In this document: positions 1 to 64,000 of the stretch, one piece after another
Layout: each line of letters starts with the position of its first letter
Position numbering within the stretch: position 1 is the first letter of the stretch
NCBI GenBank assembly: GCA_900318035.1
Contig: ONJC01000005.1
Coordinates: 1 to 64,000 of the forward strand
Length of the DNA: 64,000 bases
Reading direction: 5' to 3'
Source of the DNA: an uncultured Methanobrevibacter sp.
Lineage (GTDB): Archaea; Methanobacteriota; Methanobacteria; Methanobacteriales; Methanobacteriaceae
The notes under the pieces: generated by a model
The model's input: the letters and a program-made list of their open reading frames with translations, nothing else
Database searches by the model: none
What the model was told of the DNA's origin: nothing
Position numbers and translations under genes: made by a program

Positions 1-339
1 TTAACCCATCTTCACATAATAGTACAATTTATGCTCCATTAATATATAAAGATACCCAGAGAGCATTTGAAAAGTAATATCGCCCACAAAAATCAACTAA
101 AAAACGTTTAAAAAACAACAATAAACATTAAATAAACACCCATGAAATACAAATGAAACTATAAATTTTCCATTGTAAAAGTGATACATATCAAAAAAAA
201 TACAAAAATCAATGCCCCCCAAAAAAACTGAAAGTACACTGAATTATAAATATCCATAGAAAAAAATATTAAAGTCAATTATCATGGCAAATGAAACCCA
301 ATAAATAACAATTCACAAAGGTATAACCCAACTTGCAAT
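1..339. other. AT-rich spacer without a supported gene
   Basis: No open frame here has a credible start and ribosome binding site. The stretch contains one copy of the dispersed repeat described separately (57-83), preceded by a TATA-like ATATATAAAG, and near its right edge the start of a solitary transposon end (334-378). If the TATA-like box is used, transcription would run rightwards into sequence with no gene on that strand, so a small non-coding transcript is possible but unproven. Confidence 0.5.
57..83 (+). repeat. Dispersed intergenic repeat, copy 1
   Basis: This copy carries the core GAGAGCATTTGA followed by AAAGTAATAT. It differs from the consensus GAGAGCATTTGATGAGTAAT at two bases. 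A TATA-like ATATATAAAG lies just upstream. Related copies are at 29933-29955, 41176-41200 (minus strand), 47116-47142 and 53926-53953. No gene follows on the same strand until 3870. Confidence 0.6.
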
Positions 340-378
340 TCATCCACGACCTTGAAGAGGTCGTGGTATTCTTGCATC
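334..378 (+). mobile_element. Solitary IscB-type transposon right end (remnant)
   Basis: A hairpin with arms CCACGACCT and AGGTCGTGG (344-366) is flanked by TTGCAATTCAT on the left and TATTCTTGC on the right. The same arrangement, GGCAATTCCTC, a CCCCGACCT/AGGTCGGGG hairpin, then TATCCTTGCC, forms the end of the intact IscB element at 45396-45437 when read on the minus strand. The preceding bases can be read as LAIHPRP, close to the LAIPPRP at the C-terminus of the intact IscB. No other part of a transposon is visible upstream, so this is a relic or a solo end. Confidence 0.6.
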
Positions 379-612
379 ATTTTGATAAAAGTCAATATCG
401 TCCTTGATATTGTTAACAACACCGTCCTTAATGTCATAATCTTCATCAATATCCAGTGAAAATATTTCATCCCACGTATCCGAATTGTATTTAGCCAATT
501 TTTTAACAGTCGCATCCTTATACCTATCATCAGTAACCTTATTTCTGAGATAATCAATAGGATAATCCTTTAAGTTTTCTCTAATTTCTCCCAATAATTC
601 CGTAGCTTTCAT
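340..612 (-). CDS. Small hypothetical protein whose tail runs into a transposon end
   Basis: The protein has about 90 residues, is charged and looks helical, with no signal peptide or membrane segment. The ATG at 612 is preceded by GTGGGT, a better start than the in-frame GTG nine bases upstream. The last nine or so residues (IPRPLQGRG) are encoded by the transposon-end hairpin at 344-366. The native 3' end of the gene has therefore probably been replaced by the insertion relic, and the protein may be truncated or given a foreign tail. No family was recognised. It is transcribed towards the left window edge, with the permease gene upstream on the same strand. Confidence 0.5.
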   Translation of the reverse strand: MKATELLGEIRENLKDYPIDYLRNKVTDDRYKDATVKKLAKYNSDTWDEIFSLDIDEDYDIKDGVVNNIKDDIDFYQNDARIPRPLQGRG

Positions 613-655
613 AATACCCACAATTAATTATATATCAAAAAACCTATTAAATTTT

Positions 656-1669
656 CTAAATTAATGCATTGACGCCTACAAGGACAACAAGCAAAATAAC
701 ATTCAAAACAGTAAATATGACAAAATACCTTACCTTGAATTCATCGCATTCACGAACAAGAATTTTAAATGAAATCAGATTGGCCATCGACGCAATGAGA
801 GTACCGAAACCTCCAATGTTAATTCCGACAATAATTGCTTCGTAATTTGTGCTGAAACCGCTGAGAAGAATTGCAGCAGGAACATTTGAAATCACCTGGG
901 ATGCTACAATTCCCCATAGAACTTCATTGCCTGTGATAAACTGTCTAAATAAGGAATTGAAAAATGGAATGTTTTCAAGGTTGCCTATTAGAATAAAAAG
1001 AGCAATGAAGGTTAAAAGTAAAAAATAATCAACACCTGAAAAGACCCTTTTAAGGAAATTTTCTGTTCTTACAGTGATTTTTGACATCACAGGCAAAGTA
1101 ATTGCATCTCTCGGAATGAAAAATAACAAAATAACCAAAAATATCATTGAAACAAGAATATATGGCAAAAGTATTAGGAAAAATGATTCAAACGGAATAT
1201 GAGACACTGTAAACATCACGATATTGTGCGGAGCCCCAATTGGAAGAACCATGCACCCAACATTAGCAGCAATGGTCTGCAGACAAACGGTTAAAATAAT
1301 TAAATCAGAACGGTTAACTTTTTTTAAAGCTAAAATTGAAAACGGTACGAATATGATTAACGAAACATCATTTGTTATGAATATTGAACTTAAAAAGCAA
1401 GTGAACACCAGAACCAGAACTAGCTGACGGGCATTGGAAATCTTGGTTAATAGCTTGCGAACCAACATCTCAAAAACTGATAGGTTCTTTAAAATCTCCA
1501 CAACAATCATTATCACTAAAAGCAATAAGATCGTATCCCAATTAATATAATTCAAATAATTGATAGTTGGTTGGACAAAAAAACAAGAAATGATTGCCAA
1601 TATTAATGATATTGAAAATATAATTTCTTTTTTAAAAAAATTAATTATTTTATCCATTAATTGAACCAT
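656..1669 (-). CDS. ArsB/CitM-type ion permease
   Basis: An integral membrane protein of 337 residues with about nine to ten hydrophobic segments, resembling the ion transporter (IT) superfamily that includes ArsB, NhaD and citrate/metal transporters. Typical signs are the paired-half organisation and the conserved loops TNDVSLI near residue 100 and PIGAPHN near residue 145, which resemble the substrate-binding loops of this superfamily. It is shorter than the usual 400-430 residues. The transported ion cannot be told from sequence; arsenite, sodium or a carboxylate are all possible. An alternative start is the Met at residue 5 (1657); neither start has a strong ribosome binding site. Confidence 0.75.
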   Translation of the reverse strand: MVQLMDKIINFFKKEIIFSISLILAIISCFFVQPTINYLNYINWDTILLLLVIMIVVEILKNLSVFEMLVRKLLTKISNARQLVLVLVFTCFLSSIFITNDVSLIIFVPFSILALKKVNRSDLIILTVCLQTIAANVGCMVLPIGAPHNIVMFTVSHIPFESFFLILLPYILVSMIFLVILLFFIPRDAITLPVMSKITVRTENFLKRVFSGVDYFLLLTFIALFILIGNLENIPFFNSLFRQFITGNEVLWGIVASQVISNVPAAILLSGFSTNYEAIIVGINIGGFGTLIASMANLISFKILVRECDEFKVRYFVIFTVLNVILLVVLVGVNALI

Positions 1670-1696
1670 ACTATCTGTTTAAGTAAATTTTTAAAG

Positions 1697-2011
1697 TTAT
1701 TCTGCATCTTCTTCCATTGTTTCCAAAAGAAAGCTTACTGGTCTGAAACCATCATTGCAGGATATCATCGCAGATTTTTTATTTTTCATCCACCCTCCAT
1801 AGAAATCTTCCGCCCCGTTAGCCAATCCCATTACGAAAGCAGATAAACTTTCCCAGGCACTGTCACAGAATCCTTCCGGTTTTTCCCAACCGTTTGCAAT
1901 GAAGACCTGTCCCTCTTCAACATCACATTCATGTTCCAACGGATTTTCATATTTTTCAATCAAATCATCATGTCTGACTTTTCTCATGACAGTAATTTTA
2001 ACTTTTTTCAC
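1697..2011 (-). CDS. TIGR04076 family protein
   Basis: A small soluble protein of 104 residues. The pattern is VKITV near the start, then a GQVFIANG turn, KPEGFCDSAW, a WM segment and a C-terminal SCNDGFRPVSF stretch. It matches what I remember of the TIGR04076 family, which has conserved cysteines and no assigned function. Its start overlaps the end of the upstream SAP-domain gene by four bases (ATGA), so the two are probably co-translated. Confidence 0.75.
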   Translation of the reverse strand: MKKVKITVMRKVRHDDLIEKYENPLEHECDVEEGQVFIANGWEKPEGFCDSAWESLSAFVMGLANGAEDFYGGWMKNKKSAMISCNDGFRPVSFLLETMEEDAE

Positions 2012-2568
2012 ATTAACGCCTCCAAATCGCTTTCTTCATATTTATTATGACCTTTAAGGCTTTTTTTGTATTTCCAACATTTGATTGCATCATCCAATGA
2101 CTTATCATTATTGTTTTCAAAGAAATCCCTTATGTACTGATTGTATTGAAATTGCTTGTCTATTTTGGTTTTCTCGCCGGAATTTTGAATTTCAAAATAT
2201 GCATCAATTGCATCACCATATGTTTTATCGGGATTTGCTTTCAGCCACTTTTGAAATTTGACTTTAAATTTAAAGCCTTTACCAATCTTTTCCTCAAAAA
2301 ATGCTCTTTTATCTTCACTGCATTTGAAGTTTTCGCCTAATTTCGAATTCAAAGTGATTTCGGATACTGAATCTGTCTGAATCCTTTTAACACTGCTTTG
2401 ATTTAACTCTTCACCTGTAGCAAGATAATGAACAATTCTTTTTTCCAAATCCTCTTTGGAACCTCCGATTCTTAAACCTTCAGCCCTGCAGAAATCCTTC
2501 AATTCCTCCTTTAAAAAATAGTATTCCTTAAATTCTTCCGGGCTTAAATCTCTAGTTAACTTAGGCAT
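2008..2568 (-). CDS. SAP domain protein (DUF6434-like)
   Basis: This protein has 186 residues. Residues about 3-55 form a SAP-like helix-turn-helix motif (LKDFCRAEGLRIGGSKEDL), which commonly binds nucleic acid. The remainder, with FFEEKIGKGFKFKVKFQ and a repeated NPDKTYGDAIDAY / NNDKSLDDAIKCW pattern, resembles the DUF6434 region often fused to SAP in bacterial and archaeal proteins. Function is unknown. It overlaps the downstream TIGR04076 gene by four bases. A DNA- or RNA-binding role is inference. Confidence 0.75.
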   Translation of the reverse strand: MPKLTRDLSPEEFKEYYFLKEELKDFCRAEGLRIGGSKEDLEKRIVHYLATGEELNQSSVKRIQTDSVSEITLNSKLGENFKCSEDKRAFFEEKIGKGFKFKVKFQKWLKANPDKTYGDAIDAYFEIQNSGEKTKIDKQFQYNQYIRDFFENNNDKSLDDAIKCWKYKKSLKGHNKYEESDLEALM

Positions 2569-2579
2569 AAAAATCTAAA

Positions 2580-2609
2580 AAAATAAAAAAAGTAGAGGAG
2601 TTATCCTCT
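2580..2609 (-). terminator. Hairpin terminator overlapping the ychF stop codon
   Basis: The arms AGAGGA and TCCTCT (2594-2609) enclose a four-base loop. Read on the minus strand, the hairpin runs into a tract of seven Ts and more T-rich sequence. The TAA stop codon of the YchF gene lies in the loop region. This is one of several hairpins in the window that overlap a stop codon. Confidence 0.6.
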
Positions 2610-3791
2610 TGTAATGATGCTTATGATGTCACCGTCTTTAAGCTCATAGTCACTGGCTATGCGCATTTTTGATCTTGCATCAACAGCATGCATAAAATTA
2701 TCTCCAATGTCAGTGTGGACAAGATAAGCTAACTGACGTGGATTTGAACCTCTTTTAAGCAGTATCCCATCGGGAAGAACATTTCCCTTTTGGTCAGTGT
2801 ATTTGTTCTCATCCTGAACCGGATACACGACAATCTGGTCTAGCAGGTCAAAAACGCCGAAATTCAATACATCCTGAATTCCAGTACTTCCATACCTGTC
2901 CAAAATATTGGTTTGAATATATTCCAAACCTTTTTTCTGTGCTTCAGACAGCTCTTCAGGCTTCAATATTTCAAAATGATCATCACCCGGCATATAGCTG
3001 ATTAAACCGCTTTTGGCAGCATTTACAAGTGCCAACTCAGAGCCTGCAGAAGTTGGAATAACATTCGGATACTTTTCCTTGATTCTTTTAATGTTTTCCT
3101 CTGAGGTAGGCAGGTCAGCCTTGTTTGCAATAATCATCATAGGCTTTGCAATATGCAGGATATTACGGGTAAGTTCAATCAGATCTTCCTCTTCCCATTT
3201 ATTGAAATCCGGTTCGATAGTTCTTTTTGCTTCTATAATATCTTCAATAGCTATTCCGGTACCGGACAATTGGTCAAACAATACTTTTGCAATGTCGAGA
3301 TGTTCCGCACCTATTTTTCTTACAAGCCTTACCCAATTTTTTGACAATATTCCATACATCCACATTACGATTTCATTTTCAAGAAAATCCAAATCTTCAA
3401 GAGGGTCGTGACTGCCGGCATCAACCGGATTTCCTTCAAGGTCAGTTGATCCTGAAGCATCAATAACATTAATGAATACTTTAGCCTGCATTAAATCGTC
3501 TAAAAACTTATTACCTAATCCTTTTCCTTCATGTGCTCCAGGAACCAGCCCTGCAACATCTATCAATTCAATTGGAAGCAATCTTTTTCCATCAATACAT
3601 ATTGAATTGTGAGGATTGCATGTAACACCCAATTCCTTACACGGACAATCCTTAATTACATGAGCAACTGCTTTATTCGCATCTATTGTTGTAAATGGAT
3701 AGTTTGCCATTTCTACGGTAGATGCAGTTGCTGAATTGAAAAAAGATGATTTTCCAACATTCGGTTTTCCACAAACTGCAATTTGAAGCAT
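2601..3791 (-). CDS. ychF: YchF/OLA1-family redox-regulated ATPase
   Basis: An Obg-family P-loop NTPase of about 396 residues. The P-loop GKPNVGKSS is near the N-terminus, followed by the G3 motif DVAGLVPGA, the NKAD motif around residue 225, and a C-terminal TGS domain ([15 protein letters not shown] to the end). Family members bind ATP rather than GTP and associate with ribosomes or the proteasome. The start is placed at ATG 3791, beginning MLQIAV, rather than at the GTG nine bases upstream, because the P-loop strand begins there in relatives. It is divergent from the metallophosphoesterase gene. Confidence 0.92.
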
Positions 3792-3869
3792 AATAATCAC
3801 TTTATCAATAATAACATCATAATGTATGTTTTTAAAATTATAAATAGTTTCAGAAATAATGTATAATTA

Positions 3870-4739
3870 ATGAAGGATGAAAATATTGAACGCCCATCAG
3901 CTATGAAAGTTCGCCAAGGAATCCAGGATGCAATGACAAATTCACTTCCTGAAAAGCATTTTAGCGAAAACCATATTGATCTGGTTGAAATAGACATTCC
4001 ACTCAATGATTTAGGTTGGAATTTTAATAATTACAAAATTTTGAATTTAACTGACATTCATTTGGGCCAGTGGATTAATCCCGAGTATTTGGATGAACTT
4101 ATAGACTATGTCAATACATTGAATATTGATTTAATCACATTGACAGGAGATTACTTTTCATATAATCTCGAGGACTATGACAAATCCCTGGAAAAATCTC
4201 TTAAAAAATTGAAGACAAGAGAAGGAAAATACGGAATTTTAGGAAATCATGACCATTGGATGAGTGCTGATAGGGTTAGAGAAATCTTTAAAAACGCAAA
4301 TATCGTTGACTTAAGCAATGATGTCGTTACCCTTAAAAAAAATGGGGACTGCATGAACCTTTGCGGCGTTGACAGCTATACCGTCTGTGCCGATAATTTG
4401 GATAATGTCATTTCCAAAATGCCTAAAAATATTCCAAGCATTTTACTTGCCCATGAACCAGATTTTGCACAAGAATCCTCACAAACCGGATTATTCGACC
4501 TGCAGATTTCAGGCCATTCCCATGGAGGGCAATTTATAATTCCAGGATTTGAAACAACACCATTCAGGGGACCTAACTCAACAAGATATCCTGTCGGACT
4601 TTATAAAGTTGGAGATATGCTCCAATACACCAGCAAAGGCCTTGGAACAAATTCGTTTAGGATTAGAATCAATTGTAAACCAGAGATTACAATAATAACC
4701 TTGAAAACCAGTAAAAGAAGAAAAATCAAGATAGAATGA
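3870..4739 (+). CDS. Calcineurin-like metallophosphoesterase
   Basis: A 289-residue protein with the full metallophosphoesterase motif series: TDIHLGQ, GDYF, GNHDHW, AHEPDF and SGHSHGGQ. It most resembles the YkuE-like phosphodiesterases. There is no transmembrane segment before the catalytic domain, although relatives often have one. A TATA-like TTATAAATAG lies about 33 bases before the ATG and no Shine-Dalgarno is visible, so the transcript may be leaderless. The stop overlaps the next gene by four bases (ATGA), which suggests that the two products act together. The substrate is not known. Confidence 0.85.
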   Translation: MKDENIERPSAMKVRQGIQDAMTNSLPEKHFSENHIDLVEIDIPLNDLGWNFNNYKILNLTDIHLGQWINPEYLDELIDYVNTLNIDLITLTGDYFSYNLEDYDKSLEKSLKKLKTREGKYGILGNHDHWMSADRVREIFKNANIVDLSNDVVTLKKNGDCMNLCGVDSYTVCADNLDNVISKMPKNIPSILLAHEPDFAQESSQTGLFDLQISGHSHGGQFIIPGFETTPFRGPNSTRYPVGLYKVGDMLQYTSKGLGTNSFRIRINCKPEITIITLKTSKRRKIKIE

Positions 4740-6859
4740 TAAAAAATAGATTGATTTCATCTTTAAGGACAATAATTACAACATTGCTTTTTGCATTAGC
4801 CAACATTATGGCAATATATTTTGTGGACTATATCAGTACCGACTTTACCGTTGGCCCATGGTATAATGCAATCATTATTGTAATAGCCGTTGCAATTGCA
4901 AATGCTCTTTTATGGCCGATATTCAGACGTTTTTTAATGAAAATCATCATATTTACGTTTGGAATCGGATCTCTTTTTATAAACTCGATTATCTTTTATA
5001 TCGCATCATATTTCATTCCAGGAGTCTCAGCAGGAATCTATGGAGTCCTGCAGGTTCCGATTGTAATGGCAATAGCGACAACTCTAATGGCAAACATTAC
5101 AAACACCAACTACTACGACAATTATATCCAGAGCATCCTAAAGTATGCGCTGGAACAGAAGACTCCCTACAAAAAAATATATTCAGGAGTGATAATGCTT
5201 GAAATAGACGGCCTTTCAATAAACATACTCAAAAAGGCTATTGATAAGGGCGTGATGCCGAATCTTAAAAAATGGCTGGATGACGGGACCCATACCCTGA
5301 AGGGCTGGGAAACAGACTTATCTTCACAGACAGGTGCAAGCCAAGCAGGGATTCTTCATGGAAACAATCAGGACATTGTTGCATACAGATGGATTGAAAA
5401 GGAAAACAACAATCAGCTTGTGGTTTCGGGAAAATTGAGTGATGCCCCACTGGTTGAAAAAAGAATAAGCAACGGAGAAGGATTGCTTGTAAACGGAATA
5501 AGCATTGCAAACATGTTCTCAGGAGACAGTGAAATTCCAACATTAACCTCCTCAAAGCTCGGAGGATTATCCAAAATATACAATAAGACCCTGAATGCGG
5601 CATTTTTAGATGCCTATAACTTCCAAAGACTGTTTCTACTGTTTTTATGGGACATCATTCTAGAGCTTTACTCTCAGATTACTCATTATTTGAAAAATAT
5701 ACAGCCAAGACTTAGAAGGACAATTGTTTATGCCACCGTTAGAGCAGGAGCTAATGTGGTTTTAAGAGAGGTGACAACTGATGTCCTTACAAGTGAAATA
5801 CTTGCTGGAAACATCGATACCGCCTATGCGACATACATGGGCTATGATGAAATCGCACATCACTCAGGAGTGGAGGACGATGACGTTTGGGGAGCCTTGA
5901 AAAGGATTGACGTGCAATTTGCAAAAATAACCTCTGCGATTGAGATGAGTGACAGAGATTATAAAATAGTGGTCTTATCTGACCATGGACAGTCCAAAGG
6001 GGCAACCTTCAAGCAGAGATATGGAATAACATTGGGAAATTATGTTAGAAAATTGCTTCCGGATGATTTGATGGTGTTTAAGACAGAATACAATATCGAC
6101 CACTTCAGGGATGCGGTAATTCCTGAAAACCTGCAGATCAGACATCTTAAAAACAAGTTTGGAGACATTCATGATGACCTGTTTGAAGATTTAAAATCGC
6201 TTCAGGATATAAAAGATCAAGTTGAAAAAAGAAAACCATCATTAATTTTCGAAAATGAGAAATATAAAAATCTGAAAGACAAATATACGAATAGTTTGGA
6301 TTACATCAAAGGTTATGAAAGCACCCCGCAAAGTACTAAAAAAGCAAAAGACTCCGAACTGATTGTTTTAGGTTCAGGAAACATGGGACTGATATATTTA
6401 ACCCAATGGAGCGAGAGATTAAACTACGAAGAAATCGTGATGCTATTTCCTGATTTAATCCCAGGCCTTGTAAAACACTCCGGAATCGGTTTCATTTTAG
6501 TCAATTCAATAGCCGATGGAGGAATGGTCATCGGCCAGAATGGAATCTACTATTTGGACAGTGATATAATCGTCGGTGAAAATCCGCTTGAGGACTTTGG
6601 CGTTAATGCCGCCAGCCACCTGAAAAGGCAAAATTCCTTCAGGAACATGCCGGACATTTTAGTGAACAGCTTTTATGATGCAAAATTCGATGAAGTCTGT
6701 GCATTTGAAGAGCTGATTGGATCTCATGGAGGTTTGGGAGGAGACCAGTCAAAACCGTTTATTCTATATCCTTCCGAGTGGAGCGATCCCGGCGATTTGG
6801 TTGGTGCAGAATCAATATATTCATTTTTAAAAATGAAAATAGAGAATTTAAACTCTTGA
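4736..6859 (+). CDS. Membrane phosphatase-like protein with an N-terminal four-helix domain
   Basis: This protein has 707 residues. Residues about 5-115 contain four hydrophobic helices resembling the phage-holin-4/mycobacterial 4-TMS family. From about residue 150 there is an alkaline-phosphatase/nucleotide-pyrophosphatase-like domain, with MLEIDGLS as the likely first metal site, TGASQAG around the nucleophile region, AHHSG, and VLSDHGQSKG. It is therefore likely a membrane-bound phosphoesterase or phosphotransferase with its catalytic domain on one face of the membrane. It is translationally coupled to the upstream metallophosphoesterase. Substrates could be lipid, nucleotide or cell-wall phosphates; the sequence does not decide. 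Its 3' end overlaps the convergent sirtuin gene by 12 bases. Confidence 0.75.
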   Translation: MIKNRLISSLRTIITTLLFALANIMAIYFVDYISTDFTVGPWYNAIIIVIAVAIANALLWPIFRRFLMKIIIFTFGIGSLFINSIIFYIASYFIPGVSAGIYGVLQVPIVMAIATTLMANITNTNYYDNYIQSILKYALEQKTPYKKIYSGVIMLEIDGLSINILKKAIDKGVMPNLKKWLDDGTHTLKGWETDLSSQTGASQAGILHGNNQDIVAYRWIEKENNNQLVVSGKLSDAPLVEKRISNGEGLLVNGISIANMFSGDSEIPTLTSSKLGGLSKIYNKTLNAAFLDAYNFQRLFLLFLWDIILELYSQITHYLKNIQPRLRRTIVYATVRAGANVVLREVTTDVLTSEILAGNIDTAYATYMGYDEIAHHSGVEDDDVWGALKRIDVQFAKITSAIEMSDRDYKIVVLSDHGQSKGATFKQRYGITLGNYVRKLLPDDLMVFKTEYNIDHFRDAVIPENLQIRHLKNKFGDIHDDLFEDLKSLQDIKDQVEKRKPSLIFENEKYKNLKDKYTNSLDYIKGYESTPQSTKKAKDSELIVLGSGNMGLIYLTQWSERLNYEEIVMLFPDLIPGLVKHSGIGFILVNSIADGGMVIGQNGIYYLDSDIIVGENPLEDFGVNAASHLKRQNSFRNMPDILVNSFYDAKFDEVCAFEELIGSHGGLGGDQSKPFILYPSEWSDPGDLVGAESIYSFLKMKIENLNS

Positions 6860-7699
6860 AAGCCAATAGTCAAAAATCTCTGAAATCTCTTCATCAAAAC
6901 TTATTGTCTTATCCTTATTTTGTGGTATCGGTTGAGGATAATCCCTGTTCAGCCTGATTAATGTAGTGTTGGGATTGTCAAATGTCATCTGCTCGAACGG
7001 ATATCTGATAATGACCGGAGTGTTGAATCCAACACCCAACTCCAAAAATACAATGTTTTTGGTTTCATCGACATGTTCTAAAAATTCAGAATATCTTCTG
7101 TTCATCTGATGCCAATTTTCATCCTCGACAAAGAAATTGTCCTTTCTGACGTTGATTTCCATATTTCCGCCGCACACCGGACAGATTGGAACCAGCTCAG
7201 TTGGAATCTTACAGTCTTCAGTCTTTTCAATAGCTTCAAAAACCAATTCCTCATTTGAATACAGCTTGTCATGACATGCCTTTTCACATTGCATAAGACC
7301 ATAATCGCCCTGAGTTGCAAAAATTTTCTCGTCATCAAATCCGTTTATCCAAAACTGGTGCTCCACATTTGTTGTCAGAACAAAATAATCCTTATCCTTA
7401 ACCAAATCCAACAATTGCCCATATAATTTTGTTTTTCCAACAGAATATCTGTTTACATAGACATGACGTGCCCAGTGAGCCCATTTTTCCTCCTGGGTTT
7501 TGTAAGGATAGAATGTGGCAGAATACATGTCCTGAACCCCATACTTTTCAATGAAATCCTGAAAGTTGTCATCAAAACGCTTGCCGGAATATTCCAAACC
7601 TGCTGCGGCCGAAAATCCTGCTCCTGCGCCAATTAAAATATATTCTGCATCTTCAATAGCCCTGTAAGCCTTATCTAATCTTTGTACAAAACGGTCCAC
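6848..7699 (-). CDS. Class M sirtuin (SirTM), probable protein ADP-ribosyltransferase
   Basis: A sirtuin-fold protein of 283 residues. The NAD-binding GAGAGFS loop is at residues 24-30 and the TTNVEHQF motif at about 109-116. A cysteine cluster includes CEKAC and CPVCGG, likely zinc ligands. The usual catalytic His-Gly is replaced by Gln130-Gly131 in ATQGDYG. That substitution and the macrodomain partner are hallmarks of SirTM enzymes, which in Staphylococcus and Streptococcus ADP-ribosylate proteins instead of deacetylating them. The start is GTG, preceded by GGGTG. It lies 12 bases downstream of the macrodomain gene, so one transcript is likely. The lipoylated GcvH-like and LplA2 partners seen in the bacterial operons are not adjacent here. 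Confidence 0.82.
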   Translation of the reverse strand: MDRFVQRLDKAYRAIEDAEYILIGAGAGFSAAAGLEYSGKRFDDNFQDFIEKYGVQDMYSATFYPYKTQEEKWAHWARHVYVNRYSVGKTKLYGQLLDLVKDKDYFVLTTNVEHQFWINGFDDEKIFATQGDYGLMQCEKACHDKLYSNEELVFEAIEKTEDCKIPTELVPICPVCGGNMEINVRKDNFFVEDENWHQMNRRYSEFLEHVDETKNIVFLELGVGFNTPVIIRYPFEQMTFDNPNTTLIRLNRDYPQPIPQNKDKTISFDEEISEIFDYWLSRV

Positions 7700-7711
7700 A
7701 TTAACACCCCA

Positions 7712-8488
7712 TTAGAATAATAAATTTTTATATATCATATAATCATCATCAGAAAAAACATCAAAAATCACATTTTTCAATGTTGTTTCATTCAAATCCA
7801 AATAATCCTTAACTGTCCTGACTGCAATTTCTGCAGCCATTTTCTGTGGAAAATTAAATACCCCTGTTGATATGCAGCAGAAAGCTAATGACTCCAGTTT
7901 ATTTGAGGTTGCAATTTCCAGACATGACCTGTAGCAATCGGCCAATGATTCACAATCATTTTTAGAAGGCCTTAACCCTTGAGGGATTGCCGGACCGACA
8001 GTGTGTATCACATATTTTGAAGGAAGGTTATACCCGGAGGTTATTTTGGCCTTTCCAACTTCCTCATCCCCGTCCTGCATTTCCATAATCCTGTTGCACT
8101 CCTCCCTCAGCTGAAGTCCGGAAGCTGAATGAATAACATTGTCAATGCAGTTGTGAAGGGGAACAAAGCATCCCAGCAATTTTGAATTTGCGGCATTTAC
8201 AATACCGTCGACCTTTAAGGTTGTAATATCTCCTTGCCAAAGCATTATCTTTCCGTTGACATCCCCAATATCCTCAACTGAAGTCAGATTCTTGTTCAAT
8301 GTTTCTTGTGTTAAAAAATCATCCTGAACTTTCAAAAATTCATCAGACACCTTAGAAGGCATCCTTACATTCATCAGTGCACGAAACAAATTTCTTTTAT
8401 CATGATAGCTTTGGGGAATTTCAATAGCTTCATTTCTCTCACCAATCAAATAACCAATTAAAAAATCCAACTGTTCCTGCCTGTCCAT
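7712..8488 (-). CDS. Zinc-type macrodomain protein-ADP-ribose hydrolase
   Basis: A macrodomain protein of 258 residues with a helical N-terminal extension (about 1-75). The core motifs are GDIT (86-89) and VNAAN (97-101), followed by a cysteine/histidine segment with Cys107, His112 and Cys114 that matches the zinc-binding loop of the SirTM-associated macrodomains, and HTVGP later. These enzymes remove the ADP-ribose put on by SirTM. The ATG follows a strong GGAGGTGA. The gene precedes and is probably co-transcribed with the sirtuin, and is divergent from the HxlR regulator, which may control it. Confidence 0.85.
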
Positions 8489-8543
8489 TCACTCACCTCC
8501 GATTCGTTAATAATAATTGAATTTTAGTATTTAAATGATTTTT

Positions 8544-8590
8544 GTAACCATTAGGAAACCCAGTAACCAAAAAGTAACTAATATATAATA
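8544..8590 (+). promoter_or_regulatory. GTAACY repeats at the HxlR promoter
   Basis: GTAACC occurs at 8544 and 8563 and GTAACT at 8574, directly before a TATA-like AATATATAATA (about 8579-8590), which lies 15-25 bases before the HxlR start. The pair AGTAACC-AAAA-AGTAACT (8562-8579) is nearly identical to a site upstream of the Get3 gene (14235-14251). Placement next to the TATA box suggests a repressor or autoregulatory operator, with the HxlR protein the obvious candidate. It could also act on the divergent macrodomain-sirtuin pair. This is inference from position and repetition. Confidence 0.5.
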
Positions 8591-8603
8591 ATTTAATCAA
8601 AAT

Positions 8604-8993
8604 ATGACTATGGATAGTGAAAAAATAGTCTGTCCGGTCGACAAGACTCTAAATCTGATTAACAAAAAATGGAGCATCCAAATTATAAGGGACATGTTCT
8701 TTGGAAAAAAGCATTTCAAAGAATTTAAAGAGGATAAACCAAAATTGTCAAATAAGGTATTATCAAATTGCCTTAAGGAATTGGAAGAAAATGGATTAAT
8801 TAGAAAGGAAGTTTTGAATACCACTCCAGTTACAACAGAGTATTATCTGACCGAATATGGCAAATCCATGAACAGAATCATCTATGAACTAGCCATGTTT
8901 ACACTGCAAAACGATGATGAACATTCTTACTCAGATGAGGTAAGAGATGACTTAAAAAATACGTTTAAAGAAAAACTAGAGATAAATGATTAA
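8604..8993 (+). CDS. HxlR/MarR-like winged-helix regulator
   Basis: A transcriptional regulator of 129 residues with the classic HxlR pattern: Cys10-Pro-Val near the N-terminus, then NKKWSIQIIRDMFFG, a winged-helix KLSNKVLSNCLKELEENGLI, and TTEYYLTEYGKSM. The N-terminal cysteine is the residue that senses reactive electrophiles or oxidants in characterised relatives such as HypR and YodB. The start could also be the Met at residue 3. It overlaps or abuts cbiE and is divergent from the macrodomain-sirtuin pair. A GTAACY repeat cluster lies in its promoter. The target genes are inferred only. Confidence 0.85.
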   Translation: MTMDSEKIVCPVDKTLNLINKKWSIQIIRDMFFGKKHFKEFKEDKPKLSNKVLSNCLKELEENGLIRKEVLNTTPVTTEYYLTEYGKSMNRIIYELAMFTLQNDDEHSYSDEVRDDLKNTFKEKLEIND

Positions 8994-8994
8994 A

Positions 8995-9633
8995 ATGACC
9001 GGTAAAATTTATATTGTTGGAATTGGCCCAGGTGCAAGTGAATATTTAACCAAAAAAGCTATTGATACCGTTAAAGCCAGTGATTATACTGTCGGAAGTA
9101 CCCGTGCGATTGACCTTTTTGATGATGTGCAGAATACCATCGCATTCAATGTCAAAGAATTATTGGATACGCTGAGGCAGGGGGTTCAACTGGCCTGTGA
9201 CGGCAATGTCGTTTCAATATTATCCACAGGAGATCCGGGCTTTTCAGGAGTTTTGAATACCGTCTTAAGATTATCAGATGAACTGGACTTTCCAAAAGAG
9301 AATATTGAAGTTATTCCCGGCATCAGCTCACTTCAGCTGGCTGCAGCGAAATGCCATATCCAATGGGACAATGCCAATGTAATGACATTTCACGGAAGGG
9401 AAAACATAGAAGACATCCTGCCGGTTATCAACAACGGAAAGGTAACAATTGCTCTTCCTTCAAGAAAAGTTAAGGACATGGCACAGTTTTTACTTGACAA
9501 TGGCGTTGAGGCGGACCGCAGGGTTGTCGTGTGCGAGCGCCTGAGCTATCCGGATGAGAAAATTGTAGAGGCAACACTGAATGATATTGCCCAAAGTGAA
9601 TTTACATATATGTGCATTATTGTCATATATTAG
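8995..9633 (+). CDS. cbiE: Cobalt-precorrin-7 (C5)-methyltransferase
   Basis: A tetrapyrrole (corrin/porphyrin) methylase of about 212 residues. It has the GIGPGASEYLT loop at the N-terminus, a STGDPGFSG motif near residue 75-85 and PGISS around residue 105, and lacks the CbiT domain found in fused CobL. It methylates C5 during anaerobic corrinoid synthesis with S-adenosylmethionine, supplying cobamides for methanogenesis. I place the start at ATG 8995 (MTGKIY), nine bases inside the longest frame and next to the HxlR stop. No other cobamide genes adjoin it, although a cobT-family gene starts at the far end of the window. Confidence 0.88.
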   Translation: MTGKIYIVGIGPGASEYLTKKAIDTVKASDYTVGSTRAIDLFDDVQNTIAFNVKELLDTLRQGVQLACDGNVVSILSTGDPGFSGVLNTVLRLSDELDFPKENIEVIPGISSLQLAAAKCHIQWDNANVMTFHGRENIEDILPVINNGKVTIALPSRKVKDMAQFLLDNGVEADRRVVVCERLSYPDEKIVEATLNDIAQSEFTYMCIIVIY

Positions 9634-9722
9634 GAATATTTACCCTTAAAATTCATTTTAAAAGTCATTTACCATTTAATTTTAAAATTAAAGTTCATAT
9701 ATCTCATAATACATACTTTAAG

Positions 9723-9748
9723 TGTTAATTTAAAGAGAAAAATTAACA
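9723..9748 (+). promoter_or_regulatory. Leader hairpin upstream of the adhesin-like gene
   Basis: TGTTAATTT (9723-9731) and AAATTAACA (9740-9748) form a perfect nine-base stem with an eight-base loop, 6 bases before the probable ribosome binding site AAGGTAG. A TATA-like CATATATCTC lies near 9694, so the hairpin should fall in the mRNA leader. It could act as an operator palindrome or an mRNA stability element. Confidence 0.4.
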
Positions 9749-9763
9749 TTTAAGGTAGATATT

Positions 9764-12634
9764 ATGAATAAAAAAATAAACGCCATATGTTTTATTTTCA
9801 TATTGCTCTTTTTAATTTCAGCCGTTAGTGCATCAAACAGTGAAAATGAAACATTACAGCAAATTCAACCAGATTATCAAAAAGATTTAAGTACCGTTAA
9901 TGTTGAAAATAGCGGAACGGAAAATATAGAAAAATTAGGGGAAACGCAGGAAATCGAAAAGAAAAAGGTCACATTGACAGCGCCTGACGTCAAAATGCAT
10001 TATAATGACGGAAGCAAATTTACTGCAATGCTGAAGTACAAAAAGAAAGTGATTGGCAATGCAAAAATACAAATTCAAATTAATGGCCAAACATTCACAA
10101 AAACAACGGACAGCAAGGGAAAGGCATCAATAAATCTCAATTATAAAAGCGGAACATACCATGTTTTAAGCATTTGCAAGGGAAACGATGAATTTGAAGG
10201 CGCAACAACCAAAAGCACAGTGACGATTAAAAGCACAATAAAATGCAGTGACTTTTCAAAATACTATAAAAACAATGCAAAATACTCATCCACATTTTAT
10301 GACAAAAAAGGAAAGCCTCTAAAAAATACTGCAGTCAAATTCAAACTGGATAAGAAAATATACACTGTTAAAACCAATTCAAAAGGTATTGGAAAGTTGA
10401 CCATAGACTTGAAACCCGGAAAATACAGCATTTTGATTACAAATCCAAAAACATCGGAATCAATAACAAAAACCGTTACAGTAAAATCATTGATTGAAAC
10501 TAAAGATCTGACGTTGACTGAAAACAAAAAGGCAAAATTCAACATAAAAATTCTAAACAGCAACGGAAAGGCTTCACCCAACAAAAAAGTTACAATAAAA
10601 CTGAACGGCAAAACCTACACCAAAACAACAGACAAAAACGGAATTGCGAGACTGAACGTTAATTTGGAATCTGGAAAATACACAGTGACAACACAATATG
10701 GAGGACTGAGCTCAAAAAACAAAATAACTGTAACTAAAGTAATCAAAGCTACTAAATTTACGCACACCACATTAATTCCAGACTACGTTAATGTTACCTG
10801 GACTCATGTAGCTGAAAATTCTGCCTACTCGCTTAAAACAGGATTAAACGGAATTATAAAAATGCCTAAAAATGAGATTTTTTCCGTAAATATTGGTGAT
10901 AAAAGCTATTTGTTTTCAAATACGAAAATAAGTGGAATAAATTCAACAGTGATAGGCTATAAGAGTCATTTGATACCTTTTGATGGAAGCGAAGTGAAAA
11001 ACGATAAAAATAGAAGCAATCTGAAAGACAATGGAATAGTCATTTCAAGATTAAAGGGTTTTACTCAAATCGATTACCAGTCAAACACCAATGACAATAT
11101 AGAGCTTTTTGGATTTTATGCAGATAAAGGCCCAGAACATAGCGAAAGATTAAAATATATGCAAAATGACAAAATTACTGCAACAGTGACATTTTACACC
11201 CACAGTTATGATGAACTGGGTTTGAAATACAGTTTGGGAAAATTTTATCAAAAAACAATATATGATTTTGACTACAAAAGCTATGACGAAATAACAAAAC
11301 ACAATACCGGCTCAATACGGTTTACAAATACAAACACGTCAGTGACATTCAGCTACTTTGGAAATAGCATTGTAGGATATCAATCAAAAGAGAATATAAT
11401 TACCAAATTTAAGATTAACGGACAGGAAGACCTTGTAAAACCAGAAACCATCAGTTACGGTCTTGGTGAAAAATACAGGAAAACTTTGGGTTTTGAAGTG
11501 CTGCAGGCATATTCCATCATTAATGAAAAAGTTACCCGAGACATTTTAAAAACATGGGTTGGGAAAAATAAGCTTTATTTAGACAGGTTTGGCGTGATGA
11601 ATGTTTACGGAATGCATCTTGCCAACCTTGAAACTGCCTGGCTTGCCGATAAGGTGGCTGATGAATACACATCCCAATTTGATGTCAGCTGGAAAAGAGA
11701 CCATACCGTGACAATATTAGGCGGAATAAATCTTGAAGACACATATTTGAATGTTTTGAATGCAGATATGGGAATGGAAGTTGAAGGAAGTGCAGACAAT
11801 GTTGTCTCATTCAGATTTATGAATTCCCTGCAGTTGCCTAATCTGGAGGAATACAGTCTGGAGGAAGTTGCAACACGATTTTGGAATTTTACAACAAATT
11901 CACAGGACAACATGTACAATGCCATACACAACAACAAAACCAGCATTGCAATATTGGGAGATATGATGTACATACTTGCAGAGGACGGAAGCTCTTCAGC
12001 AATCATCGTCAATACCACAAATGGAGTCGCAAGTGTCATTCATTCACACAACCATGCAACATACAAGGGCGCATCGATAGCTACCACCAGCGATTGCTGC
12101 AGTGTTGGAACAATACCGAAGGACATCATTTCAGGAATCAATAATGCTTTAAACATGTTTTCACCAGTAGAATCCAAATTAACTGAATTGTTAAATGAAA
12201 TTCATCCTATGAGCAAAATGGCTTATAAAACCTTGTCGTTTCTTGGCGGGAAAGTCCTGAAAGGCATTACAAAAGCCGGATTGAGCATTTTAGGAACTAT
12301 GGTTTTCATACAGCAAACAGGTGTAGACATCAGGACCGAATATTTTGATGATAAGGACTGGCATAGATTAATGGACACAGTTACATTTACACGGCCGGGA
12401 TACAACCAAAACAAAAAAATATACAATATCCCAAACAATAAGGGTGGATACGATTACATTGAAGTTGAAATCAATAAAGACCTCAGTTTAAATAGAAATA
12501 ACGCAATATATATTAGTGACGGACAAACAAAGAAACTGACAAAAGCTGAAACCTACAAATATTTCAGTGATGAAACATGGACCCCGTTTAATGTACCTAC
12601 AAAATATTGGGATGAAAGCTGGAGGGGGAAATAA
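9764..12634 (+). CDS. Secreted adhesin-like protein with Ig-like repeats
   Basis: An exported protein of 956 residues with an N-terminal signal peptide (hydrophobic core about 6-22, cleavage near AVSA). Three Ig-like repeats of the kind common in methanobacterial adhesin-like proteins lie at about 62-165, 165-242 and 243-328; each has a D-x-x-G-x-A/G turn followed by LxSGKY or KPGKY. The remaining 620 residues are unlike the repeats and I do not recognise them. They include a hydrophobic stretch at about 830-850 (LGGKVLKGITKAGLSILG). There is no clear C-terminal anchor, so it is either secreted, held by pseudomurein binding, or anchored by the internal hydrophobic segment. The ribosome binding site is AAGGTAG. 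Two small membrane-protein genes follow immediately. Confidence 0.75.
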   Translation: MNKKINAICFIFILLFLISAVSASNSENETLQQIQPDYQKDLSTVNVENSGTENIEKLGETQEIEKKKVTLTAPDVKMHYNDGSKFTAMLKYKKKVIGNAKIQIQINGQTFTKTTDSKGKASINLNYKSGTYHVLSICKGNDEFEGATTKSTVTIKSTIKCSDFSKYYKNNAKYSSTFYDKKGKPLKNTAVKFKLDKKIYTVKTNSKGIGKLTIDLKPGKYSILITNPKTSESITKTVTVKSLIETKDLTLTENKKAKFNIKILNSNGKASPNKKVTIKLNGKTYTKTTDKNGIARLNVNLESGKYTVTTQYGGLSSKNKITVTKVIKATKFTHTTLIPDYVNVTWTHVAENSAYSLKTGLNGIIKMPKNEIFSVNIGDKSYLFSNTKISGINSTVIGYKSHLIPFDGSEVKNDKNRSNLKDNGIVISRLKGFTQIDYQSNTNDNIELFGFYADKGPEHSERLKYMQNDKITATVTFYTHSYDELGLKYSLGKFYQKTIYDFDYKSYDEITKHNTGSIRFTNTNTSVTFSYFGNSIVGYQSKENIITKFKINGQEDLVKPETISYGLGEKYRKTLGFEVLQAYSIINEKVTRDILKTWVGKNKLYLDRFGVMNVYGMHLANLETAWLADKVADEYTSQFDVSWKRDHTVTILGGINLEDTYLNVLNADMGMEVEGSADNVVSFRFMNSLQLPNLEEYSLEEVATRFWNFTTNSQDNMYNAIHNNKTSIAILGDMMYILAEDGSSSAIIVNTTNGVASVIHSHNHATYKGASIATTSDCCSVGTIPKDIISGINNALNMFSPVESKLTELLNEIHPMSKMAYKTLSFLGGKVLKGITKAGLSILGTMVFIQQTGVDIRTEYFDDKDWHRLMDTVTFTRPGYNQNKKIYNIPNNKGGYDYIEVEINKDLSLNRNNAIYISDGQTKKLTKAETYKYFSDETWTPFNVPTKYWDESWRGK

Positions 12635-12835
12635 ATGAAAATTATTGATTCTTTTAAAAAGCAACCAAGAACAATACAGATATTGGACATCGTATTCGTC
12701 ATATGTCTCATATATGAATTTGTCCTGATAATGTTCGACAAGCAGCTCAATGCATCAATGTCACTGCTGATGCTGTTTATAATCTTTGCAGTTACCATTC
12801 ACGGATTAGGCAGGGGATTTGATGAACCGGACTGA
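12635..12835 (+). CDS. Small membrane protein
   Basis: A 66-residue protein with two predicted hydrophobic helices (about 15-33 and 42-60) and a charged N-terminus. The ATG follows the adhesin stop directly, with GGAGGGGG as ribosome binding site just upstream inside the adhesin gene, so the two are translationally coupled. No family was recognised; an accessory role for the adhesin (export or anchoring) is possible from position only. Confidence 0.6.
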   Translation: MKIIDSFKKQPRTIQILDIVFVICLIYEFVLIMFDKQLNASMSLLMLFIIFAVTIHGLGRGFDEPD

Positions 12836-13172
12836 AACCATATTTTTTATAGCTGCAACAATATTGCTTTTGATATGCGTATCCACAATGCTTGAGTATT
12901 CATTCATATTCATTTTCATGTTAGCTCTGGCCGCAATAGTCATAATAATGTCACTTTTTTCAAAATATAGTGCAAAACATGAAAATGAAAAACTATCAAG
13001 GATATTCTGCATCCTGGGAGTAATTGTTTTTGCAGCATATCTTATAAATTCTGTTTATGCTGACTTTACAGGCAATGAACCTGCAATTGATGGTTTGCTG
13101 CTTGTAACGCTATTTATCATTGCAATGGGCTTAGGATGGTTTTTTGAAGAAAAAAAGATTGAGTTAAAATAA
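12822..13172 (+). CDS. Small membrane protein
   Basis: A protein of 116 residues with four hydrophobic helices (about 6-22, 26-46, 62-80 and 92-110). The ATG at 12822 overlaps the end of the preceding small membrane gene and has CAGGGG upstream, so it is preferred to the adjacent in-frame TTG. The protein ends in a lysine-rich tail. No family was recognised. It is the last gene of the adhesin group and ends in a perfect hairpin. Confidence 0.6.
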   Translation: MNRTETIFFIAATILLLICVSTMLEYSFIFIFMLALAAIVIIMSLFSKYSAKHENEKLSRIFCILGVIVFAAYLINSVYADFTGNEPAIDGLLLVTLFIIAMGLGWFFEEKKIELK

Positions 13173-13195
13173 TTAATTTATTTTAACTTATTTTA
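13162..13195. terminator. Bidirectional hairpin terminator
   Basis: AGTTAAAATAA (13162-13172) and TTATTTTAACT (13178-13188) form a perfect eleven-base stem with a five-base loop. The left arm contains the stop codon of the small membrane gene, and a T-rich tract follows on the plus strand up to 13200. It separates the plus-strand adhesin group from the convergent Get3 gene. Confidence 0.6.
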
Positions 13196-13200
13196 TTTTT

Positions 13201-14319
<1,119 letters not shown>

Positions 14320-14446
14320 TTATTATTTAAAAATTGTTTTAACATGGAAAATGTATGAAAAGACAACAACCACAAAATAACATACCAAGTATTCTATAAC
14401 TACAAGATTCAGAAAATAGGTAAAACTATTTAGAATTAGCAGATAT

Positions 14447-14644
14447 GCCTCAAAATTATTAGAAGGTAAAAAACCAAGATTGATTGATGAATATCAAGTA
14501 GCACCAGTCCCATGGGACACCATAAGAACAAAAATAGACAATGCTTTTCGTCACACATGTATTAATGAAGCTGCATTTTATCAGATGAAATTGTCATTTC
14601 TAGAAGACCTAGGAGAATCAAGAAAATTTTTGGAATTAAACTAG
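14447..14644 (+). pseudogene. Remnant of a DUF4143-type AAA ATPase
   Basis: An open stretch without a usable start encodes LLEGKKPRLIDEYQVAP followed by PWDTIRTKID. This is the segment after the Walker B region of the widespread AAA ATPases with a C-terminal DUF4143 domain. The P-loop part upstream and the rest of the protein downstream are missing, and the frame ends at an early TAG. The whole 14285-14892 stretch otherwise holds no gene. I read it as a deletion relic. Confidence 0.6.
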
Positions 14645-14892
14645 AACATTCAAGAAATAGAGAAAATCAAGAATTTAAATATTTAGTATCTGAAATTACA
14701 CAAGCAATTGATGAATTAAAGACGAGTGATTTTATATTATGAGTCAGTCCATTGAACAACTACCAGAAATTAATGTGCTACTACATCATATCAATCCAAC
14801 CGAAAAGAGAGTCTTCTATAAAGTATTTCCTTTATGCGACTTTTATATTGCTTTGTTCATATATTATAATAAATTTATATAGGGGTAAAATT

Positions 14893-15255
14893 ATGGACTT
14901 AGCAAGAACATTGGGTCATACTATTGGTGCGATTTTTTGGATTGTAATAATAGCGCTTATTCTTGCTGCAATTGTACACTTTATTTTAACAGACAACATC
15001 ACAGCAGTATTAATATTTTATATCATAATCGCACTGTTTCCACGCATTTTAACACAAATTGCTGATACAAAGTCATCAGCAATTGTTGGATCAATTTTAG
15101 CCATAACGGTTGTGTATTTAATAATCACTTTCATTTTCCCAATAATCTTTGGTCAAAATATTGGTTTTCCATATTCAATGTTAGGCCTGGGGCCTTTTGT
15201 CACCGGTTTAATTGTTTCAATATTGGTAGATTTAATTTCAGTTTCGACATTATAA
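14893..15255 (+). CDS. Small membrane protein flanking the chaperone operon
   Basis: A very hydrophobic protein of 120 residues with four predicted membrane helices. The ATG at 14893 follows AGGGGT, so I reject a longer frame that starts 141 bases upstream in relic sequence. The C-terminal half (FGQNIGFPYSMLGLGP then TG and LIS) aligns by eye with the protein at 26882-27268, so the two small membrane proteins bracket the operon at 15314-26743. No known family was recognised. Position suggests a membrane partner of the chaperone system. Confidence 0.65.
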   Translation: MDLARTLGHTIGAIFWIVIIALILAAIVHFILTDNITAVLIFYIIIALFPRILTQIADTKSSAIVGSILAITVVYLIITFIFPIIFGQNIGFPYSMLGLGPFVTGLIVSILVDLISVSTL

Positions 15256-15313
15256 GCAATATTTTGCATACAAGATATTTAATAGAATAATTGGCATAAT
15301 TGTGAGGTAAAGT

Positions 15314-17608
15314 ATGGTTAGATTATCAAAATGTGTTTATTTAGCATGGGAATTAGGTTCTGCCGAAGCAGCCCACCTTAAACAGGAATTTTTCACTGAA
15401 GATGAGCTGTTAATTGGCATTTGTAGTTTGGAAAAGATGGTATTTTTAATCAAAGAGAATAAAATTAATTTCGATGAGGAATATGCAGAGAACATTAACA
15501 TTGAAAATGAAGAAATACAGGAGTTTTTCAATAAATTTAATATGAATACCTCTTCCATTAGAAGAGGAATACGCAAACTAAAAGGTAAAGGGAATAATAA
15601 CTCTGAAGGACAGATGTCCAGATCAGATTCATGCAAAGCAATTTTTAATGATGCCGAAAGCATTGCAGAAAGTATAAACAGCGATGAAGTTCGTTGCATT
15701 CATTTTTTAAAAGCAATATTTAACAAGCCTTCTGACATTATTAAAACTTTTTTTGAAGAGAATGACGTTGAATTTGAGGAATTAAAAACTAATTTGGATA
15801 TAAAACAGGAATCAAAAAAATTAAAATTATCATCCAATAGCATATTAGTCAAATATGGGACAAATTTAACCGAACTGGCGAAAGAAGGTAAATTAACCCC
15901 AGTTATCGGCAGAGATGATGAATTATTACAGGTTGTTAGAACTTTAAATAAGCGTAAAAAGAATAATCCATTAATTATAGGCGAACCAGGGGTTGGTAAA
16001 ACCGCACTAGTTAACGGTTTAGCCATAAAAATCATTGATGGGAGCATGAAGGATTTTTTAAAGGATAAGCAAATAATTGAAATTAATATGGCTTCCTTAG
16101 TTTCAGGAACCAAATATCGTGGTGATTTTGAAGAGAAAATAACAAAACTTGTTAAAGAATCAAAGGACAATCCGGAAGTAATCCTATTTGTAGATGAAAT
16201 TCATACGATGTTGGGTGCAGGTTCCAGCAGCGGAAGTTTGGATGCATCAAATATTATCAAGCCCGCATTAGCAAATGGAGATTTGGTAATGATAGGTGCA
16301 ACTACATTGCAGGAATATAGGAAATACTTTGAAACAGACCCTGCATTTGAAAGGAGATTCCAGCCAGTGATATTGGATGAGCCTACACCTGAAGATACCA
16401 TATCCATTCTCAAAGGTTTAAAGGAAAACTATGAAGAATATCATAAGGTTAAAATTTCTGATGAAGCCATTGAAGCGGCAGTCAATTTATCTGTAAGATA
16501 TATTCCGGACAGAAACCTTCCGGATAAGGCACTGGATGTAATTGATGAGGCATGTTCTCGTAAACTCATTCCTAAATTGGATATAACAAATTCTTTGAAT
16601 ATAGAATCGGTTGTTAGTGAAGAAGATGTTAGAACAGTCGTGTCCGAATGGACGGGAATTCCAATTTCCGACGAATCTTCCCAGTTAGAAAAAGCGCAGA
16701 AAATTGAAAGCTTCTTAAAATCCAAGATAATTGGTCAAGATCAGGCTATTGAGAAGGTTTCAAGAAGAATTAAAAACTCATATGCAGGCATTAATAATCC
16801 TGAAAAGCCTATTGCAGTATTTTTATTTTTAGGTCCGACCGGTGTTGGAAAAACATTTTTCTCAAAAACCTTAGCCAAATTCCTGTTTGGAAGCGAAAAG
16901 TCATTGATTAGGGTTGACATGTCAGAATATAAAGAAGAACATTCAATTTCCAAATTAATAGGTGCTCCTCCAGGCTATAAAGGCAATGATGAAGGCGGAT
17001 TTTTAACAAATGCAATTAAAAACAATCCTTATTCAATTGTTTTATTAGATGAAATTGAAAAAGCACATCCAAAAATATTTGACGTGTTTTTACAGGCATT
17101 TGATGAGGGAAGGCTGACTGACGGTAAAGGAAACACCGTTAATGCAAAAAATTGTATTTTTATCATGACTTCAAACATCCAACTTGAAACAAACCAGGAT
17201 TACAATGTTGCATTTGGAGGAACACAAGAGGATATGAACACATTAAATGTTTTGGACAATTTAGCTCAAGTAATGAGGCCTGAGCTTGTAAACAGAATAG
17301 ATGACGTGATAATTTTCAACTCTCTGACAAAGTCAGACCATGAGTCTTTAGTAAAATTATATGTGGATGATTTATCCCAGCGCATTTTAGATGAAAAGAA
17401 TATTGTAATTAGCGTTAAAAAATCAGTTTACAAATTTTTGGCAAGTAAAGGATACAATGCCAATTTCGGAGCAAGATATCTTAAAAGAACTGTTGAAAAA
17501 CTTGTCGAATACCCGATTTCAGATATGATCGTCAACCGTGAGGTAAATAGTGGAGATACAATTGTCATTTCAGCAGGACGAAGCGATTTAAAATTTAAGG
17601 TTATGTAA
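15314..17608 (+). CDS. Hsp100 (Clp/ClpB-type) AAA+ unfoldase
   Basis: A double-ring AAA+ protein of 764 residues. Residues 1-165 carry two weak Clp N-domain repeats. The first ATPase domain has Walker A GEPGVGKTA at 223 and Walker B ILFVDEIH at 290; the second has GPTGVGKTF at 507 and IVLLDEIEKAHP, with a C-terminal NFGARYLKR helix. Only a short linker separates the two ATPase domains, so the long ClpB coiled-coil middle domain is absent and the layout is closer to ClpA/ClpV. A clear ClpP-binding loop is not seen. The ribosome binding site is GAGGTAA. It heads a run of seven further same-strand genes with short gaps, including a kinase and Hsp70 parts, so it is probably not the housekeeping disaggregase. 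Confidence 0.9.
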   Translation: MVRLSKCVYLAWELGSAEAAHLKQEFFTEDELLIGICSLEKMVFLIKENKINFDEEYAENINIENEEIQEFFNKFNMNTSSIRRGIRKLKGKGNNNSEGQMSRSDSCKAIFNDAESIAESINSDEVRCIHFLKAIFNKPSDIIKTFFEENDVEFEELKTNLDIKQESKKLKLSSNSILVKYGTNLTELAKEGKLTPVIGRDDELLQVVRTLNKRKKNNPLIIGEPGVGKTALVNGLAIKIIDGSMKDFLKDKQIIEINMASLVSGTKYRGDFEEKITKLVKESKDNPEVILFVDEIHTMLGAGSSSGSLDASNIIKPALANGDLVMIGATTLQEYRKYFETDPAFERRFQPVILDEPTPEDTISILKGLKENYEEYHKVKISDEAIEAAVNLSVRYIPDRNLPDKALDVIDEACSRKLIPKLDITNSLNIESVVSEEDVRTVVSEWTGIPISDESSQLEKAQKIESFLKSKIIGQDQAIEKVSRRIKNSYAGINNPEKPIAVFLFLGPTGVGKTFFSKTLAKFLFGSEKSLIRVDMSEYKEEHSISKLIGAPPGYKGNDEGGFLTNAIKNNPYSIVLLDEIEKAHPKIFDVFLQAFDEGRLTDGKGNTVNAKNCIFIMTSNIQLETNQDYNVAFGGTQEDMNTLNVLDNLAQVMRPELVNRIDDVIIFNSLTKSDHESLVKLYVDDLSQRILDEKNIVISVKKSVYKFLASKGYNANFGARYLKRTVEKLVEYPISDMIVNREVNSGDTIVISAGRSDLKFKVM

Positions 17609-17617
17609 GGTGTTACA

Positions 17618-19252
17618 ATGAATCATGATGAAGTAAAACGCATGGTCGATGAGTTTTTCAGAGGCCAGTATGAAATAGAGAAATTTTTAGGTGCAGGCGG
17701 TTTTGCAGATGTTTTTCTTGTTAAGCACATTTATTTAAACGACCGCCGTGCAATGAAAATTAATAAGCAGCCTTTACCTTCAAAAGATATTGACAATATT
17801 TTTAAAGAGGCGAGAATTGCTACTTTAATTAGACATAAAAATGTTATAAGCATGCATGATGCAGGAATCATATCCGTTTCGGGAAAAGACAAAAATGGAC
17901 TTTTTAATTTTGGTTTAAAAAACAGGCGTGATAAAAATTATGCATATTTTGTTATGGAATATGTTGTAGGTGGAGATTTATGGGAATATTGGAAATCCTT
18001 TGAAAGTCAGGATAAAGTAATGCCGATAATTGAAGTTTTAGACATTATGAAACAGATTGCAATGGGTTTGGATGTTTTACATAATAATAAACCTAAAATC
18101 CTTCACAGAGACATTAAACCTCAAAATCTTTTAATGAAAATAGAGGATGGTAAACCACTTATAAAAATCACAGATTTCGGTTTGGCAAGTGCAAAAGATA
18201 GTGACAAGTCATTTGATAATTTATCAGTTGCAGGAACACCCCTTTATATGGCTCCTGAATGTTTCAAAAAGAATTTTTCACCAATGAGTGATATTTATGC
18301 TGTCGGAGTCATATTTTATCAGTTGCTGACAAATCAGTTCCCTTATGACATCATGCGTTTTGATATGGGAGACATGTTTTATGGAAAACCGTGGGAAAAT
18401 AAATTAAAACCCCCAAGCAACTATAATTCAGAAATTCCTCAAAAATTAGATGAAATTGTCATGAAATGTTTGGACGTCAATCCCAGAAAAAGGTATACTA
18501 GTTCAGGCCAACTTTTAAGAGTCATCACCGATTACATGGAAGATGAAATGGGCATAGATGAAACAACCATGATTTATACTTCTGAAATTTCCTCTTCCGG
18601 TTCTATTGATGATGTTGATGAGGGAGAAATTGTCGAACCTGATTTCAGTGAAAGTATGGAAGATTTATTAGCTGAAGCGTTCAGACTGGCAAAACAGGAA
18701 AATAAACTGGAAGAGGCTATTGAAATTCTTGAAAAAGCCATCATTAACAACATTGACGTGCGTGAAAAATACACATATCGTCTCAGATTATGGAAGGATG
18801 AAATGCCTGACGAATCATTGATAAAAGAGGCATTTAATGTATACAGTCAAGTTAATCCAAACTATATCCTTGCATGCGATCTTTTAGAAGAAGCTATTGC
18901 ATATAATCCAAAAATTGCCAGCAAATATGAAGGTTACACAACATTATGGCCGATATTATCAGAATTATCTGAAAATAAAAATATTGACGAGGCAGTTAGT
19001 CTTTTAAATGATTTGATGGAAGAATATTCATATATCAATGAAATGTATGAACCATTCATGGATATTTTAAATAGACATGATGTCGATGAAATTGTTAATG
19101 AATCATTGAAATTAATTAAAAAATACAAATGGGATGATTCCAAAAAAATTGAAGTTGCCAGATTGATGGAATTTGCTGTTCTAACAGATGATGATGTTAA
19201 AGATAAATATTCCGTCAAATTGTCTTTATGGAAACGTGGTTTATCAATGTGA
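17618..19252 (+). CDS. Hanks-type Ser/Thr protein kinase with C-terminal helical repeats
   Basis: A eukaryotic-like kinase of 544 residues with every key element: glycine loop GAGGFADV (25-32), the lysine in RRAMKI, HRDIKPQN (163-170), DFG (186-188) and MAPE (211-214). It should therefore be active. After the kinase domain (to about 310) a Thr/Ser-rich linker (TTMIYTSEISSSG) could be autophosphorylated. Residues about 345-540 are helical TPR-like repeats, suiting substrate or scaffold binding. No transmembrane helix is seen. It lies 9 bases after the Hsp100 gene and 10 bases before the J-like gene. Likely targets are proteins of the same operon (inference). Confidence 0.92.
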   Translation: MNHDEVKRMVDEFFRGQYEIEKFLGAGGFADVFLVKHIYLNDRRAMKINKQPLPSKDIDNIFKEARIATLIRHKNVISMHDAGIISVSGKDKNGLFNFGLKNRRDKNYAYFVMEYVVGGDLWEYWKSFESQDKVMPIIEVLDIMKQIAMGLDVLHNNKPKILHRDIKPQNLLMKIEDGKPLIKITDFGLASAKDSDKSFDNLSVAGTPLYMAPECFKKNFSPMSDIYAVGVIFYQLLTNQFPYDIMRFDMGDMFYGKPWENKLKPPSNYNSEIPQKLDEIVMKCLDVNPRKRYTSSGQLLRVITDYMEDEMGIDETTMIYTSEISSSGSIDDVDEGEIVEPDFSESMEDLLAEAFRLAKQENKLEEAIEILEKAIINNIDVREKYTYRLRLWKDEMPDESLIKEAFNVYSQVNPNYILACDLLEEAIAYNPKIASKYEGYTTLWPILSELSENKNIDEAVSLLNDLMEEYSYINEMYEPFMDILNRHDVDEIVNESLKLIKKYKWDDSKKIEVARLMEFAVLTDDDVKDKYSVKLSLWKRGLSM

Positions 19253-19262
19253 GGTGTAATTA

Positions 19263-20861
19263 ATGGATATTGATGAAAATATTTATAAAACTAATGGTTT
19301 TAGAATACTGGGTTTGGACATAACAAGTAAAAACAGAAAAATTGACAACAGAATTTCTAAAATCGACAGATATAGGGAGAGAAAAAATTTTAAGGACACT
19401 GAACCTTTAAAAGGGGTTTTTAAAAATTCAAACATGGATTTTTTATTGCCCGTTTCGCCCGAACCATCATATAATGAATATCAACAAGCAAAAAATAGAT
19501 TATCTAATGTAGAATCTCGATTAATTGATGAAATATTTTGGTTTTGGCCCAAATCTTTTGAAGATAATTTAGATGAAGAAATTGTAGGTTATTTAAAAGA
19601 ATCTAAATATAATAAAGCAATTTCATATTGGAATGATACATCTTCAACAAATACTATGAATATGACTTCAATTCACAATTTGGCCATATTATACCATGTT
19701 AGAGCAATGGATGGATTTATTGAAGGCAAAGGAAATAAAAATTTATTCGAAGATTTAGAATTAGCTTTAAATTACTGGTCCCAGATAATCGATTCAAATA
19801 AATTTAAGGATTTTGTTAAGCAAAGGGTTGCTTCTTTAAAAGATCCTAGATTGACTGAAGAGTTTGTTGATGAAACATTTGAGGAATTGCCATATAATTT
19901 ATTGAATATTAATTATTTATTTATTAAAAAACATCTGGATTCACCAACTGTTGGTAAAAGGAAGTTGGATTACATATCCAAATTCATAAATAGTATTCAA
20001 AATTCACCATTTGACAAATCAGTCACTACCAAAGTTTCTTCTAAAATAATCCATATTCTTGAAAATTTAATTAATGAAGACAGAGACTCATTTGCAAGAT
20101 CATTTGAAACAGCAGAGGATAATGAGAAATATGATTTATTATTCGCATATAGTGATGAAATAATGCCATACTTGTCAGTATTGTATGATTTGAAAAATGA
20201 CACATTTGCTAATAACTTATTAAATAATACCTGCCGATTCATTTATAATAAAATTCCAACTAAAGAAGCATTACTTTTTTTCAAATTACTAAATGAATCT
20301 CAATTCAATGATTTTATTGATCTTCTTAAATCATTAGAAGAAAAAACAACTGATTCAGGATTAAAAAGTCAAATAAATGAAGATATTTCTCTTTTAACCC
20401 ATATTAATGATGAAACTCCTGTTGAAACTGAAACAGAGACAAATGATGAAATTGAAAGCGTAAAAACCGAAGATATTGAAAATGTGGAAAATGAAGTATC
20501 TCAAACCACTGCAAATGTTGAAATATCCGTTAAAGATGGAAACAGCAATAACTTAATTAGTAATGTAACGTTTACCAATTCTGAAACTGGTGAAAAATAT
20601 GAATATAATACAAGTCTTTCAGGTTCTAATACTTTAAATAGTATTCCGATAGGCAGATACAGATATAAAGTAGAAAAACCAGGCTATGAAAACTATGAAA
20701 GCACAATAACCTTTGATGAAGGTCAGAATAGATTAGATATAAAACTTAATGAAATAAAAACTCAAACATCTGAATCCTCATATAATAAAAAATTCGTTAT
20801 TTTCGTAGCAGCCATAATTTTTGCATCATTAGCCTATTACGCCGCAACTAATTTATTATAA
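19263..20861 (+). CDS. J-like protein with a PEGA-like domain and C-terminal membrane anchor
   Basis: This protein has 532 residues. The N-terminus (NGFRILGLDITSKNRKIDNR, then a segment ending DEIFWFW near residue 99) resembles the degenerate DnaJ-like domains that sit beside bacterial Hsp70 paralogues. I see no HPD motif, so stimulation of Hsp70 by the standard route is uncertain. The middle is helical, perhaps TPR-like. Residues about 420-500 form a beta-rich PEGA/carboxypeptidase-regulatory-like domain (VEKPGYENYEST). The last 25 residues are one hydrophobic helix, so the protein is tail-anchored with the bulk in the cytoplasm. It would hold the chaperone complex at the membrane. Confidence 0.65.
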   Translation: MDIDENIYKTNGFRILGLDITSKNRKIDNRISKIDRYRERKNFKDTEPLKGVFKNSNMDFLLPVSPEPSYNEYQQAKNRLSNVESRLIDEIFWFWPKSFEDNLDEEIVGYLKESKYNKAISYWNDTSSTNTMNMTSIHNLAILYHVRAMDGFIEGKGNKNLFEDLELALNYWSQIIDSNKFKDFVKQRVASLKDPRLTEEFVDETFEELPYNLLNINYLFIKKHLDSPTVGKRKLDYISKFINSIQNSPFDKSVTTKVSSKIIHILENLINEDRDSFARSFETAEDNEKYDLLFAYSDEIMPYLSVLYDLKNDTFANNLLNNTCRFIYNKIPTKEALLFFKLLNESQFNDFIDLLKSLEEKTTDSGLKSQINEDISLLTHINDETPVETETETNDEIESVKTEDIENVENEVSQTTANVEISVKDGNSNNLISNVTFTNSETGEKYEYNTSLSGSNTLNSIPIGRYRYKVEKPGYENYESTITFDEGQNRLDIKLNEIKTQTSESSYNKKFVIFVAAIIFASLAYYAATNLL

Positions 20862-20879
20862 TTTACAGGAGTGTTAATT

Positions 20880-21689
20880 ATGAGTGAAAATCCTCTTAAT
20901 TCTGTTAAAGGAATATTTAATAGAAATCCAAAGCAAAACAATAAAAAAAACAATAAGGTTTTACATGCTGAAAAACACAGACCTAATTTAAAAAATCAAA
21001 ATGTAAATCTGAAAAATAAAAATGTAAAATTAAATCCTAAACAGATAAAAAAAGTAAAACAGATGCAAGCTAATCCAAATACTGGTGAATTATCCGAAAT
21101 GGATGCAGTGCTGATGAAACGTATGCGAGAAATTGAAAATGTTGTCGGCAAACTTGTTGCAGACATTCAATACCTGGATTCAAAAAATCCTGCCGTTTCA
21201 TCAAAAATGACAGGAATGTTAATTGAAATGATAACTAATCTTTGGGTAATAGGAAACATAGCAATTAATTATCAGGAAAACAATCAACTGACCATTTTAG
21301 ATAATTATTTATCAAATCAAGAGCAAAAATTATTAAAATTTATGGAAAATCCGAAGGCAGATGCTTTAAAAATTAAAAATGATTTGAATGAAATAAAAAT
21401 GTGTAAAAAGATTGTTAATGATTCATTGCGCCCAATAAACTCTACAGTTGAATATTATAATATTTTAATGTCCAAATTGTCAAATTGGGGATTTGAAATT
21501 AAAAATCCGATAGGTCAAAAGTATGATGCACATATGGACATTGATGTTTTAGCTTTTGAAGATGCAAATCCCAATTATAAAGAACCTACTATTACAGAAA
21601 CTAAAAAACCTGAAATTTATTTCAATAATAAAAAAATTTTAAAAGCACAAGTTGTTGTAACAAGAGCTGGTGCAATAAATAAAGATTAA
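20880..21689 (+). CDS. GrpE-like nucleotide exchange factor (divergent)
   Basis: A soluble protein of about 269 residues. The first 60 are lysine/asparagine rich and probably disordered. The middle is helical. The C-terminal region has LSNWGFEIKNPIGQKYDAH and later a KILKAQVVV strand, which match the layout of the GrpE beta domain (G..FDP..HEAV and the final LRPA-V-V strand). The gene directly before an Hsp70 supports a nucleotide-exchange role, but similarity is weak. The start is ATG 20880, behind AGGAGTG, rather than the GTG nine bases upstream. Confidence 0.6.
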   Translation: MSENPLNSVKGIFNRNPKQNNKKNNKVLHAEKHRPNLKNQNVNLKNKNVKLNPKQIKKVKQMQANPNTGELSEMDAVLMKRMREIENVVGKLVADIQYLDSKNPAVSSKMTGMLIEMITNLWVIGNIAINYQENNQLTILDNYLSNQEQKLLKFMENPKADALKIKNDLNEIKMCKKIVNDSLRPINSTVEYYNILMSKLSNWGFEIKNPIGQKYDAHMDIDVLAFEDANPNYKEPTITETKKPEIYFNNKKILKAQVVVTRAGAINKD

Positions 21690-21703
21690 AATGGTGAAAC
21701 AAC

Positions 21704-24211
21704 ATGTCAAACAACTCCGAAGAATTTAGAACAAAAACTGTAGATTTTGGAATTGATTTAGGAACAACAACTTCTATTATTGCTCACTGTGAAGGAAATG
21801 ATACTCCAATTATTCCTAATTTAATCAGTAATAGAAACTTTACTCCATCCGCAGTTGCTATTGATGAAGATGGCAATGCCCTTGTTGGTGAAGCAGGTAA
21901 AAGACAAACCTTATTTGATCCGGATAATGCAGCCGCCGAATTTAAACTTAATATGGGTATGAATAAAAAATATTTCTTCAAAGATTCAGGAAAGGAAATG
22001 TTACCTGAAGAATTATCTGCTGAAGTCTTAAAAGACTTGAAGAATTCTGTTTATAAACAATTAGACATGAAAGTTAACTCCGCTGTAATTACTGTCCCGG
22101 CTGATTTTGGACCTATTCAAAATAAAGCAACAAAAAAAGCTGCTGAACTTGCAGGATTTAAATTTACTCCGATTATAATGGAACCTGTTGCAGCAGCTTA
22201 TGCATATTCTAATGCATCCAATGAAAATGGTACCTGGCTAATTTATGATTTGGGTGGAGGTACTTTTGATGTGTCTATTGTTAAATTAGAAGATGAAGAA
22301 TTTGAAAATTTAGCCCATTCCGGTGATGAACATCTAGGTGGAAATTTAATTGATTGGGACATAGTTTATAAGATTTTTGCAAAAAAAGTTTCTGATGATT
22401 TAGGTCTTGATGATTTCAATAAAAAGAATGTAGACAAATATAGAAAAGCATTTGCTAAACTTAAAGGTGCTGCTGAAGAGGCTAAAAAAGATTTATCCGG
22501 AACTGATAAGGCAAAAATTTTTGTTGATAGTTTATTAGTCCATGATAATGAACTTTATGATTTCAAGTATACTTTAACAAAAGAAGAACTTGAAGAAATT
22601 ATGCAATCCTACATTAAAAGAACAATCAATCATTGTAACGATGCAATGAAAAAAGCTAAATTGACAACAAATGACATTGATTATATTATTCTTGTTGGAG
22701 GCTCAACTCTCAGTCCGGTAATACGTGAAAGTCTTGAAAAAACATTCAATATTCCTTTAAAATATGATATCGACCCAACTACAGTTGTTGCAAGAGGAGC
22801 AGCACTATTTGCAGGAACTATCCCTGACCCACATATTGAAATTCCATCAGGCAAGTTTGGATTGAAATTAGATTATGTTGCTACAGGACCACTTGATGAA
22901 GAATTTTTTGTTTCAGGTGAAGTTTTATCTGATAAAGTCGATGATTTTTCAGGTTTTGCTATTGAAGCAATAAATATCAAAACTAAAAGGAGCACCGGAA
23001 AAATTTCAGTTGAAGATGATGGCTTTTTTGAATTTGAGTTAATGCCTGAAGATGAAACAAACAGGTATTCAATTAGTTTATATGATTCTAGTGGAAGTTT
23101 GGTTGAGCTGGATGAAAATTCCGCTAATGCCATTGAATACACTGTAGGATTTGAACAACAAATTATTTTACCACACACATTAGGCCTGGGATTATATGAT
23201 GATACATTATTTATTTTAGCTAAAGAAGGGTCACGTTTACCTTATCATAATATGTCACCGTTTAAAACAACTGCAGAGGTTACAAAAGATGATGAAAATA
23301 GTTTTATATCAATGCCATTGTATAATGGTACTGCAAAAGTGGCATCCAACAATGAAAAAGTTGGAGAATTGTTGATATCCGGTGCAGATGTTCGAAAAAC
23401 TATTTTGAAAGGCAGTGAAATCACTATTACAGTAGACATTGACAAGTCAAGAGTCATGACGTTTGATGTTAATGTTTTAGATATTGGTCAGACATTTGAT
23501 TTTGAAATTGATCCAAGTATTCAAAAATTCACTTTTGATGAGGTAAATAACAAATTTATCAAGGCCAAAAGTGATTATGAAAGTATTAAATTAAAATGCA
23601 GTACTGAAAACATTAATGAAGAAATTGAATCATATTTAGCACAAATTGAAGAAGAAAATATCATAGAAAATATTAATGGATTCTTAGAAAGTGCAGAAAA
23701 TGATGAAGGTGCCCTTAATCAAGCAAATAAACTTATTAACAAATTAAATGAAATTTTAAATAACATAACTAAGTATTTTGATAATAAAAGTGAAATTGAA
23801 GAAGTTTTAAATCTTCGGGAAGAAGTTAGGGATTTGGTTAATGCTAATGGAACTAAAGAAGAAGAAGATGAATTTGAAAACCTTTCAAGACAATTAGATG
23901 AAGCTATAGAAAATGAAGATTCCTTTAAAATAGATCAAATTAAAAATTCTTTATTAGGACTTAAAGCCAGTTGTATTGATGATCCTGTTGAGGAACTTAA
24001 AAAAGCATTGTTGTATTTGATGATGTTTGCCGAATATCGAGATGAAGATGCATCATTAGTCAGTGATTTAAAACAGCAAGCAAGTGATGCTTTAAATAAT
24101 GATGATGTTCCTCAAATGGCAAATGTTGCGCAAAAACTAATGAATCTTGCAATAATAGATAATGGAGGTGAACCTCCTTTCGGAGGCAGAGGAGGAGTAG
24201 ATGAATTATAA
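21704..24211 (+). CDS. Divergent Hsp70 family chaperone
   Basis: This protein has 835 residues, about 200 longer than DnaK. The actin-like ATPase motifs are intact: GIDLGTTTS (16-24), YDLGGGTFD (about 181-189) and LVGGST (about 330-335). The substrate domain is poorly conserved and is followed by an extra acidic coiled-coil region (about 600-800) and a glycine-rich tail GGEPPFGGRGG. It does not end in the EEVD-like or acidic tail of the housekeeping protein. Neighbouring GrpE-like and J-like genes suggest a dedicated Hsp70 cycle distinct from the general DnaK system. The ribosome binding site is GGTG. Confidence 0.9.
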   Translation: MSNNSEEFRTKTVDFGIDLGTTTSIIAHCEGNDTPIIPNLISNRNFTPSAVAIDEDGNALVGEAGKRQTLFDPDNAAAEFKLNMGMNKKYFFKDSGKEMLPEELSAEVLKDLKNSVYKQLDMKVNSAVITVPADFGPIQNKATKKAAELAGFKFTPIIMEPVAAAYAYSNASNENGTWLIYDLGGGTFDVSIVKLEDEEFENLAHSGDEHLGGNLIDWDIVYKIFAKKVSDDLGLDDFNKKNVDKYRKAFAKLKGAAEEAKKDLSGTDKAKIFVDSLLVHDNELYDFKYTLTKEELEEIMQSYIKRTINHCNDAMKKAKLTTNDIDYIILVGGSTLSPVIRESLEKTFNIPLKYDIDPTTVVARGAALFAGTIPDPHIEIPSGKFGLKLDYVATGPLDEEFFVSGEVLSDKVDDFSGFAIEAINIKTKRSTGKISVEDDGFFEFELMPEDETNRYSISLYDSSGSLVELDENSANAIEYTVGFEQQIILPHTLGLGLYDDTLFILAKEGSRLPYHNMSPFKTTAEVTKDDENSFISMPLYNGTAKVASNNEKVGELLISGADVRKTILKGSEITITVDIDKSRVMTFDVNVLDIGQTFDFEIDPSIQKFTFDEVNNKFIKAKSDYESIKLKCSTENINEEIESYLAQIEEENIIENINGFLESAENDEGALNQANKLINKLNEILNNITKYFDNKSEIEEVLNLREEVRDLVNANGTKEEEDEFENLSRQLDEAIENEDSFKIDQIKNSLLGLKASCIDDPVEELKKALLYLMMFAEYRDEDASLVSDLKQQASDALNNDDVPQMANVAQKLMNLAIIDNGGEPPFGGRGGVDEL

Positions 24212-24229
24212 AATAAACACTTTATTTTA
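24209..24229 (+). terminator. Intra-operon hairpin starting at the hsp70 stop codon
   Basis: TAAAATAAA (24209-24217) and TTTATTTTA (24221-24229) form a perfect nine-base stem with a three-base loop, starting exactly at the TAA stop. No T-tract follows; a GAGG ribosome binding site for the next gene comes 3 bases later. It could be a partial terminator or processing site that lowers expression of the phosphatase and later genes. Confidence 0.4.
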
Positions 24230-24244
24230 ATTCCGAGGATTTGT

Positions 24245-25009
24245 ATGATTGAAGATAAATTTATTCAATTACCTGCAAAAGGCCGCTTATTAATCGTGAC
24301 TGATTTGCATGGAGATTTGCAAGATTATGAAAAATATATTGATTTATGGGACTGTGATAATCCAGAAAATCATTTAGTTTTCGTAGGAGACTTTATTCAT
24401 TCCACTGATGAGAATGATGGTTCTATAGAAATAATAGATGATGTAATTGATAAATTTAATAAATATCCTAATTTCCATCCACTTTTAGGCAATCATGAAT
24501 GGAGCCATATTGCTGGAAGTCCTGTTTTTAAGGGATTTAACAATCAGACACAGGATTTTGAAGATTTGATAATACAAAAAAAAGGTTCTCTTGAACCATA
24601 TTTGTCAGATTATATTGAATTTTTCAAATCCATGCCTTTTTTTGTTCAGACAGAAAACGGACTGTTTATATCCCATACAGGACCTTCAAGATTTATCTAT
24701 GGCATGAATTCATTTTATAGTATTTTCAATAATGATTTCAATAATGCCATTTTGCATGACTTTTTATGGAATCGTTATGGTAATGATTATTTAATGGAAG
24801 ATGTTGATAATTTTTTAAGCATTATCAAATCTAAATGTATGGTTGTCGGCCATACCGTTGTTGATGGATATTTTGAGTATGGTAATCAATTAATTTTATC
24901 ATCTAGCTTTGGTTCGTATAATAAAGCTTATCTGGATATTGATTTATCAGTACCTATAAACAATATGGAAAATTTAATAGACAATATAAAATTTATTCAA
25001 GGCGAATGA
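24245..25009 (+). CDS. PPP-type Ser/Thr phosphatase (calcineurin-like)
   Basis: A 254-residue protein with the binuclear-metal motifs of PPP phosphatases: DLHGD (20-24), GDFIH (48-52, in place of the usual GDxVDRG), GNHE (82-85) and MVVGHT near residue 200. Size and motif order match bacterial and archaeal PrpA/PP1-like protein phosphatases better than nucleases of the same superfamily. Beside a Hanks kinase it is the natural antagonist, reversing phosphorylation of the chaperone proteins (inference). The ribosome binding site is GAGG; the gap to the next gene is 10 bases. Confidence 0.82.
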   Translation: MIEDKFIQLPAKGRLLIVTDLHGDLQDYEKYIDLWDCDNPENHLVFVGDFIHSTDENDGSIEIIDDVIDKFNKYPNFHPLLGNHEWSHIAGSPVFKGFNNQTQDFEDLIIQKKGSLEPYLSDYIEFFKSMPFFVQTENGLFISHTGPSRFIYGMNSFYSIFNNDFNNAILHDFLWNRYGNDYLMEDVDNFLSIIKSKCMVVGHTVVDGYFEYGNQLILSSSFGSYNKAYLDIDLSVPINNMENLIDNIKFIQGE

Positions 25010-25019
25010 GGTGTAAAAT

Positions 25020-25361
25020 ATGAATTTAACTGATTTTAATAAGACTATGGGAATGCAATCCCTGTTCGGTGCAATTGTTATGTTTATTATAGCTATATTC
25101 TTAAGATGCTATAGTGTAGCATATTTTGGAATTGGCTCTGATATCAGTTCGCTAATCTGCTGCGTACTGGGTGGAGTGACATTAATCATCGCTTTTGATT
25201 ATTATAACAACGGAGCGGTAGAAAGACCATTTGGACTTATCCCATTATATCTGACAGGGATTATACTGGGAGCAATTATCTACTATTTGGTAATTGCAAA
25301 TATTCCGCTGGATTTCCTGACACAGGTTCAAAGTTTTTTAAGAATTGAAGCGGTGAGATAA
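25020..25361 (+). CDS. Small membrane protein of the chaperone operon
   Basis: A 113-residue protein with three to four hydrophobic helices (about 15-33, 40-60, 70-92) and a short amphipathic end. GAGGTG precedes the ATG. It does not align obviously with the two flanking small membrane proteins. Position between the phosphatase and the metalloprotease genes suggests a membrane part of the same system. Family unknown. Confidence 0.65.
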   Translation: MNLTDFNKTMGMQSLFGAIVMFIIAIFLRCYSVAYFGIGSDISSLICCVLGGVTLIIAFDYYNNGAVERPFGLIPLYLTGIILGAIIYYLVIANIPLDFLTQVQSFLRIEAVR

Positions 25362-25390
25362 ATTTAATTTTATCTTTTTTTGGTGAGAAT

Positions 25391-26743
25391 ATGGACAATG
25401 AATCATTATTTAAACGAGCTATCCGGCATATGGACTCTAAAAATTATGCAAGGGCTATTGATTATTTTAAGGTTATTCTTTCAGAAGATAAAAATAATGA
25501 TGATGTTTGGGTATTATTAGGGTTATGTCAAACTAAAGCAGATGAATTTGACAAGGCATATATGTCATTTAACAATGCTTTGAAAATAAACAGCAAAAAT
25601 TCATTTGCCTGGAGCGGGAAGGCATATTTGCTATTTTTAGCAGGCAAATATGAAAAAGCTTTACTTTATTGTGATTTTGCCTTAAATTTTTGCCGTGAAA
25701 ATGAAATGGCATTGATGATTAAGAAAAATATAGGAGATGTTGAAAACAGTGCCTATAAAAAAGATTTCCCACATGAGAAATTTGACATTGACAACATTTT
25801 AAACTCATTTAAAAGTCATAAACATGGCTCCGGTGATTTTGATTTCGTTGATTTAAATAAAAATGAAGGTCCCACAACAGTTTCAGATTTAAATGAATTT
25901 GAAAATATATTCACTAAAAAAAGAATTAAATTATTAAAAGACAATCCTTTAACTGTTGATGAGTACAATAACATATTAAACAGAATTAAACAGGCAGGAT
26001 TAACCAATTTTAATGAGATGATTGAGGAGCACAATATAGATCTCTCAGAAATTAGTATTTTTAAAAAAATCAGCCTAATGGCTTTATCTTATACAGATAT
26101 TGAGTATAAAACCAAAGGAGCCGAACATGGCAGCTTTGCATTTAATGTCATTCGGGTTGACGATAGGTTGGATGAATCAAATCAGATTTCAACTCTCATT
26201 CACGAATTGGCACACTATATCTTTAATGAAATATTTACACAATCGTTGATGTATATCTGGAACAGTGATAAAACAGATGCTATCGAAGCCATTTCCATCT
26301 ATTCAATTTCCAGAAGCAAATCGTATAAATTAATGAACGAATATTGTGCCCATACAGTTCAGGGAAGGTTTTTGCCATTCGGATATCAAAACTATGGATC
26401 ATTTAATATGTTACTTAAGGGATTTGACCCTAAAAAGGATAAAAAGAGAGTCAAAACTTATTTAAAATTGGGAAATAGTTTTGCTGAAGACATAATTTTA
26501 ATTTTAGAGAAATTTATTTCTAAAAATTGGAGAAGTGAAATTAAGGAACAATTTAAAAAAGATTTCACAAATCCTCCTAATTATGATGGCATTTTATTAG
26601 AAACAAAGAAGACCGTTCCAGCAGAAGATATTGTGAAAACCATTAATAAAATTTTGACAAAAGGACTCATCAATATAATTGAAAATGATGATGTTGAAAT
26701 CATCCAGAAGTATAAAAAAGAATATGAAAAACTATCTCATTAA
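25391..26743 (+). CDS. TPR protein with an HExxH metalloprotease-like domain
   Basis: This protein has 450 residues. Residues about 5-115 are tetratricopeptide repeats (NDDVWVLLGLCQTKADEFDK and two further units). The second half contains HELAH at 271-275 and, further on, EYCAH near residue 317, which together could supply two histidines and a glutamate for zinc. It therefore looks like a zincin-type peptidase, although no named family is recognised. TPRs could dock onto chaperone or kinase. It is the last gene of the run before a 138-base spacer. A catalytic role is likely from the motif but not certain. Confidence 0.65.
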   Translation: MDNESLFKRAIRHMDSKNYARAIDYFKVILSEDKNNDDVWVLLGLCQTKADEFDKAYMSFNNALKINSKNSFAWSGKAYLLFLAGKYEKALLYCDFALNFCRENEMALMIKKNIGDVENSAYKKDFPHEKFDIDNILNSFKSHKHGSGDFDFVDLNKNEGPTTVSDLNEFENIFTKKRIKLLKDNPLTVDEYNNILNRIKQAGLTNFNEMIEEHNIDLSEISIFKKISLMALSYTDIEYKTKGAEHGSFAFNVIRVDDRLDESNQISTLIHELAHYIFNEIFTQSLMYIWNSDKTDAIEAISIYSISRSKSYKLMNEYCAHTVQGRFLPFGYQNYGSFNMLLKGFDPKKDKKRVKTYLKLGNSFAEDIILILEKFISKNWRSEIKEQFKKDFTNPPNYDGILLETKKTVPAEDIVKTINKILTKGLINIIENDDVEIIQKYKKEYEKLSH

Positions 26744-26881
26744 CTTATTGAAAGGTTTGACAATAGTGATTTTGATTAAAAATATGAACATTTAACTTAA
26801 TTTTTATATAACCTAAATATTATGCTTTATATCACTTTTATACTAGTAATAACATAATCATAATAAAAAAGGGGGCAAAAT

Positions 26882-27268
26882 ATGTCAAATGCATCAAGTG
26901 CAGTAGTTAGAATTGTCATAACACAAATAATAGCAATAATCGGTGGATTAATCTTAGGTGCAATAGCTCATTTCCTATTTGGAGATTGGGGGTTAGCAAT
27001 ATTTGTTGTATATATCCTATTGGGTTTTGCTTCTGGAGGACCAACAATTACAGATATCAGTTCCGCTTCTGTTTTAATCATTAGTTCAATCATTAGTTCA
27101 ATTCTTGTTTTCCTGATAATGAGTAAGTTATTAGTGATTGCTTTCGGTCCCGCATTTACCTATTCAACATCTGTTGCAGGTTTAAGTCCGACCATTACAG
27201 GCATATTAATTACAATAGTATTAGGATTAATTTCAACACACATGGTTAAATTTTTAAATAATGTTTAA
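26882..27268 (+). CDS. Small membrane protein, paralogue of the one at 14893
   Basis: A 128-residue protein with four hydrophobic helices. A shared pattern of FG, then YS, then GLxPxxTG and LIS links it to the protein at 14893-15255. A strong AAGGGGG ribosome binding site and AT-rich TATA-like sequences in the 138-base spacer suggest its own promoter. A decayed copy of its 3' end follows at 27305-27436, so this gene type is prone to duplication. Function unknown. Confidence 0.65.
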   Translation: MSNASSAVVRIVITQIIAIIGGLILGAIAHFLFGDWGLAIFVVYILLGFASGGPTITDISSASVLIISSIISSILVFLIMSKLLVIAFGPAFTYSTSVAGLSPTITGILITIVLGLISTHMVKFLNNV

Positions 27269-27304
27269 TATTCCTAATATTTTTTTATTTTCTTACACCA
27301 TCAT

Positions 27305-27436
27305 TTCAACATCTGTTGTCTTTTAAGTTCTACCCCTACCGACATATTATTACACCGATATCATGATTAAGTTCAACATTCATAGTTAAATTATTAAATA
27401 ATGTTTAAATATTCCTTATATTTTTTATTATCATAC
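27305..27436 (+). pseudogene. Decayed tandem copy of the 3' end of the small membrane gene
   Basis: The stretch matches 27163-27296 from TCAACATCTGTTG through GTTAAATT.TTAAATAATG to the AT-rich sequence after the stop, with scattered substitutions and frame-disrupting changes. It is a partial tandem duplication in an intergenic stretch of 339 bases (27269-27607) that otherwise holds only promoter-like sequence for the next gene. Confidence 0.65.
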
Positions 27437-27511
27437 ATTAACGGCATTTTTGTAAAATAAAGATTACATATTATTTTTTTCAAAAAATCGTTAATTCAAA
27501 TCAATTATTTT

Positions 27512-27562
27512 ATATAGTACATTTTAGAAAATAAATTTAGGTAAAATCGTTATGTACTATAA
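27512..27562 (+). promoter_or_regulatory. Inverted repeat upstream of the orphan gene
   Basis: TATAGTACA (27513-27521) and TGTACTATA (27553-27561) are perfect inverted nonamers 31 bases apart, and each overlaps a TATA-like sequence. They lie 47-95 bases before the ATG at 27608. They could be a looped operator or a long stem in the leader. Confidence 0.4.
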
Positions 27563-27607
27563 TATTTTTTTAGGGCAACTTTTTTCCTATAGTTAGTTGG
27601 GATTCTC

Positions 27608-29095
27608 ATGAGCTTAAAAGACACAATTGCATTGATAAGCAGTACATTTAACGATATGCATTTTGAAAGCAATCATATTATTAAAGAAGCATTTCTAAAA
27701 TTAACCGAATACAAAATATTACAATTTTTTATTGATTTGAAGTTTACCTCAACTGAAAAAGAAATCCCCCAAAATAAAATAATTAAGACATGCCTTAATA
27801 CAAACCACAAATTCATTTCATTTTTAGAACAACATTATGGTTTGATTTCTGATTGTAACAGAAACATTAACTGTCATGCTAAAAAAAGATATAATCCAAT
27901 TGACGCTGAAGAAATGCCAGTTACCGAAATCAAAATTGAAAATAATCTTTTAAACCACATCTGCATGCAACTAAAAGAAGATTTTGTCAGCCCGCCTAAT
28001 GGACACTCACTGTTTTTCTCTAGAAATCCATCATATATCGATGAACTTTTATCATCACAATTAATTTACACTAACAATTCTGAAATAGAAAATGACCAAA
28101 TCAAATTATCGGATGCTGAAGTTGATAAAAACAAACCAAAATGTAAGGATAACACTCAAATTAAAGGTATGAAAATTGAATCTCATGAACCAAAAATTAA
28201 CAGATTCCCCACTGCATCTTCACAGAATTGGAACACAAAAATATTGATTCCCCAACATCACCCCTGCAAAACCGATGGGGAAAATCTTAAATTAACAAAC
28301 TTTAAATTGATGACCGGCAGATTTCTTAAAGATGTTTTAATTGACCAATTTAAAGAGGAAATTGCTCCCAAATTTCTGGAAAACATGACCTTTAATGCGA
28401 AAAGACATTTAAAAAAAATTTTAAATCGAAAAGGAATTTCATACCTCATCAATAGAGAAATATTGATTCCAAGAGTAAAATATGCCCAAATAATAACATC
28501 AAACATTGAACATAGTGAAATATGTTTGGCGAGTGCCGGGCCATGTTATGAAAAAACATTGGTTCTTTCAAGATCATGTACGGATTCCTATGATGCATAT
28601 CCCAATGAAAAATCTTGTAAACAATTTTTCCTGACTTCAGATTTAATGAATGAAATTTCATCCATATGGAAATCAATAGACGAATTTAATCCAAAAAACG
28701 TTACTGAGTTAAAATTGAATAAACCGCAAATTTTGCAGGCCAGTGAAAATCAATCTATTTTCAGTATTTTTGATGCGGCCAATAAGATACTTGATGGAGT
28801 TAAAGGGTTTGATGAAATTCAGGGCAATTTAAAACTCATAATGACTCTTAAGGAAGATAAAAACAATGAACTTTTCAACCCCAATCTTCAAAATATCATA
28901 GCTGAATTTAAAATTCAGAACCGCAATGATGATAGTAAAAAAGAATTAATGAAAAAATATTTTAAAGATTACTTAAAATCAATGAATGAAAATCAAATCG
29001 AGAAAAATTGTAGTTTTGAATATTTTAAAAATCCTCTGTTTTTAAAAATATTGCTTAGGACGCTAAGAGCATACAATTCATCAGCAATTAATTAA
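27608..29095 (+). CDS. Orphan hypothetical protein
   Basis: A soluble 495-residue protein rich in Asn, Lys and Ile. It has no signal peptide, membrane helix or motif I recognise. Cysteines are spread unevenly, with a group around residues 300-340 (CLASAGPCY, SRSCTD, EKSCKQF). The start has GGGA upstream. It follows the chaperone region but has its own spacer and inverted repeat. Its low-complexity composition suggests an accessory, fast-evolving gene. Confidence 0.6.
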   Translation: MSLKDTIALISSTFNDMHFESNHIIKEAFLKLTEYKILQFFIDLKFTSTEKEIPQNKIIKTCLNTNHKFISFLEQHYGLISDCNRNINCHAKKRYNPIDAEEMPVTEIKIENNLLNHICMQLKEDFVSPPNGHSLFFSRNPSYIDELLSSQLIYTNNSEIENDQIKLSDAEVDKNKPKCKDNTQIKGMKIESHEPKINRFPTASSQNWNTKILIPQHHPCKTDGENLKLTNFKLMTGRFLKDVLIDQFKEEIAPKFLENMTFNAKRHLKKILNRKGISYLINREILIPRVKYAQIITSNIEHSEICLASAGPCYEKTLVLSRSCTDSYDAYPNEKSCKQFFLTSDLMNEISSIWKSIDEFNPKNVTELKLNKPQILQASENQSIFSIFDAANKILDGVKGFDEIQGNLKLIMTLKEDKNNELFNPNLQNIIAEFKIQNRNDDSKKELMKKYFKDYLKSMNENQIEKNCSFEYFKNPLFLKILLRTLRAYNSSAIN

Positions 29096-29171
29096 AAAAT
29101 TAGAAATTCTTCCAATATAGGAAAAGATTTATAAACAATATTGATTAAAAAAAACATATAGAGGCGATATA

Positions 29172-29675
29172 ATGGTTTTAGATGAACAAAAAGAAAAACT
29201 TTCCGTTAAACTTGATGAAAAAAAAGTAAAACATGAAGAAAAAAAAGCACAAGCTAAAATTAATCATGAAGAAAGAAAAATAGCATTGAAAGCAAAATAT
29301 ACTGACAAAAAAATATCTGCCCATGTGGAAAAAGCTATTAAAATAGTTTATAAGGCTAATGATGATGCGGAAAAAGACATTATCAAATTATTGGATGCTG
29401 TTGATTCAGAAATTGAAGCTGATGAAAAACCTATTGAATTCATTTTATTCAAAGCAGAAAACAAATTTGCAGAAATTCTTTTAACCGCTCAAGTAAAAAT
29501 GCAAAAAGCTAAAAACGGATTAATAAACAATCTTGAAAAAGATATGAAAAAAGTATCCGAATTAGTTACACTTGAAGATGACCTTTCAACCTTTAAAGAT
29601 GAAATGGATGAAGTATCCGCCCTTTTAGATGAAAGAGTCGAGATTGAAAAAGAAACATTAAACCTAAAAGCTTAA
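29172..29675 (+). CDS. Charged coiled-coil protein
   Basis: A protein of 167 residues, almost entirely Lys/Glu-rich helix, with strong heptad character in 1-45 and 90-160. No signal peptide or known domain is visible. A TATA-like TTTATAAAC lies about 43 bases before the ATG and GAGGCGAT serves as ribosome binding site. The function is not recognisable; such proteins may be structural or bind nucleic acid. Confidence 0.6.
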   Translation: MVLDEQKEKLSVKLDEKKVKHEEKKAQAKINHEERKIALKAKYTDKKISAHVEKAIKIVYKANDDAEKDIIKLLDAVDSEIEADEKPIEFILFKAENKFAEILLTAQVKMQKAKNGLINNLEKDMKKVSELVTLEDDLSTFKDEMDEVSALLDERVEIEKETLNLKA

Positions 29676-29684
29676 AAAATTTTA

Positions 29685-29725
29685 AAGGAAACAATATTGA
29701 AATTTCATTTCAATTATTTTTCCTT
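29685..29725. terminator. Imperfect hairpin after the coiled-coil gene
   Basis: The arms AAGGAAACAATATTGAAAT and ATTTCAATTATTTTTCCTT pair at 16 of 19 positions with a three-base loop. It lies ten bases after the stop of the coiled-coil gene and may end its transcript. Confidence 0.45.
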
Positions 29726-29932
29726 ACTCATTTTGAAAAAAATGCCATTAACTACCAAACTCTAATCCAAACTGTCGAACCACTTCCCACTAGTTTTCAC
29801 CATTAATTTTCCATAAATATGCAAACAATATAAATAATAGTTAGCTTATTTTCTTTGATTAAATGGACTCTCATTTACATTAACGGAGACCTTATTGAAT
29901 ATCTGATATTATCCTAAACTGAGATATATATG

Positions 29933-29955
29933 AAAAGCATTTGAAAAGTATGTTT
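29933..29955 (+). repeat. Dispersed intergenic repeat, copy 2 (diverged)
   Basis: AAAGCATTTGAAAAGTAT resembles copy 1 most closely. A TATA-like GATATATATG lies immediately before it, as in other copies. Only a 27-codon frame follows on the same strand. Confidence 0.45.
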
Positions 29956-29965
29956 TGAATGGGTG

Positions 29966-30049
29966 ATGGCAGGCGTTAATGTTAAGGCAGAACAATATTT
30001 TGCAAAAAATCTTTGTCTGATTGAAGAAAAGAAAGTTATAGACCATTAA
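29966..30049 (+). CDS. Possible 27-residue peptide
   Basis: A short frame beginning MAGVNVKAEQYFAK starts just after GGGTG, downstream of a repeat copy with a TATA-like box. It could be the end of a decayed gene or a small protein. There is no homology that I recognise, and length alone gives little support. Confidence 0.2.
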   Translation: MAGVNVKAEQYFAKNLCLIEEKKVIDH

Positions 30050-30080
30050 ACCCATAACTTACATCTTCAAAACCGTTCGT

Positions 30081-30854
30081 CTAAATCATAGAATAAACTG
30101 CAATTATACTTGGAATAGCAATTATGATTGTATTTCGAACCATCCTGAAACGATGCCTTTTCCATTCTTTTTCTGTCAATTCCCTGGTTTTAGGTATTTT
30201 CAAAATAGCCAGAATCATACTTGCAGCCAGGAAAATAAAGTACGCATTGAGGATAAACAGATATCCTGCTCCAAGTAGCATATCCAATCTGCCGTTTGCA
30301 ATTGAATAACCGCATGTACATAATGGAGGCATCAAAGCGGTTGCAATTGCAACACCCGGAATGACTGTGTTTGTCTTGTCCAATCTGGTTTGTCCTATGA
30401 TTCCTGCAATCCCTCCAAAAAATGCGATGAGCACATCAAAAAATGATGGAGATGTCCTTGCAAGCAGTTCCACTGTTGGCTCCTTAACCGGTGAGAGGAA
30501 AAAATAAATTGAAGCTGCAATGACACTGATTGCAATCTGCATTCCAAAGCCAATCATATGGTTGGTAAAGAGAGGATAATCTGCAGATACATTTCCATAT
30601 GCGGAAGCCAGAATACTTCCCATTATAGGCGAAATCAGCATTGCACCGATAATAACAGCAGTTGAACTCATATTAAGACCTACAGAAGCAATTACCATTG
30701 CACATACAAGCACACACATGTTGGTTCCAGTTATTTTTCCACCATCCAAAAGACGTGTACGGATTTCTTCATGTGATGCGGAATCCTCTGACAATGAAAA
30801 GGCTTTCCTGATTTTTTCCTTTATTGTTTCATTTTGATCATTATTAACACTCAT
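30081..30854 (-). CDS. DUF389 / TIGR00341 family membrane protein
   Basis: A membrane protein of 257 residues with about six helices (from residue 45) after a short charged N-terminus. The motif series GAMLISPIMGSILASAYG near residue 85-100 and PGVAIATALMPPLCTCGY near residue 165-185 is typical of DUF389 (TIGR00341). Function is unknown. A monocistronic gene, separated by long spacers on both sides. Confidence 0.85.
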   Translation of the reverse strand: MSVNNDQNETIKEKIRKAFSLSEDSASHEEIRTRLLDGGKITGTNMCVLVCAMVIASVGLNMSSTAVIIGAMLISPIMGSILASAYGNVSADYPLFTNHMIGFGMQIAISVIAASIYFFLSPVKEPTVELLARTSPSFFDVLIAFFGGIAGIIGQTRLDKTNTVIPGVAIATALMPPLCTCGYSIANGRLDMLLGAGYLFILNAYFIFLAASMILAILKIPKTRELTEKEWKRHRFRMVRNTIIIAIPSIIAVYSMI

Positions 30855-31343
30855 ATTTTCAATTCCTTATCTCACTTGAACTGCCCCAACTTTTCACAAT
30901 TCAAAGATTCATCCACAGCCCATAGACTCCAATAAGTGAGAATCACCATGGATTTCTTCATTTTGAGGCATGATAATTTTCCTTTTTAAAAAATTTATTG
31001 ACGAAAAAAGTAAAATTAATTTACATTATCAAGTATTATTTTATATATCAACCAATTTAAACCTAATCAAAAAAGCTTGATAAGTAAGTATTATGTGCAA
31101 TTTACCATAGCTTAAAGATTTAAGGCCATATAAGTTAAAAAAAATAAGCTTTTTGATAAGATAATTGTCCATCAACACATATCTTTTGTTGAACTGTTCT
31201 ATTATAAAGAAGAGCTATGATTTCTATTTTTTCTTGAAAATTTCTCATTTTTAAGCGAGTTCACATTAAATATTTATTAGTTGAAACAACAAAATTATAA
31301 ATATATTTAATCAATGAATAAATTTTAAAAACAAGGTGTAATT
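30855..31343. other. Long spacer with weak RNA-like signals
   Basis: No supported gene. A 20-codon frame on the minus strand (30909-30971, MPQNEEIHGDSHLL...) has AAAGGA upstream and precedes the DUF389 gene, but is too short to accept. A TATA-like TTTATATATC near 31039-31048 is followed about 25 bases later by AAAAAGCTT (31070-31078), with its inverse AAGCTTTTT at 31146-31154; these could bound a small RNA. At the right edge, TTATAAATATA near 31295 is the likely promoter of the DUF308 gene. Confidence 0.4.
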
Positions 31344-31841
31344 ATGGATTTTAGGAAAGTATTAGGAATTTTATTTATAATATTGGGTTTGATTTTTGCA
31401 ATCTATCCAGTGTATAGTGCGGGAGCAGTTTCATTAATTGCAGGAATATCTTTGATTGTATTTGGATTTGCTTCCATTGTTGACGGATTCACCCTATGGA
31501 GCAGGATAACCCATGCTTCAGCAATTAATATATTGATTGGAATTTGTGCAATACTATTAGGAATATTATTTATTTATAGAATAGACGCATTATCTTTCGT
31601 CATTGCATTCAATTTCTATTTAATTGCATTTATATTGATAATTTCAGGCATTACCGGAATAATATTCGGACCGGACGCATTATCAAAACTCGCATCAGTA
31701 TTAATCTTAATCTTAGGTTTTGTAGTGGTGTACCTTGCCGCATTTGCAATTGCAAATCCACTATATTCTGCAATCATAGTTGGAATATGTCTAATCTTAG
31801 AGGGAATAACATTTTTTGCATCCGGCTTTATTGAAAATTAA
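31344..31841 (+). CDS. DUF308 (HdeD-like) membrane protein
   Basis: A 165-residue protein with six hydrophobic helices arranged as three repeats, each ending in a G.. or IxFG segment, as in DUF308/HdeD proteins. AAGGTG precedes the ATG. The gene lies 17 bases before the UbiB-like kinase gene and is probably co-transcribed with it. Function unknown; HdeD of E. coli is linked to acid resistance. Confidence 0.8.
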   Translation: MDFRKVLGILFIILGLIFAIYPVYSAGAVSLIAGISLIVFGFASIVDGFTLWSRITHASAINILIGICAILLGILFIYRIDALSFVIAFNFYLIAFILIISGITGIIFGPDALSKLASVLILILGFVVVYLAAFAIANPLYSAIIVGICLILEGITFFASGFIEN

Positions 31842-31858
31842 AATTATAACGTGATAGA

Positions 31859-33451
31859 ATGGATAAAGAAACTAAAGAGCGTTTGAAGGAAATTAGAGCA
31901 GTCATGAAAAAATATGGCTTCGATAAAATTTTAGGTCAAACCGCTAAAAGCAAAATAATAAAAAAAGACGATGATGACCAGAACCTCATACTGGATGATG
32001 AAATTCCATTAAAGCTAAGATTGATGCTTCAGGAACTGGGAACTACATTCATCAAGTTAGGGCAGCTGTTAAGTACAAGGCCGGATGTTGTCGGTGAAAA
32101 AATAGCTGATGAATTGGCTAACCTGCAGGATGACAATCCGGCAATAACCTATGACGAAGTCAAGGCAATTGTTGAAAGAGAGCTCAACGGAAAGATTGAA
32201 GACCTATTTGAAGACTTCAAACACGAAGAGTTAGCAACTGCATCCATCGGTCAGGTTCACGAAGCTAAATTAATTACCGGTGAAAGAGTTGCAGTTAAAA
32301 TCCAAAAGGAAGGCATTACTGATAAAATTGACCTTGATATAAGGATAATGAAATATGTGGCCAACCGTGCGGACAAATTGAATTCAGACCTTAGAAAAAT
32401 AAACTTGCCAGGAATTATGGAAGAGTTTGACCGCTCCATCCACAAGGAAATCGATTACAATAACGAATTCATGAACATGCAACGTATTGAAATGAATTTC
32501 ATAGACAATCCCGATGTTCATATCCCTGCTACATACGGCAAGTACTGTACTTCAAAAGTCCTGACAATGGAATTTATTGACGGTACAAAACTAAATGACG
32601 TCTATGCAAGTACAGGTGATGAATTCGATAAAAAACTATTAGCAAAAACTGTTCTTGATTCATATCTCCAGCAACTCTTCATTGACGGATTCTTCCATGG
32701 AGATCCACACCCAGGAAACCTGATGATTTTAGAGGATAATGTAGTGTGTTATCTTGATTTAGGTATGATGGGATTCTTTGATGAAAAATTCAAACGTGAC
32801 CTTTCAGAAGTAATGCTGTTATTCGTGGACCAGGACGTTGACGGATTGATAAACCAATTGATGTACATGGACATATTGGATTATGACATTGACACCTCAT
32901 CTTTAAGAAGAGACCTGAATGATTTGTTCGGAAGGTACTTCGGCGTACAGCTCAATCGTTTTGATGGAGTTTTAGAAGCATTGCTCAATCTTATGCAAGA
33001 ATATGGAGTTATCCTCCCAAATGAAGTCGTTACCATGGCAAGAGGATTGTCAATGGTTGAAGCAATTGCACACAATCTAGATCCGGAAATAGATGTTTTC
33101 GCATCAGTCAAACCTGTTGCTTCACAAATAGCCAAACAAAGGATCAATCCTAAACAGTTTTTCAAAGGCAAAAAAAGCAACCTCATTCTGTATGAACACA
33201 TGCTTCAGGCCCTGCCGAAACTTCTCACAAGGACCATACACAAAATTGATAATGAAGAGCTGCAATTCAAATTTGAAGTTGACATTACCGATAAGGTTTC
33301 AATAATCGCACTGATATCCGCCCTTATTATCGGTTCTTCTGTTGTTTCATTCGGACCAAGGGTATTCGACATGCCTTTAATTTCTTTAATCGGTTATTTA
33401 ATAGCTATAGTATTAAGCATTATTGGCCTTAAGAAATTTGTTTTAAAATAA
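31859..33451 (+). CDS. ABC1/UbiB-family atypical kinase
   Basis: A 530-residue protein. The KxGQ-type motif (IKLGQLLSTRPD) lies at about 62-73, the lysine in VAVKIQ follows at about 147, and HGDPHPGN with YLDLGMMG (catalytic and metal sites) at about 280-305. Two hydrophobic helices at the C-terminus (about 480-525) anchor it in the membrane, as in most UbiB/ADCK proteins. In other organisms the family supports quinone synthesis; methanogens of this order lack ubiquinone, so the role is likely in isoprenoid lipid metabolism (inference). Confidence 0.9.
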   Translation: MDKETKERLKEIRAVMKKYGFDKILGQTAKSKIIKKDDDDQNLILDDEIPLKLRLMLQELGTTFIKLGQLLSTRPDVVGEKIADELANLQDDNPAITYDEVKAIVERELNGKIEDLFEDFKHEELATASIGQVHEAKLITGERVAVKIQKEGITDKIDLDIRIMKYVANRADKLNSDLRKINLPGIMEEFDRSIHKEIDYNNEFMNMQRIEMNFIDNPDVHIPATYGKYCTSKVLTMEFIDGTKLNDVYASTGDEFDKKLLAKTVLDSYLQQLFIDGFFHGDPHPGNLMILEDNVVCYLDLGMMGFFDEKFKRDLSEVMLLFVDQDVDGLINQLMYMDILDYDIDTSSLRRDLNDLFGRYFGVQLNRFDGVLEALLNLMQEYGVILPNEVVTMARGLSMVEAIAHNLDPEIDVFASVKPVASQIAKQRINPKQFFKGKKSNLILYEHMLQALPKLLTRTIHKIDNEELQFKFEVDITDKVSIIALISALIIGSSVVSFGPRVFDMPLISLIGYLIAIVLSIIGLKKFVLK

Positions 33452-33464
33452 ATCAAAAATCAGA

Positions 33465-33499
33465 GGGGAATTGATTTTCCCCAAATTACTTATTTTTTA
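33465..33499. terminator. Hairpin between convergent genes
   Basis: GGGGAA (33465-33470) and TTCCCC (33477-33482) form a short G-C rich stem with a six-base loop, followed by a T-rich run on the plus strand. It lies between the UbiB-like and NTF2-like genes. Confidence 0.55.
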
Positions 33500-33895
33500 T
33501 TAATTTTCCCACTTGCTGATACACCATTTCTCAGAGGATTTTTCGAAACTGACAACGGAATTTGAAATGACCCTGAGCTCCTTGGCGTTGATTTTGATAA
33601 AAAGTCTGACATTGGCTATAAGAGAGGCAGCATTGTCATCATCAAACAATATTGTGGGATTGAGTATATCAAAATTTAAATAGTTTAAAGTACCGTCACC
33701 TATTTGAGACAAAAACTCATCTTTAGACTGATATTTGCCTGTAACATTGATAAAATCAGGGACATCCAGAATCATTTCATTTAACTTATCCAAGTCCTTA
33801 TCTATCAATGCCTGTTGAAACTCCATAAACACATCAACAATTTCCTGGTCGGCCTGAGAAAATGACTTCTCACACATAAGATTAACGTTTGACAT
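33500..33895 (-). CDS. NTF2-like/DUF4440-type protein
   Basis: A soluble protein of 131 residues with the helix-then-sheet order of the SnoaL/NTF2-like fold: helices with AFMEFQQALIDKD-like pattern at about 22-35, FINVTGKYQSKDEFL around 50-64, and alternating strands ending in WCISKWEN. Active-site residues cannot be assigned. A single gene between convergent and divergent neighbours. Confidence 0.65.
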   Translation of the reverse strand: MSNVNLMCEKSFSQADQEIVDVFMEFQQALIDKDLDKLNEMILDVPDFINVTGKYQSKDEFLSQIGDGTLNYLNFDILNPTILFDDDNAASLIANVRLFIKINAKELRVISNSVVSFEKSSEKWCISKWEN

Positions 33896-33959
33896 AATAT
33901 AATTTATTAATCAATAGTAACATATTAATGTATGTATAAATGATAAAGCTGGTGGAAAT

Positions 33960-34748
33960 TTGAATGAAATTCCAAAAATAGATTTAGAAAAAACAAGGTC
34001 CAACATTGTTGAATTCATAAAATCCAAAGTAAATGAAGCCAATTGTAATGGAATTGTCATTGGACTCAGCGGAGGAATCGATTCAACACTTGTCGCCTAT
34101 CTGGCATGCGAAGCCTTAGGCAAAGACAACGTTTTTGGGATTGTCATGCCATCCACTACAACACCTTCAGAAGATACTGTTCATGGAATTGAAATAGCGC
34201 AAAATTTAGGAATTGACTATAAAGAAATAGCTATTGAAAGCATTTTAAATGAATATCTATCCATAACTGAACTGGACAATGACAATCTGGCCATTGGAAA
34301 TTTAAAAGCCAGAATCAGAATGTCCCTACTTTATTATTATGCGAATTATAAGAATTGCCTGGTCATCGGAACCGGCAACAAAAGTGAAATCCTGATTGGT
34401 TACTTTACAAAGCATGGTGATGGCGCATGCGATATGGAACCGATAGGGGACCTATACAAAAGTGAAGTTTTCAAATTAAGCGAATACCTGAACGTTTCCG
34501 AAGAGATTCTTAATAAACCGCCTCGTGCAGGCCTATGGGAAGGTCAGAGTGATGAGGATGAAATCGGAATGAGCTACGATTTGCTTGATAAAATACTTTA
34601 TTTTTACACTGAAAAAGATATGAAAAACACTGAAATAGCTGAAAAATTAGATATTTCAGTTGATGACGTTAATATGATTATTACAAAGATAAAAAGGAGC
34701 GAACATAAAAGTAAAGTTCCTGAAAGTCCTCAAAAAACAATCTTATAG
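33960..34748 (+). CDS. nadE: NAD+ synthetase
   Basis: An N-type ATP pyrophosphatase of 262 residues with [13 protein letters not shown] at about 37-49, the GTGNKSE motif near 137-143, and a C-terminal substrate region. It makes NAD+ from deamido-NAD+ using ammonia, since there is no glutaminase domain. The start is a TTG with GGTGG five bases before; the ATG four bases on is out of frame. It is followed 10 bases later by leuS. Confidence 0.93.
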
Positions 34749-34758
34749 TGGTGATTTA

Positions 34759-37614
34759 GTGAGCGAAAATATTGAAAAAAAATGGCAGAAAAAATGGGCT
34801 GATGCAAAACTGTTTGAATCAAACCCTGATGAAAGAGAAAAACTATTCATTACAGTAGCTTTTCCATATCCTAGTGGAGCAATGCATATAGGTCACGGAC
34901 GTACTTACACCGTACCGGATGTTTATGCAAGATTTAAAAGAATGGAAGGCTACAACGTATTATTCCCAATGGCATGGCACGTAACCGGTGCACCGGTTAT
35001 CGGTATTGCCGACAGGATTAAAAGAAAAGATCCATGGACTCTAGATTTATATGAAAGAGTTCACGGCGTTCCAAAGGAAACCTTGCCAAAATTAGAAGAC
35101 CCTGAATTTATCGTAAAATACTTCTCAACCGAATATCATGAAGTGATGGAAGAAATGGGTTATTCAATTGACTGGAGAAGAGAATTCAGAACAATCGATC
35201 CAACCTATAAAAAATTCATCGAATGGCAAATTACCACACTCCACGATAAGGGATTAGTTGCAAAAGGAGAGCACCCTGTTAAATACTGTCCGAACTGTGA
35301 CAACCCTGTAGGAGACCACGATTTACTTGAAGGTGAAGGAGTAGGCGTCAATGAACTGACCCTTTTAAAATTCCCAATTGAAGATAAAATCCTTGTAACT
35401 GCAACATTAAGACCTGAAACAATCGTGGGAGCAACCAACATCTGGTTGAATCCTGATGTGGAATACGTGCTCGTTAATGCTGAAGGTGAAAACTGGATTA
35501 TAACAAAAGAAGCTCACTACAATTTACAGCACCAAATTAAAAATTTAGAAATCATTTCAGAAATTGATCCAAACGATTTTATTGGAAAAATGGCTAAAAA
35601 TCCATTTACTGGTGCAGAATTACCAATTTTCCCAGCCAGTTTTGTTAGCGCATCATATGGAAGTGGTGTTGTATTTTCAGAACCTGCTGATGCACCTGCA
35701 GACTACATTGCACTTCAAGATTTAAAAAATAATGAAGAATTAATATCCAAATACAATCTGGAAGGCATTATTGAAAATGTGGTTCCGATTCCTGTATGTA
35801 CACTTAAAGGCTACGGAGAAATCCCTGCTGCAGACATCATTGAAAGATTAGGAATTACTGACCAGAACGATGAAAAATTACATGAAGCTACAAACGAACT
35901 GTACAAACAGCAACACAGTAAAGGTACAATCATAGAATCAATACCTGACTTTGGCGGAATGAAAGTTCGCTTTGCCCGTGAAGAGTTAAAGGAAAAACTA
36001 ATCGCAGAAAATATGGCTACAATCATGTATGACTTTGCCGAAAGGCCTGTTGTGTGCAGATGCGGAAACAACTGTGTCGTTAAAATAATGGACAATCAAT
36101 GGTTCATGAAATACGGTAACGAAGAGTGGACCGAAAAAACCTTAAAAGTTCTTGAAGGCGAAACCATTATTCCAAAGGAACTCAAAAGCAACTTTGAATA
36201 TTACATCAACTGGTTGGATGACTGGGCATGCTCCAGAAAGGTTGGTCTTGGAACAAGACTTCCATGGGACAACCAATGGTTAATCGAACCGTTGACAGAC
36301 TCCACAATCTACATGTCCTACTATGCAATCGCAAAATACCTAAAAGACATGGACCCTGATGACCTTACACCTGCATTCTTTGATAAGGTTCTTCTTAACA
36401 AGGACTCCGGAGACATTACCGTTCCGGCAGATAAGGTGGCTGAAATCCAAAATGAATTCAACTACTGGTATCCTCTTGACTGGAGACTGTCAGCAAAGGA
36501 TTTGGTCGGTAACCACTTAAGCTTTTTAATGTTTGCCCACAGTGCAATTTATCCTGAAGATAAATGGCCTAAAGGAACTGTAGTATTTGGAATGGGTCTT
36601 TTGGAAGGAAACAAGATGTCCTCATCTAAAGGAAATGTTATCCTTTTAAAAGATGCGATAAGAGATTACACCGCTGATGTTGTAAGGCTTTTCCTGATGG
36701 CATCTGCTGAACCATGGCAAGACTTCGACTGGAGAGAAAAAGAAGTTTTAGGAACTAAAAGAAGACTTGAATGGTTTAGAGAATTTGCTGCCAAGATTGA
36801 AGAAATGAAAGGCTCAGCATTGGATTTAAGCAATATTGAAAAAGTTGAACTGACCCGTACCATAGACTTATGGATGATCAGCCAGCTCAACCAGCATATC
36901 AAGAAATCAACAGAAGCACTGGAAGTCTTCCAAACAAGACAGGCACTTCAGGAATCATTATTCCTGCTTAAAAAAGATGTGGATCACTACCTCTACAGGG
37001 TAAAACATTTGATGGACTCACAGGACCCTGCAATAATCTATGTTTTATCAACTGTTCTTGAAGCATGGATCAGGCTTTTAGCACCATTCACTCCACATAC
37101 TTCAGAAGAGTTATGGACCACATATGGAGGAGAAGGATTCGTAAGCGAAGCCAGCTGGCCAGAATATGACGAATCATCAGTCAGCGTTGAAATTGAAAAA
37201 TCAGAAGAGTTTGTGCAAAACGTCATCAAGGACATTACACAAATCAAAAAGATGGTAAAAGAAGACATTTCCAAAGTTCACATTTACCTTGCTCCTGACT
37301 GGAAATGGGAACTTTACAAAATAGCTGATGAAGTCGGAAAACCAGATATCGGCCAGATTATGGGAAGGGCTATCGGAGCAAACATCTATGATAATAAAAA
37401 GGAAATAGCGATGGTAGCTAAAAAAATCGGTAAAGAAATGACAAAAACAAGATACATCGGAAAAATCAATGAAGAGGAAATCCTAAACGATGCACTTGAC
37501 TACATTACCGAAGAGGCAGGAGAAGAAGTCATTATCCACACCGACGATTCCTACGACCCACAAAATAAGGCTAGAAATGCAATGCCTTACAAACCTGCAA
37601 TATTTATGGAATAG
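34759..37614 (+). CDS. leuS: Leucyl-tRNA synthetase
   Basis: A class I synthetase of 951 residues of the archaeal/eukaryal type. It has the HIGH-like HIGHGRT near residue 46, a CP1 editing domain with [12 protein letters not shown], a zinc-like CRCGNNC segment near residue 435, and KMSSSKGN near residue 620. The C-terminal domain is of archaeal LeuRS type. The start is GTG with GGTGAT upstream. Intact; no intein. Confidence 0.96.
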
Positions 37615-37642
37615 ACTTTTCTATTCCAAAACTTATTTTTTA
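37608..37642 (+). terminator. Hairpin terminator overlapping the leuS stop codon
   Basis: GGAATAG (37608-37614, which includes the TAG stop) pairs with CTATTCC (37621-37627), followed by a run of Ts at 37633-37640. Confidence 0.6.
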
Positions 37643-37878
37643 ACAAACCACCTAAATTATTAAAATCTCATTTTCATTACCATACAATCCATTATCCAAA
37701 AAATACTGGTAATCGTGACACTTTAATATCTGCAAGCTCCAGAAGTTTGAAACATCTTTCAATGTAATTTCAATTATAGCTATGCAATTTCATTTAACAA
37801 AACAAACAGCATTGATAATAAACAACCATAAATAAAATATATTAAAGAATATAAAAAATTAATAAGGGCGGTTAATGA

Positions 37879-38703
37879 ATGAATAAAAAAATAATATTAG
37901 TTTCAATATTGACATTGACAATATTTCTAATGATAGGAGCCGTGAGTGCCACAAGTATGTTCGATTTTTTTAAAAATAATCCCACTGATTTAACAAATAC
38001 TGATGAAAAATTCATAATTGGATTCAATGATGAATTTCCACCATTCGGATATAACGATGGCGGAAATTACACCGGTTTTGATATTGAACTTGCAAAAGAG
38101 GCAAGTAAAAGGAATAACTGGACATTCATACCTCTGCCAATTATAGACTGGAATACAAAAGAACTGGAATTAAACTGTGATGAAATTGACTGCATATGGA
38201 GTGAATTTACCATTAATGGAAGGGAAAATGATTTTACCTGGTCAAAACCTTACTTTAACAATACTCCCGTTGTCATTGTAAAATCAAATTCCAGCATAAA
38301 CAGTTTCAATGATTTAAAAGACAAATCAGTAGAAATCGAACTTGGAACCTCAGTTTTGAAAAAAATTAAAGAGAATGAAAGTATAAATGACAACTTCAAT
38401 AAAATAACCGAAGTGGCCAGTTATAATGAGGCTCTAGTTGACTTGAATTCCGGACTTTGTGATGCAGTTATTGTAGATTATGGAATTGCAAACTATATTG
38501 TGGTTGAAAAACAACCAAACTATAAAATACTTAATGAAACACTTCCAAATGAACAATACGGTGTCGGATTTAAAAAAGGAAATACTGAGTTAAGAGACCA
38601 AGTTCAAAAAACTCTAGATGAAATGTTTAAAGATGGAACTGTCGATAAAATAGCTCAAAATTACAGCAAATACAAACTACCGGAAAGAGTAATTCATCCT
38701 TGA
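37879..38703 (+). CDS. Amino-acid type ABC transporter substrate-binding protein
   Basis: A secreted protein of 274 residues with a signal peptide (residues 1-25, cleavage near VSA). It is of SBP_bac_3 type: FIIGFNDEFPPFGY near residue 48-60, GFDIELAKEASKR near 68-80, and later LGTSVL and GVGFKKGN. It should bind an amino acid or similar solute outside the cell. No lipobox cysteine is seen at the cleavage site, and no permease or ATPase gene adjoins, so it may be an orphan receptor or serve a transporter elsewhere. The ribosome binding site is AGGGCGG. Confidence 0.85.
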   Translation: MNKKIILVSILTLTIFLMIGAVSATSMFDFFKNNPTDLTNTDEKFIIGFNDEFPPFGYNDGGNYTGFDIELAKEASKRNNWTFIPLPIIDWNTKELELNCDEIDCIWSEFTINGRENDFTWSKPYFNNTPVVIVKSNSSINSFNDLKDKSVEIELGTSVLKKIKENESINDNFNKITEVASYNEALVDLNSGLCDAVIVDYGIANYIVVEKQPNYKILNETLPNEQYGVGFKKGNTELRDQVQKTLDEMFKDGTVDKIAQNYSKYKLPERVIHP

Positions 38704-38708
38704 TAAAT

Positions 38709-39404
38709 ATGAAAGCTTTAACATTCAATGAAACAAGGGATTTTCCATATTACAAAAATAACCCCCGAATTCCAAAGATAGGATGGGCAATTCTGCTTTT
38801 AGCTGTCCCCATCTCATTCCTATTATATATGATTATAGGATTATCTTCTGAATTTCTTGGAAGTGTCGCATTTTGTTTTACAATGTTAATTCCTTTACTT
38901 TATTTTTCAAACTGGGATTACAAGCTAATTTTTCAAAAACCGAACAGAAATGAAATCATACTGGCAATATTGATGTTTGCCAGTTATATGATTTACGCAA
39001 CTGTTATGGGATATGTTTTGGACATGTTCCACCTGGCGGGCACAGATATTGCCAGTTCAAGGGCTGTCAATCTGGAAATGACTGTCTCATTAATATTTTC
39101 AATGATGGGTGAAGAACTGCTTAAATTCATTCCTCTGATGTTTTTCATGAGATTAATTTATAAATTTACAGGCAACCGAAAATTATCCCTAATTATTTCA
39201 ATAATACTTGTCTTAACCTGCTTTGGATTGATTCACTATGACCCCGCAACATCAACAATCATTTCTGTTTTGCTCATACAAGGACTTGGATCAATATTTG
39301 AAGTTTACGGATACATTAAAACCAAAAATCTATTCGTTCCATATATTTCCCATCTGTTAACTGACGCAATCATATTCATAATAATTCTTCTGGGAATAAC
39401 TTAA
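38709..39404 (+). CDS. CPBP-family intramembrane protease homologue
   Basis: A membrane protein of about 231 residues with seven to eight helices. The CPBP/Abi motifs are present: EELLK at about 138-142 (EExxxR in the canonical form), FGLIHYDP and SHLLTD. Relatives process prenylated proteins or have a role in bacteriocin immunity. ATG 38709 is preferred to a TTG overlapping the upstream stop. It is probably co-transcribed with the solute-binding protein gene. Confidence 0.8.
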   Translation: MKALTFNETRDFPYYKNNPRIPKIGWAILLLAVPISFLLYMIIGLSSEFLGSVAFCFTMLIPLLYFSNWDYKLIFQKPNRNEIILAILMFASYMIYATVMGYVLDMFHLAGTDIASSRAVNLEMTVSLIFSMMGEELLKFIPLMFFMRLIYKFTGNRKLSLIISIILVLTCFGLIHYDPATSTIISVLLIQGLGSIFEVYGYIKTKNLFVPYISHLLTDAIIFIIILLGIT

Positions 39405-39450
39405 ATTTGAAATTTAAAAAAAGTAATGAATATAGCTAAAATTAAAATAG

Positions 39451-40182
39451 CTATAATTTTCTTGCGAATAACATGTATCCGCTATGGCCAACCATACGTG
39501 TTTTTGGCCTGACGCCATTTTGGCGCACTTCCAAACCCCTTTCCAGAAGTTCAGTTATTTCAATGTCAAAAAAGCCCAACTTTTTAGCAACCCTGTATGA
39601 AAGTTTGGCCTGATCGATGTATGGTGCATAGACCGCCAGCCATCCTCCAACATTCAAACTGTCTAAAACCTCTTCAAATATATCAAATGGTTTTGGAAGG
39701 TCCAGAAAGACCAGATCAATATTATCCTCATCGATTCCTTCCTTGATGTTCTGGTTTTTGACAGTGATGTTTTCAATTCCAAAGTTGTCAATGTTTTTCT
39801 TTGCGACTTCGGCAAAATCTTCACGTATTTCATAGGTATAGACATGGCCTTCAGAACCCACAACATTTCCGAAGTTCAGCGCAATGGCTCCTGCGCCTGT
39901 TCCTGCATCGACCACTCTTGAACCTGCACCCAGACCAGTGTGAGCCAAAACATAACCTATGTCCTTTTTAAGAAGTATTGAACATCTCCTATCCATCACA
40001 TCTATAAAATCGTTGATGTTAGGCTTTATGATTTTAAATGAGTGGCCATTGTGGCTTTTGATTTCATCACCAACTTCAGCATTGTCCAGGACATCCGCTT
40101 TTATAATTCCCAAGTCGCTTTGAAATTCTTCTCCCTGCTTTAAAACATGTTTTTTACCACGTTCATCTAAAATCATCTTCAT
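39451..40182 (-). CDS. trmI: tRNA (adenine-N1)-methyltransferase TrmI
   Basis: A class I methyltransferase of about 243 residues with an N-terminal beta-barrel (to about 75) and the SAM motif DAGTGAGAIAL near residue 108. FLDLPKP at about 178 is the catalytic-region motif. It methylates A57/A58 in the T-loop of tRNA. The start is ATG 40182 behind AGGTG; the in-frame GTG upstream lies inside that ribosome binding site. It directly follows htpX. Confidence 0.9.
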   Translation of the reverse strand: MKMILDERGKKHVLKQGEEFQSDLGIIKADVLDNAEVGDEIKSHNGHSFKIIKPNINDFIDVMDRRCSILLKKDIGYVLAHTGLGAGSRVVDAGTGAGAIALNFGNVVGSEGHVYTYEIREDFAEVAKKNIDNFGIENITVKNQNIKEGIDEDNIDLVFLDLPKPFDIFEEVLDSLNVGGWLAVYAPYIDQAKLSYRVAKKLGFFDIEITELLERGLEVRQNGVRPKTRMVGHSGYMLFARKL

Positions 40183-40191
40183 AAAATACAC

Positions 40192-41151
40192 CTAATTTTC
40201 TAATTCTGCCAATCTTTTTACTCTTTTTAAGGAATCCGGGTGAGTGGAGAACAATTCCATAGCACCGCTTTTCTTTGAAATTTTAACATCTGAGTTTGCA
40301 AGTCTTCTTAACTCTTCATCAGTGATTTTTCCGTCACCGTCAAAGTCTATTTGCCTGAAATCTGTAACGTCATTTTTTGCATTGTTAATGTCATTGACGA
40401 AAAATGCACGGTTTGTATTCAAATCATGGATAGTTTCGTCATTGCATCTTGCAGCACCATATGACAGTTTATAAAGTGCAGACACCAAAGCTGCCGGACG
40501 GTTGCCATATTCAACACTGGCTTCATCGGCATAATACTCTCTGGTTCTTGAGATAAACAATACCAGTAACTGTCCGACTAAGTAAAATACATATCCTAAA
40601 ATTCCAATTATGATTCCTGCACCGTTATCATTGTCACCTGAAAACATGAATGACAATGCAAGGTAATAGCAAATCATCGGAACCACACTGACGGCCGCAG
40701 TTACAGCCATGTCATTATGTTTGATATGGCCCATTTCATGACCTAATACCGCCCTTAACTCATCATAGTCCAAAAGACCTAAAATTGGACGAGTAATTGC
40801 AATATGGCCACTTCTGCTTGTTCTTCCATATGCAAATGCATTTGGAATATTGACTTCTGACAGGCCGACTTCAGGTTTTGGAACTCCAGCTTCCTGTGCA
40901 AGCTCCTCAACCATCTTGTGAATATGGGGCGCTTCCGCTTCTGACAGTGGCCTTACGTTCATGGACCGTTTTACTAAAGATGGACCAAACCAATACTGTA
41001 AAAATACAATTCCCAAACTCAACCACATATAAAAAGACCAGCTGCTTATTCCCAAATATCTCGCTACAAGAGAAACCAAAATGTATACGGTTGTAAACAG
41101 CAGTACAGATGTCAGTACCATTCTTAATCTAAGTCTCCATGTGCCTCTCAT
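40192..41151 (-). CDS. htpX: HtpX-type M48 membrane metalloprotease with EF-hand loop
   Basis: A membrane protease of about 319 residues with two N-terminal helices (about 12-32, 38-54), HEMGH at 138-142, two further hydrophobic stretches, and the third zinc ligand in a YADEAS motif. It is involved in quality control of membrane proteins. Unusual: DFDGDGKITDEE at 269-280 is a perfect calcium-binding EF-hand loop inserted before the C-terminal THPDSLKR segment. ATG 41151 sits behind AGGTG. The leader contains copy 3 of the dispersed repeat. Confidence 0.9.
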   Translation of the reverse strand: MRGTWRLRLRMVLTSVLLFTTVYILVSLVARYLGISSWSFYMWLSLGIVFLQYWFGPSLVKRSMNVRPLSEAEAPHIHKMVEELAQEAGVPKPEVGLSEVNIPNAFAYGRTSRSGHIAITRPILGLLDYDELRAVLGHEMGHIKHNDMAVTAAVSVVPMICYYLALSFMFSGDNDNGAGIIIGILGYVFYLVGQLLVLFISRTREYYADEASVEYGNRPAALVSALYKLSYGAARCNDETIHDLNTNRAFFVNDINNAKNDVTDFRQIDFDGDGKITDEELRRLANSDVKISKKSGAMELFSTHPDSLKRVKRLAELEN

Positions 41152-41175
41152 TTTTAACACCTTGAATTTATGTAA

Positions 41176-41200
41176 ACATTACTCATCAAATGCTCTCTTT
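41176..41200 (-). repeat. Dispersed intergenic repeat, copy 3
   Basis: On the minus strand the sequence is AAAGAGAGCATTTGATGAGT followed by AATGT. A TATA-like GATATATAATT is just upstream (about 41201-41211), so the transcription start of htpX should fall in or just after the repeat. This is the best-placed copy relative to a protein gene. Confidence 0.6.
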
Positions 41201-41299
41201 AATTATATATCTATTGGATTTCATATATTAAAAAAGTTAATCCAAAAAATAATTTAACTACATGATACATAAATGTTACTATAAAAAAATGGTGATTAA

Positions 41300-42247
41300 A
41301 TGAGCGGACCATGGGTAGAAAAATATAGACCACAGAAATTAGAAGACATTGTAGGACAAAAACAAATCATTACCAGACTTGAAAAGTATATAGGCGAAGG
41401 AAGCATGCCTAACTTAATGTTTACAGGTCCTGCTGGTGTTGGTAAGACAACCACAGCCTTAGCACTGGCGAAATCCATTCTTGGAGAATATTGGAGAAAT
41501 AACTTTTTAGAGCTGAATGCATCCGATGCAAGAGGAATTGATACCGTAAGAAATGACATCAAAAGTTTCTGCAGATTAAAACCGGTTGGCGCTCCATTCA
41601 GAATAATCTTTCTTGATGAAGTGGACAACATGACCAAAGATGCACAGCATGCACTCAGACGTGAAATGGAAATGTATACAAAAACCGCTTCATTTATACT
41701 GTCCTGTAATTATTCATCAAAAATAATCGACCCAATCCAATCAAGATGTGCAATATTCAGATTCGCTCCAATAAAAGGTGAAGAAATTAAGGAACGTTTA
41801 CAATTCATTTGCGAATCCGAAGGTTTTGAAGCTGACGATAAAGGCCTGGAAACCATAGTCTACTTTGCTGAAGGAGATATGAGAAAAGCCCTTAATGTCC
41901 TTCAGGCAGCCGCTTCAGAAGGAGAAGCGATAACTGAAGAATCAGTTTATGAAGTAGTTTCCAAAGCAAAACCTCAGGATATTGCAAACATGATAAATAA
42001 AGCACTTATGGGAGACTTTTTAGGTGCGAGAACACTTCTCAGAGAAACAATGGTTTTACAGGGAACCAGCGGAGAGGATATGGTTACACAAATTTATCAG
42101 GAAGTTTCAAAAAGAGTTGTTGAAGGTAAAATGGAACCTGACTTTTATATTGATCTGATTAACTCAATAGCGGATTGCGATTTTAGAATAAGAGAAGGAG
42201 CAAACCCAAGAATCCAACTTGAAGCGCTTCTAACCAAATTCATTTAA
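41300..42247 (+). CDS. rfcS: Replication factor C small subunit
   Basis: A clamp-loader AAA+ protein of 315 residues with WVEKYRP at the N-terminus, GPAGVGKTT at about 47, FLDEVDN at about 108 and the SRC motif near 151. It loads the PCNA clamp together with RfcL. No intein, although this gene carries one in several methanogens. Nine bases separate it from rfcL. Confidence 0.96.
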
Positions 42248-42256
42248 GGTATAGAA

Positions 42257-43753
42257 ATGTTATGGACTGACAAATACCGACCGCAAACTCTCGATGAGGT
42301 GGTCGGCAACAACAAAGAGAAAAAAATAATCCTGGATTGGGTTGACAATTGGAAAAAAGGAAATCCGCAGCAGCCCCTGCTATTGGTCGGACCTCCCGGA
42401 ATTGGAAAAACAACACTTGCACTGGTAATAGCTAAAGAGTTTTCTGAATACATTGAGCTTAACGCAAGTGATAAACGTTCCCAGGACGTCATTAAAAATA
42501 CAATTGGAGAATCATCATCAACAAGGTCCCTTTTTGGTGATGAATACAAACTGATTATAATGGACGAAGTGGATGGAATTCATGGAACCAACGACCGTGG
42601 AGGAGTAAGAGCCATTGGAGAGATAATTAAAAACTCCAAACATCCAATGATTTTAATTGCTAATGACTTTTATTCAAAACGCCTGCAGTCAATAAAGCCA
42701 AAGTGTACTGTAATCAAGATGGCTAAAGTCAGAAGCCCAAGTATCAGAAAGGCATTGAAGGAAATTGCTGCAAAAGAAGAAATCAAAGCCAATCCTAAAG
42801 CTCTTGATTTAATCTCCAAAAAATCAAATGGAGATATGAGATCTGCAATAAATACCCTACAGGCCTTGGCAGATAAAGATGAAGTGCTGGAGCCAAGAGA
42901 TGTTGAAAATTTAAGAACAAAAGATGACCGTTCTGATATTTTCAATGCAATAACCGGTGTTTTGAAAAGCAAAAATCCTCAGCATGTAAGGGATGCATTA
43001 AGAGTCGATGAGGACCCGACTTTAGTAATGGAATACATCGCAGAAAACATTCCAAGGGAATACACCAATAAAGATGAAATCAAAAAGGCTTATGAAAACA
43101 TAGCCAAAGCTGATTTGTACTTCGGAAGAGCTCAAAGCAGCAGAAATTACGGTTACTGGAGATATGCAAGCGATTTTATGGGAATCGGTGTAAGTTCATC
43201 CAAAAAGGAAACATACAAGAAATTCACAAAAATACAAACTCCAACAATATTTACATTGATGGGTCGAAATAGAGGAAAAAGAAATCTGAGAGATGGAATA
43301 GCTGAAAAAATGTCCAAAAAAATGCACATTTCACATTCCATTGCCATTTCAATGTTTCCATATCTGGAGATAATGTTTAAAAATGATGAACTTGCCTGGG
43401 AAATATCTGACTTTTTAGAATTGGAAGATAATGAAATCAAAAGATTCAGATCTAAAAAGATTCCAAAAAAGGTCATAAACAAAATGGAAAAACAAAAGGC
43501 TCAAATGAGAGTTGAAGAGAGGGACAGAAGATTTGAAGAACTTCAAAATCAGATGATGGCTGAGGCTCAAGAAGTCGTTGAAGAAGAAGTTAAAGAAGAA
43601 GAACTTCCTTTTGAAATTCCCGGAATTGAAGATGAACTTCCTGAAGAAGAAACAGTTGAAGAAGAAGTCGTAGACGAGGAAGTTAAAGAAGAAGAAAAAG
43701 AAGAAAAACCTAAAAAGAAAACTGACAAGCAGGTATCTCTTTTCAGTTTTTAA
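42257..43753 (+). CDS. rfcL: Replication factor C large subunit
   Basis: A 498-residue protein. It has WTDKYRP at the start, [11 protein letters not shown] at about 43 and MDEVDG at about 101. A long acidic tail (about 430-490) follows, and the C-terminal QVSLFSF resembles a PCNA-interacting (PIP) box. It completes the clamp loader with rfcS in one operon. The 3' end overlaps the convergent gene by four bases. Confidence 0.95.
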
Positions 43754-44433
43754 TTTTTATTTTTTTCATTGATGAATTCTGATGCGCTAATAACATTTTC
43801 CCTAAACTGTGGAGCAACATCCTCTAAAAATTCAGAAAAGGAATTGGCCAAATCATCCTTATTTTCACCCTCAATCAGATTCTGACCGTCCATCTTTAAA
43901 AATGAGTTAATCCAGTCAAGCGAAACATTGGCCAACGGATATATCTCATTTTCACTGTCGATTAAATTTAAACCTTCACCTGCGAAAATGCCTTCAAATA
44001 TGGTATTCACCTTATCATCCAATATTAAAGGGTTGACTTTTAAATCATAATCACCATCATAAACCAGTTTAACACCATATTTACGGGTATAAGGCTCCAT
44101 CAATAATTCACAGATGAAATTGTCCTCAGGCATCAATACTGTTGAGTTAGGTTTGATTTCCAATGTCAAATTCCTGGCTGATTTTGAGCAAATCTTTTGA
44201 AACAATGTATTTCTTACAACTTCTATTTCAGGATATTGCTTATTGAATGTTTTTTGGCGGGTCCTTGAAAACTTTGAAAATCTCAGGGAGTTAATGTAGA
44301 TTTTTTGGGGAGTATATGAAATGAAACGGGTATCCACCCCAATTATCTTTAGGAATTTCAGTACATCCTTTTTTGAATTTGAAAATTCATCCTCATCAGA
44401 TGCCAAACCTGATATGTCAAACATTAAATCCAT
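43750..44433 (-). CDS. Conserved-looking hypothetical protein
   Basis: A soluble protein of about 227 residues with an acidic C-terminus. It has no signal peptide, membrane helix or motif that I recognise. The start ATG 44433 lies two bases after the aroE stop and has GGAAG before it, giving translational coupling; an ATG 21 bases upstream inside aroE is a less likely start. The function is not deducible. Confidence 0.65.
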
Positions 44434-44434
44434 A

Positions 44435-45304
44435 TTATCTTCCCAAATATTCATTAAGCGCTTTTTCCATCACATCAATCGGCGCATCACGGCCAGTCCA
44501 TATTTTAAAGCTTTCAGCACCCTGATAAAGCAGCATCTTAATACCATAAACGGGCTTTGCTTTTGCCTTGATGGCTTCTTTTAAAAGTACTGTTTCGTTT
44601 GGATTATAAACAGCATCAAAGACAACCAAATCCTCATGCATATTGTCTGCTGTTGCAACAGGCTCATCGTCAATGTGAGGATCCATTCCTAAAGGAGTGG
44701 TATCCACCAAAATATCCGCATCGCCCAGCAGATTGTCAATTTCTGAAATTGAATCTGCATTAACGTCACTTATCAAATCGGATGCCAAAACATCACCGGC
44801 AAGGCTTTGGGCTCTTTCGACATTTCTGTTAAGTATTGTTATTGAACTGGCGCCGAATCTGGCAAGGTAAAATGATATTGCTCTTGAAGCTCCTCCCGCT
44901 CCTGCAACAATAACATCCCTATCCTTGATTTTTGTTACCTCTTCAATAGCCTTAATTGCACCGATTCCATCGGTATTGTATCCCTTCAGGTTTTTAAAGT
45001 CTATTGTGTTTACGGCGCCTATCAGCTCTGCAACCTCATCAAGCTCATTTAAATACTGCATCACTTCAATTTTATGAGGAATGGTGACATTGAAACCTTT
45101 TATGTTTAATGACCTTGCCCCTTCGATTGCAGAGGATAAATCATTAGGATTTACATCAAATGCGACATATGCATAATCCATTCCCAGACTTTGAAATGCG
45201 GCATTGTGCATCGGCGGCGAAAAACTGTGTTCAACCGGATGGCCTATCAGACCCACGATATTTGTACTACCTTTAATATTCATATAATAATAGTTGACTG
45301 CCAT
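44435..45304 (-). CDS. aroE: Shikimate dehydrogenase
   Basis: An enzyme of about 289 residues with VGLIGHPVEHSFSP near the N-terminus, NVTIPHK with the catalytic lysine, VAGAGGASRAI for NADP binding, and DTTPLGM. It reduces 3-dehydroshikimate in aromatic amino acid synthesis. An alternative start at MNIKG (45283) would give about 282 residues; neither start has a clear ribosome binding site. Other aro genes are absent from the vicinity. Confidence 0.95.
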   Translation of the reverse strand: MAVNYYYMNIKGSTNIVGLIGHPVEHSFSPPMHNAAFQSLGMDYAYVAFDVNPNDLSSAIEGARSLNIKGFNVTIPHKIEVMQYLNELDEVAELIGAVNTIDFKNLKGYNTDGIGAIKAIEEVTKIKDRDVIVAGAGGASRAISFYLARFGASSITILNRNVERAQSLAGDVLASDLISDVNADSISEIDNLLGDADILVDTTPLGMDPHIDDEPVATADNMHEDLVVFDAVYNPNETVLLKEAIKAKAKPVYGIKMLLYQGAESFKIWTGRDAPIDVMEKALNEYLGR

Positions 45305-45393
45305 TATACTAAAAACTTTTTAGTCTCCTCATCAAATTTATTATAATCTGATTTGAATAATTTGTCCTGAACAGGTCTGAACTTTTCATCTTA

Positions 45394-46650
45394 TTATGGC
45401 AAGGATACCCCGACCTCTTTAGGTCGGGGAGGAATTGCCAACCTCCAATCTATTAACCAACCTTTAATAGGTTCTAATAATTTCAACCGCTTACTACTTA
45501 CTCCTTGGCTAATTACAGTTCCATCAAATGTTTTTAACTGAAAATAACCGCTGCTACGCTTACTTGTTATAAAACATCCCTTACCGTTGTACATTACTTT
45601 ATCATATCTTCTAAAACCATTTACAATATATGGTGACTGATTGCGTTGACGTTTTCCACCTTTACTAGGTTTGAATTTATGTATTTGGCGATTATGTCGT
45701 CTAACTTTCTTATATGAATATTCAACATTCGATTGTTCGGCATCCAAATTGTGACTAATTACAAAAGCATCATTGCAATGAGACTTAACAAGGCCCAATT
45801 TTTCACGAGTATACTTGGTTAAATAACCGAAAGTCTCAAAAACATTTCTGAATTCTTTTTTTAAAGATTGTATTAATTTTTTTCTCATGATGTTCATATG
45901 ACTGGAATGTTTGAATGATTTGACTTTTTTTGTATATTTCAATTCGCCTGTATGTACTTTATCATGGCATTCTTTGCATAATGTTACTAGATTGTCCATG
46001 CGATTGGAACCGCCATCACTTCTGAATCTGATATGATGAACTTGCAGTTTGGTATTTTTTGCTCCGCATATTTGGCAGGTGTAATTGTCACGGCTTAAAA
46101 CAGCTGATTTAACATTATAAAAACCTTCTGCATCGCCATGCTGATAATCCGCACCAGATACACTTGGGTTCTTTAGTTTATGCATGTCAAATTCAGCAGT
46201 TTCAACAATGATGTTTTCTATGGGAATTATATTGCAAATACGTTTAATTATTGTTAAATGGCTGTCAATTTTATGCTGAATACTGGGTGCCAGTTTTCCT
46301 TTTTTACCACGATTATTAAACCGTGCCGGACGATAACGTAATTTGCTCCTGCGATTCTTGCGCTGAGTTTTTCTACTTTCTAACAATTTAGGTATGTCTT
46401 GTCTTAATTCAACTGTTGCTTTAAATAATTCTTTTTTATTGGTGGTTGCTGATAATCCAATGTATTTGCTTCCGGCATCAACACCCAGATTAACCGTTTG
46501 TTTATAACCAGAAGATCCATACAACAATTGTATGGTAAATGGTGTCCTGTTCACCACTTTTGCTTTCTTTTCTTTCAGTAATTTTCTTGCTTTTCTTGGT
46601 TTACATGGCATTAACGGTTCACCATGCATGTTTAGTACATAAACGAACAT
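45394..46650 (-). CDS. iscB: IscB RNA-guided nuclease (RuvC/HNH)
   Basis: A 418-residue protein with the PLMP motif (GEPLMPCKPRKARKLLK, from residue 10), RuvC-I Asp58 in NLGVDAGSKY, an RRxRR-like arginine-rich bridge helix (about 95-115), RuvC-II Glu150, an HNH domain (CQICG, then His205-His206 and LCKECH), and RuvC-III Asp294 in CNDAFVI. All catalytic residues appear intact. IscB is the transposon-encoded ancestor of Cas9 that is guided by an omega RNA. The last codons are formed by the element's right-end hairpin. GGAGG-type ribosome binding site, separated by ten bases. No transposase TnpA adjoins, so mobility would depend on a helper elsewhere. Confidence 0.93.
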   Translation of the reverse strand: MFVYVLNMHGEPLMPCKPRKARKLLKEKKAKVVNRTPFTIQLLYGSSGYKQTVNLGVDAGSKYIGLSATTNKKELFKATVELRQDIPKLLESRKTQRKNRRSKLRYRPARFNNRGKKGKLAPSIQHKIDSHLTIIKRICNIIPIENIIVETAEFDMHKLKNPSVSGADYQHGDAEGFYNVKSAVLSRDNYTCQICGAKNTKLQVHHIRFRSDGGSNRMDNLVTLCKECHDKVHTGELKYTKKVKSFKHSSHMNIMRKKLIQSLKKEFRNVFETFGYLTKYTREKLGLVKSHCNDAFVISHNLDAEQSNVEYSYKKVRRHNRQIHKFKPSKGGKRQRNQSPYIVNGFRRYDKVMYNGKGCFITSKRSSGYFQLKTFDGTVISQGVSSKRLKLLEPIKGWLIDWRLAIPPRPKEVGVSLP

Positions 46651-46910
46651 TAAACGTTTACCTCCTATTCCTGAGTTATTTTATCCCTCGACAATGTTAT
46701 CCCAAGGTTTAAAATTGTAAGCAACACTGTTCCTACCATCTCAGAACCTGTTTAATCACTTACCGTAGAGCGTGGAACTGGGATTAAACATTCCACGGTA
46801 CCTAATATTCTTGAGTAACGTAGACCAATTAATGGTCTGAGTCTATTAAACTAGTGGATTCCTAGAAAAGACTCTAGAAATCCACGGCTTCTACAAGCCG
46901 TGGTAGTTTA
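45396..46910 (-). mobile_element. IscB element (non-autonomous IS200/605-like)
   Basis: Right-end hairpin CCCCGACCT/AGGTCGGGG at 45408-45429 and left-end hairpin CCACGGCTT/AAGCCGTGG at 46882-46903 frame the iscB gene and the presumptive omega RNA. A diverged right end is also found at 334-378. Exact borders cannot be fixed without an empty site. It sits between aroE and hisS. Confidence 0.75.
46651..46905 (-). ncRNA. Presumptive omega RNA of the IscB element
   Basis: The 255 bases before iscB hold no frame but several stems: the left-end CCACGGCTT/AAGCCGTGG hairpin (46882-46903), AGACCATTAATTGGTCT near 46821-46837, and TACCGTGGAA / TTCCACGCTCTACGGTA within 46760-46800. That matches the layout of IscB guide RNAs, which lie upstream of the gene, with the guide at the 5' end. 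The guide would derive from bases just beyond 46905. Boundaries are estimates. Confidence 0.6.
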
Positions 46911-47209
46911 ATCAACAACCCCTTCCTCACTTTGATACAATAGCGTATCCACTAACTTATATTTAACCAATATTAATCCTCCTTTGAGTTGATTAATTAG
47001 ATAATGTACTTACAGACAGTTAAAACCTTCTTAACTGTGAGAATGTGCAAAAACACAAAAGCACACTTCATAAACTTATATAAAAATAATACTTCCATGG
47101 TAAAAATAAACTGTCCGAGAGCATTTGATGAGTAATATTCAACAAAAGACTATATAACATCTAAAAAACATAGTTATATTATAATAAATTTATTGATAGG
47201 AGAGCAAAA
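46906..47209. other. Spacer and promoter region of hisS
   Basis: After the presumed guide region of the omega RNA there is no gene. A perfect ACAGTTAA / TTAACTGT inverted repeat (47016-47038) lies before a TATA-like TTATATAAAA (47076-47085), and copy 4 of the dispersed repeat lies 32 bases on. GGAGAG precedes the hisS ATG. Confidence 0.5.
47116..47142 (+). repeat. Dispersed intergenic repeat, copy 4
   Basis: The sequence is GAGAGCATTTGATGAGTAAT followed by ATT. It lies in the hisS leader, about 32 bases after a TATA-like TTATATAAAA. It is a perfect copy of the 20-base consensus core. Confidence 0.6.
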
Positions 47210-48505
47210 ATGGAATTTACAAGACCAAGAGGTACAAGAGATTTCTTATTTGATGAAATGAGACAAAGAAAAAAAGCAGAGCGTACCTTAAGAAACATAT
47301 TCGAAAATTACGGTTATCAAGAAATTAAAACACCTTTATTTGAGGAATTAAAGTTATTTACAACAAAATCCGGAGAAGAAATTGTAAACCAGTTATATAA
47401 CTTTAAAGACAAGTCAGACAGGGAATTGACCTTAAGACCTGAAATTACTGCCCCAGTTGCAAGATTATACCTTAATGAACTTGAAAAGACTTCCGCAAAA
47501 CCTATAAAACTTTATTACTATGGAAGCTGTTTCAGATATGAAAGACCTCAAAAAGGAAGGTTCAGACAATTCTGGCAATTCGGTTGCGAACTGATTGGAG
47601 CCAAATCCCCTCAGGGAGAAGCTGAAGTCATTGCCCTTTGTACCGATGCAATCAACGGACTTGGAATTACAACCGCAGACGTCAATCTCAACCACCTTGG
47701 AATCATAAGGGGACTGTTCAAACACTTTGAAATCACCCAGGAAACCCAAAGGGAAATCATGGTCGTTATCGATAAGGGAGATAAGGACCTGTTAATCGAA
47801 TCCCTGAGTGGGGACGAACCGGTAATTGACAATGACGAGTTAAATCAAATACTGTTAAAATTAATCGACATGGTTGGAGACAAATCCATTTTAAGTGAAG
47901 TTGAAGATTTGCTTGAACCTTATGATGAGCCAAAAGAAGCTTTAAATGAATTTAAACAATTAATTGAACTATTGGAAGCCTTTGACGTTACCAACTACAC
48001 CTTAAATTTAGGCGTTGCAAGAGGACTTGACTACTACACAGGAATCGTGTTTGAAATTTATGTTCCGGAGCTTGGCGCCCAAAAACAGATTTGTGGCGGA
48101 GGGTCATACAACCTCGTCAAACTCTTTGGAGGCCAGGAAGTTGAATCAACCGGTTTTGCACTTGGTTTTGACAGACTGATGAATGCAATTGAAGAGTTGA
48201 CCGACTCAGAAGAGCTGCCTTCACACCTTGATGTTTATGTCGCTCCAATTTCAGATAGCGTAAGGACCAAAGCCTATGAAATAACACAGAAATTAAGAAA
48301 AAACGACATTAAAGCAGATGTTGACCTTAACGGCAAAAAATTCAAAAAGCTGATGAACCATGCAGATAAGATTAAAGTTCCGAAAATGATTATTATCGGC
48401 GAAAAGGATTTGGATGAAGGCAAAGTTACAATAAAGGACATGGTCAGCGGCGAACAGGAACTTGTTGACATTGATGATATTATAAACTACTTGAAAGAGG
48501 AATGA
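47210..48505 (+). CDS. hisS: Histidyl-tRNA synthetase
   Basis: A class II synthetase of 431 residues with motif 1 GTRDFLFDE, motif 2 near CFRYERPQKGRFRQFWQFG, and the His-specific GLDYYTGIVFE. C-terminal anticodon-binding domain from about residue 335. The ATG follows GGAGAG. It overlaps hisI, which suggests a co-transcribed histidine group. Confidence 0.96.
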   Translation: MEFTRPRGTRDFLFDEMRQRKKAERTLRNIFENYGYQEIKTPLFEELKLFTTKSGEEIVNQLYNFKDKSDRELTLRPEITAPVARLYLNELEKTSAKPIKLYYYGSCFRYERPQKGRFRQFWQFGCELIGAKSPQGEAEVIALCTDAINGLGITTADVNLNHLGIIRGLFKHFEITQETQREIMVVIDKGDKDLLIESLSGDEPVIDNDELNQILLKLIDMVGDKSILSEVEDLLEPYDEPKEALNEFKQLIELLEAFDVTNYTLNLGVARGLDYYTGIVFEIYVPELGAQKQICGGGSYNLVKLFGGQEVESTGFALGFDRLMNAIEELTDSEELPSHLDVYVAPISDSVRTKAYEITQKLRKNDIKADVDLNGKKFKKLMNHADKIKVPKMIIIGEKDLDEGKVTIKDMVSGEQELVDIDDIINYLKEE

Positions 48506-48507
48506 AA

Positions 48508-48921
48508 ATGGAAATTAACTTCAGACATGAAATAAATGGCGTTAAAGTAATCACAGCAGTTGCACAGGATGCAGATACAAACCAAATACTGATGCTTGCA
48601 AACATGAACAAGGAAGCATTGATTAAAACAATACAGACCGGCAAAGCACATTACTGGAGTACTTCAAGAAACCAGCTATGGCTTAAGGGAGAATCATCAG
48701 GACATTTCCAGGAAGTTAAAGAGATTCTTGTTGACTGTGACATGGATGCAGTCGTGTTGAAAATCAAACAGACAGGTGCAGCATGCCATGAAGGCTACTT
48801 ATCATGCTTTTTTAGAAAGATCAACACTGACAACGCAATAGATATTGAAGACTTGAAAGATGACGACTTAGAAATAATCTTGGAAAGATTAGTAAATCCA
48901 GATGACGTGTATAAAAAATGA
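48508..48921 (+). CDS. hisI: Phosphoribosyl-AMP cyclohydrolase
   Basis: A protein of about 137 residues with MLANMNKEAL, GKAHYWSTSRNQLW and DCDMDAVVLK, followed by a conserved cysteine motif GAACHEGYLSCFFR with zinc ligands. It carries out the third step of histidine synthesis. ATG 48508 is better spaced from GAGGA than the ATG six bases earlier. It overlaps the PIN-ATPase gene by four bases. Confidence 0.94.
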   Translation: MEINFRHEINGVKVITAVAQDADTNQILMLANMNKEALIKTIQTGKAHYWSTSRNQLWLKGESSGHFQEVKEILVDCDMDAVVLKIKQTGAACHEGYLSCFFRKINTDNAIDIEDLKDDDLEIILERLVNPDDVYKK

Positions 48922-50759
48922 AATGCATAATACCAGATACAAGCGCAGTGATAATAGGCGCTGTAAGCGAATTAATAGAAAACGGAGATTTTGACTATCC
49001 CGAAGTTGTTGTTCCCGAAGCAGTGGTTTGTGAACTTGAACATCAGGCAAATGCCAAAAGGTCTGAAGGGACAAAAGGGCTAGCAGAACTTCAAAAACTA
49101 CAGCAAATGCAGGACGATGGCGAACTGGCCATTACATTCAAAGGCAAACGTCCTACCAATTATGATATCAAATATGCCAAAAGCGGAGAAATCGACAGCA
49201 TCATACGTGACCTGGCAAGATCTGAGTTTGGAACCCTTTTAACAAACGATAAGGTTCAAGCGGAAGTGGCAAAGGCTCAAGGAATTCCTGTTTATTATTT
49301 TGAACAAAAATACGTCCATAAAGCTCTCTCAATAGAAAAATTCTTTGATGACACCACAATGTCTGTGCATTTAAAAGAAAATGTAGTGCCTATGGCTAAA
49401 AAGGGAACACCCGGCCATATTGATTTTGTTCAGCTTTCAGATAAACCTTATTCATACTCCGAACTTAAAGAGATTGTAGACGAGATACTTGACAAAGCAA
49501 AGTCCGATTCAAAAACATATTTGGAATCAGACCTGGAAGGTTCATTTGTAGTCCAGTCAAGGGAATACAGAATATCCATAGCATACCCTCCATTTGCGGA
49601 AGGATTGGAAATTACTGCAGTAAAGCCTGTTGCCAAAATCAGCTTAAAGGAATACAATCTGACAGATAAGCTGCTTGACAGAATCAGAACAAGCGCTGAA
49701 GGAATATTGATTTCAGGTTCACCGGGAGCAGGTAAATCCACCTTTGTACAGGCCATTGCAAACTATTACTCATCAAAATTGAATAAGGTTGTAAAGACAA
49801 TGGAATCACCAAGAGACCTGCAGCTTCCAGACGAAATCACACAATATGCCCCTCTGGAAGGAAGCATGGAAAATACAGCTGACGTATTGCTCCTGGTAAG
49901 GCCGGACTACACAATCTATGATGAGCTCAGGAAAAATACTGACTTCAACATTTTTGCTGACATGAGACTTGCGGGAGTAGGAATGATCGGGGTTGTTCAT
50001 GCAACACGCCCAATTGATGCAATACAGAGAATAGCTTCAAGAGTGGAATTGGGAGTCATTCCTTCAATTGTTGATACAAGCATCTACATTGAAAACGGTA
50101 AAGTCACAAGTGTATATGAAACAAAAATGACCGTTAAAGTTCCTACAGGAATGAAAGAAGCCGATCTTGCAAGACCTGTCATTGAAGTCAGGGATTTTGA
50201 AACAGGAGAGCTTAAAAACGAAATATACACCTACGGTGAGCAGACAATCGTTATGGACATGGATTTGGTAAACGGAGGAGGAAGTTCCGAAACCCAAAAA
50301 TCCTCTGTCGACGTCATTGCCGAAAATGAAATCCTAAGAAAAATAAAAAAGATACTTCCTAAAAAGGCAAAAGTCGATGTCGAAGTCATATCTCCGGACA
50401 GGGCCAACATTTACATTCCCGACGAGTACGTTCCAAAAATCATCGGCAAGAACGGGAAAAGAATTGCTGAAATCGAACGTGACATTGGAATCAGCTTAGG
50501 CGTGGAAGTTATTGACGAAAAACCTGTGAACAAAACCCCAATTGAGGTCGACATTACACACACTCGAAAACAAATGATTTTAGAGCTTGGAAAAGAAAAT
50601 GGAAGGCAGAACTTTGACATTCTCATTGAAGGAGAATACCTGCTTACCGCAACAACCTCCAAAAAGGGAGAAATAAAAATCAAAAATGGAATTGAACTGT
50701 CCGATTTCATCCTGGAAGCGATTGAGATGGGATTGACAATTACAGCAGTTAGAAAATAG
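48918..50759 (+). CDS. PIN-domain P-loop ATPase with KH domain
   Basis: A 613-residue protein of the archaeal PINc/VapC-ATPase family. It has an N-terminal PIN domain (IIPDTSAVIIG), a PilT/VirB11-like ATPase with GSPGAGKST at 267-275, and a KH RNA-binding domain with IIGKNGKRIAEIE at about 508-520. It may be an RNA-processing motor, although no substrate is known. It is translationally coupled to hisI. Confidence 0.88.
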   Translation: MKCIIPDTSAVIIGAVSELIENGDFDYPEVVVPEAVVCELEHQANAKRSEGTKGLAELQKLQQMQDDGELAITFKGKRPTNYDIKYAKSGEIDSIIRDLARSEFGTLLTNDKVQAEVAKAQGIPVYYFEQKYVHKALSIEKFFDDTTMSVHLKENVVPMAKKGTPGHIDFVQLSDKPYSYSELKEIVDEILDKAKSDSKTYLESDLEGSFVVQSREYRISIAYPPFAEGLEITAVKPVAKISLKEYNLTDKLLDRIRTSAEGILISGSPGAGKSTFVQAIANYYSSKLNKVVKTMESPRDLQLPDEITQYAPLEGSMENTADVLLLVRPDYTIYDELRKNTDFNIFADMRLAGVGMIGVVHATRPIDAIQRIASRVELGVIPSIVDTSIYIENGKVTSVYETKMTVKVPTGMKEADLARPVIEVRDFETGELKNEIYTYGEQTIVMDMDLVNGGGSSETQKSSVDVIAENEILRKIKKILPKKAKVDVEVISPDRANIYIPDEYVPKIIGKNGKRIAEIERDIGISLGVEVIDEKPVNKTPIEVDITHTRKQMILELGKENGRQNFDILIEGEYLLTATTSKKGEIKIKNGIELSDFILEAIEMGLTITAVRK

Positions 50760-50766
50760 TGATATC

Positions 50767-51522
50767 ATGAAAATCGGTGCATCAACACTAGCAGGAATAG
50801 AATATCCATTGGAAAAGACATTGGAATTCATTGAAGAATTGGGACTTGAATATGCAGAACTGGTCCATCAGTTCCCATCAGAAAACATTGACGTCAATGT
50901 ATTGGAAAGCTATGATTTGAAATACTCAATTCATGCTCCATTTATGGATATAAACATTGCTGCATTGCAGGACAAAAGCAGATTAAACTCAATAAAGCAA
51001 ATCAAGGACTCAATAGATTTGGCTGGAAAAATCAATGCAGAAGCAGTTGTCGTGCATCCGGGACTTGCCCCGTTTTTGGCCAACAAATATTTCCTCGACA
51101 AGGTTTACCAATATTCAAACGAATCCATTAAGGAACTTGGTGAATACAGTGATGAAATGGGTGTTCTGACCACAATTGAAAACATGCCAACCTTTGACGG
51201 AATGCTTTATCAGAATCTGGCGGATTTAAATGACCTTCTGGTTTCACTTGACATGTCAATGACACTGGACATCGGCCATGCAAACCATGCAAGCTATCCT
51301 CCTGAGGCAATGTATTTTGATTCGATTAAACACATACATGCCCACGATAATTTTGGTGATGATGATGCTCACCTTGCATTAGGTGAAGGCTCTATTGAAT
51401 TAAACACTATCATCAATAATTTTGAGAAAAATAAATTTGATGGCATCTATATCATTGAGGTGAATGATTACGATTCCATTAAAAAAAGTTTCGAATACAT
51501 GAAAGAAAACTTCAAAATCTAA
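50767..51522 (+). CDS. Sugar phosphate isomerase/epimerase-type TIM barrel
   Basis: A 251-residue protein of the AP-endonuclease-2/xylose-isomerase-like fold: HAPFMDINIA, VVVHPGLAP, TIENMP, LDIGHANH, and HIHAHDNFGDDD carry the metal-binding His/Asp/Glu set. The substrate is not known. Seven bases follow the PIN-ATPase stop. Its stop abuts the convergent Hef gene. Confidence 0.82.
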   Translation: MKIGASTLAGIEYPLEKTLEFIEELGLEYAELVHQFPSENIDVNVLESYDLKYSIHAPFMDINIAALQDKSRLNSIKQIKDSIDLAGKINAEAVVVHPGLAPFLANKYFLDKVYQYSNESIKELGEYSDEMGVLTTIENMPTFDGMLYQNLADLNDLLVSLDMSMTLDIGHANHASYPPEAMYFDSIKHIHAHDNFGDDDAHLALGEGSIELNTIINNFEKNKFDGIYIIEVNDYDSIKKSFEYMKENFKI

Positions 51523-51545
51523 TTAAAGAAGTTTCTTTTCTTTTA
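51501..51545. terminator. Bidirectional hairpin spanning two stop codons
   Basis: GAAAGAAAACTTC (51501-51513) and GAAGTTTCTTTTC (51528-51540) pair at 11 of 13 positions. The loop contains the adjacent stop codons of the TIM-barrel gene and Hef. A T-rich tract follows on the plus strand. Confidence 0.5.
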
Positions 51546-53841
51546 TTTCATTTTCAAAGTATAAATATTTGGATTCAACTACTTTTCTTATATTTTTAGC
51601 TGTTTTTTTACCGATACCCTCAACTTCCTGAAGTTCACTTTCAGAAGCTTTGATTACATTTTCCACAGTACCGAAGTGCTTAAGCAAGTTTTTGGCATTG
51701 ACGGGACCTATATTGGGCAATGACTCAATAATGAATAGCTGCTGTTCCCACATACTTGTAGGTTTTTTATCTGTTCTGATTTGTATATTGACCTTATCAC
51801 CGCTTTGCTCACGAACAGCTATTCTTTTAATCATAGCGGCAGTATCCTCAGAGTTTCTTGTTGGAATGATGCTGATGCCGAAATCGATTGCAATAGCTGC
51901 AATGGTTCCCCTTACTGCATTCGGATGCAACATGCCGTTGTAGATGTCATCACCTTCCAAAATAAGAAGCGGACGTTTGAACTCTTCGGACAATTCACGT
52001 GCCTGTTTGAACAGCCTCTTATCAATTATTGAATCGACAAAATCCTTTGCGGTTTTCCTTTCGATAACCACTTCATCGCTCACCTGATAATCTCCGACCG
52101 CCATTGACCTGATTTGAACGTCAATTTCCATTTCGGACAGATGCCTGATGACCTTGGAGTTGCCTTCCCTTGAATCGGCGAAAACAACAGGGTTGGATTT
52201 TTCAACCTTTGGCCTGTCGATGACTTTAATTCTCTTCTGATTCTCCATTCTCTCAACAGCAGAGGCATTCAACTCTTCCAAAACTTTAGGGTCAATAAGC
52301 TGGTATTTCATGTGCTCCTCTTTTCTAACGCTTGCCCAGTAATAAGCCTCATCCCTTGTTCCGTTTGTAATCAATACCTTTACACGGCCTGTTCTTTTAC
52401 GGCCTGTTCTGCCTCTCCTTTGAATCATACGAACTTCTGATGGGACTGGCTCATATAAAATAACCAAATCTACAGCAGGAATATCAATGCCCTCTTCAGC
52501 AACGCTTGTTGATAACAGAACATCATACTCTCCCATTCTAAATGATTTGATAATGGCTTTCTGTTCCTTCTGAGTAAGACCCTTTTCACCATCCTTTGCA
52601 GCCTGACCGAAGAACTTGGCTGATTTGATGCCTTCCTTCTCAAGCTTCTGGTGAATCATCTCCAAAGTATCCCTGTATTGTGTAAATACAATGACTTTTG
52701 AAGACTTTTCATCTTTTTCTTTAAACCTTGTGGATTGGAGTTTTGTCTGGCCGTCATCAGCACCCAGTTCCTTTTTTAAGATATTGGTTACTTCACGAAG
52801 TTTAGGATGTTCCCAACCGTGTTTTTCAGCCTCACGGGCCATTTTAACTGCTCTTCCAAAATTGTCATCCCACATTAAGGATTTGGCCGCTTTAGTCCTT
52901 TTCTTTCGCAAACGGGCAATATACTTATTGAAAGTCTGGATTCCCTGAGTTTCTATCAGCTCCTGGGAATGTTGAATATTGATTACCGCACTTAAAATTG
53001 AAATGGCCTGGAAAAGATCCTTGTCCGGATTGACGGACCTTGCAATTTCACCCTGAATCCTTCCTCTTGCCTTTAGAATATCCACCTTACCGACGGAAAC
53101 CGTTCTGATTACTCCCATGTTCTTTAATGCTTTAAGTCTTACTTTCAGGGCCTTGTCAATGTATTTTTTTATTTTTTCAAGCTCACTGCTCATTTTAACT
53201 CTGACCCAGTCAATTTCAACCGGATTGAAGTATGGCCTTACATCAGAATCCTGTTCTGTTTTAACTACGATATTCTGAATGTATAGATTTTCACACACTT
53301 CCTTGATTTTTGACTTGTCAGAGCCGGGAGATGCGGTAAGGCCCAAAATTAGATTATAATTTGATTCCTGAACATAACGGGAAGCAAGATAAACATAGGA
53401 GTATGCCCCAACGCCATGGTGGCATTCGTCAAAAACAATAAGTGAAACGTTGCTTAAATCATAACGTCCGTTCAACAAATCTGATTCAACTGTCTGTGGA
53501 GTTGCACAGATTACTCTGGATTCCTCCCATCTTTTAACCCTCTCATCTGTCTTGATTGCTCCTGTTATTGATGAGCAGGGCAGGGTTAAAAATTCCTTAA
53601 AGCTGTCTTCATGCTGAATAGCTAGCGGTTTTGACGGTGCCAATATAAGCACTTTTGAATTTTTCACCTTCTGCAGTCTGTCTGCAGCCACCAGGATTGC
53701 AACAATTGTTTTACCCAGTGCAGTAGGTGCGACAACCATCGTATTTCCCTTTTTTAAAACATCCCCCGCTAAAACCTGCTGATATAATCTGGATTCTATG
53801 GAATCTTTTTTAATTAAAGGATGTGAAATATAACTAGCCAT
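51523..53841 (-). CDS. hef: Hef helicase-nuclease
   Basis: About 772 residues. Superfamily 2 helicase domain with APTALGKT and FDECHHG, and a C-terminal helicase half with EEGIDIPAVD and QRRGRTGR. It is followed by an XPF/ERCC4 nuclease domain (FADSREGN, GDYQVSDEVVIERKTAKDF) and tandem helix-hairpin-helix motifs. It repairs stalled replication forks. The longest frame starts at 53907, but ATG 53841 has AGAAGG in front and gives the usual MASYISHPLI N-terminus. Confidence 0.95.
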   Translation of the reverse strand: MASYISHPLIKKDSIESRLYQQVLAGDVLKKGNTMVVAPTALGKTIVAILVAADRLQKVKNSKVLILAPSKPLAIQHEDSFKEFLTLPCSSITGAIKTDERVKRWEESRVICATPQTVESDLLNGRYDLSNVSLIVFDECHHGVGAYSYVYLASRYVQESNYNLILGLTASPGSDKSKIKEVCENLYIQNIVVKTEQDSDVRPYFNPVEIDWVRVKMSSELEKIKKYIDKALKVRLKALKNMGVIRTVSVGKVDILKARGRIQGEIARSVNPDKDLFQAISILSAVINIQHSQELIETQGIQTFNKYIARLRKKRTKAAKSLMWDDNFGRAVKMAREAEKHGWEHPKLREVTNILKKELGADDGQTKLQSTRFKEKDEKSSKVIVFTQYRDTLEMIHQKLEKEGIKSAKFFGQAAKDGEKGLTQKEQKAIIKSFRMGEYDVLLSTSVAEEGIDIPAVDLVILYEPVPSEVRMIQRRGRTGRKRTGRVKVLITNGTRDEAYYWASVRKEEHMKYQLIDPKVLEELNASAVERMENQKRIKVIDRPKVEKSNPVVFADSREGNSKVIRHLSEMEIDVQIRSMAVGDYQVSDEVVIERKTAKDFVDSIIDKRLFKQARELSEEFKRPLLILEGDDIYNGMLHPNAVRGTIAAIAIDFGISIIPTRNSEDTAAMIKRIAVREQSGDKVNIQIRTDKKPTSMWEQQLFIIESLPNIGPVNAKNLLKHFGTVENVIKASESELQEVEGIGKKTAKNIRKVVESKYLYFENEIKEKKLL

Positions 53842-53925
53842 AAGAAAACCTTCTGATTTAAAAAATGAGTTTATACCAATAACCCTTATTATGATATTAT
53901 TTTTCAATGCTTATAAAGGATTAGT

Positions 53926-53953
53926 GAGAGCATTTGATGAGTAATATTGCCAC
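53926..53953 (+). repeat. Dispersed intergenic repeat, copy 5
   Basis: GAGAGCATTTGATGAGTAAT followed by ATTGCC, with a TATA-like TTATAAAGG about ten bases before. It lies between the divergent start of Hef and the end of the Mur-type ligase gene. No same-strand gene follows until 60659; the frame that begins in the repeat runs antisense through the ligase and is not a gene. Confidence 0.6.
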
Positions 53954-54022
53954 TGAAAGATTAAATTATCTGGCGAATTTAGAAAAAGTGAAGAATAATA
54001 TTATTTTTAGAGAAAAACAACA

Positions 54023-55531
54023 TTATAAGTCAAAAATAATGGATTTGTACTTGGTAGCGGCTTCACCAATAGCTATAACCATTTCACAATCCAAGTTTAT
54101 AGCTTTTCTTAAACCGTCACGCACTTCTTCTTCAGATGCACCCAATGTCCCCTTTTTTTCAAAGTCATCGACATGGTTTAAAAATATTCTGTCATTCAGT
54201 TTAGGGTTGGCCCTCAACTTTTCCAGAGCTACCTTTTGAGATGCGACTGAAGCAGGAACAATGAATTTGGAGAACTTTAACACACTGTTGAATATGTCAA
54301 GATCACCAACATGACCGGATTCTGATGAGACTGTTATGACTGTTGTAAAATCGCCGAATAACTTTTTAAACTCTTTAAGTACAGTCTCCACACCCGCAGG
54401 ATTGTGGGCATAATCAACGAAAATGTCTTTTCCTTTAACCTCACCAACTTCCTCCATTCTTCCGCTGACACCAGTGAAGCTGGCGATGGAAGGCAATATC
54501 TTATCATACGGCAGGTCAAGGAATTCGTGAGCTGCAATAATAACTCCAGTTAGGTTGTAGACGTTATGAAGTCCATCAACACCCATTTTTACTGTCAGTT
54601 TTTCTGTTGGAGTGTGTAAATCGAAAGTTCTGTTTGGAAGATCCACATTTGTAGCTATGTAGTCAACCTGAGGAGTGGTTATGCCGCATTTGCAGAAGTA
54701 ATAGCCGCAACCTGAAATTATTTCCTTAACTGCTATTTCATTACCGCAAACACATTCCTTCATACCGATGGACTCAGGAAGTTCATCCACACCGAATGTG
54801 ATGACCTCGCCTTTAAAGTCAAGTTCGCGTAAAAGTCCCATGATTGTCGGATCATGACCGTTGACAATCAGCTGGCCCAAACCGAGCTCAGAAATGAATT
54901 CACCTTTGACATTAGCATAATCCATAAAGCTTCCAAGGTCATTCAAGTGATCAGGAGTGATGTTTGTAATCAAACCGGATGCCATGTCAGTATTTTTGAC
55001 AATCCTTCCGACAGTTCCCGGAACGCCGAAGGTTCCGACTTCAAGAATGCCAACATCCCCATCCAGCCTTGACTGCAGTATAGGAATGAATTCAGCATTG
55101 CCCTGCATGCCTTCAAGATCATGTTCACAGGGCTTGATTCCATTATCATAAGCAATTCTTTTAAGAAGTGTTGTTGTGGTTGTTTTACCGTTGGTGCCTG
55201 TAATTCCAAATACTGGCTTTTCGGGCTTGATCATGTCAATAATGTCGTATATTTCCAAAATTGGCTTTTCGCAATTCTTTAATATTTCAGCATCTTTTGA
55301 CATGCTTGCAGGAGGAATTATATAATCCGCCTTCTTGAAAAATGATTCTGGAGTCTGTCCATAATAAACGTCAATATCATAACCTTCTAAAGCCTTTGCG
55401 AATCTGCAATCCTTTTTAAATGTTACATCTGTTCCTATAACATTATAACCTCTTTGCTTAAGAATTCTGGCAATTAAATTACCATTGGCACCGCAAACAC
55501 CAATGACTCCGAAGGTCTTATTTTTATTCAT
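54023..55531 (-). CDS. Mur-type ligase, pseudomurein pMurE-like
   Basis: A 502-residue ATP-dependent peptide ligase with GITGTNGKTTTT at about 112-123, the middle-domain motif NITPDHLNDLG, and DYAHNP in the C-terminal domain. A cysteine-rich insertion (CVCGNE, CGYYFCKCG) near residue 265-290 would suit a zinc site, a feature of archaeal members. In pseudomurein-containing methanogens this protein adds amino acids to the cell-wall peptide. It overlaps the upstream ligase gene by eight bases. Confidence 0.85.
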   Translation of the reverse strand: MNKNKTFGVIGVCGANGNLIARILKQRGYNVIGTDVTFKKDCRFAKALEGYDIDVYYGQTPESFFKKADYIIPPASMSKDAEILKNCEKPILEIYDIIDMIKPEKPVFGITGTNGKTTTTTLLKRIAYDNGIKPCEHDLEGMQGNAEFIPILQSRLDGDVGILEVGTFGVPGTVGRIVKNTDMASGLITNITPDHLNDLGSFMDYANVKGEFISELGLGQLIVNGHDPTIMGLLRELDFKGEVITFGVDELPESIGMKECVCGNEIAVKEIISGCGYYFCKCGITTPQVDYIATNVDLPNRTFDLHTPTEKLTVKMGVDGLHNVYNLTGVIIAAHEFLDLPYDKILPSIASFTGVSGRMEEVGEVKGKDIFVDYAHNPAGVETVLKEFKKLFGDFTTVITVSSESGHVGDLDIFNSVLKFSKFIVPASVASQKVALEKLRANPKLNDRIFLNHVDDFEKKGTLGASEEEVRDGLRKAINLDCEMVIAIGEAATKYKSIIFDL

Positions 55532-56909
55532 ATTTTTTGCTCCCCTCTTCTAATCCTTTCATGATTTTATCCACTGTAGTAAGCCTGTCGTAAGCTATGA
55601 GAGGACCCATATGTAAAATGATATCACCAGGTCTTGAATATTTGAATGTTTCACAGGCAGCTACCTTTATATTTTCAACGGCTATCTTTTCAATGTCAGG
55701 ATTGGAAATTGCATCGAGAATCTCCTGAGCCGCTTCCATTTCAACCTCTTGAGTTACTTCATTAAATCCGCTTGCTATTACTGCCTTGATATCATAGTTG
55801 CTTACTAATTCGCCAACTTCAGCCTTATCCCTTACAGATAATGTATCAAAATGATCGAGGAATAACACTACACTTTCATCCTTAAAATAGTCCAATGTAA
55901 TTTTCATTCCGTCATATAAAAATGCGGAATCCAGAATTACCTTTCTTCCGTTGTAATCTCCAACATCCTCCATGTGTGCAGGCAATCCTTTAAATACTGT
56001 CAGCGCATCAGTAATGTCTTTTTCACTGACGCCGTATGTCAATGCCGCTGCAGATGCCGCAACTGAGTTTTCAAAGAAATAGCTCATCATGTAAAATGGG
56101 GTTGTAAATTCCACATCCTTTGATTTTATTGTCAATGATTTTTCCCCAACAGTTCCCTTGAAGTCCACATCCTCATCCAATGCATAATAGATTGCATCAT
56201 CTCGAACGCCTTCGATAATGTCACGGCAGGAATTGTTTGCAATGAATGTTTCGCTCATTGCCTGCAGGATTAGTTTGCGCTGCTGATATTTTTCAAGGGA
56301 GCCTCCGAATTCAGACAGGTGATCCTCTGCAATATTTGTCAAAAGACCTATTTTGACATTCAATCTATTTAGAAGACCGATTGTGCCATGAGGAAGTTCA
56401 AAAATAGCTATATCACAATCATCAGCTTTTCCTTTTACAATACCGTCGATGATAGCTTCTGAAACCAGGTTGTTTACAAGTGATGAACAGGACCATACTT
56501 TAAATCCTGCCTGTTTGAAAAGGCTTGTAGTTATGAAGGTTGTTGTTGTTTTGCCCATAGTTCCTGTGATGCCTATTATATCGACAGGAATCAGATCATT
56601 GACTATTTTGGAAAATTCTTCATTGGTTAAGACTTTTAGATTTGAATTTTTAACTTTTTGAGCTATCAGGGCGGAATCCGGTAATGTCGGCGGCATATAC
56701 ACCGCATCAAATCCTTCTGTTGATGGGTCTTTATTAGGCAGGTCTAGAATAACACCTTCCTTTTCCATTTCTATTAAACTTCTTTGAAATTCAATTTTAA
56801 ATTCTGAAATATCTTTTAAATCAGTTATTACAACTTTATGACCCAAATAATTTAGCAATCTTGCAACAGGCCTACTAGCATTTCCGGCACCAACAACTAA
56901 GTAATTCAT
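55524..56909 (-). CDS. Mur-type ligase, pseudomurein pMurC-like
   Basis: A 461-residue protein with an N-terminal Rossmann-like VGAGNASRPVARLL, P-loop ITGTMGKTTTT at about 113-123, and TNIAEDHLSEFGG. The C-terminal domain is less conserved. GAGGAAGA precedes the ATG. It overlaps the next ligase, so the two act in the same pathway. Which residue each ligase adds is inferred from related pairs and not from sequence here. Confidence 0.82.
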   Translation of the reverse strand: MNYLVVGAGNASRPVARLLNYLGHKVVITDLKDISEFKIEFQRSLIEMEKEGVILDLPNKDPSTEGFDAVYMPPTLPDSALIAQKVKNSNLKVLTNEEFSKIVNDLIPVDIIGITGTMGKTTTTFITTSLFKQAGFKVWSCSSLVNNLVSEAIIDGIVKGKADDCDIAIFELPHGTIGLLNRLNVKIGLLTNIAEDHLSEFGGSLEKYQQRKLILQAMSETFIANNSCRDIIEGVRDDAIYYALDEDVDFKGTVGEKSLTIKSKDVEFTTPFYMMSYFFENSVAASAAALTYGVSEKDITDALTVFKGLPAHMEDVGDYNGRKVILDSAFLYDGMKITLDYFKDESVVLFLDHFDTLSVRDKAEVGELVSNYDIKAVIASGFNEVTQEVEMEAAQEILDAISNPDIEKIAVENIKVAACETFKYSRPGDIILHMGPLIAYDRLTTVDKIMKGLEEGSKKYE

Positions 56910-56978
56910 AAAAAGTCTTCCTCATAATTTCTATTGGTATAATTTATAGATGTCATGTAATTTAAAGTTTATAAGTTT

Positions 56979-57025
56979 TAAAAAAAAGAGTTTGAGAAAA
57001 CTTATTCAAACTGAATAAGGTTTTC
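56979..57025 (-). terminator. Hairpin terminator overlapping the dehydratase stop codon
   Basis: On the minus strand GAAAACCTTATTC and GAATAAGTTTTC pair around a five-base loop (56996-57025), and the hairpin runs into a T-tract at 56981-56989. The TAA stop of the dehydratase gene lies in the second arm. Confidence 0.65.
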
Positions 57026-58189
57026 TACATCATTATAAACAACATCAAGTCCACACATTGATGGAACATAGTTTGCTGCCTTTGCTGAATTTACACCAAT
57101 CACTTCAAAGCCCATATCTTCAATAGGAGCTACAACCATACAGGTGTCACATACAACATTTCCACCCGCATTTTCAATAATTTCTGTGTAGCCCATCCTG
57201 TCGGCTGTTGCCTTTACGCTGACTGATGTGCAAATCCATAATTTATTTTTAATAGTTTTTCCCTGTACGATACCTGCTACCTGCTTAATTTCTTCAAGTG
57301 ATGCATGAGGACATCCTAAACAGATTAAATCAGGGTCTTTATCAGTAGTTGATAATTTCTGACGGGTTTCATTGATTTCTTTATCAGATATGAACATTAT
57401 ATCCTCAACTTCAGCCTCATCGGCCTTGTCAAATTCAGGAGTAACATCATCAATGTGATAAAGTGCAACAGAACCTGATGACGCCAGAGCTGCACCAAGA
57501 GTTTTCAAATCGTTATTGTTAGGAGTGTTTTGAAGCTTGAAGTAAGGAACACCTCCGCCAACAACTTTACCTATGATGTAACCCAATGCACCGAAATCAG
57601 CACCTTTCAACTCGCAGTTAACATTAACAACAAGATTGGCTTTTCTGTTTTGCTCCAAATGAAAACCATACAATGGAGTTTTTCCAACAATTGCTGCTGC
57701 AAGTGCTGCAGGACCGCCTTCACGATTAGTTCTGGCACCGATTACAGAGTTAACGTAAGCGACAGCAGATGATTCGGACCATGAAACGTGGTCTCTGAAC
57801 CTTGGAACATTACCTACAAGGTACGGAGTGCAGGTACATGTTTTGGAAATTCCCAGATTGGCATATGCATCTACAATCTGATTTTGCTTTATTGCAAAGT
57901 CCTTTGGAAAACCCAATGCTTCCCAGTTATCCAAATCGGTTCCAGGAGGATTCAGTGATGCATTTACACTAGCTTTTCCGGAACCGTCCAAAGCCAAATC
58001 CTCAAGATATTCCAAACCGGCATCTCCGATTGTTTTGTAAGAAACACCGGATACCTGTGCAGAGGTAATGTCAACCAATTTGGAAGCGCCATAGATATCA
58101 CCTAAAGCTACGAGGATATCCATACTTTTTCTGATGGTTTCACCAAATTCCCCATCGCACATTTGTTGTTCTTCTTTTGTTAAAAACAT
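57002..58189 (-). CDS. Phosphomevalonate dehydratase large subunit (aconitase X)
   Basis: About 395 residues of the AcnX catalytic domain (formerly DUF521): [37 protein letters not shown] and CDTCMV carry the cluster cysteines and active-site residues. It converts phosphomevalonate to trans-anhydromevalonate phosphate in the archaeal mevalonate route to isoprenoid lipids. The small subunit gene is not in the window. ATG 58189 immediately follows the RecJ-like stop. Confidence 0.9.
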
Positions 58190-58190
58190 A

Positions 58191-59579
58191 TTAATCACTG
58201 TTTAATTGATATTCTACCATTTCATCAACTAAGTGCAAGAAATTATCTTTACTGTCATAAGGTATCATTGCACCGGCAGCTATGTCGTGGCCACCTCCGG
58301 TTCCACCGAAATTGTTGGATGAATCCTGAAGGGCCTTGCCTAAATTAACGCCTTTTGCAACCATGTCCCTGGTTGTTCTGCCGGAAATCTTAATATCCTT
58401 GTGAAGTCTTGAAAGTCCAAGTACAGGTTTGGAATCATCCAATAGCTCAACGGACAAACCAATGCTTGCAATGGTTCCCATTATGGATTTCAACAGTTTA
58501 TCTTCACTGTAAAGGTATTGGATTGAATTCAATTGTTGAGCCCCTTCCTTTTTAACCCATTCAAGACCCTTGACAATCTGGTCACGGTACTGACGCTGCA
58601 ATCTTAAAGCGGCATCGAGAGCCTGATCCTTTTCGCCTAAAGCAATGCTTAAACCCAAACCCTGCTTTTTGTTTTTGCCGCATGCATCAAGAATATATGA
58701 ATACTCCTCCAAATCACGCAACATCGGAGATTCCTTTACAACAGTATAACAATTTCCGAAAATATCAGGATTGATGTTGATTAAAGCATCCTTCAACAAG
58801 TCCTTTTCTTCATCTTCAAGGTCTGTGAATTTGATTCCATAAGAAAGATTCATGCGCTCAAGAAACTCGCGGGCCCCCTCCAAATCTCCACTGATTCCCG
58901 GAAGAGGTGGTGAAAATGTGTAGGCCAGAGATTTGAAAATCGGTTCGGTTGATTTTGAAACAATCTTTAAACCTTCATGAATCTCCAGATTTCCACTTTC
59001 AAGCGCATCGTCAAGAATCAGTTTGTTTACACCGGTAAAACCTTCCTGACCTTGCATATCACCAAATGCACCAACCAAAGCATAATAAGCAAGATGCTTT
59101 TTATCCAAATCCCTGACAGTCAAATAAGCAGAACCTGCACCGCATAAGTCCTTACTTCCGTCAACACCGAAAAGGTGAGGATTTACATGGACAACATTGC
59201 TTTCGGCTTCGGTATCATTAACCTGATGGTGGTCAGCGACAATAACATCATGCTTGTAGGTGTTGAATTCCTTAATGAACGGACTGCCCATGTCTGAAAA
59301 TATGAATAAATCATGCTTTTCACTTCTAAGCTGATTAACCATCTCTTCCTTAAGACGTGGGACGAGAGTTGCATGGAATTGAACATTCTCTTCGGCCAAA
59401 GCATTCGCTATGACTGCCGCTGCTGAGATTCCATCAGCGTCGTTATGAGAAATTAATCTGATAACAGTATCATCTTCCATATGCTCTTTGAGCATATTAC
59501 AAGCTTCACTAGCTCTATTTAACAAGGAGTGCTGCTTCTCTTGGATTATATCTCCATCCTTCTGGTAATTTACCTTCAT
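58191..59579 (-). CDS. DHH-family RecJ-like exonuclease
   Basis: A 462-residue protein with SHNDADG at about 44-50 and VADHHQVND at about 114-122, followed by a DHHA1-type domain ending [13 protein letters not shown]. It is an archaeal RecJ1/GAN-like nuclease that joins the replisome with GINS. The start is uncertain: this ATG overlaps the S15 gene by 65 bases; a TTG at 59525 is an alternative. Confidence 0.88.
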
Positions 59580-59913
59580 TTACATAGTAAGAAGCTAATC
59601 TTCTGATTCTGGATTCGATGATAGTTAAACCTCTTCTGGAGTGTAAATCTTTAGGGTTTTCTTCTAAGTGATCTCTGATATTAACAGCCCTTTTAATTAA
59701 GTTCATTAAGTCTTCCGGATATTCTCCAGCTTGACCGTTTCTTCTTAAGATTTCGGTGATTCTTTCGCCGGTTACATCTTTAACTGATGGAATTCCGTAT
59801 TGGTCTCTTAATACAATACCGATTTCGGAAGTACTTTTACCTTCTCTGTTAAATTTTAAAATCATCTCTTCAATTTCTTCATCACTATAAGTTACCCATT
59901 CTGGTCTTGCCAT
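59515..59913 (-). CDS. rps15: Ribosomal protein S15 (archaeal)
   Basis: A protein of 132 residues: [15 protein letters not shown] at the start, then the archaeal N-terminal extension and the S15 core [22 protein letters not shown] lies before the ATG. It precedes the RecJ-like gene, a linkage seen in many archaea. Confidence 0.96.
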
Positions 59914-59981
59914 AATATAAACCTCTTTAAATTTTTTAAATCTTAAATAAGCCCAATTAAGTATTTATTAGAAAAACAATG

Positions 59982-60533
59982 TTAATCTTGACTAGAATAC
60001 CATTTGATAAATTTTTCTAAAGAATTTTTTCTATGTGAAAATTGGTTTTTTTCATCAGTTGTAAGTTCTCCGAAAGTCTTACCTAAACTAGGTACATAAA
60101 ACAACGGGTCAAAAGCGAAACCTAAATTTCCCCTTTCTTCAACTGCGATTTCTCCTGACACTTTGCCTAAAAAGATCTTGGGCTCAGAATTGGGGGCACA
60201 GTACCCAATAACTGACCTGAATTCGGCATAACGGTCATCAGAATCTGCTAATAACTTTAAAATTCCCTGATTTCCAATAGTATCTTGAACATAATGTGAA
60301 TATGTTCCTGGAAATCCATTCAAAGCTTTAATGAATAAACCAGCATCTTCCACAATCACAGGACAGTCAAGTTCATGACAAGCATATTTTGCGCCTGATA
60401 TGGCCACTTCCTCAAGAGTTCCCTGAGGCTCTTCGTAACCTAAATCAATATGCTTCAAGTTAATGTCATAATCCTTGAAAATATTCTCTGCTTCTTTTAC
60501 TTTATGTTCGTTACCAGTTATAAATGTTATCAT
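59982..60533 (-). CDS. XTP/dITP diphosphatase
   Basis: A HAM1/RdgB-type protein of 183 residues: [32 protein letters not shown] and [12 protein letters not shown]. It removes non-canonical purine nucleotides. A TATA-like ATATATAATA about 30 bases before ATG and no ribosome binding site indicate a leaderless transcript. Confidence 0.93.
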
Positions 60534-60658
60534 ATTTTTAAATATGAAAGTGGTTTTTATTATATATGTTGGTTTTCCAAAACATGAAACAGTGCATATT
60601 CAACCAGATACATCACATGCATGAAACTTATAAATAATTATTAAAACACACTTAAATT

Positions 60659-61246
60659 ATGAAACTATTTGAAGAAGGATTTATTGAACGTAACAAAAAA
60701 GTCATAATAACTGCAATTCTGATAATGTTTATTTCAGCCATTATCGGCGCAGGTATGGGATACATATACAATGGAGATAAATTAAATTTCATATCAAATG
60801 CAATATCTTCAAACCCGGTCAATAATAATGTAAGCACCGCTTCAAGCTCAATCAGCTTATTCATTCACAATTTCATCGTTGATTTTTTAACAATTATTGG
60901 AGGATTGGTTTTTTCCATTTTTTCTGTTGCAGTAACAGTTTTCAATGGAATTTCAATCGGATATGTTTTCGGTTTTGATTTGAAATTCGCATGCTCAACA
61001 ATCCTGCCGCATGCCATAATAGAATACACCGCCGGAGCATTATCTCTGGCGATTGCCTTTAAGCTGACAAAAATCGAAATCGATATAATCAAAAAAAGGA
61101 ATTTTAAAAACACAATCAAAGAGCATAATATTGATTTTAAAGATATTCTGTCAATATTTGTAGTTATGGTAATTCTATTGGCTGTTGCGGCTGTTATTGA
61201 AGGCCACATTACACATTTGATTGCCGTGTGGGCTTACGGACTCTAG
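60659..61246 (+). CDS. SpoIIM-family membrane protein
   Basis: A 195-residue protein with about five helices and the SpoIIM/DUF95 pattern: FNGISIGYVFGF, LPHAIIEYTAGALSLAIAFKL. CTTATAAATA is about 31 bases before the ATG, with no ribosome binding site, so it is probably leaderless. The role in archaea is unknown. Confidence 0.85.
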   Translation: MKLFEEGFIERNKKVIITAILIMFISAIIGAGMGYIYNGDKLNFISNAISSNPVNNNVSTASSSISLFIHNFIVDFLTIIGGLVFSIFSVAVTVFNGISIGYVFGFDLKFACSTILPHAIIEYTAGALSLAIAFKLTKIEIDIIKKRNFKNTIKEHNIDFKDILSIFVVMVILLAVAAVIEGHITHLIAVWAYGL

Positions 61247-61295
61247 TGTTTGAAGTTAAAAATTGAAAAATAAGGTTGCCCCATTGGAAGTGGAA

Positions 61296-62885
61296 TCAGT
61301 GAGTGTATCTTCCTCGAGATTCAATATCTGAAATATGTTCGGCAACTTTTTCATTATCATAGCCTTTTAAAACCAAATCAAAGTATTTTACGGCTAAATT
61401 ATAGTCAATGCTTTGTAAGGATTTTTTCAAAACAAGCAAATCAACAGCCTTATCCTCATCAAGCCCTGAATGTCTTCCAAGACCGAAATCAATGAAAACC
61501 AGTTGACCGTCTCTAAGCATTATATTTGATGTGGTAATGTCACCATGTATTATATCGGCTGAGTGAAGCTTGGAGATTTCACGGCCAATTTCAAATGCCA
61601 AATCCTCATCAATAATGTCCTTGACAATAACACCGTCGATTTCTTCCATCAATATTGATTTGTTTTCTAAATCAACATCATATAAAACAGGCGTTACAAC
61701 GCCAGCACCTTTTGCATCTGACAACAATCTGGCTTCAAGCTTGCATCTTGCCTTTCTGATTTTATTGTCGATTTCAGGAATTCTGTAATTTTTTACAATC
61801 CTGTCCTTCAAGACTGCAGGCTCTCCCAGGTAATTTGCCCTGACAATGTTTGATTCTGCACCTTTTGCAATCAAATCATCAGCTAATGTCAGATAGGTTT
61901 TGGTATTGTCAATCCATGGAATGTCTACTTCATCAGTTCTAAATCTTTGAATGATTCCTGTATCGGCCAAATCCATTGGACCGAACTCGTTGCACATCAA
62001 CAGTCCCAGCCAAGCAATCATTACACCATTGTCACCGCAGAGCTTCATCTCCGGCATATAAAATTTGGCGCCGTGCTCTTCTGACATTGTCTTAAGCATT
62101 TCCCTCAATCTTGAATTTGCTGAAACACCACCGCAAAGCATCACCTCATCCTTTTGCGTGTGGGACAGTGCCCTTTCGGTCACTTCCACAAGCATTGAAA
62201 AGGCGGTTTCCTGAAGTGAAAAGCATATGTCCTCCATTTTGGTGCCCCTTTCAGCTTCCCTCAATGCTGCTGACAGCAATCCTGAAAATGAGAAGTCCAT
62301 ACCCTTTACGCTGTAAGGCAAATCTATATATGAACCTTCCTTAGCAAGTTTTTCAATGACTGGACCTCCGGGATGTCCAAGACCTGTTTCACGGCCAAAG
62401 TGATCAAGGCAGTTTCCGATAGCTATATCCAAGGTTTCGCCAAAAATTCTGTATCTTCCGCTTTCATATGCTATAACCTGACTGTTTCCGCCACTTACGT
62501 AAAGAGAAACAGGATTGACCGCACCTGTATCAAGTTTTCCAACTTCAACGTGACCTATACAGTGATTTACACCTATAATTGGCTTTTTAAGTGATAAAGC
62601 TAAAGTTCTTGCAGAAGTTGCAACTATCCTTAAGGCCGGACCAAGGCCGGGGCCCTGTGAAAATGAAATCAGGTCAATGTCATGATATGAAAGGCCTGAC
62701 TCTTCAATAGCTTGAGGAATCAGCTTAGGAATCCACTCTGCATGATGTTCTGCGGCAATTCTTGGATGAATTCCGCCCTCTTCCGGAAACAGCTGTTTTC
62801 CAGCCATAGCCAATATATTTCCGTCACTATCCACAATGCCTACACCGGTTTTTTCTGCAGTTCCTTCAATTCCTAAACTTATCAA
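61296..62885 (-). CDS. Kae1-Bud32 fusion (tRNA t6A synthesis)
   Basis: About 529 residues. Kae1 domain (1-325): SLGIEGTAEKTGVGIV, HHAEWIP, YVSGGNSQV and the metal-binding histidines. Bud32 kinase domain (about 335-529): lysine in AVLKDRIVKNYRIPE, HGDITTSNIM and IDFGLG. The complex makes threonylcarbamoyladenosine in tRNA. The longest frame starts at TTG 62894; TTG 62885 gives the typical MISLGIEG. TATA-like TAATATAAAT about 30 bases upstream suggests a leaderless message. Confidence 0.95.
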   Translation of the reverse strand: MISLGIEGTAEKTGVGIVDSDGNILAMAGKQLFPEEGGIHPRIAAEHHAEWIPKLIPQAIEESGLSYHDIDLISFSQGPGLGPALRIVATSARTLALSLKKPIIGVNHCIGHVEVGKLDTGAVNPVSLYVSGGNSQVIAYESGRYRIFGETLDIAIGNCLDHFGRETGLGHPGGPVIEKLAKEGSYIDLPYSVKGMDFSFSGLLSAALREAERGTKMEDICFSLQETAFSMLVEVTERALSHTQKDEVMLCGGVSANSRLREMLKTMSEEHGAKFYMPEMKLCGDNGVMIAWLGLLMCNEFGPMDLADTGIIQRFRTDEVDIPWIDNTKTYLTLADDLIAKGAESNIVRANYLGEPAVLKDRIVKNYRIPEIDNKIRKARCKLEARLLSDAKGAGVVTPVLYDVDLENKSILMEEIDGVIVKDIIDEDLAFEIGREISKLHSADIIHGDITTSNIMLRDGQLVFIDFGLGRHSGLDEDKAVDLLVLKKSLQSIDYNLAVKYFDLVLKGYDNEKVAEHISDIESRGRYTH

Positions 62886-62972
62886 AATAATCAACTAAAA
62901 AAATTTATATTAATATTATTTAATAACTAAGTATAAAAATATTTTTTAAATTTAAAAAACAAATGTGAAAAC

Positions 62973-63521
62973 ATGGGATTTTATAGTGCAAATACTCCGG
63001 AACAGAAAAGAGTTAAAAAATTGACAGGAGACATTAACATCAGTGAAATGTTTAAAAACGAATGTGAAATTCGTGGAATTCCAATTTATAATGCTTACAA
63101 TATTCAAAAAAGATTGCTGCATGAGGTGGAACAGGAACAGCTTCACGGTGTTAAAGAAGTGGACGACAGAATGATGGAACTGCTTGACGAAAGGTCAAAA
63201 AATAAGGTAACACACAGATATGTTGACTTCGTTTCAAACGAGGACAGCGCTTCAAGAGGAGTCATACCTCCAAGGTCAGACGAACAGCCAGCACCTCAAG
63301 AGCAAATGGAAGTTCCTCCAATGGAAGAAAAAACATCATTGCCCCCAAAAGACCAGATTAGAATTCCGCCAAGGGCAAGGGACGGCAAGCAATTCTACAG
63401 GGACGATGAACTTCCGGAAATCGAAATGCTTAAGAAAATCATGCTTCAAAACAAGAAAATTATTAATCAGAACAAAATCATTATTGATTTGTTGAAAAAG
63501 CAAGGTGAAAACAATGATTGA
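62973..63521 (+). CDS. Hypothetical protein before cobT
   Basis: A soluble protein of 182 residues with a charged helical N-terminal part, a proline-rich linker (about 95-145) and a C-terminal Lys/Asn-rich helix (KKIINQNKIIIDLLKK) likely to form a coiled coil. No family was recognised. Its end overlaps the cobT start by eight bases, so expression is linked. Confidence 0.65.
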   Translation: MGFYSANTPEQKRVKKLTGDINISEMFKNECEIRGIPIYNAYNIQKRLLHEVEQEQLHGVKEVDDRMMELLDERSKNKVTHRYVDFVSNEDSASRGVIPPRSDEQPAPQEQMEVPPMEEKTSLPPKDQIRIPPRARDGKQFYRDDELPEIEMLKKIMLQNKKIINQNKIIIDLLKKQGENND

Positions 63522-64000
63522 TGGAATTACAACCTACGGATCTGATGAATTAACCAAAATGCTTCAGGAATGTGATGATCCGGTGTTTTTGCTTACAATC
63601 GGGACTACTGAAACCTCATTGATTGAAGGAATTTCAGGAGCAGGCCCATCAGCGGATCTGACAGAATACACCCCTGCTTCAGATGCCGAGTTTATGATTT
63701 TAGGTGAAGTAAGATGCTGTGAAGCACCGGCTGAAACCGTAGTGGGTGATGAAGCGGCACCAACACCTGCAAGACTTACCAAAGCTGCACTGCAACTTGC
63801 AAATATCCCATTCGTTATTGTTGATGCAGGTTCCAAAATAAAGCCTGACGTTGAATATGTCCATCTCGGAAAGGACTATGGAAGGGACATCAGAACAGGC
63901 AAAGGAGTTTTAAATCCGTTGGAAATATTTGAAAACGCAAAAGATTTGGGTGCTGAGTTGTCAAGAAGACATGAAATGCTCATTATCGGTGAAAGCATTG
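63514..64000 (+). CDS. cobT: CobT-family phosphoribosyltransferase (TIGR00303), 5' part
   Basis: Only the first 162 codons lie in the window. It begins MIDGITTYGSDELTKML and has FLLTIGTTETSLIEGISGAG and FVIVDAGSKIKPD, as in the archaeal family TIGR00303/UPF0284, which activates the lower ligand of cobamides using nicotinate mononucleotide. AAGGTG precedes the ATG. The frame is open at the window edge. With cbiE (8995) it adds to the cobamide gene set. Confidence 0.85.
   Translation, partial: MIDGITTYGSDELTKMLQECDDPVFLLTIGTTETSLIEGISGAGPSADLTEYTPASDAEFMILGEVRCCEAPAETVVGDEAAPTPARLTKAALQLANIPFVIVDAGSKIKPDVEYVHLGKDYGRDIRTGKGVLNPLEIFENAKDLGAELSRRHEMLIIGESI

Follow-up and report, generated by a model that had tools for sequence, protein, structure and literature searches.

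Why should an archaeon encode an Hsp100 and an Hsp70 in one gene cluster with a Hanks-type kinase and a phosphatase? The cluster in question lies in the first 64,000 nucleotides (hereafter, the window) of contig ONJC01000005.1 from an uncultured Methanobrevibacter sp. (GenBank assembly GCA_900318035.1). An original prediction described eight linked genes and proposed a dedicated, membrane-attached protein-remodelling or defence machine switched by phosphorylation. Here, we report a computational analysis of the cluster and its relatives.

The eight genes form a same-strand run (15314-26743, + strand) as predicted, with all open reading frames at the coordinates given (Table 1) and gaps of 9, 10, 18, 14, 33, 10, and 29 bp (range, 9-33 bp) from Hsp100 to the TPR/HExxH gene. 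The start had been placed too late; the eight genes stand, but m1 (14893-15255) belongs with them. Of the six window-type clusters, four (window, L019, L065, and L066) have m1 ahead of Hsp100. Given this arrangement in the window and three relatives, the transcription unit probably begins at m1; m2 is probably outside the cluster transcript. The G+C of the cluster region (about 0.27-0.35) is below that of most of the window, and the flanking genes that could be typed are housekeeping genes (Get3/ArsA ATPase, UbiB, and LeuS among them).

Table 1. Features of the cluster in the window.
Feature	Position	Strand	Description	Basis or remark
Palindrome ATAAAG-N6-CTTTAT	14818..14835	+	Candidate operator	57 bp before first gene's ATG
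m1	14893..15255	+	3-TM protein, probable first gene of the operon	TM prediction; position before Hsp100
Hsp100	15314..17608	+	ClpA-like architecture, M domain absent; two intact AAA domains with intact pore loops	
Kinase	17618..19252	+	Hanks-type protein kinase, C-terminal helical region	PF00069, E 3e-48; catalytic motifs
J-like scaffold	19263..20861	+	J-topology N-terminus (no HPD), then a helical region, a beta domain resembling CarboxypepD/PEGA, and a TM anchor at the C-terminus	
GrpE-position protein	20880..21689	+	GrpE beta-wing-like C-terminus, marginal GrpE homology	Alternative start GTG 20871
Hsp70	21704..24211	+	ATPase domain intact, ~110-aa beta domain inserted, helical C-terminus	
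Phosphatase	24245..25009	+	PPP family (PP1-like)	PF00149, PDB relatives, motifs
Small protein	25020..25361	+	3-TM protein	
TPR/HExxH protein	25391..26743	+	TPR plus M78/IrrE-like HExxH metalloprotease	Probable effector or partner in the window variant
m2	26882..27268	+	4-TM protein, paralogue of m1	138 bp downstream of the run

HMM searches supported the family labels proposed for Hsp100, kinase, Hsp70, PPP phosphatase, and TPR/HExxH protein, but not those of the other two, the J-like protein having neither an HPD motif nor a Pfam DnaJ match and the GrpE-like label being marginal. The Hsp100 (764 aa) matched TIGR03346/TIGR02639 (HMM scan, E<1e-200), yet fell under both equivalog cut-offs, including that for ClpB; TIGR03345 (ClpV) also matched, more weakly than ClpB/ClpA. 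Each AAA domain has canonical Walker A/B motifs, arginine finger, and pore loops. The M-domain insertion is missing from the D1-D2 linker, which rules out the classical ClpB-DnaK hand-over. The position of the ClpP-binding IGL/IGF loop reads AFGG, not IGL. No convincing ClpP was found in the nine cluster-bearing genomes (nothing above 22 bits), and ClpP-dependent proteolysis was rejected on that ground; the 22-bit match, in genome G000, was taken as chance or SppA-like.

The Hsp70 (PF00012, E 1e-83, Pfam coverage of the NBD only) has intact phosphate and adenosine motifs, invariant in the family, and a predicted fold like full-length DnaK/BiP with the SBD-beta present (6eof, TM 0.82 by target). 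The inserted domain of ~110 residues sits before the substrate-binding beta domain, in place of the DVLLLD interdomain linker, which is absent from every Hsp70 member tested.

The predicted model of the J-like protein (pLDDT 84) begins with short helices that follow the J order and continues with a helical middle and a beta domain, and hhalign placed the protein in register with DnaJ, weakly (P=0.005); PF00226 (DnaJ) gave no Pfam match, and the model had no Foldseek match to a J domain. The aligned N-termini of 21 J-family members contain no HPD motif, which makes canonical J stimulation of Hsp70 unlikely; the N-terminus carries an invariant DE-FWFWP instead, and the protein is better called a J-like scaffold. 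A TM segment is predicted near the C-terminus in nearly all full-length J-family members, in keeping with the membrane attachment originally proposed. The GrpE-position protein of the window had no Pfam match, its bacterial relative in L044 matched PF01025 at E 1e-3 (below cut-off), and direct profile comparison with GrpE gave P=0.3, so that its GrpE homology is marginal. Canonical DnaJ and GrpE are encoded elsewhere in 20/20 relatives examined, which supports the view of a dedicated machine.

The Walker, kinase, Hsp70, and phosphatase motifs had been described as apparently intact. This holds for the Walker motifs, the kinase (G-loop, catalytic HRD, DFG, and APE), and Hsp70, and in part for the phosphatase (PF00149 Metallophos, E 7e-12; closest solved relatives of the family, PP1 catalytic subunits, E 5e-8), in which TDLHG, GDFIH, GNHE, and VGH are conserved but GDxxDRG is incomplete, GDFIH standing in its place. 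The TPR/HExxH protein combines TPR with Peptidase_M78 (E 1e-4) and has an intact HELAH; HEL[ATS]H is kept in 6/6 orthologues.

The J-family profile matched 9/67 genomes of the genus and 14/152 of the phylum, the latter all within one family. The order Hsp100-kinase-J-GrpE-Hsp70-PPP occurs in all nine J-positive genus genomes and in a tenth archaeal cluster, from Methanosphaera (record L036). An Hsp100 with two AAA domains and ~760 aa is present in 9/9 J-positive and 1/58 J-negative genomes (Fisher p 2e-10), and is thus essentially restricted to genomes with the cluster. Pairwise distances of the six proteins of that order co-vary across the ten loci (rho 0.67-0.93, Mantel p<=0.004). The linkage of the cluster genes is real and far beyond chance. 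The window's flanks are unmatched in the other archaeal clusters; flanks differ between genomes, and hence the sites differ. Among phages and plasmids, no J-family match was full-length, and there was no viral contig; a phage or plasmid origin was rejected for these reasons. A wider scan of a genome collection returned 29 J-family loci, among them bacterial ones with a kinase-J-GrpE-Hsp70 core in Lentisphaerae, Dehalococcoidia, Thermodesulfobacteriota, and Thiodictyon. Those of Thermodesulfobacteriota add Hsp100 and a DnaJ-TPR protein, and in one Lentisphaeria locus kinase-J is preceded by a fused AAA-AAA-M41 protease. These sequence comparisons show that the cluster is a complete additional set of chaperones, inherited together with its kinase and phosphatase.

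What accompanies this set varies. Six archaeal clusters carry the TPR/HExxH gene (window, G019, G085, G088, G062, and L036); four others (G006, G028, G081, and G070) have a TIR protein upstream and a TPR protein in its stead (TIR was typed in G006, G028, and G070, the G081 copy being near-identical to that of G028). The TIR protein has an NEI motif; TIR NADases have their catalytic Glu at a comparable position. In the Hsp100 of these four clusters, the first AAA domain is intact; in the second, EN or DN replaces the Asp-Glu of Walker B and the arginine finger is lost. Three further loci (L037, L158, and L159) encode Hsp100-J-GrpE-Hsp70 with an intact kinase or PPP missing in place, and L158 has a TIR-RyR neighbour. 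Neighbourhoods in relatives, proposed as the check on linkage, bear it out in the ten archaeal clusters but not throughout, since the parts are scattered in one complete genome (G138, kinase-less cluster), where kinase and PPP lie 30-35 kb from the chaperones. In G123, also with a kinase-less cluster, neither was found. From the three clusters without kinase/PPP in place, the chaperones are the core, with kinase and phosphatase a usual but non-obligatory layer. Strict co-occurrence of kinase and PPP, at which the joint lack of both in these three clusters had hinted, was weakened as a rule, as G138 has both elsewhere and G014 has a long kinase and no PPP that could be found. A kinase profile search of ten genomes gave no match in 4/5 complete or near-complete genus genomes without the cluster; in the fifth, the only match is a long kinase of the kinase::Hsp70 fusion type.

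This fusion belongs to a sister system (C22), present in the same genome as the window and in about ten relatives, in which the kinase is fused to an Hsp70 ATPase domain in the order RtcB-SIS-FHA/HTH-[kinase::Hsp70 ATPase domain]-PPP-RyR-RyR. The Hsp70 part has no substrate domain, and GTFN replaces GTFD. Joined in a single chain, kinase and Hsp70 give what we regard as the strongest evidence that the two work together, and with the conserved gene order the fusion upholds the predicted chaperone-kinase link. To our knowledge, the targets of archaeal Hanks kinases are largely unknown; from the gene associations, the chaperones are putative targets of this one.

Known systems share parts of the cassette. 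Like DnaK-DnaJ-GrpE with ClpB, it pairs Hsp70 and Hsp100 with two proteins in cochaperone positions, but it has no M domain, HPD, or DVLLLD, its Hsp70 has a beta insert, and kinase and phosphatase are in the operon. Type VI secretion loci encode ClpV (an Hsp100) with the Hanks kinase PpkA and the phosphatase PppA. The cassette differs from them in having a PPP rather than a PP2C enzyme and in adding the Hsp70, J-like, and GrpE-position proteins. No Tss structural genes occur among the typed cluster and flanking genes, as first noted for the window, and a type VI/ClpV remnant was rejected because secretion genes are absent. No PADLOC system model spans the cluster (kinase and Hsp100 match only the kinase and AAA models of other systems), and no other defence genes were seen among the flanking genes typed.

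A search of open-licence papers, which is weak evidence of absence, found no description of the cassette. Its standing as an uncharacterised system is kept to that extent; the core extends beyond archaea, to bacteria of several phyla. The closest described systems are the Hsp70 conflict systems (Kaur et al. 2020, PMC7159879) and CoCoNuTs (PMC11090510). The former paper describes GTPase-centred conflict systems with Hsp70/GrpE/DnaJ genes, along with another theme of kinase, PP2C, and vWA. Its GAP1-N2 systems likewise gather a dedicated Hsp70, a GrpE, and a J/TPR protein in a single cluster, but they centre on a GTPase where the cassette has Hsp100, PPP rather than PP2C, and a protease or TIR, with no GTPase seen, and they are mainly actinobacterial and firmicute (PMC7159879) where the cassette is archaeal and broadly bacterial. 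No GAP1-N2 GTPase occurs among the ten typed window-cluster genes or in a small sample (ten proteins, several bacterial J loci). CoCoNuTs likewise unite an Hsp70-like protein, a Ser/Thr kinase, and a protein phosphatase in one system class, type II/III having Hsp70 (CnuD) alongside TerY-P kinase/phosphatase; their Hsp70 ATPase is degenerate and they have McrBC/helicase/nuclease parts, whereas the ATPase motifs of the cassette are intact and it has no McrBC or nuclease (PMC11090510). In the passages considered, neither GAP1-N2 systems (PMC7159879) nor CoCoNuTs (PMC11090510) have Hsp100, a PPP enzyme, or the cassette gene order.

We put at about 0.5 the probability that the cluster encodes a dedicated unfolding machine, gated by kinase and phosphatase and with an exchangeable partner as output, whose likeliest role would be a stress or anti-invader response. 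It is favoured by the conserved order, the kinase::Hsp70 fusion beside PPP/FHA/HTH/RyR/RtcB, the co-varying distances, the Hsp100 restriction, the separate DnaJ/GrpE, the lack of a convincing ClpP, the kinase missing from four of the five cluster-less genomes checked, and the exchangeable neighbours, as well as by patchy presence (9/67), unshared flanks, and low G+C. Against it stand the missing HPD and M domain, the loci without intact kinase and PPP in place (L037/L158/L159), a genome with the long kinase but no PPP found (G014), and the lack of a PADLOC model, of flanking defence genes, and of a phage or plasmid copy.

Patchiness and swapped partners lean towards defence, and intact chaperone chemistry towards proteostasis. 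As a rival reading, the cluster might be a horizontally acquired, phosphorylation-tuned set for protein quality control, in which an unfoldase/disaggregase of bacterial type would serve gut methanogens under heat or envelope stress, with neither effector nor defence role. Every catalytic chaperone part is intact, Hsp100 is otherwise missing in these archaea, the TM anchor suggests membrane proteostasis, and kinase-less versions exist; this reading is possible, if on the doubtful side, as it fits poorly with swapping TIR/protease neighbours, the second AAA active site lost in the TIR variant, the patchy distribution, and the lack of an M domain for Hsp70 cooperation. Another rival is defence against viruses or plasmids, with the chaperones as sensors of viral proteins and the TIR or metalloprotease as executioner: the NEI motif falls where TIR NADases have the catalytic Glu, a TIR-RyR neighbour occurs in L158, the distribution is patchy and accessory, and Hsp70-bearing conflict systems are published (PMC7159879 and PMC11090510). 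We consider it rather unlikely, the window flanks as typed being housekeeping genes with no other defence genes.

A third possibility is that the set, instead of sensing stress, helps to assemble one particular large complex, such as RNA polymerase or a surface machine. It is suggested by genus g23, whose RNA-polymerase operon contains a kinase-less core, flanked by rpoA2 and rpl30e, and which has extra RNA-polymerase subunit copies; that context is confined to g23, there are no RNA-polymerase genes among the typed window genes, and we judge the idea improbable. Chance adjacency, or a remnant of the type VI (ClpV) kind, to which the weaker TIGR03345 match might point, are already refuted by neighbourhoods conserved in order across 10 clusters and in bacteria, and by the co-varying distances, the fusion, and the absence of secretion genes; their likelihood is close to nil.

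Under the preferred reading of a kinase/phosphatase-gated unfolding machine, damaged or foreign clients would be collected by Hsp70 at the membrane-bound scaffold, with the GrpE-position protein as a possible exchange factor, and the kinase would read Hsp70 client load or nucleotide state. Phosphorylation might then allow Hsp100 to start threading clients or to let go of the partner, with the PPP phosphatase presumably resetting the system. The window's partner is probably its TPR/HExxH protease, and this could cut the unfolded client or a regulator; elsewhere a TIR protein would take its place. The FHA/HTH neighbour of the kinase::Hsp70 fusion is of the phospho-Thr-reader type and would act as phospho-reader. 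A bolder proposal, which we regard as speculative and rather unlikely, is an undescribed prokaryotic immune/stress class in which a kinase reading Hsp70 load (both on one chain in one subtype), with PP1-like reset, switches Hsp100 and modular effectors (TIR, M78-type protease, and RyR/RtcB). If the kinase does read Hsp70 load, prokaryotes would have a self-contained sensor of unfolded proteins, complete with writer and eraser and, in the sister system, a candidate phospho-reader. The machine would tie protein remodelling to Ser/Thr phosphorylation in archaea, and the known parts of chaperone-gated conflict systems would come to include Hsp100 and PP1-like phosphatases. With the kinase::Hsp70 fusion, the load-sensing question is directly testable in vitro.

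The Get3/ArsA gene adjoins the cluster (13201-14295). A link to the tail-anchored J-like protein was rejected, as no homologue occurs in the flanks of other clusters, and the adjacency is taken as coincidence. Scans for sigma-70 promoters and terminators were uninformative, the host being an archaeon. The ATAAAGN6CTTTAT palindrome is perfect and has a single copy in the window (0.01 expected), and its longer form, TTCTATAAAGTANNNNCTTTAT, is also found upstream of the orthologous first gene in L065 and L066.

The window's genome (G000) carries a sister system, whose kinase::Hsp70 ATPase-domain fusion protein was 1164 aa long, and about ten relatives keep a system of this type. The full cluster of G019 has as neighbours a PPP-family phosphatase (PPP) gene and a second Hsp70 broken into a pair of fragments, which together appear to be a sister-system copy in decay.

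In the window, the operon is separated from the Get3/ArsA gene by what appears to be a decayed coding sequence, which may be a leftover of the insertion. The palindrome upstream of the operon was searched for across G000 as CTATAAAGTA-N4-CTTTAT (≤1 mismatch), giving five sites, whereas the reversed control gave none. Of the four sites outside the window, at least two were directly upstream of secreted/membrane-type genes, and the sites may represent a regulon.

Coordinates of features in the window, its genome, and other loci
Feature	Locus	Position
Sister system: RtcB, SIS, FHA/HTH, kinase::Hsp70 ATPase-domain fusion, PPP, RyR-domain proteins	L022 (G000:C22)	2504-14923
Hsp70 fragments and PPP	L019 (G019)	1-2818
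Apparently decayed coding sequence	window	14410-14745
CTATAAAGTA-N4-CTTTAT	window	14818-14835
CTATAAAGTA-N4-CTTTAT	G000 C22	59617
CTATAAAGTA-N4-CTTTAT	G000 C23	77990
CTATAAAGTA-N4-CTTTAT	G000 C23	125467
CTATAAAGTA-N4-CTTTAT	G000 C31	33031
Kinase-less cluster	L159 (G123)	2292-19682
TIR-RyR fusion and RyR protein	L158	14843-19900
AAA-AAA-M41 fusion	L061	5123-8701
J-HEAT protein	L050	6899-14440

In TIR-variant clusters (L020, L021, L063, and L064), where a TIR protein replaces the TPR/HExxH protease, the Hsp100 had an intact first AAA domain and a second lacking the Walker-B Asp-Glu pair and arginine finger; Chlam_PMP beta-helix repeats extended the TIR proteins. A complete genome (L158) encoded its TIR-RyR fusion and RyR protein divergently from a kinase-less Hsp100/Hsp70 cluster.

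In G123 and G125 (L161/L038), kinase-less Hsp100-J-GrpE-Hsp70 clusters were inserted into the RNA-polymerase operon, with rpoA2 on one side and rpl30e on the other. RpoA2 there contained a long insertion of acidic repeats, a second RpoA2-like copy came after, and, in G125, an RpoB′-type gene preceded Hsp100.

Among bacteria, a Lentisphaeria metagenome-assembled genome (MAG; L061) combined Clp-type AAA, FtsH-type AAA, and M41 protease in one 1192-aa protein directly ahead of kinase-J, and a Vicinamibacteria MAG (L050) joined the J-like N-terminal family to long HEAT repeats in a single 2513-aa protein.
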